Below, in pieces: positions 1 through 64,000 of a stretch of DNA of 64,000 nt. This stretch comes from Tetmemena sp. SeJ-2015 (taxonomy: Eukaryota > Ciliophora > Spirotrichea > Sporadotrichida > Oxytrichidae): contig JAJKFJ010022255.1 of NCBI GenBank assembly GCA_027382625.1, positions 62,001-126,000 on the forward strand, written 5' to 3'. The position numbers were made by a program, and so were the translations under genes. The notes under the pieces were generated by a model. It was not told where the DNA came from. It saw only the letters and a list, made by a program, of their open reading frames with translations, and ran no database searches. The first letter of the stretch is position 1; the number at the start of each line of letters is the position of its first letter.

Positions 1-105
1 CATCCCATCGCTGCTGCAAATATCAGAAAGATAATTTTGGCTACAATGGGAAGAGAAGAAGCTCTGGAAATGATTACTCCATCAAGAAAGAGTATTGACA
101 AATGA
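1..105 (+). CDS. 3' end of an unidentified gene (partial)
   Basis: The first 34 codons are open and end at TGA 103-105. The peptide is HPIAAANIRKIILATMGREE followed by ALEMITPSRKSIDK. It is helical and moderately basic at its end. The start lies outside the window. I do not recognise the family. The AT-rich stretch that follows (106-160) looks like 3' flank. Confidence 0.5.
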   Translation, partial: HPIAAANIRKIILATMGREEALEMITPSRKSIDK

Positions 106-160
106 TTTATATATCTGAGTTTATTTCATCACTAAAAATAATTTAGCCTCAACATTTTAA

Positions 161-455
161 TGATTAATTTTAACATTGTTAAATAATTAAGAAATCAAAA
201 TTAAGATAATGATAAATCATTAACTCTTGAAGAGTATTATAAAGTTATTCATGTCGATTTTGATGATGTTGAACTGAATTGGCAGTATCTGCCTTCAGCG
301 TATTGCTAAAATATTTGGGTTTCAAGGAAGTTACTTGCAAAGTCGTAGTCTTTGATAGAAACATTTCTTAAAATTAAAGATTTGACATCATCCAACTGCT
401 TTAGTCTTTATTCCCCTTTTAGAACTCTTTAGAGGAAGCTTATTCATGAGTTCTG
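161..455 (+). CDS. Small open frame of about 97 codons, doubtful
   Basis: An ATG at 161 opens a frame with TAA/TAG read as Gln that stops at TGA 453-455. It includes a protein-like stretch (LTLEEYYKVIHVDFDDVELN). No family is recognised. In this AT-rich DNA a TGA-free run of this length is expected by chance fairly often, so it may be spurious or one MDS of a larger gene. It converges on the giant minus-strand gene that stops at 578. Confidence 0.25.
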
Positions 456-577
456 AAATTATTGATTGCTTAAGTAATGCTTGAATTCGATAGAGCATAT
501 CTATAAGTAGTTCTTCATTAGCCTCTTCATTCTTTAAAATGCTAAACTAAATAGAAATTTGCAATTATCAACATTAT

Positions 578-3500
578 TCAAGTTTAGAGTTTATCTAACT
601 TGTGGAAATAATTCCTAAGAATATTTTTGAGATCATTAAAGTAGGGCAAGCGATACTAAAATCCATTTGTTTCTGTAAACTCTAATTTATTAGTTTCTTG
701 TTTAATTTCAATAAGTAAGCAGGAGTTGGTTATCTCGTCGTATTCGATCTACTATTCATAATCCCTCAATATTCCAACTATAAATGGAGTTGGCGAGGCA
801 ACTATCTCCAATAGATCTTTAGGGAGTATAGATATGCAAGTATGACACCAAGAAAAAGGCTCCATGAAAGATTGAATTCCTTTGTGATTGAGCATAATTA
901 AGGAAGTGAATCTGCAACAACAATCAATGAAGTCTCGCACAAAACTGCGTAAACTAGCTTATAGAAATCTTCGAAATTGAGAAGCTTTAAAAGTAGAGGG
1001 GCATGCCATATTAGATCATTTTAATCTAGCTGCTTCTTTTGAGCTGCAAAATTTTGCTTTAGCTTCTTTTTCTCAAAAGCCTCTTTTGAATCTTGATGAT
1101 TATTTGAAGTCTCTATTTTTACTAGAAATCATCTTAAGAGGCCTTGATTTTAAAGTAGCTGTCTAAAAGTTTAGAGACTTCATTGGTGATTAGAGGCATT
1201 TTGACTTGCACTTCTTTCTGTAGATCTATCTCAGAGAATATTTATTTCTTGAGTTTGCTTTCAAGTCTTAGCTTCTCTACTTTGTAGAGTGAATGAATGG
1301 AATTGAGAGCTTGCAAATGCAAATCATAAAAGTTGTAAAGGGACATCAAGCAGATTGCTTTCTAGACATAAAAGAAATAGCGCTTTCTGCCTACATTTAT
1401 CTCAATTAGATCATCCATTACTACGCAGACAAAGTAAAAGCAAGGATTAATGCTAGTGTTAAATCCTTCTTCCTCCGAAGTTGGGATTGTGAATACAAAA
1501 CTGTTTTCCTTACTGAAGTTAGAACTATCCTTTCTCATATTTTCAAGGATCTACTAGTCTTTTGCTTGACGAGCTGAGACTCCATTGGGGAAGCAGAAAC
1601 TTTTAGCTTATATCTTTCTCTAATCCTGTGTGTTCAAATTTTTCTCTTTGAACATGTAAACTATTTTTGAGTCTATCAAAGCTTATCTTTAATTGCTTTT
1701 GGCTATATCTTCTGGATTTATTTGCGATACTTCTCCTGTTATAATGAAGAAATCTTCGTATAGCATGTCTTTATTGTTTTTGATTTCGATGATGGATTAT
1801 GACGGCTCTAATGATTGAAATGACACCTAGCTTTGACGAGATAAGTGTTCAAACAAAATACTCTCTTCATTTCTAATTTCTGAATATCGATTAGGCTTTT
1901 AATTTGGTTATTTTTTACTATTTCTATCTTGCTCTAATTTGACCTTACTTTTCTGTTTCTCTCTTCCAGAGCTATTCTAGGATTTGATTTCCAGACTTTT
2001 GGAGTTCTTTAGACTGTTAAGTTGCTTATTTTCTGATAGAATTGCTTCTAGTAACTTTAAAAAATAATCGAAGTAAGCTTGAAAATTAAACTTATTAACT
2101 TGAGTAGCTTCAGCGAATGTCTGACTTCGACATTAGAGTGAGAGAGAATTATTCTGTAGATATGATGGTCAAATGTTTTCTCTTAGCCAAATAGTAACCT
2201 CATCTCTCTCGATAGTAGATATTGAAATAGAGGCTTTGCTGGGTCAACTAAGACCAAGTTAGAGGAAAGGAGTCTGATGCACAACCTATTCACTGCTTTG
2301 AGCAATTTAGGCAAAATCTCGAAGTTACTATTGAGTATAAACTTAATCCACTCCTGTTGATCCACAGTCATCTCATCTTAATATTTCTCATTGATCAAGT
2401 CAATAATGATGTGGCTCACTCTTTTCTCAAGCTACTGGTAAAAATGAAGGATGTTCTTTAGCTTCAGCTTGGGTAAGAGTACATCATTTGAAGTTGCCCT
2501 AATTAACTTCTCTAGTTTGTAGTCTCTTAGATAGGTCATTAGGGAATTGTCTGGATCTTCCGAGCTCTGCGTCAAATAGTTAAAAGCCGTTTTGAACTCT
2601 TAAAGCACGTCATACACTTCCAAATCTTGTCTTATGACGCTTACTATTTGCTTTGAGAAGGGAGACTTTTTCTACGGAATCATCTCAGCCACCTCTCGAA
2701 TCTATGAATACAGATTTCTTACTTAAAGCTGGTAGACCTATTAATGTGTGATTGTGAAAAATAAAATATAAATGTCAAATTAAGTAAGAAATAACTAAAT
2801 ATGGGCACTTTCATTGAATCCTCCTTGGTCTTTTGCCACCGGGATTCTGATTTTAAGCCCTCTGCTTTTAGATAATTTCATTTAAGTCAAGATTCCTGAC
2901 TCTCTCATTGTTGATCTGATCCTAAATCTATCTAGCCAATGTTTCATTATGACTAGCTTCATCTTCATTTAGCTTGTTGAGTTGAAGTTTCAAGCGATCA
3001 TAAGTCGCCTTTGTGAACTTGATGTAAATGCTCATGTTAGGATCATTGTCCATAGGGATCAGCTTTTCAATTATGAATTTGCGCAGAGTGTGATAGCGAG
3101 ATAGCATCTCCTTTTCATTTTCATTTAGCTATTGGTTTTAGCTTACTTTCTTGGCAATGATAAAGCCTAGAAAGAGATCAAGAAATATTTTAGAAATGTA
3201 TTAAATAAATCAAGATGCTTTCCATCTTCAATTAGAAGTCCAAACAGCTATTTAAGTAACAGCTCCTTCGAAAAGTTTTTAAGGTTTCTTAAAGCATATC
3301 GACCTATGGCATTTAACAGCATTTATAGGTGGAATTTCTAGAATTGAGTCTCTCCTCCGATTTCAATTGCCTTTCCAATTGAAATCTTTTGCTTCTCACT
3401 CAGGTCAAATTATAAATGGTTGATATGAAATTATAATGCATTTTGATTTGTAATCATAAAATCATTACTATATAATTTAAGGTCTTCCTAAAACTTGGAA

Positions 3501-6500
3501 GATATGTTTTTAATTTCATTCTCCTCTACTTTCTCTTCAATGGCTTCATATAGAGCTACTAAGTGGCATACCTTAAGATCATAGCCAAGGATATTGTCTT
3601 CTTTTGTGATTTAAAGAGCCTTCATGTACCTAATCAAGTCCAAATTTTTCAAGTCTTTGGCCTCCTCTGAGCTGCTTTCTATGTAATTGATAGTGGTTCT
3701 AAGTTATTGAAACTTAAATTAAAAATATATGAGATATAAGTTGAGTGATAAGGTGATGGACCTTCTCAACATCCTTTTGATCTTTGATAGACTTGAGAAC
3801 TTCTTCATTCAACTGCACTTGTGTTTCTATCTTGTCAATTGCTTCGAACTATGAATACAGATTCCCGAGATTCAAAAACTGGAAGTTCGGCTTCTGAGTA
3901 TTATCCTCGGTTGTTATGAAATGCTTTCCCTTCAGCAGAAGCTCGATTGTCTGGAATTTGATCTTGGCTTTATCATATTCAACACTCATGCCCTTGGAGT
4001 AGTTTAGGTTGCAAGCGCTATTCTTAATAATCATCTCTTCTAATAGCTCTTCCTCATATTTCTTGACTATATGGTTACTGAGATTTAATTGCTTCGAGCT
4101 GCTCTCAGTGAACTAGAAGGCAAAATATAATATATATGAGTTATTAAAATAAATTAGACAAATACAATTGGATCTGTGCTATATTTTTTAATGTAATTCA
4201 TGAAAGGATATCCTTGGAAATTAATTAATGAAGCACATCGTTTAGGTTAATTATTTATAATTTTAATGGGCTCTATTCTTCTTTATTTGTAGTAATTTGT
4301 TCTATTCACGAGAGAATAAAAATATTACACTATTTTAAGGATAAAATAGCCATGATAAACTATAATCAATTTGATTCATCTTTAAAAAATATAATTCTTA
4401 AATCATTTCTAGTTTAATTTTGTTTAAGATCTTTCGCATTTATAAAATTAATTATATGATATGATATTTGTGTAGTGAAATTAATAATTTTAGGGGGAAT
4501 TATAAATGCTTGATCTTTAATAAAATCAAAGAGAAAACCATAGTTTATATTTATTGTTTAATTTTGTGTAGGCATTTAAATCTGCAGCCTATAGTTCATT
4601 GGGATTTATATTTGAAACTTATTATGAGAGTGCTCTATTTCTATTATTCTGCTCATATAATCAATAAATTACAAAGCATTAATTACTCTAATTTAAATTA
4701 TAAAATTATTAGTTAACATATTTCGAATAATCAAGAATAGACTGAGCAAGATAAAGATATCATCAAATAATACCAGGCGCCTACCGATAAAATCTGTTTA
4801 AGATTCACTAATTCATAATTGAAATTAAAATAAAACGTAATTGAATTACAACTTCAGAAAGACTTCGCCAAAGTCATTCATGTTAGACTTCTAAATACTC
4901 TTTCATCATCTCCAATTCAAATAGATATAGTAATTTAAAGTAGTCTTAGATTGTATTCCCAAATATATTTTTTAAAATCTCATAAATAGGTTTCGAATTT
5001 GTATAAGCCTCATTTAATTGTATGATTCTTTCAAATCCGCTTGTATACATATGATTATTGAAAGGGTGCTAATTTTTTAATTTTATATTTAATTTTTAAA
5101 TTTACTCTCTTTTCTTTTCCCTGAAATAGACGACATGCTCCTTTGTAACATTTAGCAAATATATGAACAGTCTTAAGAATGAAGATATTTAAATATACAG
5201 CTGGAAATTTGATAGAGTGCACAGTTTTTTCTACTAACTTTTAAGCTTCATCTAGAATCATCTTTTGCTTTCTTTGCAGATAATCTACTAAGATGTACAA
5301 GAAATGTCCTTGAATAAAAATTAATTTTTAAATTGTTTTATTTAGTCCCTTAAGATCCTTTTTATCCTTTGTAATGCAGCAATACATAAGCTCTGAGTCT
5401 TCATTTATCTCGGGTATAACCACTTCTACATCTTTAGCTTTAATAATCAAGCCAGCAAATGAGTTCCAAGCTTGCTGAAACTTTTTGAAATCCTTCCTCA
5501 GTTTCTTTTACTGCTCCTTTTGGGACTCATTAGTCACAATTTCTCTCTCTAGTATATCTCTGATAGTCATTTCATTTACCTCATCTAAGGTTAACTAAGC
5601 AGAGTAGGTCTAGAAAATGTAGCGTGCCCATTAAATCAAATGAGTCAGGTGTCTCAAATTCTTTATTGAATCCTTTTGCAAGAAGAGCTTAAATAAGAAA
5701 TTAACATATCGAATATTAAAGCATTTTAAAGAATTCAAAGTCCTTATCATTCTCCTCTTTTATCTTTCTCTCAAAATTTTGAATGGAGATCCTTTAAACT
5801 TTAAGTTTCATAATAATGATAATTGTAAGATCTAATTGACTGATCTGAGGATATTATGGAGGTCATTAGACTGCACTTTTTATTTTCCATTAGGTAGTTT
5901 TCAAATGGCGATATGTTCTTAAGTGTGGAAGTAAAGAACTCTCTGACATTTTTGAAAACTTTGTCGCAGATCTGAATGAAGTTTTTCTCAAAGAGCTTTC
6001 TTCCATCTATTGATCTCAGCTATTCAAGATAAAAGTGCTGCTTCCCGTGCCTCATCATTTCGAAAAGTACGAATTGGATTTTTAAAAATTAAATTAGAGT
6101 ATAAGGATAGCTTGAGATACTTTCTCATCGTTCAAGAAGTATTCAGTCATCAGGAATTCCCAGTCTTAAATAATGCAGAACATCAGGTAATTCAAAGCAT
6201 CCATAATATATTCCTCGTATTTTCTTCCCGAGTAAGTTAAGTCTACCAATATGATTGAGAGAATCTCATTATCTTAACTGCTGAAAGCAAGATTAAACAT
6301 CAGCATCGAGTGTAAGATGATGCGGCCAACTGCTAAGTGATTTCTCTTTAGGTCTCTTACTTGCAAAGAATTGTAATGCTCTCTATTGAACTGAACATAA
6401 GATTTAACGGCTAGCAAGTTTGTATTCTGTAATCTCTCAGGCTCCTTTGATGAGAACGATTCTCTTTTAATTATCAAGTTTCCACCACATTCCTTATTTT

Positions 6501-9500
6501 TGCCAGAATCTTTAAACTAGCATTATTTCTTCAGGCCCATCTTGATAAATGACTTTTATGCATCAGATTGTGGTTCCAAGTCAATTCTTAGAGTTCTTCT
6601 TTTGCACTGCACACATTCTAAGGCTGTTACGTACTCATTTAATAAAGTCTTTAACCATTACTTAATTAAATCAATTACACTTTAACTTATAAAATGGATT
6701 GTTCTAGAACATCTTTTGATATTCAAAGTCATCTGTGAAATTTTAGACGAAGGGAATAAAGCAGTCCTTCATTAGTTTAGGATTTTAGAAGAACTATTAA
6801 ACGAAGAAATCTGGATTAGCGAATCCGACAGCTCCTATCATCATAGAAATCAACTTAAAGTGTTGAGGTATTTTCATATCGTCTATTCTTAAGAATCTGT
6901 TTCTCGGGTTTGTCTCGAATTGGTTCTATTAAATTGACCAAAGTAATTATAAGAGTATAAACTCAATCTCAATGAAAGGTTGTAAGAAATTCTTGAGAAG
7001 ACCATCTTGATCAAGCGATGTTTGCTTTTTTAATTTTTCTACGACATTTTCAGATTAATTAAATTTAAATAATTAGATTCTTTCAAGGCATTTCCGTTTA
7101 GATAATAGTGCTCGATGATGGCAAGAATTTGTAAACTTTTATTGACAATGCTCTTCCTTGCTAATCCTTCATCGACTCCTAATAAAATATTGGAACCCTA
7201 TTCGAAAATAATTTTAAAATCATTAAATGAATGGAGAAGACGTGAAGTGGCGGAAAGTGTCAAAATACTCTGAGTGCTGAATATAACTAAAAGAGTACTT
7301 GCACGGATTTACTTAAAATCTAGAAATATAATTTTGAGATTGTCGTCTAGTTTTTAGAACTGCTCTATCCAGCTCGTAAAATTACTGAGATTGACTCTGT
7401 CTGTCTTTAAGAAGTCAAACTTTTGATAGAGAAGTTTGGATGTATAGATGGCCAATGGCTGCAGCCTATCTCTTTAGAGCTGTGAATCACAATCAAAGAA
7501 TTCTCTAATAAACTGATCTAGCTCCACGGCACATGTCTCCTCATCCTTATAAAAATAATAACTGTTATAGGCGAACTCGATCTCTGATACAAAGATTAGT
7601 GCTATTTTCTTGAAAGCAGTGATAGCGATTAGCTATTACAAAGACACTAAGTCAGGCTTGCTTCTGAGCAATAAATCCTTAATGTGATTAAGTGCACTTT
7701 AGATTCGTTCCTTATGTTCAAATGGGTCATACTTGATGAAGTCAATTAGCTAATCAGTGAAACTAACTATGAAAGCGTCATTTAAACTTATACCCTCTTG
7801 ATATCTCTCAAGGAAATCATTTAGGATCTTTATCATAGGATATCTTGGAAGAATATTAAACTATATAAAGTGATTGATTACAAATTGAATATTGTTGTAC
7901 TAGGAGTAATCATTCTCAATTAAAACTTAGAAGCAAGTTTAAAGCTCCTGGCCATAGTTTTGAGCTTTTATTAGAGTCATCATTATTGAGACGATATTCT
8001 TCAAGATAAATTTAAAGGATTCCTCTTGCTTAAGGCAGTTTATAGGATGCTGGTCAGTGTCTCTTTTCATCATGTAAATAAGTTTTCATTAAAAAATATT
8101 TAGAGTAAGCTATAATCTCGTTGAGGAGGAATTAAAACTCTATGTTTTCCTCAAGTTCGAAAGATTCTATTAGATATTCGCAAGCAATCTAAAATATTCT
8201 TTGCTTGGCTAAAAATTATTCTAGATAAAAAATTTTTATTTTGCTAAAAATATTGGCTGATTTATCTTGGAATTATCCCCAATTTCTTTCCATAACATCT
8301 AGTATAATTTGATAGAAAATGATGATAATTTATTCTAGAAGTAGAGTAATAATTTACTAAGCACTCTTTGAGCCTCTCTATTCTGCTTAATTAGCCTGTT
8401 CCTACTTTTCAAATAAATCCTTAATTTGTTGAGCGAAGTTTAAGAACTCTGCGTTTGAATTCTTATTCCTCTACTGTCTGCATACTTTATAAAGTTTAAA
8501 ATAATTTATATACTTGATCATAGTATTTGAGTAACACCATCATGATGATATAAAAGTATAAATCGTAGTACTTAACTCATGATTCTGGATTCATTGGTAT
8601 AAGTTACTCCTTAGTAATAAAATGAGAGATCGTTAAGTCTTTGGAAAGTCTGCTTGAGATTTTCCTCCCAAATCTCTCCAATATTCTAAGTTCCCTCTGT
8701 TGGATAGTAAAGCTAGAAGAAAACCTTTATAACTGACTGCATGAATGCCTCTCTTGGAAGATATATACGCTTAAGATTATACAGTTAATGTATTTTGATA
8801 TTGCAAGTCTGCATTTTTGTAGAGGGGGTTTTCCTTCACTTTCTGAATGAGTAAATTTTCACAGTGCTCGTATGACTTAAGCTGCTTTTGAGTGACATTT
8901 TCAGAGATAATCTTCCATACATTATTTAGAAGATTCTCATGTTTCCAATAGACTCCATAAATCTCTGCTTTCGACATTCGCTGATTTTAATTGACTCTTT
9001 CCTTCAGGAAGAGAGATATCATACTTTTCAGGTAGCTTTTATAGAATTCGTTAACTTAACTGTCAGTACTTTTAGCTTCACTTGAGTTATTCAAGTATGC
9101 GAAGTCTTCAAGGTACTGAAGGTTATTCTCAGTAAGCATGTTTTCATTTATGTATTCCTTAGGGAAGTAAAGGTCGCACCATGAAATGAGATTCTTGATA
9201 TTTTTAGTCAATTACTTGTCTCTTTAAATAATCTTGCGATTAGTAAGAATTAATTCCCTCTCGTTCTCTCTTTGTCTTTGACTTTGGAATCTGGTTAGAG
9301 CTGCCATATTTTATGAAGTCAAAGTGTCAAAGGAAGACTCCTCGTCATTATTCGATAGAGCGAGTAAATTACCGCTGCTCATTTTCTTAGCGTCTTCTGA
9401 AGTCAGACTGTCTGAAAGATTAATATCTCTCATTAACCCACTCTTAAAACTGCATTTTTAAGATAGAAAAATAAATAGAGAATACTAACTGTTGCTACTT

Positions 9501-12500
9501 GCAGTTTTCAGTTTAGAGCTTGCTAGCCGTTTATCGTTCTTCATAAATTAAACTTTTAATTATTAGAATTGCTAGTGAAGACTCTGCAAGAGGGAACTTT
9601 ATCTTATCAAAGTTGTAATTTAAATATAGACGTTAAAGAAGCGGTTGTTAACTATATTTTTATTGTAAAGGATCTTAAAGTAGTCCTTAGCCATTTTAAA
9701 GAGCTCCTTATTGTCATAGGAAGTTATTATTCCATCTTACTCCAAATGGTACAAGATTTATCTTTATAAGAGCTATTTAAAAATGGGAAATAACGAAAGC
9801 CAAATGACTGACCAATTCTTATTTGATGCTTTCGATTGCTGCTCCATGGAAAGTCATATTGCTCTTCATCATGTAATCAGAGCAAACTATATCAAATCTC
9901 CATTGCCTCATAGTCTAATCATATTTAGGGTTTCTCTAAAACTTTGAGATGATGAGATCAGTTAGGAAAGTATTGTTCTCAGGAATGGAGAAAATTTCCT
10001 TTATTTTCGAAAGTCTCTCTGTTATGAAGCTTTGAGCTTTTTTGTAGAAGATTTACAAAAATTATAATGGAACATTTATAAGATCTTTGATAAACTCTCA
10101 ACCAGAGCCTACTCAAAAATGGACTATTTCTTAGATGCTTCGATAATAAGATCCTCGATATTAAATTTGAAGAGCTCCTTTATAGTGATATCATAATGGC
10201 CTTGCCCATTCAAAATATCTACCATGTATTGCCTCCATATTTTGCCCTGGCTGATGCTATGATCTGAAGCCTTACTATTGAAATCCAGTCTTATAACGAA
10301 TACCACATGCTTAAATCTATTATCGGGTTGATTACTCTGAGTTCTTAAACTGTTAATTTTACTTCTGCAGAGGTTGATCATATTTTTAGTTATTGTGCTA
10401 CTCATATCAGCATATATGATGATTATTTCTTTATCGTTTTCTTTGCTGAAATACTACTCTATCCTTTGAGTAAACTGCTTCTTTTTATATTTGACAGCAA
10501 TTTTCCATTTAAGTAGAGTAGGCTTCCCTTTTTATGGATTTAACCACCCAAATCAAATTTTTCCTTACTGTAACTAAAGCAAAATCGCGTTTCCAAATTT
10601 AGTAAAAGATGCCAATAATAACCACCCAAATCAAATGGCTTACTGTACCTCAAAGCAAAACTCGTTATCCAAAAATTTATAATGAGCCCGTAATGTTTTA
10701 CTACTCAGAATTCCTTAGTGTTGAAATCTTTTATAAGTCCCTTTTGCATTCGAACTTTATTTTCTCCTCTCCATCATCTTAGAAAATATCCCTGGTCTGG
10801 TTGATAAGCTGCTAGAAAGACTAATGTTCGTCCAAAGTCGGGAACATTTACTTGCGCTCAAACTTTTAGAATTTTGAGATGGCGTAGGTCCACTAGCTCA
10901 AATCAGTCTTGAGTTACCTGTGCTGTTGGTTTGTGCTTATTTCCTCTGTGTAAAGTTATTTCTCAAAACGATTTTTCAAAGGACCGTCTAAGTCTTGCAG
11001 CTGATCTTAACCCACTACAAGAATGCATTTAAATGCGGGATGAACTAAGAATAGGCTTTGATCTGCTCCAACTGCGACCTTTGAATACTTTTAGGTGTTC
11101 TAAGTTCCGATTTCGGTGTAATTAAACTAATTAACTCCGAAGTTATTAAAATCTAATTCTAGTTAAGCATGTCATAAAAAGACTAGTAGACATTTTTGAG
11201 ATTCAAAAACACCACTAATGAACCATGCTCCATATGGAAGATAATCTCTGTTATCTATTCATAAGTTGCATCTTCATTTTAGTCATCTGGAAAATCACTG
11301 CCATAGAAAATTTCAAAATGGCGTTGATTCTTCTGGCAAACATCTTAAATGAACTCAAGGGTGTTTTCTGCGTTGTCTGTGATTATCATGAGATGCCTAG
11401 AATCTTGATCCTAAATATTTTCGACAATCAATTGATCAGGCTTATTTGATAATTAGCTATTAAATTTTCAGTATATATTTCTTTTAAACTATCAATGCCC
11501 AACTTCTCCTCAAGTAAAGTAATAGCTTCGCTAGTTTTAAGTCCTCCGAAATTTCTAAGCACACCCTTAACTATGATTTTGTAATTGTTTTCATCGTTTT
11601 GACCTATCTTGGGGGCAATATACTTTACAAGTGAGTAAAAATCTCTTAGGCCATGGAAGTCTCTAGTTGACTCATGCCTTCTTTGCTTGTCCATAAGTTC
11701 GATATACCATGATGTCAAATTGTTGAGGATCTTGATTGGGAAGTTCTGATTATAGTTCTTGGCGATTGATTCTGCAGTTTAGAAGAGATCGTTTTTGTCA
11801 GGGTCATATCTTAAATTTAAGACGATAAACAAGGGTTTATATCTACAAAGAGTTACAACTCTATTCATTTTACTAGCATCGAGACTTAAAATTGTAAACG
11901 ATAATCTTATGAATGACTCCAATTTGAAATACCTAGGAAGGCTTATAAATTAAAATGTTTATGTCTTTTAAGAATAGAGAAGGCAACTGAGGAGGCTCGA
12001 GCAAACTATGAAGATCTTAAGTGGATTATGCTTTGACCATTCAGCCAATCCTATCTCATCGAAAACGATAACTACTTTACTATCACTGCCTCTAACTCTA
12101 AGTTCAGCTTGGGTTTTAATGGCTTTCTTGAAAAGCATCTCTATAGATTTTGATGTTGTTTGTTCTGAACCTTAGAAAAAGAGCGGCTTAATTTCTGGGA
12201 AGTTTCTGAAAAAAGGTTTTTGTGAAAGCTATCCCTTAAAGGATTAAGCTATCAAATTCATTGAGAGAGTTTTTGAGCTTCCTGGTTTTCCTGTGATAAT
12301 TAAAGGAGTATTAGTCAGGATACATGTGATAATGACAAATATGTTCTCTCTTAGAGTCGAAGAGAGACCGATTCCTCGTTTTATTTCCATCTACTCTATG
12401 AATCTATTTTGCTCCTGATGAACTATTCTCATAAACATTTCTGGAACCAAGCACTCCTTCCTAATTTATTATTCAAATGCCCTTTTAGAAAGATCCTATA

Positions 12501-15500
12501 GGAAAGAATTCCTTTTGCCTTGCTCACTGATTCTTATTACATAGCAGAAGTAGAGTGACAAGACTAATGCAATGTCTCTCGAGCTTGCAATATTTTCACC
12601 TCTCCTTTAAGGATTTGCAGCTCTGTCGATATTAGAGTTATTATTGATGAAATACTAGAAGAGCTTGCAAAATCTGGAAACATCTCTCAAACTCACAGCC
12701 CATGTCGTATTTTCTCTTCTCTTAATAAGATCTTGCGAAATAAAAACTGCTTTTGCGATTTGATCAATTTCTTGTTAGAGCATTTTTATCAATGTTATCT
12801 GGTTTTAACTCTTTTCGATCCATAGCTTAGCCAAAGATAGCATTTTGCCGAAAATTAAATTCTAACTTCTATATACTATCATTGGATAAAATTTGAGCTT
12901 CTTCAAAAGTTTTCTCAATCATTTTCTTGATGTATTTTTCTTCCTCGGATTAGTGGAGCGACTTGTAGTCCCAAATGTACGGGATGAAACTTTCTGGCAA
13001 GGGAAGTACTCGATAGACTAATCTAGACATAGTTAAACACAAATTATAATAAATCTATTTTAGTATTAAAGTTTGATCTCTATCATTCATAGTTATAAAT
13101 TAACAGTATTCTATTCATCCTTAAACCGGATGAGAGTCCTGAGACTTCAGTAGGTCTAAGTTTGAAGGGGTTGCATGCAGCTATAAGGAATATATTTTCC
13201 TCTAGTCTCAATCCGTTGATATGTCTATCAATGAATACTTCCTTGAGCAAGCCATTTATATTTTCATTGGTGTTTATCTCATCAAAGAACATAATCACTT
13301 TTCTCTTTCTCCTTGGGACTTCACCATCCTAAGCACGAGCTATTGTCTGAGCCTCGGTTACAAACTTATTTATGTCTTCTTCAGTTATTCATATCATTAA
13401 AATAGACAAGCTAAGAAATTTATTCCTGCATGGACGTTTAGAACCATAAATTCTGCATCTATTAGGAAACATAGATATTGAACAAGTGAAGTCTTTCCAA
13501 CACCAAAATTAAAATGAATCACTTTTAATAAGTAGATTATTAATTTAGGACCAGTTTCTCCCATTAGCAAGATAGGCTAGAAGTTCCTAATTCTCAAGTA
13601 AATGAGCACCAGTTTCATGAAATTATCGAGAGTGAAAACAAGATTCTTAAGCTCCTTCATTTTTCTGATTCGCTCCTTGCGAGCATCAGTAACACATATG
13701 TTCAATATCTTTTCTATGAATTGAGCCTGAGTATATTCGCTATATGGCTTTAGTTACTGGTTCTCTTTGTCCTTCTTATTGATCATTCTATGATATTCTT
13801 AATAAGCCTCAGGCACACTTGAAACTTCTTTAAAAATTGCGGTTATGTCTCCACCGTCGTTGAAAACTTAATCAGTACATCATAAATTATAAAACTATGA
13901 AAGGATGTCTGTAAACATCCCACTCTATTTCTCTAAATCTATTTTAAATGATGATAGTGTATAATTAAGTTTAATTTATCAAAATCTGTTAGCTTACTCT
14001 TCTTCGAGGGCTCTTCTCTCAAGTGACTAAGAAATTTCTTGAGAGTCGGTGTATTTCTCCACAATCTTAATTATCCCTAATTAATTAAATAAGTAATTTA
14101 AATTGCTAAATTTTTTGTATTATAAGACAGATTTAAAAATATTTTCAATCTTTTTATAATTTCAGCTCTCAGTTTACTAAAATAATTTGATAAATTCAAA
14201 AATAAAATTAATTCAGTGAATGGAAATTCTACGAGAAAGATCAAAGAGCTAAGTCATAACCTAGAGATGGAACTTCCTAGCTCGTTTTTAAATGTTAAAG
14301 AAGCCAGTCATTTATCTCTCCAAGTTCTCTTAATCAAAGAATGGACTATTTTCCATGCGCGTTATCTAATCAAAAACGAAGTCTACATATGAGTTCACAT
14401 AAATATATATGTTTACACCTCAATCTTTAAATCTTATCATAGTAGTAGTTCTATATTTTCAACTCCATTGAAAAGTTCTTACGCAGAATCATCTAGCAGT
14501 CTTCTACACTAAGCAACTACTTAGGGACTTTAAGTATTTTAGGATCATAGTTCTTTCTTTGTTAGGGCTCTGTTATTTGACTTAAGTACCTACTTTAAAC
14601 ATTTCATTTTGAAAAAAAAAATTATCCTACTAACCTTCTGGAACTTATCTTGAACTTCCTCCCTTGCTTGGACGCTCATGAAATTCCAGATCTTAGTTTT
14701 CTCCGCAAAGTTGTTATTGATAAAGATAGAGGAAAGTTTCTCATTTAATCCATGCCCAACTTCCACAAAGATTTTATGATTCCAAGGGATGTGAAGGATC
14801 TCTGAGAATTGGAAGTTCAAGCACTTCAGAATCAGCAATTCAAACAGATGTTTTTCCATTTAAAAAATAAAGGATACAGGATGACGTTCAGTCTTTAAAA
14901 ATAAAAATTATTCACTCTTCTTTTCCACAAGGGTAGACATCGTAATGCAAATATACTTTTCCCACTGGGTATGTTAGATTTGAGGAGTTTTCTTTTATCA
15001 TGTTGATAAACTTCTTCTTTGATAAAGATCACAAATATAATGAATCTCTTTACATAACCTATTAGTTATATTTGAAGAGATCCGTGAATTGGTATTCTTA
15101 GAATTTGAGACTGCCTATCTTTTTAAGCCTTTTACTTGATATACTCTGTCTTACCGAGACCACAGTAACTTGACTTGATAATTTCTATGTTGTCAAAGTT
15201 TTTGCGTAAATAGTCCTTCAAATTATCATCTTAGCAAATTAAGAAGTTAAAAGACAACTAAAGAAATTACTATATCTCTGAGATACTGATTGAAGGTATG
15301 AGAATTGCGAAGAATTTCAATTAGTCTTGAGGTTTAGTTGGCCATCTGAACGCAGAGCACATACAATGTAAAGACTTAGTTGAAGTTTTCAGGGGGGTCA
15401 CTCTTGAATTAGTTTATGTACAAGTAAGTTTAAATTGAATAAGCATCATGCAAATGACAAATTAAGTTTAGTGCTAAATCTGGAAAGGCAGTTTTTAGAA

Positions 15501-18500
15501 GTTAGCAATCACGAATGGCTTGCTCGCTTATTTCTAGTTAGGGAACAGTACTGATCTATTTATGAAGGACTGAATCTCTATCATTTGAGTGTCTTCCTCG
15601 CAAAACAATACTCTGTCAACAAATTAAAAGAAAGTGTTATGATCTAAGTCATAAGAAGGAATGAGCCTTGAAATTGCGAAAATAGAGAATATAGCCTTAA
15701 CTAAGCTCAGATTATCGGTACGATTTTGTACTAGGCAGATCCACTTTAAAGCTAGAAGCCTACATCTCTTAATTATTGCTAATTAAAGCGAGCCTCTTGA
15801 TCAGAAGACTGGGCTATGTTTTATTCATCCCAAATCAGTTGCATGCCCTGTAATAGATCATTTTTGTTTCTTGAAAATATCTCTCTCGTAAGTTGCCTCT
15901 TATAAACTTTATAAATCATCATCTTCATTTAATTATTTTTAATGAATTAATAATTCGACTAAATTCTTTATGATTGACAGCAAATAAAAAAATTCAAATC
16001 ATTTCAAATAAGATTTATTTTAACTTTGATTGATTCGAGTTTCGAGTATATTTTTTAAAATTGTATTTCCGTGAGATTTGGAGAGTTGATTTAAGCAACT
16101 AGATGGTTGGGCACATAATTAAGGAAGTAGAATTCACTTCTCTAAGTCTATAAGGAATCCTTAAGCTCTTCATATGTTTTGCTGAAATTCTTTTACTAAA
16201 ATCTAAGCTTGTCAACAATTCATAATATATTATGCAGGTTAAAGGGAATTCACTTATGATATAATTGAGGCTCTAGTTATGGGAATTCTGAGTATTTCGC
16301 AATACTCAACATCTTACTGGAAATCAATATGGCCGTAATTCTTAAGATCTTAGAGGTGCTAGTGAATCAGCTAGCACAAGTCCACTGACTCTGTGAAAAT
16401 TTTATCAATCTCAATGACTTCCAGTTGCCTCTGAGCACTTGACTTAAATTAGAAGCACAAATATAATAAATGACTTCTTTGAATGGATAAACAGCTTAGC
16501 CCTCACAGAGTGCTATAAGATCTTATCTTCTGGCATTCTAGTAAGTTTCTTTTCCGAATTGCTTCCTCTCGTTTAAGGCTTTCTTGCCATCCGTGTTTTC
16601 AAGGGCTGATCTGTCTAGCTATTCAGTGGAGGGTTATGGAGCATTTATTTCTAGAGCGAAATGGAACTTCTTCCTTTGCTGGAAAAAGATGAATACTCCG
16701 AATTTAAGAGCATTCTCAATTACTTGGAGTGTGTTTTCAGCATCATTTCTGGAGGAGCGAGTCATCCTTTTGATTTCTTGAAGATTCGCATTCATAATTT
16801 ATAATTTGTATAGAGAGAAGTTAAAAGTTAGATTGTGATTGCAGATGGAAAGCATTTATAATGATATAGAAAGTTTAATAAGTGTAAGCTTTTAGAGGAA
16901 GTCTTTTTCGTTTATAACTTAATGGGAAAGCTTATTCGAAAGAAGTTAAAGGACTTGCTCATAGTCATTAGAGGGCAGTTCTTGTATTTTATTATACAAG
17001 TCTACGAAGAACACTGAAACAGAGTTGATGCTCTCTATTGTTCTGTTATTTAATGACGCGGAATCATCCAATTCATAGAGACTGTTGAAACTGAAGCCAC
17101 TTTCTTGGATGCAAAACTCATACGTCTCTTGACTTCTGACATACTCTTAGAGAAGATCCCACTAAATGCTGTTCTATTTGTCCATGTGTTGAAAGTCCTA
17201 AATTATGCTACTTACTCTTTCTGAGATATGATCAATAGTCTCCGCCGGGTTGTTGTTTTTCATCTGCTCTAAGAATTAAATTTAATTTAAAAAATTAGAC
17301 TTAAATATAATTCAGCCATTCTCTTGAGCGCAGGTGTGAGCTGCACTTCCCCCGATTCTGACTTCTTTTAGTAGCAGGTTAGGTTGTAGATGATCTCTGA
17401 CCTCTCCTTAAACTGGTCTTATCTTGTGAAATTTTTCAAATCTTTAGCTAAATTCTGATGAAAGGGGGCTGGAGGAATGAAATACTTCTACGACTGAGGC
17501 TAGTGATTTTATAAGAAAACTCCAATCATATATATAAAAAGAATTTATTCTTGTAATTAAATAAATCAAGTTGAGTTCTTGATCCACTGCTTCAGGCTTT
17601 ATATTACTCCAGGCTTTGAGTATTTCAAACTGACAGATTTTCCGTTTAGGGTACTCAATCAAGCATCTGAAATGCTCAGACATTTTCTTGCCAAAAAGAT
17701 TACATCAATTTTTAAATAGTACATTCTTATTTATAATGAATAAGATAATCCATGCAAGCCTTATCATAACCCTCCAACTTCACTTGATATTCTCCAGTTT
17801 AATATTTATAAAGAATTTAAAATAAATATCTTAAAGTTTGTTCATCTTTGTATTCCTCAAAGGGGAACATTGTTTTCTCTAACTTCCTACCCAAGGCACA
17901 AAAACAAGTTTTCAAATACTTTAGAGTCTCTGAAAAGATGGAAGAGGTCACTGTGCGGTAATTTTTGAATTATTCAAACTACTCAAGCGACTCCGCCTTT
18001 TGAATCATTAGATTATCCTTGGAGTAGGCTATTTAGTCCAATTTTTTCTAGAATACTTTGGTATGGACGTTTATATCACTTTTCTAAGCCCAATGTAAGT
18101 AGTTTTAAAACTTATCCATCTACTGAAAAAATTTCACATAGATATTCTCGATTCAAATAGTTGTACAAAATTAGAAGTCTTAATAATTATTCTGGTAAAA
18201 TTAAATTTTCAATTTTTAAAATATAAATCGATTCGATGTAGAATAATTAAGTCAAAACTTGGGTCTATAAGTTTGATAATTGAAGTTAGGTTCTTTCTTT
18301 TTTAAACTACTATATCGTTTCCTTCTTTCAAATATATTAATATTACAAAACTAATTTAATTAGTTCAATGTAATAGACAGATCTTTAAGTCGCATCACAA
18401 GTTCTGTGATCTTTCTTCTCAAATTCAAGATCAAGTCATAATTATAATAAAATTAAATTTATGAAGGAGGTTTAAATCATCCACTAGATTATATTTTTTT

Positions 18501-21500
18501 AAATAAATATTTTTAGTCATGCTCCATGTAATTTGAGCTAATTTTGAGTACATAAAACACCTTATCATCCTCGAAAGGATTCAAAAAAAAGATAATTACA
18601 TTTATTCTTCTTATCTTTATCTAGCATTTTACCCAAAGCAGATATTATAAAACATAAGTATTTTTCTAAGCGTTGAAGGCCTAATCAGCAATAGGCTTGA
18701 GTTTTTCGCTCTGAGAGTATGATGGGGGTCTGGGAAAAGCCTTCTGAAGATTGAAATCACTCCTTACTCGTCCAGCTACTGCTCTTCAACAAATTTAGCA
18801 ACTACATTCGCAAACATGTCAATCTAGTCGTTTTGAACTTCATTCTCCTCCTCTCCTTAACCTTTAGTTATTTTTATTACTTGCTCCAGAAGTTTGTCTA
18901 TGTGGTGCTGAGACCTGAATATAAAAGCATCCTAATTAAAATAATAAAATAGAAACTAAAATTAATTTAACTTCAAGGAATTAAAACTCAAATATTATTT
19001 TAAATTGGTTAAGTTCTCTTTTTAATTAAAATTTGTTCTATTAAATCATACAGATATTTTAAATGCAAAATCCTAAATAATAATATGGTGTACATGTGCG
19101 TTATCATTTTCTTTTTAATGGGAGCAGGATCGTAGTCTGGAATTTTATTAAAGCTCACATCGTGAAGCTAATTGCAAAATCTACTTGTCGCCTAGTAAAC
19201 TTATTTAATATTTTTTTTAATTTACTTTTTTACTTAATAACCTTTGAAAATATTTTAATTATAATGCTTAATTTGAGAAAATAATCACACTATAAAATAA
19301 AAAAAGCAAATTTTTGACTTATCTCTTTTTAAAATGTTTTATTGCTCCTGGAGAGATTTCTTAGTTCTTAATAAGTTGTAAAAATTGGAGGCCACCAGAT
19401 TCTAAACTTCCTTAAAGGGATAATAAAAATAATTTTTTTTAAAAACGACTAATAAGTTCTGAGTTTAAGGGTATTTTCATTAGTTTAAATAATAAAGGGA
19501 AACTTCTATTTTTAGGTTATTTATTTTATAGGGCTTTTACTATTCTCTTCTAGGGATGTGAAGAATGAGAAAGTCCATAAATTTAGACTGAAGATGAGGG
19601 TTGCTATCATGCAGAACTATTTTCTTCAAAAATTCGAAAGTTAGAATGCCGTAGTTCTCCAACAGCAAATCAGTATATAGAGTTTGAATAATAAAGCATA
19701 ATAAAAAGAATCATAGAGAGATATAAAAGTAAACCCTTGGGGTATAAATAAGACCCTTTATACGATAAAATTTGTAAATTTATTTTTATAAAATTTATTT
19801 TTTTTAATTCGCTAAGTCAAAATGTTGTTTATATTTAAGCTCAACTCGATCATTTTAATATATTTTTGAGTTTGCAAGGGTTAGTTTTTAAGTTAATACT
19901 CAAAGTATTGAAGTATTTCTTTTTAGAAAACCACTTTGAGATAAATTTGAGGATAGAGTAAATAATTTTATTTTACTTTGAATTGTGGGATGATCAATAG
20001 TCGCTTTATATTTTGAGAAACGAATTCTTTGTTGATTGCCTTCGCCTAGTTTTACTTATCATGAATCGATTTAAAGTCTATGCAAGCTTAGAGCTTGACT
20101 TCATCTGTAGCTACTTCCCTCAATTCTTCCACGTTTAAAAAAGCAAACTTTTATGCATATAATACAAGTTTGAGAGAAGATCATCCAGACTTTTACTTTT
20201 CTTGAGGGCGTAGTGGATGAGCTCTAAAAATGTAAATTTCATTTTTCAAAGATGAGAACTTGAACGCTGGTTGAATCTTGATAAATGCTGAATGCCTTAG
20301 CCTATTTTATGACGTCCTTCAGTTTGTTGAAATGAAACTCATCCTTAATTATTAGCTGCTTTTCCAAGAATAGAATATAAATTCTATGGTCTATAAATAC
20401 TAACTAAGAAAGCATATTAGTTTGGTACGAATTCTATGATGTCGAAAAACTCGAGAGCTAGTAAAGGCTCAAGTTTCATAATACCATGATACCCCCTCAC
20501 AACATCAGTGTAATTATCTTTCCCTCTCAGTTCTAGAATAATTTTTCTCAGGGAACCAAAGATCAAGATGGTAATCATGTTTCTTAGAATTGGTGCTAGG
20601 GCCTGGGCTTTGCTCTAAACCTTCTTTTAATCCACATAGGAAAGCATCTCAATAAAGTACAAGCACAAGTCCGTAAAAATTCTAAAAAGAATTGAATCAA
20701 CAAAATATAAAGTCTTTGAGTTTATCTTGGAACAAGTCATAGTCTTGTGTATATAAAAAACCATAATTTCATTTATATTGTGAGAAGATCTTCAAAGTTG
20801 TAGAAAGAGGAAAAGAGTTTCCCTCCACAGTCAAGAAGCTATTGAGTTCTTTAAATATCTTGGGCGTACCACACTAGTCTTTTCTCTCCTCGAATCGATT
20901 TACAAAGCATCTGATGAGGAGTTCATAGTATTCCTTCCTTTGACTCGGTAGTAATTAAGAGATCAGCTGCTTCTTGCTTTGGAAAATATCGAAGAAAGCT
21001 TCTAGGTTTAAGTACTTCTTTCCCTTGGTCTTTTCAGACTCAATCTCATCTGTTTATGAGACCCCTGCATAAGATTCTCCCTCTGTATCTTCAATAGTCT
21101 TGAGGTAGCTGTACTTCAACTCCGTGAGAGGTTTGCCATTTCTTCCTTCGTTTTGAATCTGCAAGAAAACGTGGTAGATGTTTTCGTCGAGACGCGTCAT
21201 CTTGATTGGCTCAGTTTGGGAAGGCACGTTACGAAGCTTAAGTCGGAAAACTGTCTTTTAGTCTAGCTTTTAGCTCATGAGGTAAAAGTTGATGGGCAGG
21301 CTTTCTCGCTGACTTGAATCTGTTATATTATCAAAATCTGCATCTTCTTCTTATCCCATCTAGAAATTCTATTAAGCAAACGAGTCGCCTAGCGTTTTTC
21401 GGACTTAATTAAGCCAAAAAGAGTAATTTGGACGCTTATAAAATCATAAGAGTGAAACTTACAGGATAGTTAAATCCATTCAGGAATTAAATACACTAAA

Positions 21501-21533
21501 TTGTAATGATTTATTGGATCCATGGTGTTCCAT
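578..21533 (-). CDS. Giant RNF213 (mysterin)-type AAA+ protein with C-terminal DENN module
   Basis: Starts at ATG 21531-21533 and runs through many introns and IESs to TGA 578-580, roughly 6,000 codons or more. RNF213-type signatures, in protein order: a Walker B region MIMFFDEINTNENI...AACNPFKLR (13083-13298); Walker A GKPGSSKT (about 12260-12290); Walker B VVIVFDEIGLAEWS (about 12040-12080); the segment RDFHGLRDFYSLVKYIAPKI (11640-11700). RNF213 family C-terminal helices follow (LKLKNILHFYQQLE... at 2183-2500). The frame then continues across an ACATT-bounded insert into a coiled linker, a uDENN-like region (about 1250-1800) and a cDENN block with PFSWCHTCISILPKDLLEIV and PTPFIVGI (752-900). 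RNF213 acts as an ATP-driven ubiquitin ligase on lipid droplets and pathogen surfaces. I saw no classical RING; a Cys cluster lies at 6480-6640. Alternative: two genes, RNF213-like and DENN. Single-gene continuity rests on IES junctions at 17696, 3177, 2713 and 2116. Confidence 0.6.
752..1060 (-). other. cDENN domain block
   Basis: Codes for PFSWCHTCISILPKDLLEIV followed by ASPTPFIVGI, the typical core of DENN domains (Rab guanine-nucleotide exchange modules). Just upstream on the minus strand another frame gives DFYKLVYAVLCETSLIVVAD, which also matches the start of a cDENN core. At least one unresolved IES or intron must therefore lie between them, around 900-960. Confidence 0.7.
2116..2176 (-). 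other. IES, pointer ACATT (56 bp)
   Basis: Pointer copies sit at 2116-2120 and 2172-2176 (AATGT on +). Joining them gives LLFGQEKTFAEATQVNKFNF without a stop and connects the RNF213-like C-terminal region to the DENN part. Confidence 0.6.
2713..2853 (-). other. IES, pointer AAATC (136 bp)
   Basis: Copies at 2713-2717 and 2849-2853 (GATTT on +). The unspliced frame meets TGA at 2811. Joining the copies gives KQRAQNLYSQIREVAEMIPQ in frame. Most of the insert is strongly AT-rich. An alternative reading is a gene end at 2811. Confidence 0.5.
3177..3214 (-). other. IES, pointer CTTGAT (32 bp)
   Basis: Copies at 3177-3182 and 3209-3214 (ATCAAG on +). Joining gives GKHLDLFLGFIIAKKVSQN. The insert has no GT-AG boundary. 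Confidence 0.75.
4140..4875. other. Long AT-rich insert (about 0.7 kb) inside the giant gene
   Basis: Minus-strand coding of good composition stops near 4874 (TGA) after MMKEYLEVQHE and resumes near 4130 (FTESSSKQLNLSNHIVKK). The interval is very AT-rich. It carries an 82-codon plus-strand frame (4468-4716) of low complexity that I do not believe is a gene. It is best read as a long IES, or else as a spacer if the RNF213-like and downstream parts are separate genes. I did not find its pointer. Confidence 0.45.
10548..10673 (-). other. IES, pointer TTTGG (121 bp) with internal tandem duplication
   Basis: Pointer copies on + are CCAAA at 10548-10552 and 10669-10673. Joining gives GSLQIFGWLNPQKGKPTLLK and bypasses a TGA. 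Inside, two imperfect copies of one unit lie about 78 bp apart, both containing TAACCACCCAAATCAAAT (copies begin at about 10541 and 10619). Confidence 0.7.
17696..17746 (-). other. IES, pointer ATCTT (46 bp)
   Basis: Copies at 17696-17700 and 17742-17746 (AAGAT on +). Unjoined, the upstream frame ends at TGA 17676. Joined it gives KACMDYLFGKKMSEHFRCLI, linking the 17.7-21.5 kb part to the AAA+ core as one gene. Confidence 0.7.
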
Positions 21534-21831
21534 TTTATCAAATATCTCTTTTCTTGCAATATCTAAGTTTTATATCTTTACTATGTATAATAACTTATTA
21601 CTTCTCTTGCTAAGAAGAAGCTTATTTATTTTTTGATCAAAAGGATTATTCCTATCTCAGAGATAGCAGGCGCAGAATGAAATTTAATTTCTGATACTAT
21701 TCTCCTTAATCATTTGCTTCTCTTTATAGAAACAGAAATGTTTAAGTTTAATATCAAGCAAGACTAAATTGTTCTTTTAAGAAATAAGGTAATACCTATT
21801 AATAATTTTATCATATAATAATCAATTCAAT
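21534..21831. promoter_or_regulatory. Divergent intergenic region, giant gene / PPAN
   Basis: About 300 bp of AT-rich DNA lies between two divergent start codons. It holds a perfect small palindrome CTATCTC-A-GAGATAG at 21652-21666. No other signal is recognised. It must carry both promoters, and possibly the ends of two macronuclear chromosomes. Confidence 0.4.
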
Positions 21832-23283
21832 ATGCCCAGAAAAGGAGGAAAGAGAGTAAGAGCAAATTCCATAGTCTAACTCGCATTCTTAACATATTTG
21901 ATTATAGAAGAAGACCCGCACCCACAAAGAAATTGTTGATGAGGATGCTAACTTTGCCCCAAAGTGTAAGAAATGAGTTCCTGATTTAAACATAATTTAG
22001 CATTCATCATTAAGAGAGGGAAGATAGGAATATATTTGAAAGAGTTGCTGCAAGACATGAGAGAGCTCATGTACCCTTATACTGCTCTCAAGCTCAAGGA
22101 CCGCAAGAAGAATACTATCAAAGACTTCCTCTCAGTTGCTGGTTAATTTGGAGTCACTCACATGATGGCCTTCTCTCAAACTGATAAGTCTTGCTACCTT
22201 CGCTTCCTCAAAAATCCTAAAGGCCCTACTGTCACTTTTATAATAGTTTTAATTGCTTTACTTTCAAAATTGAAGACTACTCGTTATCCAAGGATGTGAT
22301 TAAGTACATGCAGAAGAAGAGATAAAGCAAAGTATTCTCAAGGCAGTTGCAGAACGCACCCTTGTTGATTATGAACGGCTTTGGAGGACGCGATGAAAAC
22401 GATGCATTTAAAATCGTATCTCTGATGATACAGAGCATGTTCCCTCCTATTAAAGTGCAGAGCATGAACCTATCTTAGTGCAAGAGAGTTGTCCTCTTCA
22501 ACCTTATGACTGATGCAAGTGGGCAGGAGTATCTGGAATTCCGTCACTACGGTCTCTCAGCTAGACAGCGCTCTATCAATAAGTCTATCAAGCGTCTAGT
22601 GAACAACAAGAAAATTCCCAATCTTGCTCGCTACAACGATACCTAACTTAAATTTTCTATAATTCGATGTTGCCGATTACATTTTCTCCAAAGGAGGTGG
22701 ATATTCCAGTGAGTCAGAGGCTGATGACATCCCAGAGGGTAAGATTGTGTTGCCAGAGGACTTCTAAGACAAGAAAAAGGACACTAATGTGGCTATTAAG
22801 TTACACGAGATCGGTCCTAGACTGAAACTGAGACTGGTGAAAATTGAGGAGGGTGTTTGCAGAGGCAACGTAGTGTACCATGCATTCGTGAACAAGAGCA
22901 AGAAATAGATAAAGGAGCAGTTTGAAGACATAAAAAAGAAGAGAGATCTCAAGGCAGAGCGCAAGAAGCAGCAAGATGAAAATGTTAAGAGAAAGCAGGC
23001 ATGAGAAGGATACTAAAGAGCAGGCAAAGAAAGCAAAATACGAAGCCAGAGCTGAGGAGGAAGAAGAGGGAGAGGAAAGCGAGGAAGCATTTGTGGATCA
23101 AGACAAGAAGCAAGCAAGAAGAGAGATGCAAAGAAAACAGACAAGAAAAAAGCAGTAGCGTTTGAGGAGTATAACGATGCAGTGATTGATGAGTCAAAGG
23201 ATGCAAGAGCTCTCCCCAAAAACATAAAGTATATGAAAAACATGCCCAAGAAGCCTTCCATGCTTGGCAAGAGAAAGAAGTGA
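21832..23283 (+). CDS. PPAN: PPAN / SSF1 Brix-domain ribosome biogenesis protein
   Basis: Nucleolar factor needed for large-subunit pre-rRNA maturation. ATG 21832, TGA 23281-23283. The Brix/sigma-70-like domain is clear: DFLSVAGQFGVTHMMAFSQT, FKIEDYSLSKDV, LLIMNGFGG, LEFRHYGLSARQRSINKS and LHEIGPRLKLRLVKIEEG. An acidic/basic tail follows, ending KPSMLGKRKK. GT-AG introns lie at 21856-21907 and 21966-22000. Four IESs with pointers ACTTT, CGAT, GCAGGCA and GACAAGAA break the frame. With all four removed the protein is continuous to the stop, which makes this the cleanest proof of germline DNA in the window. Confidence 0.93.
22234..22264 (+). other. IES in PPAN, pointer ACTTT (26 bp)
   Basis: Copies at 22234-22238 and 22260-22264. 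Joining restores PTVTFKIEDYSL. The insert is AT-rich with no GT-AG ends. Confidence 0.9.
22637..22668 (+). other. IES in PPAN, pointer CGAT (28 bp)
   Basis: Copies at 22637-22640 and 22665-22668. Joining restores NLARYNDVADYIFSK in the Brix domain. Confidence 0.9.
22995..23026 (+). other. IES in PPAN, pointer GCAGGCA (25 bp)
   Basis: Copies at 22995-23001 and 23020-23026. Joining removes an in-frame TGA and gives NVKRKQAKKAKYEARAEE. The insert is purine-rich, not AT-only, so it resembles coding DNA. Confidence 0.88.
23102..23147 (+). other. IES in PPAN, pointer GACAAGAA (38 bp)
   Basis: Copies at 23102-23109 and 23140-23147. Joining gives AFVDQDKKKAVAFEEYNDAV and brings in the terminal frame. 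The insert is purine-rich. Confidence 0.85.
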
Positions 23284-23539
23284 CCAGTGGTTTGTATATC
23301 TAAATGAGGCCTCTGGGGCTGCTTAATTAAAACCTTAATTCTTCTTATAAAATTAATACAAGTTATTGCCATATTTAACGAAATTGGAGATTTATAATCT
23401 TATAAAATTATTTTTAAAGTGGGGCCTATATATATATTTTAAAAGAAAAGTAAATTTTTTAATCTAAATTGACTAATTGATTCTTATTTTATTTCTTGAT
23501 TTGAGAATAATAAATTAGAATTTAAACTGAGCAGGAATA
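23284..23539. other. AT-rich spacer PPAN / YIPF
   Basis: About 250 bp of AT-rich DNA with no coding signal. It contains a short (TA)n run near 23430. Confidence 0.5.
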
Positions 23540-24792
23540 ATGGCTTATTAACCCCCAGTGTCATTCACTACCTTCAACTAATCTTCAAAGCCTCAAAAGC
23601 TAGAAGAAGATCTACTAGGTCTTGGTTATACTTCCAGCAGCACTAGCAATAACAGTTTCTCGTTCAATCCTCAGCCTAAGAAGAGTGACTCCTTGAACTT
23701 GAGAAAGAAGCCAAGCACAACAGCGGCAATTTATTCAACCCTGATGATATCTTGAGCACCATGGGTGGACAAACCCGCTCCTCTTCACATATTGAAATTG
23801 AGGAAGATAATGAATATAACATTAAAGAGAGCACTTCTTACTAAGTGGTTCTTCCAATGATATCAAGCCAATCAACTCTAAAGCTACCATCAATATGTCT
23901 GCTTACCCCGCATAAGGCACGCAGTTAAATACACTCCAAGCTAAACAGGCGATGCAGGAAAAGATGAAGAAGCAGAATGCTAGCATGAGTAATGAAAGAC
24001 CCAGAAACTTATTCCAGCGTTTTATCTTTGACCCTTACAAATATCAAGTCTACTTTGATGTTTCGGAGGAAGATATTAAGAACCGTCTTATCGATGCTCT
24101 TTGGCCCTTCATTCCTGAAAATCAACATCACCTTATTGAGAATGATGCTGAGCAGGTCAGGGAGTTCTAGAAGAAGCCAAACTAAAGCAAAGAACTTTAT
24201 GGCCCTATTTGGATTATGGTAAAACTTATATAAATTGATGTTTATGATAAATTACGAGTTATGGGTTAACTCTGATAATCGAGCTCTGTATTTTGGGGCA
24301 TCTCTAAACCGTTCTGTCGTCAAGTGGAGTTTAGTATTCTTAGAATCTATCCTCTGAGGAAATATTGACAAGACAAGCAAACTACAGCATAAACAAGGTG
24401 TTCAAGACAACTTTCCTGATACTATTCCTCTTTCTTGCCAACCCTTTTATTAGCTACCTGATATTCAAAAATCGTGGAGCTATCGAGGTATCTTACGCTG
24501 GTCTTTTCCAGATCTACTCTTACTCATTTGCAGTATTTATTCCTCTGGCCTTTCTAAACTTTAATTGATATACTTTATTTATTGTAACTGTATCTTTGCT
24601 TCTTTGAACAGATTAAGATTCTTCTTATTGGTGGTGAGTGCGGGAATAAGCCTGTACTACCTCTTCAAAGAGACTAAGGAATACCTCACCAAATATATAA
24701 CAGACCAGTAAACGTGGAAGTATTTCGTAGGCTATATAGTTGGCAGCACTGTTTTCTTTATGCTGCTCTTCAGGTACTATTTCCTCCACTGA
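23540..24792 (+). CDS. Yip1-domain membrane protein (YIPF1/2-like)
   Basis: Golgi/ER trafficking protein. ATG 23540, TGA 24790-24792. The N-terminus is hydrophilic and Ser/Asn-rich. The conserved pre-membrane motif FQRFIFDPYKYQVYFDV is followed by KELYGPIWI, typical of YIPF1/2. Five hydrophobic segments follow (TLIIELCILGHL; TTFLILFLFLANPFISYLIF; QIYSYSFAVFIPLAFLNF; FFLLVVSAGISLYYLF; YFVGYIVGSTVFFMLLF). IESs with pointers ATTA (24213) and ACTTTA (24558) restore the core. Two further frame changes in the N-terminal third (about 23710-23860) are unresolved; one could be a very small IES bounded by AGC. Confidence 0.88.
24213..24254 (+). other. IES in YIPF gene, pointer ATTA (38 bp)
   Basis: Copies at 24213-24216 and 24251-24254. 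Joining gives YGPIWITSYGLTLIIELC, the expected Yip1 sequence. A GT-AG reading does not restore the frame. Confidence 0.8.
24558..24577 (+). other. Ultra-short IES in YIPF gene, pointer ACTTTA (14 bp)
   Basis: Copies at 24558-24563 and 24572-24577. Removing 14 bp skips a TGA and joins FLNFIYCNCIFASLNRLRFF. Confidence 0.75.
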
Positions 24793-24965
24793 CTCTTAAA
24801 TGAATTCCTTGCTCATCTCATTTATAAGGAATATTTCTATCAGATTCATTTTATATCGATAAATCCATAAGTGGATGGAGGGTAAAGATATAGTAGGTGG
24901 GGGTGCTTAAAAATTAATTAAATAAGGAAGGTATTATTATTCAATATATCTCAGCAGCAGATAAT

Positions 24966-25828
24966 ATGGTAACACTCATTACCAACCATTCATCCTCTTC
25001 TATAGTCAAAGGCTCAAAAGAAAGGTAAGCAAGCAGCAGAAGGTGCCGAAGGTGAAGAAGGCGCCAACGAGAAGGTTGTCTACTACGGTCCCCCCGTCGT
25101 CGGAGCTGGCAAGCAAACCGATAACGTTTTCGGAGTCTGCCACATTCTCGCCACTTTCAACAACACTTTCATCCATGTGACTGACTTGTCCGGCAGAGAA
25201 ACTTACGCTAGAATCACCGGAGGCATGAAGGTCAAGGCTGACAGAGAAGAGTCATCCCCATACGCCGGTAAGTTTCGCCCCGTCCCTCGCCGTATCGTCG
25301 CAGGCTAAGTCCAGTTTGGACAGCGCTGGCGGCCTTACAAGCTGAAGAATCTTCCACGCTCGCGTTGAGTCGCGAATCTTAGTAGCTCACTATTTATTAC
25401 TGAACTGGCTCCCCTCACATAGGTGGGGAGCCTCTGAGTAAAGCTAACTCATTACATTTCAATTATATGCTAATTCCTTATAGAAGTTTACTTTGAGTGG
25501 AAAATTTTGGCAGCATAACCCCCTTAGCGAAGCACTTTGGGTTGTGGTCTTTTGTCTTTGTTATTATGAATGGTGCTTAACAATGACTATAGCTATGCTC
25601 GCTGCCGTCGACGTTGTCAAGGCTCTTAAGCAAGTTGGTATTAACGCTGTCCACATCAAGATGAGAGCAAGAGGAGGAGTTGAGACCAAGACCCCCGGTC
25701 CCGGCGCCCAGTCCGCACTCAGAGCACTCGCCAGAAATGGACTCAAGATCGGCAGAATTGAGGATGTCACTCCCGTTCCCACCGATACTACCAGAAGAGA
25801 CGGTGGTCGCAGAGGTAGAAGATTATGA
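24966..25828 (+). CDS. RPS14: 40S ribosomal protein uS11 (RPS14)
   Basis: Small-subunit protein lining the decoding platform. Exons are 24966-24968 (ATG alone), 25006-25267 and 25593-25828, with GT-AG introns of 37 and 325 nt. The product matches the family end to end: [73 protein letters not shown] and [20 protein letters not shown] ending RRL before TGA. Codon use is more GC-rich than in the neighbours, as expected for high expression. The start is fixed by the family N-terminus following a single-codon exon. Confidence 0.97.
25268..25592 (+). ncRNA. Long structured intron of RPS14, candidate host of a small RNA
   Basis: At 325 nt this intron is several times longer than the others here, and its first 180 nt are GC-richer than any other noncoding DNA nearby. 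It contains a perfect 8-bp stem, GGCTCCCC (25407-25414) with GGGGAGCC (25425-25432), and possible pairing of CCAGTT near 25311 with AACTGG near 25403. Ribosomal protein introns often host snoRNAs. I see no convincing C/D or H/ACA boxes, so the RNA identity is inference. Confidence 0.4.
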
Positions 25829-26009
25829 GCACAGGGTTCAATCTGGTGCACAAAGCATCTCGCAAACACTCAATCTCTTTCTTTCCCAATAATATTAAAT
25901 ACAACTAGATTCATATTTATTATTTTCTACATCTCTACGCCTACCCTCAGTCCGATCGCTTCCTCACAGTCTCATTTAACTTATTCAAATTAGTTGATAC
26001 TTTAAATTC

Positions 26010-26021
26010 CAAGTGGTGACT
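26010..26021 (+). repeat. 12-bp scrambled-junction pointer CAAGTGGTGACT, copy at the start of the 3' block
   Basis: Identical to 37599-37610 in the same orientation. The flanking bases differ on both sides, so the match is exactly 12 bp. The reading frame (Gln-Val-Val-Thr) is shared. Confidence 0.85.
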
Positions 26022-27075
26022 GATTTTGACAAGGAGCTGAACAATTTCTCAGATCACTCTGTAAACTCTGAGGATGGACAGGATGAGTCAGACCCAACCG
26101 ACTTCAACATTTATTTCGACAAGTTCACTCTGCTGGAGCACCTATCGCACCTAGAAGAAGATAACCTGTTCAAGATTCATTTAGTACAAGAGGATGAGCA
26201 AGCTCTAGATAGAATGAAAAAGCTAACCGAAGAGAAGGTCAAGGAGAAGGAGAAGGAGATTAGAAATGTGTAAATGAACATAGACATGCTCATTCAGTCA
26301 AAAGTCAATCTACTCAACAAGCAAGTCTTCTTGGATTAAAACATGAGAGTCAAGACCACTAGTGCATAGAACAGCTAACAAAATTAAGTACAAGGCCTAC
26401 CCAATGCTGTCAGCAACGTGGTCAGTAAACTTAATATCTAGAGCCAGACTACTATGAAGGCAGGCTCAAACGCCACTCTGGGAATGGTTTCTGCAAATCC
26501 ATTACCAATTTAATCTTAAGAGGAATTTGTACCTTCATACTACTATAAGAACTCTCTCTATATGCTGTAGTAGTTAACAGGATGCTCTAAAGATCAAATC
26601 AATAAGCTTGGCTAAATAATCTCAATTCTCCTAGACAAAATTGGAATCTCTTAATAATATCTCTTATTCGTTTTTAATCAAGTAAGAGGACCAAAGTGAT
26701 AAGTTAGAGATGTTAAGAAAGATAGAGCAGCGACTGTTGTTCCTATGTGAAGCAAGGGACTATATTTCTTCTGGTCCCCGTCGCAAGGATTTAGACAAGA
26801 AGGAGCAAGACCTTCATTCCCAGAGGAAAGCTGAGAGAATGGAGAAGAAGAAGGCGAGAGAGCAGCAGGAGCAGGAAGAAAGACAGAAGAAGAATATGGA
26901 CAGAATCAGGAAGCAAGATGAGTTTAAGGTCTTCCAAGGCAAACGCCAAATGGAGAGAGCTAAGAAGCCTGATCTTAAACCTAAAGAGAGAAATGACGAC
27001 AGACCAAGCCAAGATATTTTGGACTAACTTAGATATATTGGATCTAAAGTTCATTATTTGATAGAGAATTATTGA
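26010..27075 (+). CDS. CFAP100-like gene, 3' MDS block (scrambled)
   Basis: Open from 26010 with no start codon, ending at TGA 27073-27075. It encodes the C-terminal part of a CFAP100/CCDC37-type axonemal protein: LLEHLSHLEEDNLFKIHLVQ, then coiled coils, then MLRKIEQRLLFLCEARDYIS and a Lys/Glu/Arg-rich tail. It begins with CAAGTGGTGACT (26010-26021). The identical 12-mer, in the same frame, ends the 5' block at 37599-37610. So this block is the downstream half of the gene whose start is at 35574. A 13-bp IES lies at 26646. The protein is expected at the base of inner-arm dyneins (modifier of inner arms complex). Confidence 0.8.
26646..26666 (+). other. Ultra-short IES, pointer ATCTCTTA (13 bp)
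   Basis: Copies at 26646-26653 and 26659-26666. Removal joins KIGISYSFLIKQEDQSDKLE in the CFAP100-like 3' block. Confidence 0.85.
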
Positions 27076-27285
27076 AGTAATTTATTCATGACTCTGAAGC
27101 TATAGCACAAGTTTAAGTTACGAGCACGAATGAGCTAAATAAGAGTTCAATTTTGAATAAGTGAACATGAATAAGAAGTTTTAATCAAGTAAATTTGACT
27201 TTAAACTATAAATAAAATAAGAGGTAAATAGTTGTTGTTTTAATTTGAGATTTAAAAGATATTTCAAGATATTTTTGAACTTGTG

Positions 27286-28611
27286 ATGGTGAAAAGACTG
27301 CAACAGATCATCGATTCTGAGGATGATGACAACAACTTTGATAAAAAGAATAGAAGCGAAGCAGGAGTGGCACTAGATGATATCGACCAAGCAGGAACAG
27401 ATTCTCTAGACTTTGAGAGTAGAAGCGACTCTGACTCCGACTGTGAAGATTTGCCAAAAGCCTCAAAGAAGCTAAGAAGACCTCCTTTGAAAAAGAAAAG
27501 GCACCAACCTCAAGTTTTGTCTGCATCAGAAAAGTTTGAAGAGAGAGTTGATGGCCTAGAACTTAATTGTTCAAACTAAACTCAGTCATCTACTGATAAC
27601 TTAGGTTCTTCTTAGATTGATGAAACAAAGATTTTGTAAAAATTGAATGATGGATGCTTGAACACTGCTTCTGAAGCCTTTTCGTCTTACAAAGCTGCTT
27701 CAAATAAGTTTGAAAGTGAGTTTAAGCACTCTCGTGCTTAAAAGTTTGACTACTCGGATGACAAGAGACTAGACTGTATGCCCAGTGAGATCCGAGTAGC
27801 CTATCAGCTGAGCAGTCCTTCTTATGTTCATCTCCTCCACACTGCAAAGGATCTTACTAGATATAGGAAAATCAAGTATGCTGCGATGGGAAGTGCCCTC
27901 GAGACTTTGAACATCTACAAAGAAAGGTTCATCAGGTTTGATCTTGGTGATATCGAAGATTAAAAGTTTGAAATCTCTGAAGGCAAGGAGATCTATAGCT
28001 TTATGCTTGTTGCCAAGTATCGAGAGTGGGTCTATGAAAGAAAGTGCAGAGAGCTCAGAGGACTATCTTTTCAAGAGAAAGAAAGTTCTTTTAGAGGTTG
28101 TGAGAACAAGGAAAATTTGAGAATGATAATGAACTCATGTAAAATTCGATAATATATTTAACAAATGATGGTGTAAGCTGAGAAGTTTGAGAGTTCAGAT
28201 AACACTCAAACTGCATCTAGAGAACTAAATTCAGTTTCGCAACCCTTAAATGTGTGGAACCACTCAGGGGTAAGTTTCTTTGATAATTAATTTTTAATTC
28301 AGCCCCAAAAGTCACATGCATCTCAAACCTCAACATTGTTTAAATATAATTATTCTCAGGTTTAGCTAGGGATTCGATCTCAGTGTAAGATGCAAACACT
28401 TCCAAGCCTTACAAACTCTCTCAGGAGAAGCTTCTTTCAACTTAGCTTCATATCAATCCCGCCTTTTTGCAAGGCATGAAGCTCTTAAAAGATTCATAAG
28501 CAGACTCTAGTGGTAACAAAGGCATCCTCTTAAAGATATTTTTATAGACTTGCAGACTCATTCACTCTGTTCTCCTCCTTCAGATAGTCAAAAGACTCTT
28601 TCAAACTTTGA
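27286..28611 (+). CDS. Unidentified nuclear-type protein
   Basis: ATG 27286 opens VKRLQQIIDSEDDDNNFDKK and a Ser/Asp/Lys-rich N-terminus, followed by a more ordered block: PSEIRVAYQLSSPSYVHLLH, then DLTRYRKIKYAAMG and YREWVYERKCRELRGL. A GT-AG intron begins near 28270, and a 36-bp IES with pointer CTCA (28329-28368) restores ASQTSGLARDSISVQDANTS. The end at TGA 28609-28611 assumes removal of a GCAGACTC-bounded insert. I do not recognise the family. The last 160 bp overlap, in antisense, a second gene-like frame. Confidence 0.6.
28329..28368 (+). other. IES, pointer CTCA (36 bp)
   Basis: Copies at 28329-28332 and 28365-28368. Joining gives ASQTSGLARDSISVQD in frame. Confidence 0.7.
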
Positions 28612-29365
28612 GAATAGCTGCTTGCTCTTTGGATTTTCCAAATGTTAGTGCTTGTGCTTGGATGACGATGGTCTCCTTTTTTAGCACGACATCTTTGAGA
28701 ATACTTTTGCTCCGCACTCAATCTCTACTAGAAAATGGCATTGCCAAAGTTTGATTTGATTCTTCTTTTGCTTTTGAGACTACGCTCTTCAAGAATGGAT
28801 GCAGCTTTTCTTTTGGATGAAAATTTGCTTTGAAACTGGATAATTTGTTTTGGATCTATATTTGACGATATCTTTGACCTTATCTGAATTTCCTTCCTAG
28901 TTATCAAAGAAATTCTTAGCAACTAATTAAAACAAATTCATACATTCAAAGATGCTTCTTTCTATTTCACAAGTCTGCATTAAATTTTTTCCTTTTAACA
29001 TCCTATTATAGGATTGGTAGAGTAGCATCAGTAGTCGATTGATCATGCACCTATATCTAGTCTGACTTTCTCTTTCTTCCCCTTTTCGATGGAAGCTTAG
29101 TCTAAGCATCAGAATGACCTTTTTGTTACTCCTTGTAATTTTCCTATTTTGCTTCTTCGGACCTATCCTCCACTCTCTGTTCTACAATTTATTCTATCTT
29201 TGGTTAACTTTGTTGCCGATTTTGGGTCTGCGGGTCAAAGCTCTTTCTGTTTGTGAAAACTGAGGTTTATAAGTTTCCAATCCAGTGCCTATTTTTCTAA
29301 GAAGCTTTTCCTTCAGGCTGTTTCTGCGGTTGCTAGAATACTTAGTTTCCCAATTTAAAACATTA
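28448..29365 (-). CDS. Unidentified basic, Gln-rich protein (5' end unresolved)
   Basis: Minus-strand reading from about 29365 to TGA 28448-28450. The blocks are SEEAKQENYKEQQKGHSDAQ, the nuclear-localisation-like PSKRGRKRKSDQ, SSKRKAASILEERSLKSKRR and SLKESFDYLKEENRV. A short insert near 28925-28980 with a possible TTG pointer joins KKFNADLLRISLITRKE. No ATG is evident. The 5' end coincides with the left copy of the 62-bp direct repeat, so the first MDS may lie beyond the GC-rich island or elsewhere. No family recognised. Confidence 0.5.
29304..29365. repeat. 62-bp direct repeat, left copy
   Basis: Identical over 62 bp to 31472-31533, same orientation. It begins GCTTTTCCTTCAGGCTG and ends with AAAACATTA. 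Similarity weakens just outside on both sides. Confidence 0.9.
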
Positions 29366-31471
29366 CAATGAATAAAAAGGCTTCTAAATATTTCGGAGCG
29401 CTGTGGGTGGTATAGTAGTAAGTAGTAGTAAGATAGTAAGTATAGTAGTTACTAGTAGTAGTAGTAGTAGTAGTAGTAGTATAGGTACCCTGCACCCATG
29501 TAGCGAAATTTAATCAAAACCCCAGCCACCGACCCCTTCCGGATTAAATTAATTATTAACCGCCACCCTTCTTAATTATTTAACGATCACTTTCAATTAT
29601 AAGATGCTGCCAACCGCCAAGCCACCTTAGCTGCTCCGACCACACTCTTACTGCCTGCCCCCGTTGAAGCAGTCCACCGTCCTTCAGCTCCGCCATGATT
29701 TTTCGAACCAGAAGGTCTGCTAATCTAAATAGTCTACTCAGGCAAGTGGGACTCTTGATTCCATAAGCATTATTGGCAGAGATGATAAAATCCAAGAAGC
29801 TGACCTTAAAACAGATAGCCAAGCCTTGCGCTGGGACCCAGTGGCACAGCTGTAGGTCAACCGCTATCACTCCACCCTCGCCTTAGACGACTCAAACCCA
29901 TTCAAAACAAGCACGATATCATCATTCTTTGGCCCAAACCCCCATGAGCAAAGGCAGCGGTTTTAATAAAATCCCCGACTTCCAATACTCTTGGCTAGGA
30001 AAGAAGCCCTGCCCCCCCCTAAAAACCAGGGTCCCTAAAAGTTTAGATCAAAGATTGAAAAGCCAGAAAGCACTACAACCCCGTTGGGGCTGAGCTTTTG
30101 GGTTTAATGAAGAGGCTGTCAGTTTTAAGACCCCCTAAGAGAACATTTCGGCCACATCGTTGCAATGCTAAAACTGAGGGCCCTCCGGAGGCGACCTGGC
30201 CCCTTTAAACGATAGAAATCAGGAAAAGCCCCAAAACTTTTCCACCCTTAAACCCGATTCTACCCACCCGCTACCTGACCCCAAATTTAACAACTTGCGC
30301 TTCAGATCACGAGAGTACCAAGGGCGCTTACCCTTTTCGATATGAGAGAGGCTGTTTTAGTTTCTTGAAACGTTAAAAGATGCAAATTCCCAAAGGGCCA
30401 ACCCCCAAATAGGAGAATGCGAAGGGCTGGTGAAGCAGGGGGCTTAGAGCCATAGCAACCCATGAAGTTTGATAATCCGCACTTTGGGCCCTTAAAGAAA
30501 CAGCCTGGAAAAGGGGAAAGAAGTTCAAGCATGAGTTAAGCTTTGGGGATCCCAAAGGCAATCTTTCGGCTTTTTTAAAATCACAATTTCCCCCAACCAA
30601 ACCTTCGAGATCCCAGATTTCCAAAAGGACGCTGAAAGGGGGATGAATCAAACGACAATTAGTCAATTCCCCCTGTCATTAAGGACCCCCATGCTAAGCG
30701 ACCCAGAGCTCGGGGGAGTAAAAATTAAAGCTTTCACGATTCGTTTTTGATCCACAGGAGGGGGAAGTGAAAAAGGGCAGAATCTGAAGAAATCGTTAAA
30801 GTTGATGGCAATAAAAAAACCCCGTTCAGCCCCTTTCCCCCTTTACTCAGACTAAAAAACTTCGAAAAAGATTGGATGCGATCAAACAAGATGACCCGCA
30901 ACAAGCTGAACTTTCTTGCTACGAATGATACAAAATAACAATGCTGCGGCTTGAAGAGGGCAGGCCCTGACTCAGAGCTCGTCGTTTTAAGGGGCCTTTT
31001 TCTGGCATGGAAACTTTCAAAATATTCTCAAACCCGCGGAAGGTCACAATTTAGAATCGGGAAAGGGAAATACTAAACAGAAGCCCTCGAACCCGGAACA
31101 CACATCGAGAATAGCAGGTTCGGGCCCTTTGTGGGCTTTGGGAGGGGGGCCGATAAGATCCTGGGTGGATAAAAGACCTGCCCAAATCCCAAACAGTAAA
31201 GCAGTCCCAAAGGGGAAAAACCCTTTGCGGATTGAGTGCGTGGCCTTCAGTCTAAGTAAAATGTCGCCACAGATTTCTAAAGTAAGGCGAAGGGAGACGA
31301 AGTATTTGTACAAGCAGGTATTCAGAAGGTAGCACCGAATATTAAATCCGGACAGAGCTGGCAACCAGACAAATCCTGGAACTTTTGCTTCAGGGTCGGT
31401 CGTGTTTTTGGAAATAAGGATTGATTATATTTGCAACAACCTAAATTAATGACAATCGCCTCCTATAAGAC
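29366..31471. other. GC-rich island (about 2.1 kb) between 62-bp direct repeats
   Basis: Base composition changes abruptly from about one-third to nearly one-half G+C. The DNA is rich in short G and C runs and in TGA on both strands. No frame gives a recognisable protein; the longest are about 100 codons on the minus strand (31044-31364, 30373-30666) with no family resemblance. It starts with a GTA/TAG microsatellite. It could be a germline-limited insert, a decayed mobile element or foreign DNA, or a chimeric assembly. Excision between the repeats would remove it cleanly. Confidence 0.75.
29411..29483. repeat. GTA/TAG trinucleotide microsatellite
   Basis: An irregular run of GTA/TAG units ending in about ten perfect repeats, at the left edge of the GC-rich island. 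Confidence 0.9.
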
Positions 31472-31533
31472 GCTTTTCCTTCAGGCTGTTTCTGCGGTTG
31501 CTAGAATACTTAGTTTCCCAATTTAAAACATTA
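31472..31533. repeat. 62-bp direct repeat, right copy
   Basis: Exact copy of 29304-29365. Confidence 0.9.
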
Positions 31534-32239
31534 TAATAAAGAAAAAGGTTTATAAATTGAGCTCGACTATTGAAGGTTTTAAAAAATTTAAGACAAAATA
31601 ATTAGATTCTATATTCTGAAAAAGGAGTTGACTTCTCATTTGGGGCGTTCTATTTGTTGTGAGTGAATGTATTCCTAGCAGCATCGAGGTTTATAATAAA
31701 TTAAAACAATTTTCATCTTCAAAGATAAAGAAGTATCATTCTTTACATTTGGGGAAATTGACTTTTATTGTAATTCTTATCTTAAAAAAAGTAAGTATTT
31801 TATTAAATTCATCTAACTTACAATGGAATTAATTTGCTTAGTTTAACTTTCCTATTTCATAATATAACAAGTTTATTTTCTTTAACTTTTTCTTTTATCT
31901 TAAAAAAATAGGAAGATTGATATATATTCTTTAGAGATTTTTTTAACTTTAAAAATTTATTTTCTCTTTTTTAAGTTCAATTTTATTAAACCAACAACAA
32001 ATTTTATGATAAGAAGAATTATAAATAAATATTCTCCATTTTAACTTTATTTAAATCAATATTGATTTGGTTAAATGAATCTTGCCTAGTCGGGTTTCCT
32101 GGTCTCTTATCTTATATTTCTTTAACCTATCACAAAATCCTACTTTATACTTTGCTAAGTTCGAGGGCCATCAATTCATGTTAATTTTAAATATAATTGC
32201 AACAATTATTATAATTCAGGCTTTATGATATTTTAGATT
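31534..32239. other. AT-rich noncoding stretch
   Basis: Very AT-rich with many homopolymer A/T runs. No coding signal on either strand and no recognised element. Confidence 0.5.
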
Positions 32240-34623
32240 TCATAATTTAAATTAATATGAAATATTTCTACTCATGTGTTATTTTTAAAATTTCCATTGT
32301 GGAAATTTAAGAAAATTTATCAAGACTTTATAAGGAGATTAAAACGAAATAAAGTTTGATAATAAGAAGCTACTTTTAAAAATAAAAAATGAATGGATCT
32401 GTTTTTAAGAATCTGCTAAAAAGAAGAAAAATTATAATTTTTAAAATGCTTAATAAATATTTAGGATTAGATCAAGTACAGTAAACTCACTGTCTTCTTT
32501 GGTGAACAGATTATCAGAACTAAACTGTTTCCTTGCAATTTCCTACAATTTTTATTGGCTTCTTTAGTGATAGCCCTCATGGCCATTCTTATCCTATATA
32601 GCTTTTTAATTTGTTTATTCTTTTTTCATCTATTTCTTTTGCTCATCATTAAAAGTTTTCAGTTAAGTTTCTTCATGCAGTTTGGGCTAGACTATTTATT
32701 CACCCACTTTCTTTTCTTCTTCATGAATTTATTTAATTTTTGTTTCCTCTGAAGCTAATGGAGATCTGGTTGTTTATCTCTTATCTGTATCTTAACTCTA
32801 TTTCTACTTTGTAATTCTTTGCTTTTAATTCAAAAGCTTTTGGCACTTAAATATATTAAATTAAACAATTATGCTAAATGACTTTTGCTTTTCCTTGTTT
32901 TTCTTATCTAGAATTTATAAATCGACCATAAATAAATACATCATATAAAGAAAGTGAATCTGTTCTGAGATAAGAGAGAGGTAGAGCAGTTGGTTCTTGG
33001 CCTTCAGTTTGTGCATCTCGCTTTCAATGTGAGTGAAGTAGTCGTGAAACTTTTCAGAGCAGATGCCGCAAAAGTTATGAGTATGGTGAGGAGCAGGCTC
33101 CAGAGGCTTTGAATTTAGTTTAGTGCTGAAAGACCACGCATCTTCAAAGCTCTCCTGATTATTCTTCATTCCTTTACCTTTTTTAGGATATTATGAATTT
33201 TTGGTAGAATTGGTATTTTTTATTGACTTCTTCCCCTGCTTTTGCTCTTCTTAAGAATTTGTAGAAAATTGGCTTTAGTATTCATCATCTGAGAAAAACA
33301 GCATTTCCTCCTCACATTTTAACTACTGCTCTCTATACTCAATTATCTGTACAATTTTACATTCAAAGATTTATAATTATCTTCAAATTTATAGATCAAG
33401 TTAAAAGTTTTATATCTCTCTTCGGGAATTCTTTCTTTTAAAAAAAATTGAGTTAAATTGAATTAATTGAGGATAAAATAAAGATTAAGATCATCATTAA
33501 CGAAATAAATTTTATATTTCTCATAATCAAATTAAAGATATAATCTGATTTATAAGTAAATTATCTTTTGCTTATTTGTTTCATAGTAAACTCTTTCTTC
33601 TTTTGTGGAGATAGCAGACATAGCTTCTGGAGCACTTTTTATGAATTAGTGGTAATCAAACACTTTCTTATTTGGACTCTAGTTTTACGATTACATCATT
33701 TAGTTTTAAGGTGCTGATTGATTTTGAGATTTCTAGGGCGAACTTTTTAACTCTTTAAACTTGTGGAAGAAAAAATAAAAGAAGGACTGCTGCTCAAAAT
33801 ATTGACTTTCACGATTGGATAAATCCTAACTGCCTCCAGGAATCTTTGAAACCACAAAATAGCCTTATTCCTCAAATTTCTATAGAGGCACTTTTCTTTT
33901 CTAGTTCTAAGCTATTGCTAATTGAATCTCATTATGGAAGGCAGGGTAGTCAGAGTAAATTTTAGAGCAAGTTGTCAGCAAATCCTTGATTCTAATCACT
34001 CTTCCAGTTAATAAATCAGTGTCAGTAAAGCTTAGCTCTATATTTCTTAGATTTAAATAAATGGAATTCTTACTTAGGGTATCAAAAGTTTCTCTGAAGG
34101 CTTTCAGATTTTTGCTATCCTTTAAATTATCAAAGCTATTAATCTTTTTCGTTTCTTCCACTTCAATTTTCTTATAGACTCTAAAAGCCTGCTTTGTAAT
34201 TGCTTAATGAGAAGGCAGAGTCTCCTTAGAATTCTTAATGAAATTCAATTTCTTTGTAAAAGTTTTAAAATCGTAGTCTAAGAAGTAGGGATCATCAAAG
34301 CAAACTTGATAATGGCAAGTAGAAGGATCAAAAGTGAGTCTAAGTTGCCCCTTGAGTTTCCTAATTAGCGATTAGAGTTCTGATCTGGCTGCTTTCTCTT
34401 ATTGAGTGAGATTATCCAAGTTCTCTATGAAAAAACTCAGTCCTTCAAGCGAGACCATGCTCGACAATTCATGGGCGTGTTGCTTTGAGATCCTCTTCAG
34501 AATATTTTAAAGCCTCAACTCATTCTATACTGGTAGCTAGACCTTCAATGGAGTTTTCTCTGGTTTGAGTTTAGCTTAGTATTGTGACAGTCGAGGAGAT
34601 TGAGACTATTTTGAAAATCTCAT
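32240..34623 (-). CDS. Dbf4-type zinc-finger protein (probable DDK regulatory subunit)
   Basis: ATG 34621-34623 gives MRFSKQSQSPRLSQYQAKLK and a Lys/Gln-rich N-terminus, a globular middle (FDDPYFLDYDFKTFTKKLNF), an acidic patch EEEMLFFSDDEY and then HTHNFCGICSEKFHDYFTHI ESEMHK. That last block is a C-x2-C-x10-H-x5-H arrangement typical of the Dbf4 zinc finger that helps bind Cdc7 kinase. An AT-rich insert of roughly 200 bp (about 33370-33580) interrupts the frame before the finger. The frame then continues as a Lys/Glu/Gln-rich tail; TGA 32240-32242 is the first stop, but the true end may be nearer 32440. The Dbf4 call rests on the finger and overall composition only. Confidence 0.55.
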
Positions 34624-34783
34624 GAATAATTATAATAAATTAGTAAATTCAATAATCTTAGAAAGTATATTTCAACTGAAAGTGTTTAGTTTGTTCATGA
34701 TAGAAATGATTTGGGAAATAGATTTCAAAATAATTAAGGAGCGCATTATTCCACAATGAATAGAGCAGGAGAGTAGGGAGTTT

Positions 34784-35588
34784 TCAGACAAGTACTCCTC
34801 CAGCCTTCACCTCGCTTCTGACATCTTCTTGCTTTTCCTTTGCCTGTCTCATCAGGGAATCGTATCTATAAGTATTGGTTTGCATTATAAATATTCCTTA
34901 CTTCTGTTCCAGTCTCGCGATCTCTCCCTTCTTTTGGCTTAGTGCCTCAGTGATCTGCTTAATGACTCAATAATTATAAAACTACGAATAATTTTTCAGT
35001 TTTAAGAGTGCTCTATATCCTTATTTAATTTGAGGATTTTAAAATGACATTCTCCATGTTTGAGATTTCAGCGATGACCTCTGGTACGACCTCTAACTTG
35101 TTCTTCTCAAAGAGGACTCCATTAACCATTCTCCAGCACTTTCTGTCGTCTTCCAATTCCTTGATTGTCTCCAAAACAAGTCTATACACAAGATATTTAT
35201 CCATTCATACCATCAACAAATTATTTGAAATTTTGAACTCTAGATATTGTTTCTCTTTGAAAATGAGATTATCTTAAATTATCTTGATAGAATATTGCTT
35301 ACTCATGTTCCTTTTTCTCGTCTTCGATTTCGATAATCTTTGCGACCAAGAGAGAGGTCTCCTTTTGCAATAGTTGATAGTTCTGAATGACTTGTGCTTC
35401 GAGGGTTCTGCGGCGGTATTTCTGCTCTCCATATTCAATAAACAACTGTTTTATAATTCAATTATACAATTATCTCTCTCACTTCCGCTTTGTATTCTCC
35501 TCCTTAAAAAGAATTAGCAAGTTTTTATTTGTTTAAATCCCTATAAACAAAAGTAATGAAACAGTAATTATTCATGCAGCCAAGAAGT
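34784..35588 (-). CDS. PFDN2: Prefoldin subunit 2
   Basis: Beta-type subunit of the hexameric prefoldin chaperone that hands actin and tubulin to CCT. Recognised by EAQVIQNYQLLQKETSLLVA, the hairpin core ELEDDRKCWRMVNGVLFEKN and KLEVVPEVIAEISNME, and the C-terminal coiled helix ITEALSQKKGEIARLEQKYD. TGA is at 34784-34786. GT-AG introns lie at 34866-34901 and within about 35180-35310 (joining EKKEHE to LVLETIKEL). A possible IES with pointer GAATA spans 35432-35497. The N-terminus is uncertain: the only upstream ATG in frame is at 35573-35575 and shares its CATG palindrome with the start of the divergent CFAP100-like gene. One frame change near 34960-35010 is unresolved. Confidence 0.85.
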
Positions 35589-37610
35589 TCGCATCATCAA
35601 AATGCAAATTAAGTCTATCACAATAATCAATATGGCGGTGGGGAGGAGCACCTAGAAGAGCAACATACTAAGAGTTTTTCCATGTCTGCTTCAAACAGAA
35701 ATCAAAACAGACTCTATCAAAAATCTGTTATTACATTTGTTAATCAAAAGTTTTTAGTTATGCCAAGTTTACTAGTGAATCTAGAAGTTAGGTGAGGGAG
35801 ACAAGTCTCGGATAAACCGCATCAGGTGGTTACCATAATTTAATTGGCACTCAGCAGTGGAACTAAGCATAATAGCAAATTAAAAAAGCTGAGCTAGCTT
35901 CTAATCTCACTCACGGGGGCAGATTCGGCAGCAATAAAAATGAGTACATGCCCAAATCTAATAAGAGTCTTAATAACACTTTCCAAGGATAGTAACTGGC
36001 CTAAAACTTCATGTCCCCTATCAATCATACAAATTAACTTAAAGATGTCTATAATCTCAAAATATTTGTGAATGAGGTAAACCATGCAGTGAGAGAAAGC
36101 TATAATGGGAATCAAGCAGGCCTCTTCAACATGAATAGAGAAGAGACCAAACTTGGAGGTGGGGCAAGTCCCTCCCCCGCAGCTGCGTTGAATAACTTCT
36201 TCCGTTAAAACCAGCGTTCAGTTCAAAGGCCCACCTATTTAAACTAGAAACACAAAACTTTGTTCTCAACAGGCGGCAGTATGGGGAGGCAAGCCAATCA
36301 AAATGCCTACTCTTTAATGAACTACTCAACTGGAGGGTAAATGAATGGACTCTTGCCCACTTTAGGACTAAATAAATACAAAAATAGCGAGCAAGCACTT
36401 CCTATTGGAGAAAATAGAGACAACCCATTCAGTGTTCAAAAAGAGACTGAGAAATTGCTAGTTGCGAGGGAGAGAGAAAGAGAACAAAGGGAATCTTCTA
36501 AGGATGATAAGTTTGCGCTCAGAGTGTTTTAAAAGAGTATTCAGACTAGATAGAACAGAGCAGGGGTCATTAGAGATAAAAATGGAATTAGACCTGCAAA
36601 GACTAGTGGCGGATAAGGGATGAGCACTGAATAAGGAAGACTTGGAAGTTTGAATAGAAACAGAGATAACAAAGAATTGTTGAATGCAAGTCATGATGAG
36701 CTGCCCTCAAGGTCTTAAAAATTCAACTTATTCGACGAATCGTAAAGGGCGGAGGATTTAAAGCATGATCTCTTATAATTCTAATGTCTTTAATGATACT
36801 GTAGCGAAGTACATGGACACATAAGCAGGGAAGAGCAAGTAACTTCAATTAACAAATGGAGGGAATGAGCTCATGCAATCTTCAAAGCACTCCTTGAATT
36901 AATCCTTCACTTCAGATATGGATTTGCTACGGTCTCGCCCCACTCGAGGTGTTCTAGACTATCTAAATAAATCAAGGGAGAGCAAAGAATCCACTCGTGA
37001 CTTCATAATAAATGCCAGGAACATTTTGGTGGCTCAGATTGCTATAAACGATAAGACTGAGGAGACAGAGAGGCTTAAGGAATACATAATCATGGAGAAA
37101 GAGAAGCTAGAAGAGGCTCGCAAAACTTTTGAGGAAGATAAGGACAAGTTCTAAAAATACATGGATGACTTGAATAGAAAGGCAGAAGAAACGGCTTCAG
37201 AGGTGCAAAGACTGACTATAGAAAAGAATGAGAAGTCTGAGCGAATCAGTCAGCTCATGTCTCGGATTCAACTCAAGAAAAGTAAAACCAAGTAGATAGA
37301 AGAGAAACTTAACCTGTACAAACTGCAGAAGCGATTCTTAGACACACTTGCTGTATCTGCAGGCAAGAAGCAGTCCTACAAAAAGAAGTCTTTAGTATTA
37401 TAGTTTTCAGGAAATTTTATTTATGAGAAGCTTAAGCTTAAAGTAGGGGAGAATGCAAATAGAGGAGCCTCATAAGAGAAGCATTCTCCAAGCAAATAGA
37501 ACAACAGAAACTCTACTAAGAAGAATTTTGAGGGATTTTTCCTTACCCAACTGCAAAATGCGGGCGCAAATTTTCCACCTAAGAAAACTCAAGAGCCTCA
37601 AGTGGTGACT
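35574..37610 (+). CDS. CFAP100-like gene, 5' MDS block (scrambled)
   Basis: ATG 35574 opens a long Asn/Gln/Ser-rich N-terminal region (about 400 residues). A DUF4200-type coiled coil follows: RPTRGVLDYLNKSRESKEST, RDFIINARNILVAQIAINDK, then KTFEEDKDKFQKYMDDLNRK and KLNLYKLQKRFLDTLA. This is the core of CFAP100/CCDC37-type axonemal proteins. Read straight on, the frame would stop at TGA 37638-37640. Instead the block ends in pointer CAAGTGGTGACT (37599-37610), which rejoins the 3' block at 26010. IESs at 35748 (AAGTTT) and 36713 (TCTTA) restore the frame. Order in the germline is 3' half first, 5' half second, same strand. Confidence 0.82.
35748..35770 (+). other. IES, pointer AAGTTT (17 bp)
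   Basis: Copies at 35748-35753 and 35765-35770. Joining gives TFVNQKFTSESRSQVRETSL. Confidence 0.8.
36713..36775 (+). other. IES, pointer TCTTA (58 bp)
   Basis: Copies at 36713-36717 and 36771-36775. Joining gives DELPSRSYNSNVFNDTVAKY. The insert looks coding-like, so it is not obvious by composition. Confidence 0.75.
37599..37610 (+). repeat. 12-bp scrambled-junction pointer CAAGTGGTGACT, copy at the end of the 5' block
   Basis: Matches 26010-26021 exactly. Joining yields TQEPQVVTDFDKELNNFSDH. Confidence 0.85.
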
Positions 37611-37699
37611 CTCACTCAAATTATCGACCACTTTCTTTGAAATGAAATAAAAGAATAGAGTTTAAATTATAATTCGATAAACAGGAAACCATCTATAAA

Positions 37700-38785
37700 A
37701 TGAAAAAGGGGCAAGCACCGCCACCACAGCCTGAGCCCACTCAGGCACAAGAAGAAATTAAGGAAGTACCATAGTCAGGCATTGGCAGGTTTGAATACAT
37801 CAACGGCACTATGTACTAGGGCAACTGGAAATTGCTGAATGGCGCTAAAGTGAAGCATGGCTTTGGAAAGATCACTTTCTCAGGCACAACTGCCAGTGAG
37901 TTTGGAAACGAGGAGTATGAAGGCGATTGGGAAGAAGACTTGATGCACGGTTACGGTACTTACAAGTATACCTCAGGTGCTGTGTACACTGGTTCATGGC
38001 TAAAGGGCAAGCAGCATGGGACTGGAAATATGCAATATGCAGACGGGTCGAGATACGAGGGTCAGTGGGAGAACAATCTGATGCATGGCGATGGAATATA
38101 CACTGACTCAGACCAAGTAAGATGGGAGGGCATCTTCGTGCAAGGAACTTTCGAGTCAAAGATTCAGAAGAAGCTGCAGGGAGATAAACTGCTGAAGGAA
38201 AAGCGCAAGCTCTACGAAGAAAAGGCCAAGGAGTTCTTTGTGAGGTTCTTCGAGGCATTCGCAAAGTCAGATAAGAAGACATTCAAAGACAACTTGGCTC
38301 CCTTCTTTGCAACTCTCGAGCATGTGCAAGAGTATGTCAGTGATCCTTATCCCAAGTTTGAAGAGAAACATCATTCAAGTTTAATTTCAATCTTATTCTA
38401 ATGAAATGATTGATATATTTTTGAAAAATAAATTAAAATAAATAATTAAAAATAATTATATTCTTATTTTAAAAGTTAAACTTAATAGAAAGCCATCTAT
38501 CAATCTTGATATAATTGCATTAATTTGAAACAGCCAGACAAGTGGAATGAGTGGATGAAGGTTATTTACTCAGATGGTAAGTGCAAAATCAAAGCCTTGG
38601 GCAGCAAAGAAGAAGCCACCCTCATCCCTTAGACTAATGTTCACTGTGAGTAGCTAAGAGAGAAACCAGGTGGCTAATTGGTGGAGGTCACTACTCAGGT
38701 TGGCGACAAGAATTTTGTGAGTGTGCTCTGTGAGCTCCCTAACGAAAATTGGGTCATGGTTTATTATGCAGAGAAGGCACTTTGA
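37700..38785 (+). CDS. MORN-repeat protein
   Basis: ATG 37700, TGA 38783-38785. A Pro/Gln-rich N-terminus is followed by about five MORN repeats (YEGDWEEDLMHGYGTYKY, YTGSWLKGKQHGTGNMQY, YEGQWENNLMHGDGIYTD). An Asp/Lys-rich helical region comes next, then after a 162-bp IES a C-terminal beta-rich domain beginning QPDKWNEWMKVIYSDGKCKI. MORN repeats bind membranes or form elongated scaffolds, often in ciliates at the cortex or cilia. No closer orthologue assigned. Confidence 0.88.
38365..38532 (+). other. IES in MORN gene, pointer GAAACA (162 bp)
   Basis: Copies at 38365-38370 and 38527-38532. Joining gives YPKFEEKQPDKWNEWMKV. The insert is AT-rich and carries a TGA just after the left copy (38401-38403). 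Confidence 0.85.
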
Positions 38786-38851
38786 TTTATACTATAACTT
38801 AATTTAAAACTTATCTACTTATAATTATCAAGATTATAATATAAATTTGCA

Positions 38852-39942
38852 ATGGCCAACAGAACTGATCCTCGGGCGCTGCAAGTCCACGGCACAAACC
38901 CTCAATTTCTGATAGACAAGATTATCCGTCTCAAAATCTATAATGATGCCTACTTCAAGGAAAAGTGTTTTGCACTTACAGCTGAAACTCTAGTCGACAG
39001 GGCGATTGAGCTGAAGTATATAGCGGGAACATACAGTGGACTTGGGCGTCCCTCAAAGTTCTTGTGCCTGATTCTGAAGATGCTTTAGATCCAGCCTGAC
39101 AACGACATAGTGCTTGAGTTCATAAAGAATGAAGACTATAAGTACATTAGAGCACTTGGAGCGTTCTACTGGCGTCTTACTTCTCCCTAGGCGAGTGAGG
39201 TGTATGCCTAACTAGAACCTCTTTATAAGGACTATAGAAGGTTAGCTTTCAGGAAGGAGGATGGGAGGTTTGAGATTATGCACATGGATGAATTCATCGA
39301 CCACCTTTTGAGAGACGAGATGTTTTGTGAAGTGCAGCTTCCCAGAATAAACAAGAGACATGTGTTTGAAGAGGATGGAATCCTAGAGCCAAGGATAAGC
39401 GCTTTATAGCTGCAAGATCAAGATTTGGAATCGGAGGAGAGTGAAGCTCATGAAGAGATGGAAGATGAGAATGCTCACTCTAAGATAGTAGTAGAAAATT
39501 AGTAAAACGAGAAGAAAAGGAGAGAAGTGGTGCGAGGTGATAATGAAGATAGGGATAGGAAAGTAGATAAACATAGAAAAAGAAGAGCATCTTCATCCTC
39601 AGATAGTGAAAGAAGGAGAAACAATAAACATAAGAAGCATAGACATAGGTCCTCATCAAGCTCCTAGTCTGAGTCAGACAGGTCTAGAGAAAGACATAGC
39701 AGGCACAAAAAGCACAAAAGAGAAAGGAGCTCATCTAATCATAGGAATGTTATCTACTAAATTAATCTAGCGAGAGTGATTATGAAAGAAGGAGGAGGGA
39801 GAGAAAGAGAGATGATAAGTATGAGTCAAAGAGAAGAGATGAAGCCAAATAACCTAAAAATGGCAAACAAGAAAGTAAAGAAATAGATCCCAATAGTGAC
39901 GAGTACTGGCTCAATCTCAGGAAAAACTTAGGAATCAAATGA
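38852..39942 (+). CDS. PRPF38A: Pre-mRNA splicing factor PRP38A
   Basis: Component of the spliceosomal B complex, acting in the nucleus. ATG 38852; the N-terminal domain is strongly conserved: VHGTNPQFLIDKIIRLKIYN, LKMLQIQPDNDIVLEFIKNE, DYKYIRALGAFYWRLTS, YAQLEPLYKDYRRL and MHMDEFIDHLL. It is followed by an acidic stretch and an Arg/Ser/His-rich tail (KHRKRRASSSSDSERRR). A 32-bp IES with pointer ATCTA (39733-39769) lies in the RS tail. Removal gives ERSSSSESDYERRRRERKRD and leads to the end ...YWLNLRKNLGIK before TGA 39940-39942. No introns seen. Confidence 0.95.
39733..39769 (+). other. IES in PRP38, pointer ATCTA (32 bp)
   Basis: ATCTA occurs three times here (39733, 39752, 39765). Only the pair 39733-39737 / 39765-39769 restores the Arg/Ser frame, so pointer choice matters. 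Confidence 0.82.
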
Positions 39943-40108
39943 ATATTTTACTTCTCAAGAATTTAATTAATTTTAAAGATTTATTTTGAAGAAGTATACT
40001 GTAAAAGAAAGTATTTATCTTTGAGAGAGTGTAGATTTCGTTTAATCTTGAGATTAGACATTCCACGATTTAAATAAATTATCTATAATTTTAAAATTTA
40101 AACTAAGA

Positions 40109-41604
40109 ATGGAAGAAGGAGGCCAAGGAGTAAGAAAATCTATAAATTTAATCCAAAATTCTAATCCTTAATCTAATCTTGTTTGCTAATAGGCAGCTGG
40201 AGGCGCAGACCCAGTGATTATGATGGACGATATAGTTGAGATGCTGAAGCTTTTAGACTATGAGAACAAGTTCTGCAGATAGAAGTAAGTAGCGGTTCTC
40301 ATTTCTTAGTAATAAATGACCATGATACTCTGCTTATTTGCTGATGTTGTTTATTGAAATTCTTGTGTGTAGGGGTTTCAAGCCAATCTCAAGAACCTTC
40401 TTTGCCATCGCTAGTAGCAACCCCAGTGAGCAGTTCATCTACTTCGTGCAGCTAGTTTCTTATCTGCTCTCTATCAATAACCACCAAGTGACTGGCTGGA
40501 ATAAATACGATGACCCTATGACTGCTTCTCAGAACGTTAGTAAGTAAATTTCTGAAACGATTTATCGTTGTTGCTTATAATCTTGAGGGGAATTTCTAAC
40601 TAACTTTCCACTTTTAGTTCTTGAACTGAAGAAACTGGGAATAGAGGTTGACATGCCTCCCAACAAACTGAAAACAGGCTTCGGAGACGGTGTGTGCGCT
40701 GTACTTCTGAAACTATGTTCTGTCTCTCTTTAGAACAAGTTCAAGTTTAAGAAGTTCACAATTAAGGAGGAAGCAGGAGGTTTGGAAGACGATGGAGATG
40801 ATGCTGGAGATGACATGGATGGTGGACAAGATATAGCTGACATGGCAAACAACCAGCAGGATGACGATGATATTGAGGACTTTGCTGACTTCGGACATGG
40901 GCAGGATGGAACAGGAGAGGATATATTGCTATTATATGCTCTACTTTAATGTTAGAGAGGAGAACCAGCAGAACCAGATTATTCAGTCTTCAATCAGCAG
41001 AGAGGAGTGGATGATGGAAGTAGAGCGCGTCGCTCACAAACTCAAGATTTCCAACGCTGGTGGTGACGGTGGCAAGGAGTGGCGTTCTCACCTCGACCAG
41101 ACCAAGAAGTACGCAGACCAAGTTAAGCAATCTCTCCCTGATGTAAGAGTCAAGCTAGAGAAACTCTCAGAAGAGGTAAGCAAGGCACTAGAGAAGATCG
41201 GCAAAAAGGAGGGCATCCTTTCTAAGAGCTTCTAAGGAATGACTGGCGATTATCGCGCTCACACTGAGAATCTGAAGGAGATCTAGAATTCCTTCGCCAC
41301 TCTCAGCAAGAATGTTGCTGACATGGAAAACGACCTGAGTGAGATAAACGAACGCCTCTCACAGGTGGAGAAGAAGATTGACGACACAGGCAAATCATTC
41401 AGTGATAACACTCCTCTCCAGAAAATCAAGAAAGCAATCGCCTCTGTCAAGAACGACATCAAGTCCATCGATATAAGAATAGGAGTTGTTTCAAACACAC
41501 TCCTGCAGCTCAAACTAAAGGAAAGAACCAAGGCATAGGAAGACTCCAAGGGTATTTCAAAAATGGTGCTAGAAAACAACGACGAGTATGACTTAGAAAT
41601 TTGA
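40109..41604 (+). CDS. IFT57: Intraflagellar transport protein IFT57
   Basis: IFT-B peripheral subunit needed for cilium assembly. ATG 40109, TGA 41602-41604. The N-terminal CH-like domain carries DIVEMLKLLDYENKFCRQKG, FKPISRTFFAIASSNPSEQF and TGFGDGVCAVLLKLC. An acidic linker and a long C-terminal coiled coil (WMMEVERVAHKLKISNAGGD, GKEWRSHLDQTKKYADQVKQ) follow. Three GT-AG introns are clear: 40130-40192, about 40285-40370 and about 40541-40618. A 40-bp IES with pointer GAGAGGA interrupts the linker. Removal joins DGTGEENQQNQIIQ. Length (about 410 residues) is normal for the family. Confidence 0.94.
40915..40961 (+). other. IES in IFT57, pointer GAGAGGA (40 bp)
   Basis: Copies at 40915-40921 and 40955-40961. 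Restores the coiled-coil frame. Confidence 0.88.
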
Positions 41605-41818
41605 TAGCAGCAGTTTGTAAAGGGCAGTAAGAAGCTCATATTAGGCAGCACATTTTCTGATATCGCTCTTCAAATAATCACCCCTAAAAATCATTTAAAA
41701 CTTCTCTTCACACCCATGAAACTTCTAAGTGGTGTGAACAGAAAATTTATTAAATTTAAATTCAAATTTAAAATAAATTGTTTACCTTAAGGTCAGTCAG
41801 TAAGTAAGTAAATTAAAG

Positions 41819-44124
41819 ATGCTAAAATCAGAGCGCCAGCAATATCAGCGACTAGGAAAGAATCCCTCCTCGCAAAGCTTGCTCAAGAGTTCTAGAGTTA
41901 CAAACCAGAGCTCAATATGCAACATAGAGCCCTATCAGGGAGGATCTAGTTAGCAGTCCACCAATAATACGCTCAATAATGACATTTTGAAAAATAACTT
42001 GAGCTCTGGCTCTAAATAAAGTCTAAATATGTTCAGCACAGCAAACTTCCATTCCCCTAAAGCGATTGGAATATAGCTCAAGAACTTTCCTTAGCAATCT
42101 AGCACTAAGAACTATCCTCCCATACAAACTAGATAGCCGCTTCTATAGATGGGAATCGCCCATCACTAAGGAAAAGCCCTTCAGCTGTTATAAACAAGTA
42201 TTACAAGAACTTTGGATAAGCTCAACAGAGCTAGTTGGCTGCAGCAAGTATTCAAGGAAAATCTGAGATTGGAGGAAAATAGAAACTAGGAAGTCTGATA
42301 TCAAATGTAGGTGCAGGAAATAATTTATCAGGTGTGTAAAAGGTACAGGAGATTAAAAGGCACAGGAAGGATTTAACTATAACTTTTCAAAAGGAGAGAT
42401 CTGGTGAGTAGACTTTGGAAAGTTGCCACAAGCCCATCATTTCAGAAAGTGCAGAAAGCAATAACTCTGTACGCCAAAGCATTGAAGCCAAGATAGCGAA
42501 TGACTATCAGAAGCTAGAATAAAACGAATAGAATGAAAAACAAGAAGGTAACTATCAAGCAAGCATGATCCACTTAAACCCTTCAATTATTGCTAACTCA
42601 AATCAGATAACCATGGCAAACTCTTTGCAAACAAGTTTTACGCAACATTAAAGGACTCACAGTCAATAAATTCAAAATCCTCATCTTACCACCACTAATC
42701 CATAAGCAGCAATTACAACTACTTCTATGTTTGGAGACCCAGCCTCTAAAATGAATGATCATAGCTATTCATCTAATAGATAAATAGCAGCTATGACTTG
42801 CATTCTAAAAGGACTCTAACATTTAAATCAAAGTGATCATTTGTAAGCAATGAAAATGCAAGTAATGGATAGAAAAGGCTCAGTATCGCCTTCAAATATA
42901 CTTGAGGATCTTAAAAAGGATAGAGCTCCATTATATGGAGAAAGAATTCTAAGAGCAAGCTTGCTCTATGATGAAGACGAAGAAGAACAACCTCAAAATT
43001 ATGAAAGCCAAATTGGTGTTAGAACAGAAACTGCACCTCATTTCTACTAACCTGATTAGAATGGTCATACTCCTATTGAATTGTCTTTGATGGAGGTTGA
43101 TAAGAGAGATGGAACTAGTGAGTCACTGCATGAGTATAGCTTTTTCAAGTGCCCAGAAGTTTCTCCAGTAAAAACTGCCAAGTAATCTTTTGCAAATGCT
43201 GACTAGTCTTAATCAATATTGGAATAGCTGTATCCTTCTTTAACTTCAGGTCAGCAGTAGTAAAATTAATTTCATCATAAGAGGAACTCATCCTCAGATA
43301 TCTAAAGCTTAAATGTGTTTCAGTAGAATTTCTCCACTCATAATCAATATTCCTCCCTCTGCAGTTGGAGGTCTCTTATCAAGGAATGACAGATAGTCTT
43401 AAATGGCTAGTGATTTTGGACTTTCATCGTCTAGTAATTCTAAGCCTTAGACATTCACTTGCGACCAATCTTACCAGTTCAGTGACCAAGCTTCCTTAAA
43501 TATTTCTCATCTTCCTGCTTAATCCTATGATATTAAAGACTTCAAAGAGTAGTATGTGAGGTTTGGACTCTGGCCGGAACTTAATTTAGCATAGTAGAAG
43601 TAGCTTAAGAAGCGTACCGTTCAACTTGAGGTGTAAAACTAGCATCAAAAGAACTAAATTGAGAAGCTGAAACAAGCAAACATTAGTCTCTAAAAGAGTC
43701 TCTCCTAAATTAATCTGAATAAGAAAGGTTAACCTTCTGCGAACTAACTATAGCATAAAGGTTAATAACAGTGTTTAAAAAGAGATACATGCTTCTCAAA
43801 CAAGAAGTAGAATAATAGGTATTAGATGTGTCAAAACTGCTCTAACAGCCAAGCTTTGATAACTCATCAATCATAGATGAGCAATAATCCCACAAATGCA
43901 AGTTCAACAACAAATGCCACCTTCTTAATAGAATAAGGGAAGCTTTAAAGATTAGAATTCTTTAGTCGAGATAGAGCAGACCAAGTATTCCCCCGCAACA
44001 TAAAACAGTTTTCCATTAGAGGAGTAAGTCTTGCAACTAAGAGGAATTCTAATTCTCTCCTAAGTTCTAAAACTCTAAAGGTGAGATCATACCAAATATA
44101 CATACAAATGAAAGGTCTAACACC
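41819..44124 (+). CDS. Gln/Asn/Ser-rich protein, first coding block
   Basis: ATG 41819 opens MLKSERQQYQRLGKNPSSQS and a very long low-complexity frame with at least three internal frame changes (near 42290, 43370 and 43950-44050), presumably IESs. There is one short coiled region near 43590-43720. No domain recognised. The block ends at a 13-bp sequence AAGGTCTAACACC (44112-44124) that recurs at 45117-45129, suggesting the next MDS starts there rather than directly downstream. Confidence 0.6.
44112..44124 (+). repeat. 13-bp candidate pointer AAGGTCTAACACC, left copy
   Basis: Exact match to 45117-45129, same orientation, same reading frame (Arg-Ser-Asn-Thr). Flanks differ. Confidence 0.65.
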
Positions 44125-44280
44125 ACTCAAAATATATGTCTAAAGTATTCATAATATAAACTGAAATGATTTTTTCATTTCCTAAGCAAAGCATTTTTTA
44201 TGAAATATATAATCTTCGAAGCTTTATTACAAAAATATTTTTATAGCCTGCGAGTTAAAATGTCTAAGCTAAACATTTAA

Positions 44281-44950
44281 GAAGCTGTAACAAACCTCAG
44301 CCCGATGTCTCTCCAAAAGTTAAACCTAAACTGCATTCAGCACCTGAATTAGAATTAAGTTTGACAAGAGGTCTATATCCCAGACTATTCAAACGCCCAA
44401 GATCAGCAGTTCAGCTTTAAGATGCAAAGAGTACGGCCAGCAAAGCAGTAGAGCTATTTTCACCTGTCAAACAATTCAGTAGACTCAACTACTTTCTTCA
44501 ACATGAACAAATTAGAGGAGACCCAAGCTCCAGACAAAACTCTCATTTACACCATCAATAGGGTGAATTTCAGTCCACCCAAATCCCCAACCAGAAATAT
44601 TGTAAGTGCAAGGCAAAGTTCTATGCACTACGGAGATGGCTTCCCTTTGAATGAAAACAGCTGAAAAGGGCTGAAAGGTTTAACTATTGAGCAATAAAGA
44701 TCTGAGGCAAGCTTGGCAACCTTGAGTTAGCACAATTTAAGTATGATCTTCAAGACTGATACGAGGTAGGGATCACATCGTAGCTCTGAGTTTAAATGTT
44801 TTGCCTCTATAGAAATATTTCTTAGTAAGAAGAATTTATTAGGTATAATTAGGGAGTTCAGAATCACGAGGATGGAAATGGATGGAATGGACCTTCTTGG
44901 AAGTCTTCTGAGCACCCAACTCCTACAACATAGTATGCAGGATCTTACAA
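44281..44950 (+). CDS. Gln/Ser-rich coding block, possibly an out-of-order MDS
   Basis: Open, protein-like frames include VYIPDYSNAQDQQFSFKMQR and IYTINRVNFSPPKSPTRNIV, up to TGA near 44664. After a short gap comes IIREFRITRMEMDGMDLLGS. The block lies inside the interval that the 13-bp pointer pair would skip. It has no clear start codon of its own. It is either a displaced MDS of the surrounding gene or a small separate gene. No family recognised. Confidence 0.4.
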
Positions 44951-45116
44951 AATAATTTTAGCATCTTATTACTCTTTCAATTCATTACAAATTAAAAGTT
45001 AACATAAATAAGTGAAGAAGGAAATATGATTCAAATCTTATTTGCAATAAATTTTACCTTGAGTTAGCCGACAAAGAGTCTCTTCAATTTGAAATTATAT
45101 TAAGTTTTGAAATTAT

Positions 45117-45530
45117 AAGGTCTAACACCCCAGTTCAGAATTATCTTGAAGAATGAATACAGGATCTTAGATTGAAACTATTTGGAGTCAGCGCAACCAC
45201 TCTATAACTATTGAAGAAATTAAAGAAGCGATTAAACTCATCGCTTTAGCAAATCAGCAAAATAAGAATCCCAATTTCTAATCTATGATCACTCAAAGCA
45301 TCAACTAACTCATTCCTCAAAACTACAACAAGTCTTCTAATCTAATTATTATCTTTATGATTTATAATCGAAACAGCGGAATGGGCTTGAGTTCTGTCTA
45401 ACTAAAAGACTCCTCAACTAATTAGAGTTAAGATGAGAGCATAAGAAGATACTAGTAGATGTTCCCCACACCCTCATAATTAAAAGAGCTCAAGCAGCAT
45501 CACTAAGTTAATCAGAATTACTTTATGAAC
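45117..45530 (+). CDS. Coding block following the 13-bp pointer
   Basis: Begins at the right copy of AAGGTCTAACACC (SNTPVQNYLEE) and, after a frame change, continues as SITIEEIKEAIKLIALANQQ and GLSSVQLKDSSTNQSQDES to TGA near 45528. Gln/Asn/Ser-rich, helical in part. No family recognised. It probably belongs to the gene starting at 41819. Confidence 0.45.
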
Positions 45531-45849
45531 TGATTCTTAAATTCAAGTTTAAAGGCCTGTTATTGCTTTTAATATATACTTGACTTGTATTGTTTAACTT
45601 TGACTAAATTGTGTTTAACTCTCTTTTCTCTATAGTTATAACTTGTTCTACTTTACTTTCATAAGATAGTTTGCATCATTTTGATTGCATTAGCTCTGAG
45701 TTCAAGCTGTCCGAGCAACCCTCGATTATATTCTAGCAAGATAGTAAACTTAAAATGTTCTCTAATGTTTAAGTTACTTTAAATGTACTTTTAATAAAAC
45801 AACTCAATCCCTAATAAAAGGGAGTCCACCTAAGTCAAAGTCAACTCTT

Positions 45850-47831
45850 ACTCACCGCTTTACAATTAGTGGAGCAACTTCTTTCCTTAACTGACCAGCC
45901 AGTTCCATTTCTAGATAATAGAAGAGCTTCAATTACACCCACTCAAATCACTACCACAAGCGTCTCTCTACTCTTAATCTGGGAAGGCTGACTGATAGAG
46001 CAGGCGACAGCTCTGTGCGCTCAAAACAGCGCACTCAAATAATGGTAATGCTGGACAAGATTATAGAGACCAAGCAAGACTATGAAGAGAACTATAGTCC
46101 AAGCAGATAGCCAAAGTTCATGCAGGAATTCAAAAATTACTCACCCAATACGAAGATGCAGCTGCTCAACATGTAAAAGATGAAGAGCAGGAAATTTTCC
46201 AAAGATCAATAGAATCATCATACATAGCAGACTTAGGGAAATTAAAGTTAGAGCCAGAACTCGAAAGCAGCTGATTTCCAAAGGTACCTCGATGAATTCA
46301 TGATGTAAAATTCTCAACTCGTAAACTAAATGTTAACTAAGTTTTAGAAGTATTTAAAAATATATTGCTTTCAGTTTATTTTCACCAAAGATAATTATGC
46401 CAGAGATCAGGCAAATAAATTACGGGGACTAGTCCTTAATACTCAAGGAAAGAGAAACTAAAAAGTAAAACGATAAGGTTTAGCTATCACTTTCCATTGA
46501 TAAAACAGATGAAAGAATTCAAGCGGAACCCCACTCATATCCTTGGGTGAAAGTATATTGGTCCAGAGAAAGACTATCGAGCTGAATGCGATAGTAAGGC
46601 TGTCTCTATAAATAGTAAATGCCTTCTAAAACATGCGATAAACGAACTCAAGCATAAGGGATCCAGGAATTAATCTCCAAGGGAAGGATATGAGTAATCT
46701 CTAACCACTTCTTAACGTGATTAGGTAGCATCTACAACTGCGACTGAGTCTTATGGATTAAGATCTCACCGAGTTTTGAAGTCCTCAGGAGTCAAATTTT
46801 TCCTTTAAAGGGATTCTGGAGAAGATAGCTAGAGTATTCACCCAAAGATGGATAAATCTTTCACAATTTAATAGCTGATCTAGAGACCTAACAGCTAATC
46901 TCATGCCCAGAGAGCAAGTAAAGCCCTTTCACTCAAAAATAACAAAACCAAACCTCTATAGTTCTTTGAACAAAATTAAGATTCCATTATTCTCAATAGT
47001 ACAGATCAGGCAGACTAATAAAATTTTCCATAAAAAGATCTAGAGTCTTTTATCAAAACAGATGATTAGTAGTAATCTTTGAATTAGGAAAGACAAGACG
47101 ATTAAAGCTTTAAAGAGAAGCTGAACTAGTGTATTTTAAAGTTCAAACGCTCAAAGAGAAAGCGATAAAATCTACTTCAAGATTAGAAAGAAGATAACCA
47201 AATTTAATGGAATGGTCCTCAGAGATTTATCACCTTAGGAACACAGTAACTAAAGACAATCTATAACTACAAAAGCTTTCTCCAAATTTACTTAAAGAAG
47301 GAAGAGCGAGAGTTAAAGAAGCATGGCTAAAACTCTTAAACTGCAAACTAAAATAGAACACTTGGAATTTATAAAAGGATTCTATATATAGCAAAAAGAT
47401 GCCTTTGTTAAGCAATGCCTCAGCATCAAAGTAAGGATTTTTCAACTCTGACCCTACTAAAAATAAGTAAACAGAGCAGAAAAGTCAGAGGAGCAAAAGC
47501 AAGAAACTTAAAATTAAGATAGGAAAGATAGACAAGAAAAAGCATAAGACCAAAATCCAACTCATGTCGTTCCTATACAAGGATGATGTCAATAATGTAA
47601 ATTGGTCAGAAGAACAAAAGCTAATTTATCAAATATTTTCATTTTCAATTATAAATTATAATTGAATAAAGAAGGCATAAAGATGTGCAAGGTTAGCTTA
47701 TAAAAGATGAAGAAAAAGTTAAAAAGAAAAAGAAGAAAAGCAAGAGAGAGAATGTCATTCAGAATGTTGAGCAACTATAAAATCTTTGCTAATTATGGTT
47801 TATCAATATTTATTATAGAGCTTAAGATGAA
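45850..47831 (+). CDS. Gln/Lys-rich coding block(s), unidentified
   Basis: Protein-like frames with several breaks: SVRSKQRTQIMVMLDKIIET, YEENYSPSRQPKFMQEFKNY, FQRYLDEFMMQNSQLVNQML, and near the end a Lys-rich run (KDEEKVKKKKKKSKRENVIQ) before TGA near 47831. The breaks look like IESs, but I did not assign pointers. The frame has no clear ATG, so it may be the 3' part of the preceding scrambled gene. No domain recognised. Confidence 0.4.
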
Positions 47832-48244
47832 TGAAAGTACTTAGGATGAACCATCTCTCTAATGAAAGCATATAATTTTCTATTCGATATGAATCTAATC
47901 TTTATTTCTTGAAAGTAATTAACTTCTTCAAACAGTGCGTAAGAGATTATTGTGATGAGGAGGAGGAGCGTAAAGATATGAGAGTAATATATTTTCTTAA
48001 TAATTTTATAGATTGCTGAGGTGCGCATTTAAACTTATTAGGTAAGATAATTGAGATGTTAATACGACAGGGTATTTAATAAGAGTCATTGCTATGATTA
48101 ACTAGAATAGGCTTCGGCCCGGGATGACTTGGATCCGCGCTCAAAAATATTATATTTCGTTATCCCCTTAAGCAAAGCCTTTCGAGCTCTGTCAAGTGCC
48201 ATACTTCTGAGCAAAACTCAGGAGGCCGGCACTTCTAATCACAT
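47832..48244. other. Spacer before the amylase 3' end
   Basis: AT-rich DNA with one GC-rich patch (about 48110-48160, 48200-48235) just beyond the amylase stop. I checked the patch for a tRNA and found no cloverleaf. No supported gene. Confidence 0.4.
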
Positions 48245-49737
48245 TCATTCGGTGAGGAAAGCCTCTTCAGCTCCAGCGATCTGAGTGTTCTGGAAGTAAG
48301 AGGAGCTCTTGGGAACGAAGATCTTGGCTCACCATTCTCGAGGTAAACGCCCAAGTTTCCGTTCTTAATGACGGCGCAGTCAGCAGGGATGAAGATGTTG
48401 CAAACTGTAGATCCCTCAGAGAAGCCGGTGTTGGGAACATCACGGTGAACCTCACCGTTGAGCTGGTTGGTCACAGCAACGAACATGCTTCCTCTGGAGA
48501 AGGCGTAGAGTTGGTCGTCAGCCCATTTCTCCTGGAAGGAGCTATCGAAGGACTTGGTGGCCTGTCTAGCGTTCATGATTTTTTGAACGAAGGTGTAGAT
48601 CTCAGAGGTTTGGTCAAGGTTGTTCCAAATGGCCTCTCTGTTGTAAGGGTCGTTTCCACCAGCGAAACCTTGCTCGGATCCGTAGTACATGAAGGGGATA
48701 CCTCTAGCAGTAAGGGAGAAGGCGAGAGCACTCTTGAAGAGTCTGTGCTTCACCGTTTTGGTTCAAGAATCTAGCGTTGTCGTGGTTATCAACGAAGATA
48801 CCGAGGGCGTCAATGTCCTTGAAGTAAATCCAAAGTTTGTAGAGATAAGATGATGTCTTTAAACGATTCATGGATATCTTGCCTCCTCGTTCCATCTGTC
48901 TCTGATGACGGTCATAGATTTGCCGTAAGCGAAGGCGTCTCTGATTGAGTAGTACATGGGGTAGTTGAAGAGACCAGTAACGTGGTTTTGGTAATCACCA
49001 ACGTAGGCAGGGTTACCGTTGAAGCACTCTCCCATTTGGAAGACTCCTGCTGACTGACCGAATTCGCTCCAGAAATCCTTGGGGACCTCAGGGATGGTGT
49101 CGATTCTGATACCGTCGAACTGATAGTCGTTAACGAGGTTCTTAATCCAGTCCTTGAGCTGTTGGCGGACCCAACCGTCCTCCTGCTTGAGATCGGGGAG
49201 ACCTGCGAGTCTGCAGTTCTCTACCTACCACTGGTTGCCCCAGTCGTTGATATCACAGTTGTCGTGATAGTGCTGTTGTTGGTTGAAGGGGGTGATTTGG
49301 GAGAAGTTATTGCCGACGGGTCCAACGTGATTTCCAACCACGTCAACCATAACCCAGATGCCCATATCGTGAGCAGCTTTGATCATGTTCTTGAGTCCAT
49401 CAGCTCCTCCGAAGTGGTCGTTGATTTGGTTCCAGTTTCTGGCCCAGTAACCGTGGAAACCGTTGTCAGTGTTGTCGACGACGGGGGAAATCCAGATGGC
49501 GTCGAAGCCGAGGTTCTTGATGTACTGGAGGTTGTTCTTGATACCATCGAAGTTACCACCGCAGTAATATGGTTGAGCACCCAAGTTGCAGTTGCCCTTG
49601 CTGCCGTCGCCCTTGGCGAATCTATCGGTGACCAACTGATAGACAGCGCGTTGTTTCCAGCCGTTGGCGTCAGCGCAGGTTGAGATGGTGAAGAGAGTGG
49701 TGAAAGCCACTGCTGATAAGAGGGAAGAAGTTCTCAT
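48245..49737 (-). CDS. Secreted alpha-amylase (GH13)
   Basis: Endo-acting alpha-1,4-glucan hydrolase. ATG 49735-49737 with signal peptide MRTSSLLSAVAFTTLFTIST, so secreted or delivered to food vacuoles. The barrel motifs are all present: VYQLVTDRFA, DAIWISPVVDN, VMVDVVGNHVG, nucleophile Asp in FDGIRIDTIPE, acid/base Glu in FQMGECFNGNP, and FVDNHDNARFL. IESs at 48844 (TATC) and 48749 (TGAA) interrupt the second half. The C-terminal beta domain ends with IAGAEEAFLTE at TGA 48245-48247, but only if one A is added near 48321 (see findings). Codon use is GC-rich like RPS14, suggesting high expression. Confidence 0.94.
48749..48765 (-). other. Ultra-short IES in amylase, pointer TGAA (13 bp)
   Basis: Copies (TTCA on +) at 48749-48752 and 48762-48765. 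Joining gives DNHDNARFLKHRLFKSALAF, the expected GH13 sequence. Confidence 0.8.
48844..48876 (-). other. IES in amylase, pointer TATC (29 bp)
   Basis: Copies (GATA on +) at 48844-48847 and 48873-48876. Joining gives RWNEEARYLYKLWIYFKDID. Confidence 0.75.
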
Positions 49738-50482
49738 AAACTATGAACACTTACTATGACCATAGATTTTTATGCTTGTTTTGTGTGGTTTAATTGGTTT
49801 GAGATGAAGTGTTTTTATAAATTTGATAATTAATATTATAAGTTAAGCGAGGATTCGCTAAGATTAGGCCCAAAGGATTCACGCCCAGATAATTATTATT
49901 TATAAATCAAGAATTTTAAAGTTATCCTATAGAATATAATAATAGAATACTGCCTCTGCGATGAGCTCATAATTTATTCTCACTACAAATTTTATTAAGA
50001 TAAAATATCTTGTTTATTAGCATATTTGATCAAACTAATCGGATAAATAAAAGAGGATAAGTGAAGCATAAAATAAGTTAATAATTACCCTTTCCTCTAA
50101 GATAGATTGAACTATCCTCCAAATATAATGATGAATACTATCTTTTCCTCTTCTGTAATAACTAATCCAAATTTAATCTTTCTAATGACCAAGGGCTTTA
50201 GTGCTTCCTGTATTCACTTTTTTGTCATAATTTCATAGTATTGATCATATCAACATAATTAAAACTTATAATAGCCTATTTCTTATTCTAATGAATTTCT
50301 ATGTTAATCAAATTAAATTAAAGACAAATTTTTGCAGATAAACTAAATTTAAGTTCTATATTTTATTTTAATTAGTTTTTCATTTTTTATCAATATTAGT
50401 TGATGTTGGGTATAAAATTGTTCCTCAGTTTAGAATGGTTCAAGCTTGTGCCTTTTTATCGCTTCTGGCCAGAAACATAAAC
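49738..50482. other. AT-rich intergenic region
   Basis: About 745 bp with no coding signal on either strand. It holds the amylase promoter side. Confidence 0.5.
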
Positions 50483-50845
50483 TCAACTTATTTATTTATT
50501 GGCTTTTAAAGAGAAAGAAGAAAGTGGTAGATTGGGCGCAAACAGATAGCAAGAAGAAGAGAGCGATTATTATGTAAAGGTACTCAAGAACTCAACGTAC
50601 TCAACCCAGCCGACGATTATGCGGATGAACTCCACCACACTCAGAATTATCAACACTCCAGATGCAATGCCCACGATGAAGTAATTGTGGGAGAGCATCC
50701 TCCTCAAGTCTGCCGCTACTAGGTATGCGATGTTCACTACTGCGTAAAGAATCGACATAATGTAAATCGCCAAGTACAGCTCGACCTTTCCATTGAAAAT
50801 ACCTGATAAAATTGTGAGGATTAGCCATACCACGAGAGTGGACAT
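50483..50845 (-). CDS. Small four-helix membrane protein, unidentified
   Basis: ATG 50843-50845, TGA 50483-50485, about 120 residues. Hydrophobic segments: LVVWLILTILSGIF, LYLAIYIMSILYAVVNIAYL, YFIVGIASGVLIILSVVEFI and a shorter WVEYVEFL, joined by short charged loops (AADLRRMLSHN). No introns or IES needed. Codon use supports this frame over the overlapping minus-strand frames. No family recognised. Confidence 0.65.
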
Positions 50846-51476
50846 GTTTGTAATCCAATTAAATATTGCATGGAATAATGAATCCTTATTCCTTTGCCTG
50901 ACTGAAGTCTCTGCATTCTGTATCTAATGATGACGAAGTTGGGTTACGATTTTAATTGATTTCTCTTCCTTTTTAATATAATAGATAAACATAATAATAA
51001 TATATTAAATTATCCCCAGGGTGAAAATTTTGCTCAGATAAGACAGGTCAGAAAATGAACTTTAAATTCAAAAAAAAGAAAAAATGAGCATATTTCCCAT
51101 ATTAAGATATTCCTACTAAAATCCATAATTTGTATTTTTAGACTAATTTACTATCAAAGTACGATACGTTCATCTCTCTATAATAAAAATTCTACTTACT
51201 GGATTAACTTCAATTTTAAATGAGTCTTTCAGAATTCACCATAGAATATAGTATTTAAAAATTAAAAGTGTAGAAAACTTCTTTTGTCTTATAATAATTA
51301 GATGCTCATGATTTATCTTATTAATATAAATCTGATATTTCAATAATTTAATAACTTATATCTTGAATTAATAATTAAACTTGTTTTTCTTCACATCAAC
51401 TTATAATTATTTAATTTGACAATTTAAAAGATGAGAAAAATCTCTATCCTCAAAATACAATCCCTCATAATTTAAT
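50846..51476. other. AT-rich intergenic region
   Basis: About 630 bp, very AT-rich. No coding signal. Divergent promoter region for the small membrane protein and cyclophilin. Confidence 0.5.
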
Positions 51477-51507
51477 GAGCATAATATAATAGGATAATAG
51501 CGCACTT

Positions 51508-52109
51508 ATGGTTATTCTGTTGGCTGGCCACACCCTTGCCGCCACTGCTGACACCGTCACCCACAAGGTTTTCTTCGATGTAGCCATCGACGGTCAAGAA
51601 GTAGGCAGAATCGTTTTCGGTCTGTTCGGAAACACTGTTCCCAAGACTGCTGAGAACTTCCGCGCTCTCTGCACTGGCGAGAAGGGATAAGGAAACTCAG
51701 GAAAGCCTCTCTTCTTCGAAGGCTCAAGCTTCCACAGAATCATCCCAGGCTTCATGGCTCAGGGAGGTGACTTCACTTCAGGCGACGGCAGAGGAGGTGA
51801 GAGCATCTATGGAGCTAGATTCAATGACGAGAACTTCGACATCAAGCACACCAAGCCAGGCCTCCTCTCCATGGCTTGAATATTATAGTATAGGTCAATT
51901 TAAAGGCAAATGCTGGTCCAAACACCAACGGATCCCAATTCTTCATCACATTCAAGGAGACCCCCTGGTTAGATGGCAGACACACCGTCTTCGGAGAAGT
52001 TCTTGAGGGTATGGACGTTGTTCAGCAACTTGAGAAAATTGGCAGCCACAGTGGAACTCCCAAGAAGAAGGCATCTATCGTTAAGTCAGGCTAGCTTGCT
52101 CTCGAATGA
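51508..52109 (+). CDS. Peptidyl-prolyl isomerase, secretory cyclophilin
   Basis: Catalyses prolyl cis-trans isomerisation, probably in the ER, judging by the leader [15 protein letters not shown]. The cyclophilin fold is complete: [37 protein letters not shown], catalytic Arg/Phe/Met/Gln in [36 protein letters not shown] and [22 protein letters not shown] 52107-52109. A 32-bp IES with pointer GGC (51873-51907) interrupts [11 protein letters not shown]; it has no GT-AG ends. ATG 51508 is the likely start; an in-frame upstream ATG at 51475 would add residues with two Gln-reading stops. Confidence 0.95.
51873..51907 (+). other. IES in cyclophilin, pointer GGC (32 bp)
   Basis: Copies at 51873-51875 and 51905-51907. 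The unexcised frame meets TGA immediately. Excision restores [17 protein letters not shown]. Confidence 0.9.
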
Positions 52110-52354
52110 TCATGAGAGAAGACGACACGTGGAGAATCTTAATTCTAGAATCATGTCTTCTTAAATTCATATCTTTCCCAGAGGCCATGACTCTAATTAG
52201 AAGCTAAATTAGTGAATAATAGTAGTGAAAGTAATTTTATTAATGATATAGCTGATAATAGTGGATATTATTGGGATTAGAATAATTAAAAGCTACTTGT
52301 GTGCTTGTGATATGCATTACTCTTAGATTAATAAATTATTTCTAGTTAGCAATT

Positions 52355-53144
52355 ATGGATATAAACTACCACAACACTCTCAGCTCAGTGACTCTCCTTT
52401 AAGATTCAGAGAACCGAAAACTGATGAACCGCATCAAGATCACTAAAGGCCTGAATGTGAGCTTCCTAGTTTTGACAGTGCTTGCACTTATTTATGAAGT
52501 GAGTGTGTTCTCCTTCTACTGTGGTTTTTGGACGCTTTTATTGTGATACAAGCTATCTTCGCTTTGAGCAATATTAATTAAGTTCATAGACTTATATGTG
52601 AGTGTATGTAGTTTAGTAAATATAGGATTTTTACTATCCCACCAGGACACCTAATCATTCTGGCTGAAGTATAGGCGATACTTTATTTACATTCCTTTTG
52701 CAGTGATGCTCATAGTCACAATTGTGCAACTTGGAATAGTTGGCAACTAACTCTTAAATGAGTACAGCCCTCCACCTCCTGATCAATTAAATTAAAGTAT
52801 CATACCTTATATTGAGTAATCATAAAAAGCCAGGTCCAAAACCTCCTCATGAGAACTTCTAAATTTTTGCAACTTTGGCTCTTTTTTCACCTACCATACC
52901 GATTTTGGGATAAGGAGTGACCTATGCTCTCTTGGCAAGGTTCATGTACGCATTCGATGAGAAGAGACTAAAGCACGATCTTCTGGAGAGTATTAGAGAG
53001 GGAGCAGACAGCTTCTCAAGTAAAAATAGTGATGAAAGAATTTAAACCAAATAAGATTCTGAGAACAGGGTTTAAAGGCCCCCTGCTAACCAAAGGTACA
53101 ATATTAATGAGGAAGAGCTCACAGAAGATGAGACAAACAGTTGA
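52355..53144 (+). CDS. Multi-pass membrane protein, unidentified
   Basis: ATG 52355, TGA 53142-53144. Segments: VSFLVLTVLALIYE, a long GT-AG intron (about 52499-52646), FIYIPFAVMLIVTIVQLGIV, a Pro-rich loop (EYSPPPPDQ), IFATLALFSPTIPILGQGVT and a charged C-terminal tail ending TEDETNS. A 19-bp IES with pointer AGTA (52796-52818) restores QLNQSNHKKPGPKPPHENFQ. No family recognised. Confidence 0.65.
52796..52818 (+). other. IES, pointer AGTA (19 bp)
   Basis: Copies at 52796-52799 and 52815-52818. Joining keeps the membrane protein frame open. Confidence 0.7.
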
Positions 53145-53333
53145 GTCAGTCTCAGAGGAGAAGCAATTCATCAGACAATATATATTAACAGAGTATGAAA
53201 AGTAAAACCCTAATAGTATATATCATTTGAATAAAGAGGTGAAAATTTACTCCTTATTGATAAATAACTCTTAATTACAAAGAATAGATAGTGTTTATCT
53301 TTTATAAATTATAACATTTCAAACATTACTTCC

Positions 53334-56300
53334 TCAAAACTTTTCTGGAGTTTATTGGTTGTGAGTTGATTGAGGCGCGTTGTACTAGGGCAAGTTCGAA
53401 TTAGAATTGTAGCTATTCCCAAAATTATTTTGATGAGAGGAACCATTTATAGGGTATTGCTTTGAAGAATTCCGGAGGCTGGCTGTTGATGTTGCTACTG
53501 ATTGAAAATCCCAGAGTTGGACATTTGACTAGCTCCGTTGTTGTTGTTTGCTTCTCTCATCGTTTGTCCAGATGTCAGTGACTGCATCTGTTGGAACTGG
53601 TTACTACTGATGTTGTTGTTGAATTAGTCCTGAGAGGTAGCCCCACTCATCTGCAATTTAATTCGACGTTACTCCTCCTCCATCATCCTGAAATACTCAA
53701 AACAAAGAAGGCAAGATAATGATAACTTTCTTTACTCTTGGCATTGCTCTTGTTTCTAATCAAAGCATTTCAAGCAGTCTTCAAGTTTAAGGGGCCCCTA
53801 TTCCATATCATAGTCTTCCCCAAAGAAGTGCTTTGCGTTTTAAGCCTTGCCTAGTGGCATGTCGAAGCCAGCTACATTTATGCACTCTAGTCTTGTCTTG
53901 AGAGATTGGAAAGACTTAGAGATAGGGAGTATCATCAGTATTCCTTGAAGAGTTTTCAGTAGGAATTGGCTGCTTCTGTCTTGTTTCATCAACTCTATTC
54001 TCAGATCTAATAAGAAAATTAAGTTTTAAAATGTTAAGCTTACTGCAAAAAGAGGGAGATTCAAGGAGATACACTAGATTTCCAAGTTGAATGAGCTTAG
54101 CAGTGTCAAGTTCAATCATAGTAAATCTAGGAAGTAGATTATAGGCAAGCTCGAAAGTTTCTGCTCATAAAGCAAAGAGTGAGAGTGGAGATAGGACTGT
54201 AACACCAAGTCTCAAATAAGGTAAAAAACAGCTCTTCTTTATTGGCTACAAACTCAGTTGGCTTAAGACCCTTCAGCTTACTCCTGAACCCTTCATAGTT
54301 CTAATCTGCTGCAATTGTAATAGTTAAGGTTTCAATCATCAAATCAACTTATAAGAAGAATGCATATTTCTATCATGTCTTGAGCAAAGAAGAGATCGTC
54401 AGTTTCTCTGATAATTTTTGCAAATTCCAAAAAGACCTTTTCAAACTTGATTGACTAGCAAAGCACGAAGATAACTTAGTTCATCTTATCTTAATTTATG
54501 TCTTTGATATCTTTGAAGCGTTGGATTACTTCTTTATGATCTTTCTCAAATACTTCTCATTTTTCTTTGATAGCATACAAAGTAACTCTAGCACTTTGTT
54601 CACTAACTATAGTAATTTAAGTTAAATAAGCAAAATATTAATTACATCTTGCTCTTTGAAATTGAGACTGTTTATGAGTTCTTCGAAGACATCTGTCTGC
54701 TTGTCAATTAACTCCTCTCTGAAATTTCTGAATAGCTGCGTGAACCAGTTAATGATGATTTTCTTGCATTCAACAGTCTATTAAATTTAAAAAGAAGCAG
54801 CTATATATTTTATCTACCCCTCTTTCTTGAACTGTTTCTTGAGTTCACTAAAGATATTTTGAAACTCACTCTTATTAATCATCAAGCCTAGCACAAGATC
54901 CAGAAGTGTTTAGTCTATCAACTAAAGAGCGTTCAAGCAAGTTACATTTTCCTGAGAGTTCTTCAGACTTTGATACTTGAGCACACTTCAATTATACGAG
55001 GGAATATCCTTTAGAAGATTCTCTCTATGAATTTTCTAGATGCACTTTACTCTTATATCATGCTCTCATAATGATAAGTCAATTCATTAAATATATATTC
55101 ATCCAAAGGATTTAGCAAGGACCTATTAGGATTGCCTTCCTTAGCCTCGTCATCAGATTTCAATTGCTGGTCAAGTATTTTGCTGCTCTGTTTTCCTAAT
55201 TTCTACTCTTCTTGGAGTCTTTGCTTAATCATGATCTGCTCCTCTGCTTGCCATTAATAGAGATCATGCTTGAAGAACTCAAGCATGTCTCTTAATTAGT
55301 AAAGTGCCTCTTTAACTGAGTTTGGAATCTCTGTTACCAGCTGCTTGCTACCACTGCTTTAGGTTTATTACTGTTCATCATTATTTCGAAGCATGAAGTT
55401 TACGAGCTGATTATGATAAATAGAGTAATACAATTTGGAGCTTCTTGATAATCTTCCTATCTAATTTTACTGTTCTGAGGTCACTATTCTTGAACTCCAA
55501 GAAAAATCTGCCAAGTTGTGAGTGCGAACGCTTGGCAACTTCTTTCGCCAGCCCATCTGCCAACTGCTATTTGGAATTAGAGCCAGTGGCGAAATCTATG
55601 TTGGACAGTAATTTCTCTATGAAGTCAGGTACTTTTTGAAGAATATTGACATTTGAAACTGAGTAGAGCACCTCAATCCATTTTATTAGCACAAAAAGAA
55701 CCTCCTTATTTCTAGAATTCCTCAGCTTATTACAGATACATCTTATCAGCTCATCAAGGTTGAAATGATGGTTATTTCTAAAAGCAGAATTAAACATTTC
55801 AATCTTCTAATCAACTGTAAATAAAATTTATCTTTACTTTCATTAGAAACTTATCTAGCTTATTGTATTTACATTATAATGAGAGTACTTACTTTTGAAG
55901 AGTGTTATGAACCGAATCTTTGAGTTAGTCATCCACTTTCTTAGCCCATTCTTTAATTTCACTTTGGAAATCTGAGATTAGGTCAATAATGTTCTCAAAA
56001 ATGTCAAAGAATAGTTTATCTTGCAATATGGCATCCTTGCAAACTTTAATTATGTTGAACATAGAGTCACATGCAGCTTGTTAAATCTTTACATCAGTTT
56101 CTCTAAAACTTTTAATCACTGGCTTTAGAAGGTCACTTTTGTACAAACTCGATTTCTAATAACACTTTAGAAGCAAAGTTAAAGAGTTACTTTATTATAA
56201 ACTTTGAGCATGAAAATTTTTAATCTTTAATTATGTATTTATTAAATTTATAAGGTGACTGTGATTACGGAGATACCATAAAGGCCTGCTCTCTTCCTAA

Positions 56301-56577
56301 TCGCATTTTCTTCATCGAGGAGGGAGTTGAAAGACTCTATCTTCGCAATAATTTCAGCTTCATTCTTTTAAGCTAGCAACTACTCAATTCTCTATTAGAT
56401 TTCTGATGCTGCTGACTTTCTCTTTTCTATTGACCTATTATAAATTGTTGTTAATTGAGAGCATCTCTCTTTTATTCATAAACTTAAAATGTGAAGTAGT
56501 AGAAATGCAAGCCATTCTTACTTGTCTTGAAGATTTTTAAGTAAGCTCTCGTTCTGAGAGGAAATCTAGTCATTCAT
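53334..56577 (-). CDS. VAC14: VAC14, scaffold of the PIKfyve/Fab1 lipid kinase complex
   Basis: HEAT-repeat scaffold controlling PtdIns(3,5)P2 on endolysosomes. ATG 56575-56577 gives MNDQISSQNESLLKNLQDK, then after an intron SIEKRKSAASEIQQRIEQLL and ENAIRKRAGLYGISVITVTL, as in VAC14 N-termini. The diagnostic block HHFNLDELIRCICNKLRNSR and LFVLIKWIEVLYSVSNVNIL followed by QKVPDFIEKLLSNIDF lies at 55567-55797. The C-terminal part carries a family-like VLECINVAGFDMPLGK-type region and a Gln/Asn-rich tail ending QQTPEKF at TGA 53334-53336. Several further introns/IESs (AT-rich gaps near 54610, 54785, 55850, 56170) were not resolved individually. Confidence 0.85.
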
Positions 56578-57132
56578 TTTAGAGATGCATCTCTTAATAA
56601 TTTATATCTAATTTCTTATAATTCTTCGAATATAGCACACTTAGTTTTATCTAATTATCACATTCATAACAGTCCCTTTAGCTTTAAATAAAGTGGGAGG
56701 TTTGGAGGAGAGTAAAATGGAGAAATAAAATTGATAGCAATAAATATCAAAGCCAATTAATAGCGACAGTCCTTGCGTTTAAACTCAGACTGCTCACCTC
56801 ATATCTGCATAACTCTTGCCGTCGGGCATGAGCTCTATTTTTGCGAAGAGATTTATAAATTCTTATTTTATCCCGCAAAACAAATAATCAAGTCTAAAAA
56901 GTTTCTCTCATTCATCATTTGAGAATATAGTGGTATGCTAGCTACATTTAGTGTGATTTGGTGTCAGAGCAAGTCTCAAAGTGCAAGATATACAAGCAAC
57001 TGCTATACTTTAAGTTTATAGTCACTCACAAGAATTTAAACGCGCAAGTTTCATCTCAAAATAAGTTACTTCTCTAAGATGTATCTTTGACGCTCACTCC
57101 TCGCTACCCACTCACTTGGCCTCTCAGGTTCT
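56578..57132. other. Intergenic region VAC14 / cyclin
   Basis: About 550 bp with no supported gene. A moderately GC-rich patch (56760-56830) has no recognised RNA structure. Confidence 0.45.
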
Positions 57133-59463
57133 TCAGTGCTCAAGGCGGATGAGAGCGACCTCGTTGAAAGTTGGACTTGAGAACTTCTTTCTCACGGCTT
57201 GGAGAGAGCACTTCTCGATGCCTTGGAGTAGGATGCATAAATCTTTTGCGCATGATCTCAGCTATGTCTCAGTGTACCCTGTATATGACTGCATAATAAA
57301 AGTTAAAGGTGAGCAAATTTATGCTATTATAAAAATGCATTTTCTCATCCCAAGCAGGGAGCCTAACCCTCAGAGGTTCACCTACTAGATCGAACTCAGT
57401 CTCAGACTCCTTGTACTTTGGGATGATTTTGAGAGCAAGGAAGAGAGCTGACGAAGCCAAAAGAGAGGGGTTGTACTTCAGCATTCTGTACTCAATCAGT
57501 GGAAGCTCAATCAAATAGCGCGCGAGATTGAACTGCTTGCTGTCTAAGTCAGCAACCTTTGAGAAGCGTTCAAGGAAACGATATAAATTGGATCAATTGC
57601 TTTCATAGAATTGATATGCCGATGGCGTGCACACGTTGAAGTCAAGCTCAGAGAGAAGAGCATACTCTTGCTTGAGGATCTCTTGCTTATCGTATGCCTT
57701 GTCAGTGATATAGACAAAGTCTCTGACTTCTGGAGCGTAAATCTCCTCATATTTTGAAGCTATTAGCATTGCCGTCACTCCCACCAACTGTAACTTGGTT
57801 CTGTGAATCACATGCTTCTCAAGATAAAAGAGCTTCATAAAAATGGCAGGATTCATCTATATGGTAAATTAAGTTTATCTATCAATCAAGTTCACTGTGA
57901 GGAAGAGTGTCTCAGGAAGCAACTTGAACTTGTGATGAACCTCGATCAACCAGTCAACTAGGATAGCTCTCATTTTCTCATTGATGTCATTCTGGATGCT
58001 CATGTAGCCAATCTTGGGAATGTTTTCTCTCTCTGTTTAGATCATATGCTTTGAGCACTCCTCTGCATATTCGGACACGAGTTGTGGGTTGCTAGTGTCG
58101 TCATCTTTATCGATCTCACATATTTACTAATAGTATTAAACCTTCGTGGAGTTCCAGAAGTTTTACAGATTTTGCAACTTCTGCTCAGCTGAGAGCAGTT
58201 GGGGCAAGACCCCCACAACCGGGAATTGACTGCTGCTCATCTCGCAGTTCTCCATGACTTCCTCGATCACATCCTCATTCATCATCTGATCGCCATCTAC
58301 GATGCGATTGTGTGGAAGTGGAACATGAGGTTGGAAGTTATGTATCTGAGCTGGTAATTGCTGCTACCTCAAAGGAGCTTAACTCATTTGCTCGTAAACA
58401 TTCGACTAATGTACACTATCCTGAGAAGTGGAATGATCATTCTGACTCCTTCCATCCCCACTCATCAGATAGTTTTAGGAGAGAGGCGCTGAAGGGTGCA
58501 CAATAGAGTTATTGAAAAGACCATTTCCTTAAGGCTATAAATTTACCCCACCCTAATTGAAGTTTGCCTGAGTATGGGCATGATTAAGAGTGTTTTACTA
58601 AGAGAGGCCACTCCCCATCATGAATGAGAGTTGCTGTTGTTAGTGATTCTGAGCCAGCATTTGAGAAGGAAGCAGACCTGGATTTTAGTCCCTGGCACTT
58701 CTAGTCGAAATGTTGAGAGAGCGCCCGTCTTAGCTGTTGCCTACTCTCCTCTAGAGACCCATCTGAGGTGGGTGTTGATGAGCCTCTGAATTTCCAGCCC
58801 TAGTATTGGGTAGTTGCTAAAATCTGCTGCCGAATTGATGTTACTGCTGTTGCAAATTATTGAAGTCAAAGTGCATAGAGCTATTAGCAGAAGGTAGAGC
58901 ATCAGTATGACTGCCGTGCTAGTGCTGACTCATGAGAGGCATTCCTCTGGAGGAACCAATGAACTTGTGAACTGCTTATGGTATATGGCTCTGGTTGTTG
59001 AAAGGGCCATTACTCTGATGAGAGTTTGTAGCTGCTGACCCGATTTGAGACTTGACCCTTGAAATTTTGACCTACTGCTATGGCAAACCATTCATGTTAC
59101 CATTTCCCTTCTACTCTCCATAGAAGCCGCGACCATCTTGCGGTTGCTAGATGTTCGAGAGGTCCTTTCCAAACGATCGCACATTTTTATTTTCTCTAAA
59201 TCATGTATAGATTAGTGATATCCATTTTAGTAAGTCTTGTTGATGAGGTTATTATCATAAATGCGGTTTGTGTTAGATCTCTCTTTATTAGAGTTTCTGT
59301 GAACTGCTTCTAGTGTCTATGCGCCCATCTGATTTTCAGTGTTGCCAGAGGAAGCTGCATTTTAGGTTTAAAAGTAGGGTTGGAAACGGTTGCGCTGAGT
59401 GCTGTTGGTACTCTACAGGTTTTACTGCTAGAGCATTTGTTATTGAAGAGGCTGCTGCGACAT
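57133..59463 (-). CDS. Mitotic cyclin (A/B type) with Gln/Asn-rich N-terminus
   Basis: CDK regulatory subunit. ATG 59461-59463 starts a Gln/Asn/Ser-rich N-terminus of some 400 residues. The cyclin box follows: [60 protein letters not shown] and [14 protein letters not shown]. The C-terminal cyclin fold includes [20 protein letters not shown] and ends [15 protein letters not shown] at TGA 57133-57135. IESs: 46 bp with pointer ATGCA (57290), 9 bp with pointer CAATT (57586), and probably about 60 bp at a TA pointer near 57830-57880. I saw no clear destruction box in the low-complexity part. One further frame change near 59200 is unresolved. Confidence 0.92.
57290..57340 (-). other. IES in cyclin gene, pointer ATGCA (46 bp)
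   Basis: Copies (TGCAT on +) at 57290-57294 and 57336-57340. Joining gives [20 protein letters not shown]. Confidence 0.88.
57586..57599 (-). other. Nine-bp IES in cyclin gene, pointer CAATT
   Basis: Copies (AATTG on +) at 57586-57590 and 57595-57599, nine bp apart. Removal deletes a TGA and gives [20 protein letters not shown]. Confidence 0.65.
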
Positions 59464-59739
59464 GAACTCGGCTGCAATTATTATGCTGTTGAGTCAAAAT
59501 AAATATGAAGAAGAAATTATAAGAAAATTATTTAAAAAATTTCAAAACCTTCTCTCTCTAACGATTACTAGCAAAGGGATGAACATCTGCTACAGATGTG
59601 TTTTACTTTTATGAATCCAAGTTAATAAAATGGATATGAATAATTAATCTATCATTTCTTAGATGATTTATTGTAATTAAGATAGTGTGAGTGATAGCCG
59701 ATTTTTAATAAGTTTATAATCATATTAGGTGAAGTAGCA

Positions 59740-62089
59740 ATGTCAGAGAAAACACTAATTGCTGACAGCGTGATCTTGCTGGTAGTATTTTGCATGCTTA
59801 TTGGAATGATCTTCATCACATAATTTAAATTGCTCAGATCAGATTTTTAATTAGAATATGACATACAAAGCATTCAAGGTCACACAGTTCCAAGACAAAA
59901 TACTTTTGATGATGCTCTTCTTTTTAGACCTAACTCTTCTTGGTAAGTAATGCCTTAAGTTGAATGATAGGTCTATCTTTTTGAAATCTTAAGTTGCAAA
60001 ACGACTAAAGCACTTCATCTGTACTTTTTGTAGTTGAATCTATAGAAAAGTTAAATTTGAATGGCATAATATTTGGATCGTGGTATATTGATATTTGATG
60101 TAGGTCACTTGCATTTCTACATTTTGAGGGTAGTGGTTTACGCTTTCTATGCTAATCATCCTGACTATGACGAACCGATAGTGGGTCAGTGCTATGGATC
60201 ATTTGCTTCAGTACTCCCTGTTCTCTTGTTTTCAGTTGCAGTCCTATTCAACATCAATAAATGGTAAGCTATCATTCAACAAACTATAAGAAATATAAAT
60301 TCAATTCTTCTTACAAATCCAATTACCAAGGAAACTAAAATGGAGATTTTAGAAGAATTTGACTAACCAAGATTCTTTCATCACCTAAGCAAAGTTAATC
60401 AAATTATTTTAGGATATATTTCTTGCTGAGAATTCAAGAGACGATTAACTAAGACAATGAAGCTTTCAAAAGGCAGTCAATCTATTTGAAGATTTTTATT
60501 CTGATCTGCATAGGAGCAATTGCAGTCACCATCGCTACACTTTTCGGACTATTTTGTGGAAGTGATGACGGCACGTAAGCATCATTTTATAGAATTCTTT
60601 ATCCCTTCTTAAATATCATGTTAGATTCATTGATAAGTTAGGTCTTACTGTGGCATTAATTTAAAGAAGATTATTTTTATATTTAATAATTTACCTGCTC
60701 TTAGGAATAGTATTCTTCATCGCCGGATTCCTATTGCTCAGAAAACTAATATCTTAATTTTAACTCTTATAAATTCTTAGGCATGATTATAAATATTAAT
60801 ATACCCCCTTACATGTAATTTTAAATCGAGCTAAAAATTTTCATTTCTACATATGATATATTGAAACTTATCTCTAATTTTTTTAATTTAATTCTTATTT
60901 TAAGTAGAAAAATTAACATTAAATAAATTGACCTTTAATTCTACAAATTCTAATTTATTAGCAAAAATAAATGCGCATATATTTTTATTTTCTTTTTAAT
61001 AATTGTTTAATTTTTGAGTAAAAGTTATTTTGAGCTTGATTGTTGTTGATTAGGATTTTATATAGTTATTTATCAAAACTATTAATATTTTGTCCTCAAC
61101 AACTATAATTAAGATTTAGTTTTTACATAATTTAAACTAAAGAAGTATTATACAGAATTCTATGACAACGTTAAATGCACTTTATGGACAAGTGCTATCT
61201 TGCTTTCCTTCAGTCTTTTGATTAGAGGAATCCTTAATCTCATTAGATTCACTGACTCAGGAGAGCTTGATTAAGACATTTAATAAATCGGTTATTCAAT
61301 TCTTGATATCCTATTTATAAAGTTAGGATTGACGATAGTGATAATAACGATACAGCATTCGCCCCTCTCTATGACGCATTCATGTTTACGTTCACTGACA
61401 TGATTCCAATTTGCGCTTAACTCTTGTCCATGGTTTTCGGCTTAATAAGAAACAAGAATCTCAAATAGCAGAAGAAAAAATAAAACCATAACCGAAGTCT
61501 AATCAACAATTCAGGCGACCTTTCCAGTCCAGAAGACTTAGCAAAGGTTAAACAGCAGATTTAGTAAAATATTCTCATTTTCTACTTTTTCTTATTATTG
61601 CTATTAAGATGTTTGTGAATAACAACTAGTATCTTGTGCTAGAGGGAGAGCGACTGAACACTTACGGCAGAGATTACCCTGGTGAAGCTGAAGACTCCTT
61701 CCTCAGTCTGACTAGCAGCTGCTCCTATTTCGATCCACCCGTCGAAGATTATCAATATAAGCTTATTCTTTTGATTACTACAGCAAGCCTAACTTCGTCA
61801 ACTTCGGCTAAAATAAAGGCAACTACGCTCTTGGCATGGGCGTTGCACAGAAAAATTAAAAGGACTAGACTAACTTCAGCTCACATCTCTCAAATAACCT
61901 GAGATCTATTAATTCATTATTTCAATTTTAGTATTGCAAAATAACCCAGCAAATGAAGCAAGCCAAGTTTAATTTAAGAAGTAGAAATCTATCAACAACT
62001 AAAAATCTAAAAGAAAGGAAAGTGTCTTCAATTTCCTGAAAAGGAAAAACACTGGGGATAGTGATATTGAAAATCTAGAAACGAGATGA
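59740..62089 (+). CDS. Multi-pass membrane protein, receptor-like, unidentified
   Basis: ATG 59740, TGA 62087-62089. About seven hydrophobic segments: SVILLVVFCMLIGMIFIT, ILLMMLFFLDLTLL, SFASVLPVLLFSVAVLF, IFILICIGAIAVTIATLFGL, LIIYLLLGIVFFIAGFLLL, TSAILLSFSLLIRGILNLI, FMFTFTDMIPICAQLLSMVF. A hydrophilic Asn/Lys-rich tail follows. GT-AG introns are clear after TLTLL (about 59944), at 60263-60412 and after GSDDGT. AT-rich stretch 60760-61130 contains no coding. IESs with pointers GATTA (61747) and AAATAACC (61892) restore the tail. A seven-segment layout suggests a GPCR or TOM1-like protein, but no family motif is decisive. Confidence 0.65.
61747..61777 (+). other. IES, pointer GATTA (26 bp)
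   Basis: Copies at 61747-61751 and 61773-61777. Joining gives VEDYYSKPNFVNFGQNKGNY. Confidence 0.85.
61892..61946 (+). other. IES, pointer AAATAACC (47 bp)
   Basis: Copies at 61892-61899 and 61939-61946. Joining gives NFSSHLSNNPANEASQVQFK. Confidence 0.85.
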
Positions 62090-62422
62090 AGAGCACAAGA
62101 ATACATTCAATACAAACAACAGATCAATTATAACACTATCAAGCTTTGGGCATTAATTTAAAGACATATTATTTATTCGATTTTAAAGGGCTTAAGAAAT
62201 GCCAGTCCTATATTAGTTTGAAATTAGACTCTAATCAGCAACTTTTTAACAATCTAAAGTTGCCATCATCGAATATATATCAACCTTCACTCTTGTTTGT
62301 ACATACTTAAGGGTTGGATTCTAATTAGCTATAAAACTTTATGATTAAGTTAATTTAAGCTTCTATTTCACATAAGTCTTTTAAATAGAATCATATAGTT
62401 AGCTCTGTGCCAGTTGGGAAAC

Positions 62423-63530
62423 TCATCCAACTTAAATAAACAGTAATTTAATTTGTGAATTATCCATTTCCATAGTGATTGGGTTTGTGATCATGGCACC
62501 TGATTTTGCGACTGTGCGGTATCCATGCGGTAGGACTATTCTCTGAACATCCTCTGGATTGATGTATTAGTTCCACTCATGAGTTCCCATAGGCACCATC
62601 TTCAGGATGTGCTCTGCCACTATAACGAAATTACTTTAAAATTTAAAGTACTTAGAATTGTGAGGAAGTAACTCTCTGGCGTCTTTGCGATCGTGCTTAA
62701 AAAGAAATAGCCTGTCTCTGGCTTTACTAAACTTAGGCAAGTTTTAAAGAATTCCTCTTGGTTGCTAGCATGCTCTATCACTTCAGAGAGACAAACCAAG
62801 TCGTACTGTGAATATAAATACAACATTTGACTGCTAATCGGAGTTGAGATTGTGCTGATTTTAATTCAAGGATGATGCTTGCTTATCTTTAATGAGCTAT
62901 TCTACTGTTTAATTTTTGTATTCCACTCTCTTCTAAAGTTCAGAGTCTTGTTTTAGATGAGTTTCAGCTAGTTATAATTTATAAGAGAGATTAAATTATG
63001 ATGATCAATATAAATGCACTTGTCAGTAGGGTCTACTCCTGTTACTTTCCCAAATCCGAGTCTGCCCAAACTTTCACTTAAAATACCAGCTCCACACCCA
63101 ATATCAAGAGCTCTCATTTATTTAAGTGGCTATTACAATAATGCATTATGAATTTTGGAGAAGAGTTATTCTTATGGAACTGATGACTTAATGTCAGATA
63201 GGATGTGGTTTCTGATGAAGTTGGCTCTGACTTTATTGAATTTGTGAAGCATAGCCTGTGGTCCTGTGGGAGACCACCAGTCATCAAGTTGCCTGTAGAA
63301 TTCCACCTCCTTCTATCTTACACTTCCCTGCTGCTCACTATATATCGTATTAGGTATGAAATGAAGAGAATGAATAAGAGTCTATAACAATCCTTACTTG
63401 CTTGAAAAGATCCTTCTTGGATTTTAGACCGCTTAAATTAGAGCGAGGGAAGATCTATGCTTTAGATAATTCCTGAGAGTGAGGGAGCTTTGATGCATTA
63501 AAGCCACAAATTATATTTATAAGTTTAAAG
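62423..63530 (-). CDS. COQ3: Ubiquinone biosynthesis O-methyltransferase COQ3 (UbiG family)
   Basis: SAM-dependent O-methyltransferase of mitochondrial ubiquinone synthesis. Family landmarks: DDWWSPTGPQAMLHKFNKVR, motif I MRALDIGCGAGILSESLGRL, YDLVCLSEVIEHASNQEEFF, CLSLVKPETGYFFLSTIA and MVPMGTHEWNQYINPEDVQR. Stop TGA 62423-62425. A GT-AG intron separates KKDLFKQ from KEVEFYRQLDD (about 63308-63390). A 17-bp IES with pointer AAGTA (62632-62653) restores FLTILSNFVIVAEHILKMVP. The frame stays open upstream to about 63530 (WVPFKLINIICGFNASK) without an ATG, so the start, and any mitochondrial presequence, is unresolved or on an MDS elsewhere. Confidence 0.92.
62632..62653 (-). other. IES in COQ3, pointer AAGTA (17 bp)
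   Basis: Copies (TACTT on +) at 62632-62636 and 62649-62653. Confidence 0.75.
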
Positions 63531-63666
63531 GGTACCCAAATTTCTAACCCAAAATTCTTATCTATAAATTCTTATGGCAAATATTTAAGGTATTTAAAAG
63601 TATCCCAGTTTTGATTATAAGAGTGATAAATTATAATTACATTAGATAAATTACGAACTAAAAGAA

Positions 63667-64000
63667 ATGAGTCAGTCTTTGGAAGAAATTATTGGCAAGC
63701 AAGTTAGATACGATGCTGCAACTGTAGAGCTCTCAACGCTACTTTAATCAGGAGCTGAGTTTATTGGCATCTATTTCGGTGCTCACTGGGCCCCTCCTTG
63801 CCGTTTATTCACAGGAGCACTTGAGGAATTCTACAATAACATTAACTTCCAGGGCCAGAAAAAGAATGAAGGTAAGTTTTGGATGGAACTACCATTTCAC
63901 TAACTTAATTCTGTTATGCGAACATGTTATTGGAGTTGAATAATTAGCTTTATCTTTGAGTATAGAGGAGGAAAAGTCTACTGATAGATTGAATGCGAAC
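63667..64000 (+). CDS. Nucleoredoxin / tryparedoxin-like protein (partial)
   Basis: ATG 63667 gives MSQSLEEIIGKQVRYDAATV, then EFIGIYFGAHWAPPCRLFTG with the redox motif W-A-P-P-C, and ALEEFYNNINFQGQKKNE. This is the start of a thioredoxin-fold domain of the nucleoredoxin type. A GT-AG intron begins near 63872 (gtaagt). The exon that follows near 63967 (GGAAAAGTCTACTGATAG, Gln at TAG) is cut by the window end. Confidence 0.85.

What the first reader, a model, noticed from the sequence alone, without database searches (positions are those of the whole stretch)
26010..37610. Scrambled CFAP100-like gene: 3' half lies 8.5 kb upstream of its 5' half, joined by a 12-bp pointer
The 5' block (35574-37610, with the DUF4200-like coiled coil) and the start-less 3' block (26010-27075) share exactly CAAGTGGTGACT at the end of one and the start of the other, in the same frame and strand. 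Together they give a full-length CFAP100-type protein; apart, one lacks a C-terminus and the other a start. This is a permuted, non-inverted MDS order.
Basis: partly seen in the sequence, partly recalled or inferred. Interest (0 to 1): 0.9.

Follow-up and report, generated by a model that had tools for sequence, protein, structure and literature searches.

The report
Scrambled cilia gene in ciliate germline
In this ciliate's germline DNA, a gene for a cilium protein is stored as two pieces in the wrong order with a 12-letter matching tag on each, as expected of the known "scrambled genes" that such ciliates reassemble in their working nucleus; it is a clear but ordinary example.

Summary
Confirmed. 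CAAGTGGTGACT ends a DUF4200/CFAP100-type 5' block (35574-37610) and starts a start-less 3' block (26010-27075) on the same strand, 8.5 kb upstream. Joining at one copy gives a protein of about 1,000 residues. The four proteins found by the joined sequence, two named Stylonychia lemnae, all span both halves in the order 5'-3' (52-60% identity over 96-99% of the segment searched). The linker across the join is 46 residues here, 44 and 42 in two of them. No joined copy was found in the assembly. Both blocks also hold short interruptions (31 bp with AATC, 28 bp with ATGAT) whose removal restores residues conserved in relatives, so this is germline-type DNA. Added here: the gene after the 3' block matches the C-terminal extension of one S. 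lemnae protein, so the 3' cluster probably carries a second gene; and a paralogue (C2882) starts within a few codons of the same place, while two colinear paralogues have an insert in that linker, hinting at an old rearrangement site. Macronuclear DNA or RNA of this species was not available. A simple two-block permuted scrambled gene: new member of a known kind.

The parts
35574..37610 (+). 5' block of the CFAP100-like gene: start codon, N-terminal region, DUF4200 coiled coil; ends in the 12-bp pointer; contains at least two short interruptions
   Evidence: translations; Pfam PF13863 42.1 bits vs cut-off 29.7; PDB CFAP100 8glv_AW E 4e-4
37599..37610 (+). pointer copy at the end of the 5' block, CAAGTGGTGACT
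26010..26021 (+). pointer copy at the start of the 3' block, CAAGTGGTGACT
26010..27075 (+). 3' block of the CFAP100-like gene, no start codon, ends with TGA
   Evidence: alignment to four relatives
26645..26675 (+). 31-bp conventional IES with 4-bp pointer AATC; removal gives GIKQEDQSDK as in P0001, P0003 and the paralogue C2882. A 13-bp deletion at 26646 with an 8-bp repeat ATCTCTTA also restores the frame but adds SYSFL, which the relatives lack
36765..36792 (+). 28-bp conventional IES with 5-bp pointer ATGAT; removal gives LKHDTVAK, against LKHETLAR/LKHETLAK in P0003/P0004 (similar, not identical); other candidates exist
35690..35790 (+). stretch holding a further frame break (deletion of 2 modulo 3 needed); exact IES or intron unresolved; the 17-bp AAGTTT candidate at 35748 was used for the joined model
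37384..37425 (+). possible in-frame 42-bp IES (pointer AGAAG) encoding residues that the relatives lack; one of several candidates
   Evidence: inference
27286..28760 (+). gene 2, probably on the same macronuclear chromosome; matches the C-terminal extension of S. lemnae P0002 (27796-27960, 42% over 55 aa, E 2.6e-10; 28526-28723 weakly, 25%, E 0.02); an intron near 28273-28306 is read by eye
   Evidence: its own protein search gave no homologue at E 1e-3
27076..35573 (.). interval between the two blocks: gene 2, a dispersed repeat, and minus-strand ORFs, one with a zf-DBF match just below the Pfam cut-off (23.9 vs 24.8 bits)

Best explanation
The window is micronuclear (germline) DNA of a spirotrich, most likely hypotrich, ciliate that reads TAA/TAG as glutamine. 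The gene encodes a CFAP100-type axonemal coiled-coil protein and is stored in two segment clusters in permuted order on one strand: [3' half + probably gene 2] and then, 8.5 kb on, [5' half]. During macronuclear development the end of the 5' cluster (37610) is joined to the start of the 3' cluster (26010) at the shared 12-bp pointer, of which one copy is kept; small conventional IESs are removed; telomeres are added at the outer ends. Shown: sequence, pointer, frame, homology, and order in relatives. Inferred: that this species makes the joined molecule, guidance by template RNA as known from Oxytricha, and the route. One simple route (inference): because the pointers are direct repeats with the 3' half first, recombination between them would release an 11,589-bp circle in which the 5' and 3' halves are already correctly joined, and removal of the interval from that circle would give the linear chromosome.
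For: 12-bp exact direct repeat at both block edges; in-register chance 1 of 2000 shuffle pairs. The joined protein, searched over residues 430-1004, listed 4 proteins and all 4 span the join: P0001 60% identity/96% covered, P0002 (S. lemnae) 56%/99%, P0003 (S. lemnae) 53%/96%, P0004 52%/96%. Linker FFLTQ to DFxIYF: window 46, P0001 44, P0002 42, P0003 32, P0004 29 residues, with FD(K/Q)EL in matching place in the window, P0001 and P0002. Only the unjoined copy was found in 146 Mb. Conventional IESs in both blocks and in the neighbouring MORN gene (162 bp, pointer GAAACA) mark germline DNA. Colinear paralogues on C2058 and C858 have the parts in the order 5'-3'. 12 bp fits the average of 11 bp for scrambled pointers in Oxytricha, against 5 bp for non-scrambled ones (PMC6765146, passage seen).
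Against: No macronuclear sequence or RNA of this species was available. No reads were seen, so a misjoin between the blocks is not strictly excluded; the 2.1-kb dispersed repeat in the interval is the likeliest place, but the same 92-bp sequence, 93% identical, lies on both its sides, and the window has no N. In any register a 12-bp shared word is only moderately rare here (5 of 1000), and the 12-mer occurs 8 times in the genome. The first frame break of the 5' block is unresolved. Only 7,993 candidate proteins were scored.
Confidence: 0.93

Rival explanations
1. Assembly artefact: the gene is colinear in the real germline, and contig C3057 was misjoined between the blocks.
For: A 2.1-kb dispersed repeat with 52 matches in the genome lies in the interval; no reads were seen.
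Against: Both pointer copies have unrelated non-coding sequence on their far side, as expected of two MDS-IES edges; the repeat is bounded by the same 92-bp sequence on both sides; no N in the window.
Confidence: 0.04
2. Two separate genes or a broken gene: the halves are independent somatic genes, or a pseudogene split by transposition.
For: Each block is long; the 3' block lies next to another gene.
Against: The 3' block has no start; the 4 proteins listed are all joined; short interruptions in the blocks restore conserved residues when removed, so the coding sequence looks maintained; the 12-bp repeat is in register.
Confidence: 0.02
3. RNA trans-splicing rather than DNA joining unites the halves.
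For: GT and AG dinucleotides do occur inside and beside the pointer; DNA alone cannot test it.
Against: The two splices with those GT and AG that I worked out by hand shift the frame into a stop; the edges carry a 12-bp direct repeat of which one copy gives the open frame, the mark of DNA pointers.
Confidence: 0.01

Closest known systems
Scrambled genes of hypotrich micronuclei (actin I and TEBP alpha, seen in PMC2394655 passages; DNA polymerase alpha recalled; 2,818 scrambled chromosomes in one Oxytricha count, PMC6765146 passage)
   Different: Nothing in kind. Only one scrambled junction was found: a simple two-block permutation without inversion or odd-even pattern
Nested / embedded loci (Russian doll genes, PMC5940158, passages seen)
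   Same: Other sequence, including ORFs, lies between the two clusters of one gene
   Different: That a complete foreign macronuclear locus is nested here was not shown; gene 2 in the interval probably belongs to the same chromosome
CFAP100 (CCDC37) axonemal protein family
   Same: DUF4200 coiled coil in the 5' block; sequence match to CFAP100/CCDC37 chains of PDB 8glv and 9fqr
   Different: The match covers the DUF4200 part only; the 3' block alone found no solved structure at E 1e-3

Membership tests
Scrambled (permuted) hypotrich germline gene | Coding segments out of macronuclear order in germline DNA | tested here: met
   3' block 8.5 kb upstream of the 5' block, same strand; order 5' then 3' in the 4 proteins listed
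Scrambled (permuted) hypotrich germline gene | Pointer repeat at end of MDS n and start of MDS n+1, one copy restoring the frame | tested here: met
   12-bp exact repeat; joined frame open to the stop once IES candidates are removed
Scrambled (permuted) hypotrich germline gene | Germline context with conventional IESs | tested here: met
   31-bp AATC and 28-bp ATGAT IESs (residues compared); 162-bp IES in the MORN neighbour
Scrambled (permuted) hypotrich germline gene | Joined molecule in the macronucleus of the same species | not testable with these tools
   no macronuclear sequence of this species was found; joined proteins of relatives only
Scrambled (permuted) hypotrich germline gene | Telomere addition at the outer ends | not testable with these tools
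   no macronuclear chromosome ends available
CFAP100 family | DUF4200 domain | tested here: met
   PF13863 E 1.3e-10, 42.1 bits vs cut-off 29.7
CFAP100 family | Sequence match to solved CFAP100 chains | tested here: met
   8glv_AW E 4e-4 and 9fqr_Hv E 4.5e-4, 5' block only; weak
CFAP100 family | C-terminal part also related to CFAP100 | tested here: inconclusive
   no PDB hit at E 1e-3 and no Pfam family at E 0.1; homology to relatives' proteins, three of which carry PF13863 in the precomputed column while P0004 does not

The most novel reading that the evidence does not exclude
The 5'/3' linker of this gene family is an ancestral rearrangement site. In two colinear distant paralogues (C2058, C858) it holds an insert like an ordinary IES; in the window gene, and in the paralogue on C2882, whose 3' half begins within about four codons of the same place (by eye) and whose 5' half was not found on its 29.9-kb contig, the site is a non-local junction. 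The family would thus show an ordinary IES turning into a scrambled junction, before the two paralogue classes (both present in S. lemnae) split.
Probability: 0.3. Interest if true: 0.5.

Novelty: new member of a known kind. Interest (0 to 1): 0.3.

Why it matters
Taken alone it adds one well-resolved scrambled gene to thousands. Its use is as a clean, minimal case: one scrambled junction, direct-repeat geometry, colinear paralogues in the same genome and a paralogue that starts at the same spot. That makes it a handy locus for asking how an ordinary IES becomes a scrambled junction, and whether a permuted two-block gene passes through an 11.6-kb circular intermediate.

Tried and rejected
Duplication-and-decay traces: the sequence after the 5' block was compared with the start of the 3' block, and that before the 3' block with the end of the 5' block; scores 10 and 9 were reached by 47 of 100 and 81 of 100 shuffles: no trace. 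Blocks against the interval and flanks: blastn gave short matches only (best E 0.037, 16 bp), tblastx none at E 0.01.

5' partner of the C2882 paralogue: not found on its contig with P0001-P0004 (one match of P0001 residues 39-471 at 20% identity, E 2e-4, overlapping the 3' part and beyond, was set aside as coiled-coil noise). Not found in the genome with a P0004 core piece (nearest the window's own 5' block, 80%, then C3144, 41%) or with the N-terminal part of P0003 (window block, C858, C2058 only). The idea that C2882 shares the window's 5' block: the longest in-register shared word is 5 bp, so no support.

S. lemnae is unlikely: its two proteins are 55 and 52% identical to the joined model. 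Rfam: no match in the window at gathering scores or in 24000-41000 at E 0.1; ARAGORN: no tRNA. Gene 2 alone: no homologue at E 1e-3. Pfam on ten ORFs of the interval: one weak match. Introns were set aside for the breaks at 26645 and 36765 because deletion between short repeats gives residues conserved in relatives; no RNA was seen.
Full report
Observation. The word CAAGTGGTGACT occurs exactly twice in the window, at 26010-26021 and 37599-37610 on the + strand; 0 of 100 shuffles held two. The identity is exactly 12 bases, not extendable either way. Under the ciliate code (TAA/TAG = Q) the block 35574-37610 starts with ATG and carries a DUF4200 domain; the block 26010-27075 has no start, meets TGA four codons upstream, and ends in TGA. 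Reading past 37610 gives LTQIIDHFL-stop. A+T is 74% just after the 5' block and 65% just before the 3' block, against 63% and 59% in the adjoining coding stretches, a mild contrast.

Is it more than chance? Of 1000 shuffle pairs of the two 100-bp neighbourhoods, 5 had a shared word of 12 or more in any register. Requiring an in-frame join with a linker between the FFLTQ and DFxIYF motifs of 29-55 residues (29 is the shortest relative; the window has 46), 1 of 2000 shuffle pairs reached 12. Genome-wide the 12-mer occurs 8 times in 146 Mb, so length alone does not make it unique.

The joined product. Joining at one pointer copy and removing candidate interruptions gives 1,004 residues, or 990 if a further 42-bp in-frame candidate is removed. 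A search with residues 430-1004 among 5.8 billion proteins (7,993 candidates scored) listed four proteins, all spanning the join: P0001 60% identity over 96%, P0002 56% over 99%, P0003 53% over 96%, P0004 52% over 96%. P0002 and P0003 are named Stylonychia lemnae by their sources; P0001 and P0004 carry only EukProt numbers, which I take to be Oxytricha trifallax (recalled, not tested). The junction reads KKTQEPQVVT-DFDKELNNFS in the joined window gene, KKQQEAPQLNNEFDQELETFS in P0001 and KRIESLPIVDEFDKELNSFS in P0002; linkers are 46, 44 and 42 residues. The tail LTQIIDHFL has no counterpart in these proteins.

Germline context. The 3' block's frame break is best resolved by removing 31 bp bounded by AATC at 26645, giving GIKQEDQSDK, the sequence in P0001, P0003 and the paralogue on C2882, and nearly so in P0002 and P0004; a 13-bp alternative with a longer repeat (8 bp) also restores the frame but adds residues the relatives lack. 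The 5' block's second break is resolved by 28 bp bounded by ATGAT at 36765, giving LKHDTVAK against LKHETLAR and LKHETLAK in P0003 and P0004. These short-pointer IESs, and a 162-bp IES with pointer GAAACA in the neighbouring MORN gene (first pointer copy at 38365, second at 38527), mark the DNA as micronuclear. The first break (near 35748) has many candidate solutions, and a 42-bp in-frame stretch at 37384 may be another IES. Pointers of 4-6 bp for these IESs and 12 bp for the scrambled junction fit the averages of 5 and 11 bp given for Oxytricha (PMC6765146, passages seen).

Copy number and assembly. A joined copy would carry the pointer followed by the first bases of the 3' block; that 21-mer, with up to 2 mismatches, matches only the germline site at 26010, and the eight 12-mer sites shown include no joined form. 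Each block has one full-length copy; the 3' block also matches C2882 in two pieces at 73 and 87%. Assembly error is unlikely but not excluded: the interval contains a 2.1-kb dispersed repeat (52 matches in the genome), yet the same 92-bp sequence at 93% lies on both its sides, and no N occurs. No reads were seen.

Second gene. The S. lemnae protein P0002 has a C-terminal extension that the other three relatives lack. It matches the ORF just downstream of the 3' block (27796-27960, 42% over 55 residues, E 2.6e-10 against the window; and weakly 28526-28723, 25%, E 0.02). So in S. lemnae the order is 5' half, 3' half, gene 2 (fused, or predicted as one). I infer that the window's 3' cluster (26.0 to about 28.7 kb) is 3' half plus gene 2 of one macronuclear chromosome. 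A direct protein search with gene 2 found nothing at E 1e-3.

Paralogues. Two contigs that are 96% identical to each other over about 3.5 kb (C2058, C858) carry distant paralogues with the 5' and 3' parts colinear. Between the parts of C2058 lies a frame-breaking insert, A+T-rich by eye; the longest flanking repeats (10 bp) do not restore the frame, while a 9-bp repeat at 280-bp spacing and a 6-bp repeat at 223-bp spacing do. The closer paralogue on C2882 (61% to P0003, 68% to P0004) begins at 23330 in the same linker, KQDDFDGEGEY...DFKIYF, within about four codons of the window's junction by eye. No 5' half was found on its 29,876-bp contig (one 20%-identity coiled-coil match set aside) or as a second close copy in the genome. 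This hints at an old rearrangement site, but the missing half may simply be absent from the assembly or cut into very small segments. Feng et al. [quoted passage not shown]

Mechanism. In Oxytricha template RNAs guide MDS joining (PMC9797194 and PMC2394655, passages). For this gene, recombination between the direct pointers would release an 11,589-bp circle (length) holding the correctly joined gene, from which the interval must be removed. That is inference; the circle survey in Oxytricha found few circles from scrambled IESs (4 of 10,151 sites) and 86 circles that may carry MDSs (PMC6765146, passages), so such a circle need not be the route.

Prior art. Scrambled genes are abundant: 29.2% of O. 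trifallax chromosomes (5,285 of 18,111) in one analysis (PMC10901763, section read) and 13.6% of Tetmemena loci (PMC9797194, abstract). A search for at least two of CFAP100, scrambled and micronuclear matched 76 papers; the 10 listed have no occurrence of CFAP100. The finding is therefore a new member of a known kind.

Noticed in passing
window ~29400-31470, flanked by 29298-29389 and 31466-31557: 2.1-kb dispersed repeat, G+C-richer than its surroundings, without a Pfam match in the ORFs tried; 52 matches in the genome, long copies at 76-87% identity. Flanked here by 92-bp direct repeats, 93% identical; no such flanking repeat was found at the six other copies checked, so it may be an unusually long target duplication or an earlier local duplication.
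   Followed up: partly
window 38365-38532: MORN-repeat gene (ATG 37700) interrupted by a 162-bp IES with pointer GAAACA; removal gives a continuous protein.
   Followed up: yes
window 25000-25829: uS11-like ribosomal protein gene (name recalled from the translation, not searched) with a GT-AG intron of about 310 bp at about 25271-25580, read by eye; it ends about 180 bp upstream of the 3' block.
   Followed up: no
window 47806-49878, minus strand: Alpha-amylase gene in two open pieces (Pfam PF00128 and PF09260) with a short gap between them, perhaps an IES or intron.
   Followed up: no
G000 C1787 and C3586: Matches with the same scores at the same contig coordinates (9384-9668) suggest duplicated or haplotype contigs in the assembly.
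   Followed up: no
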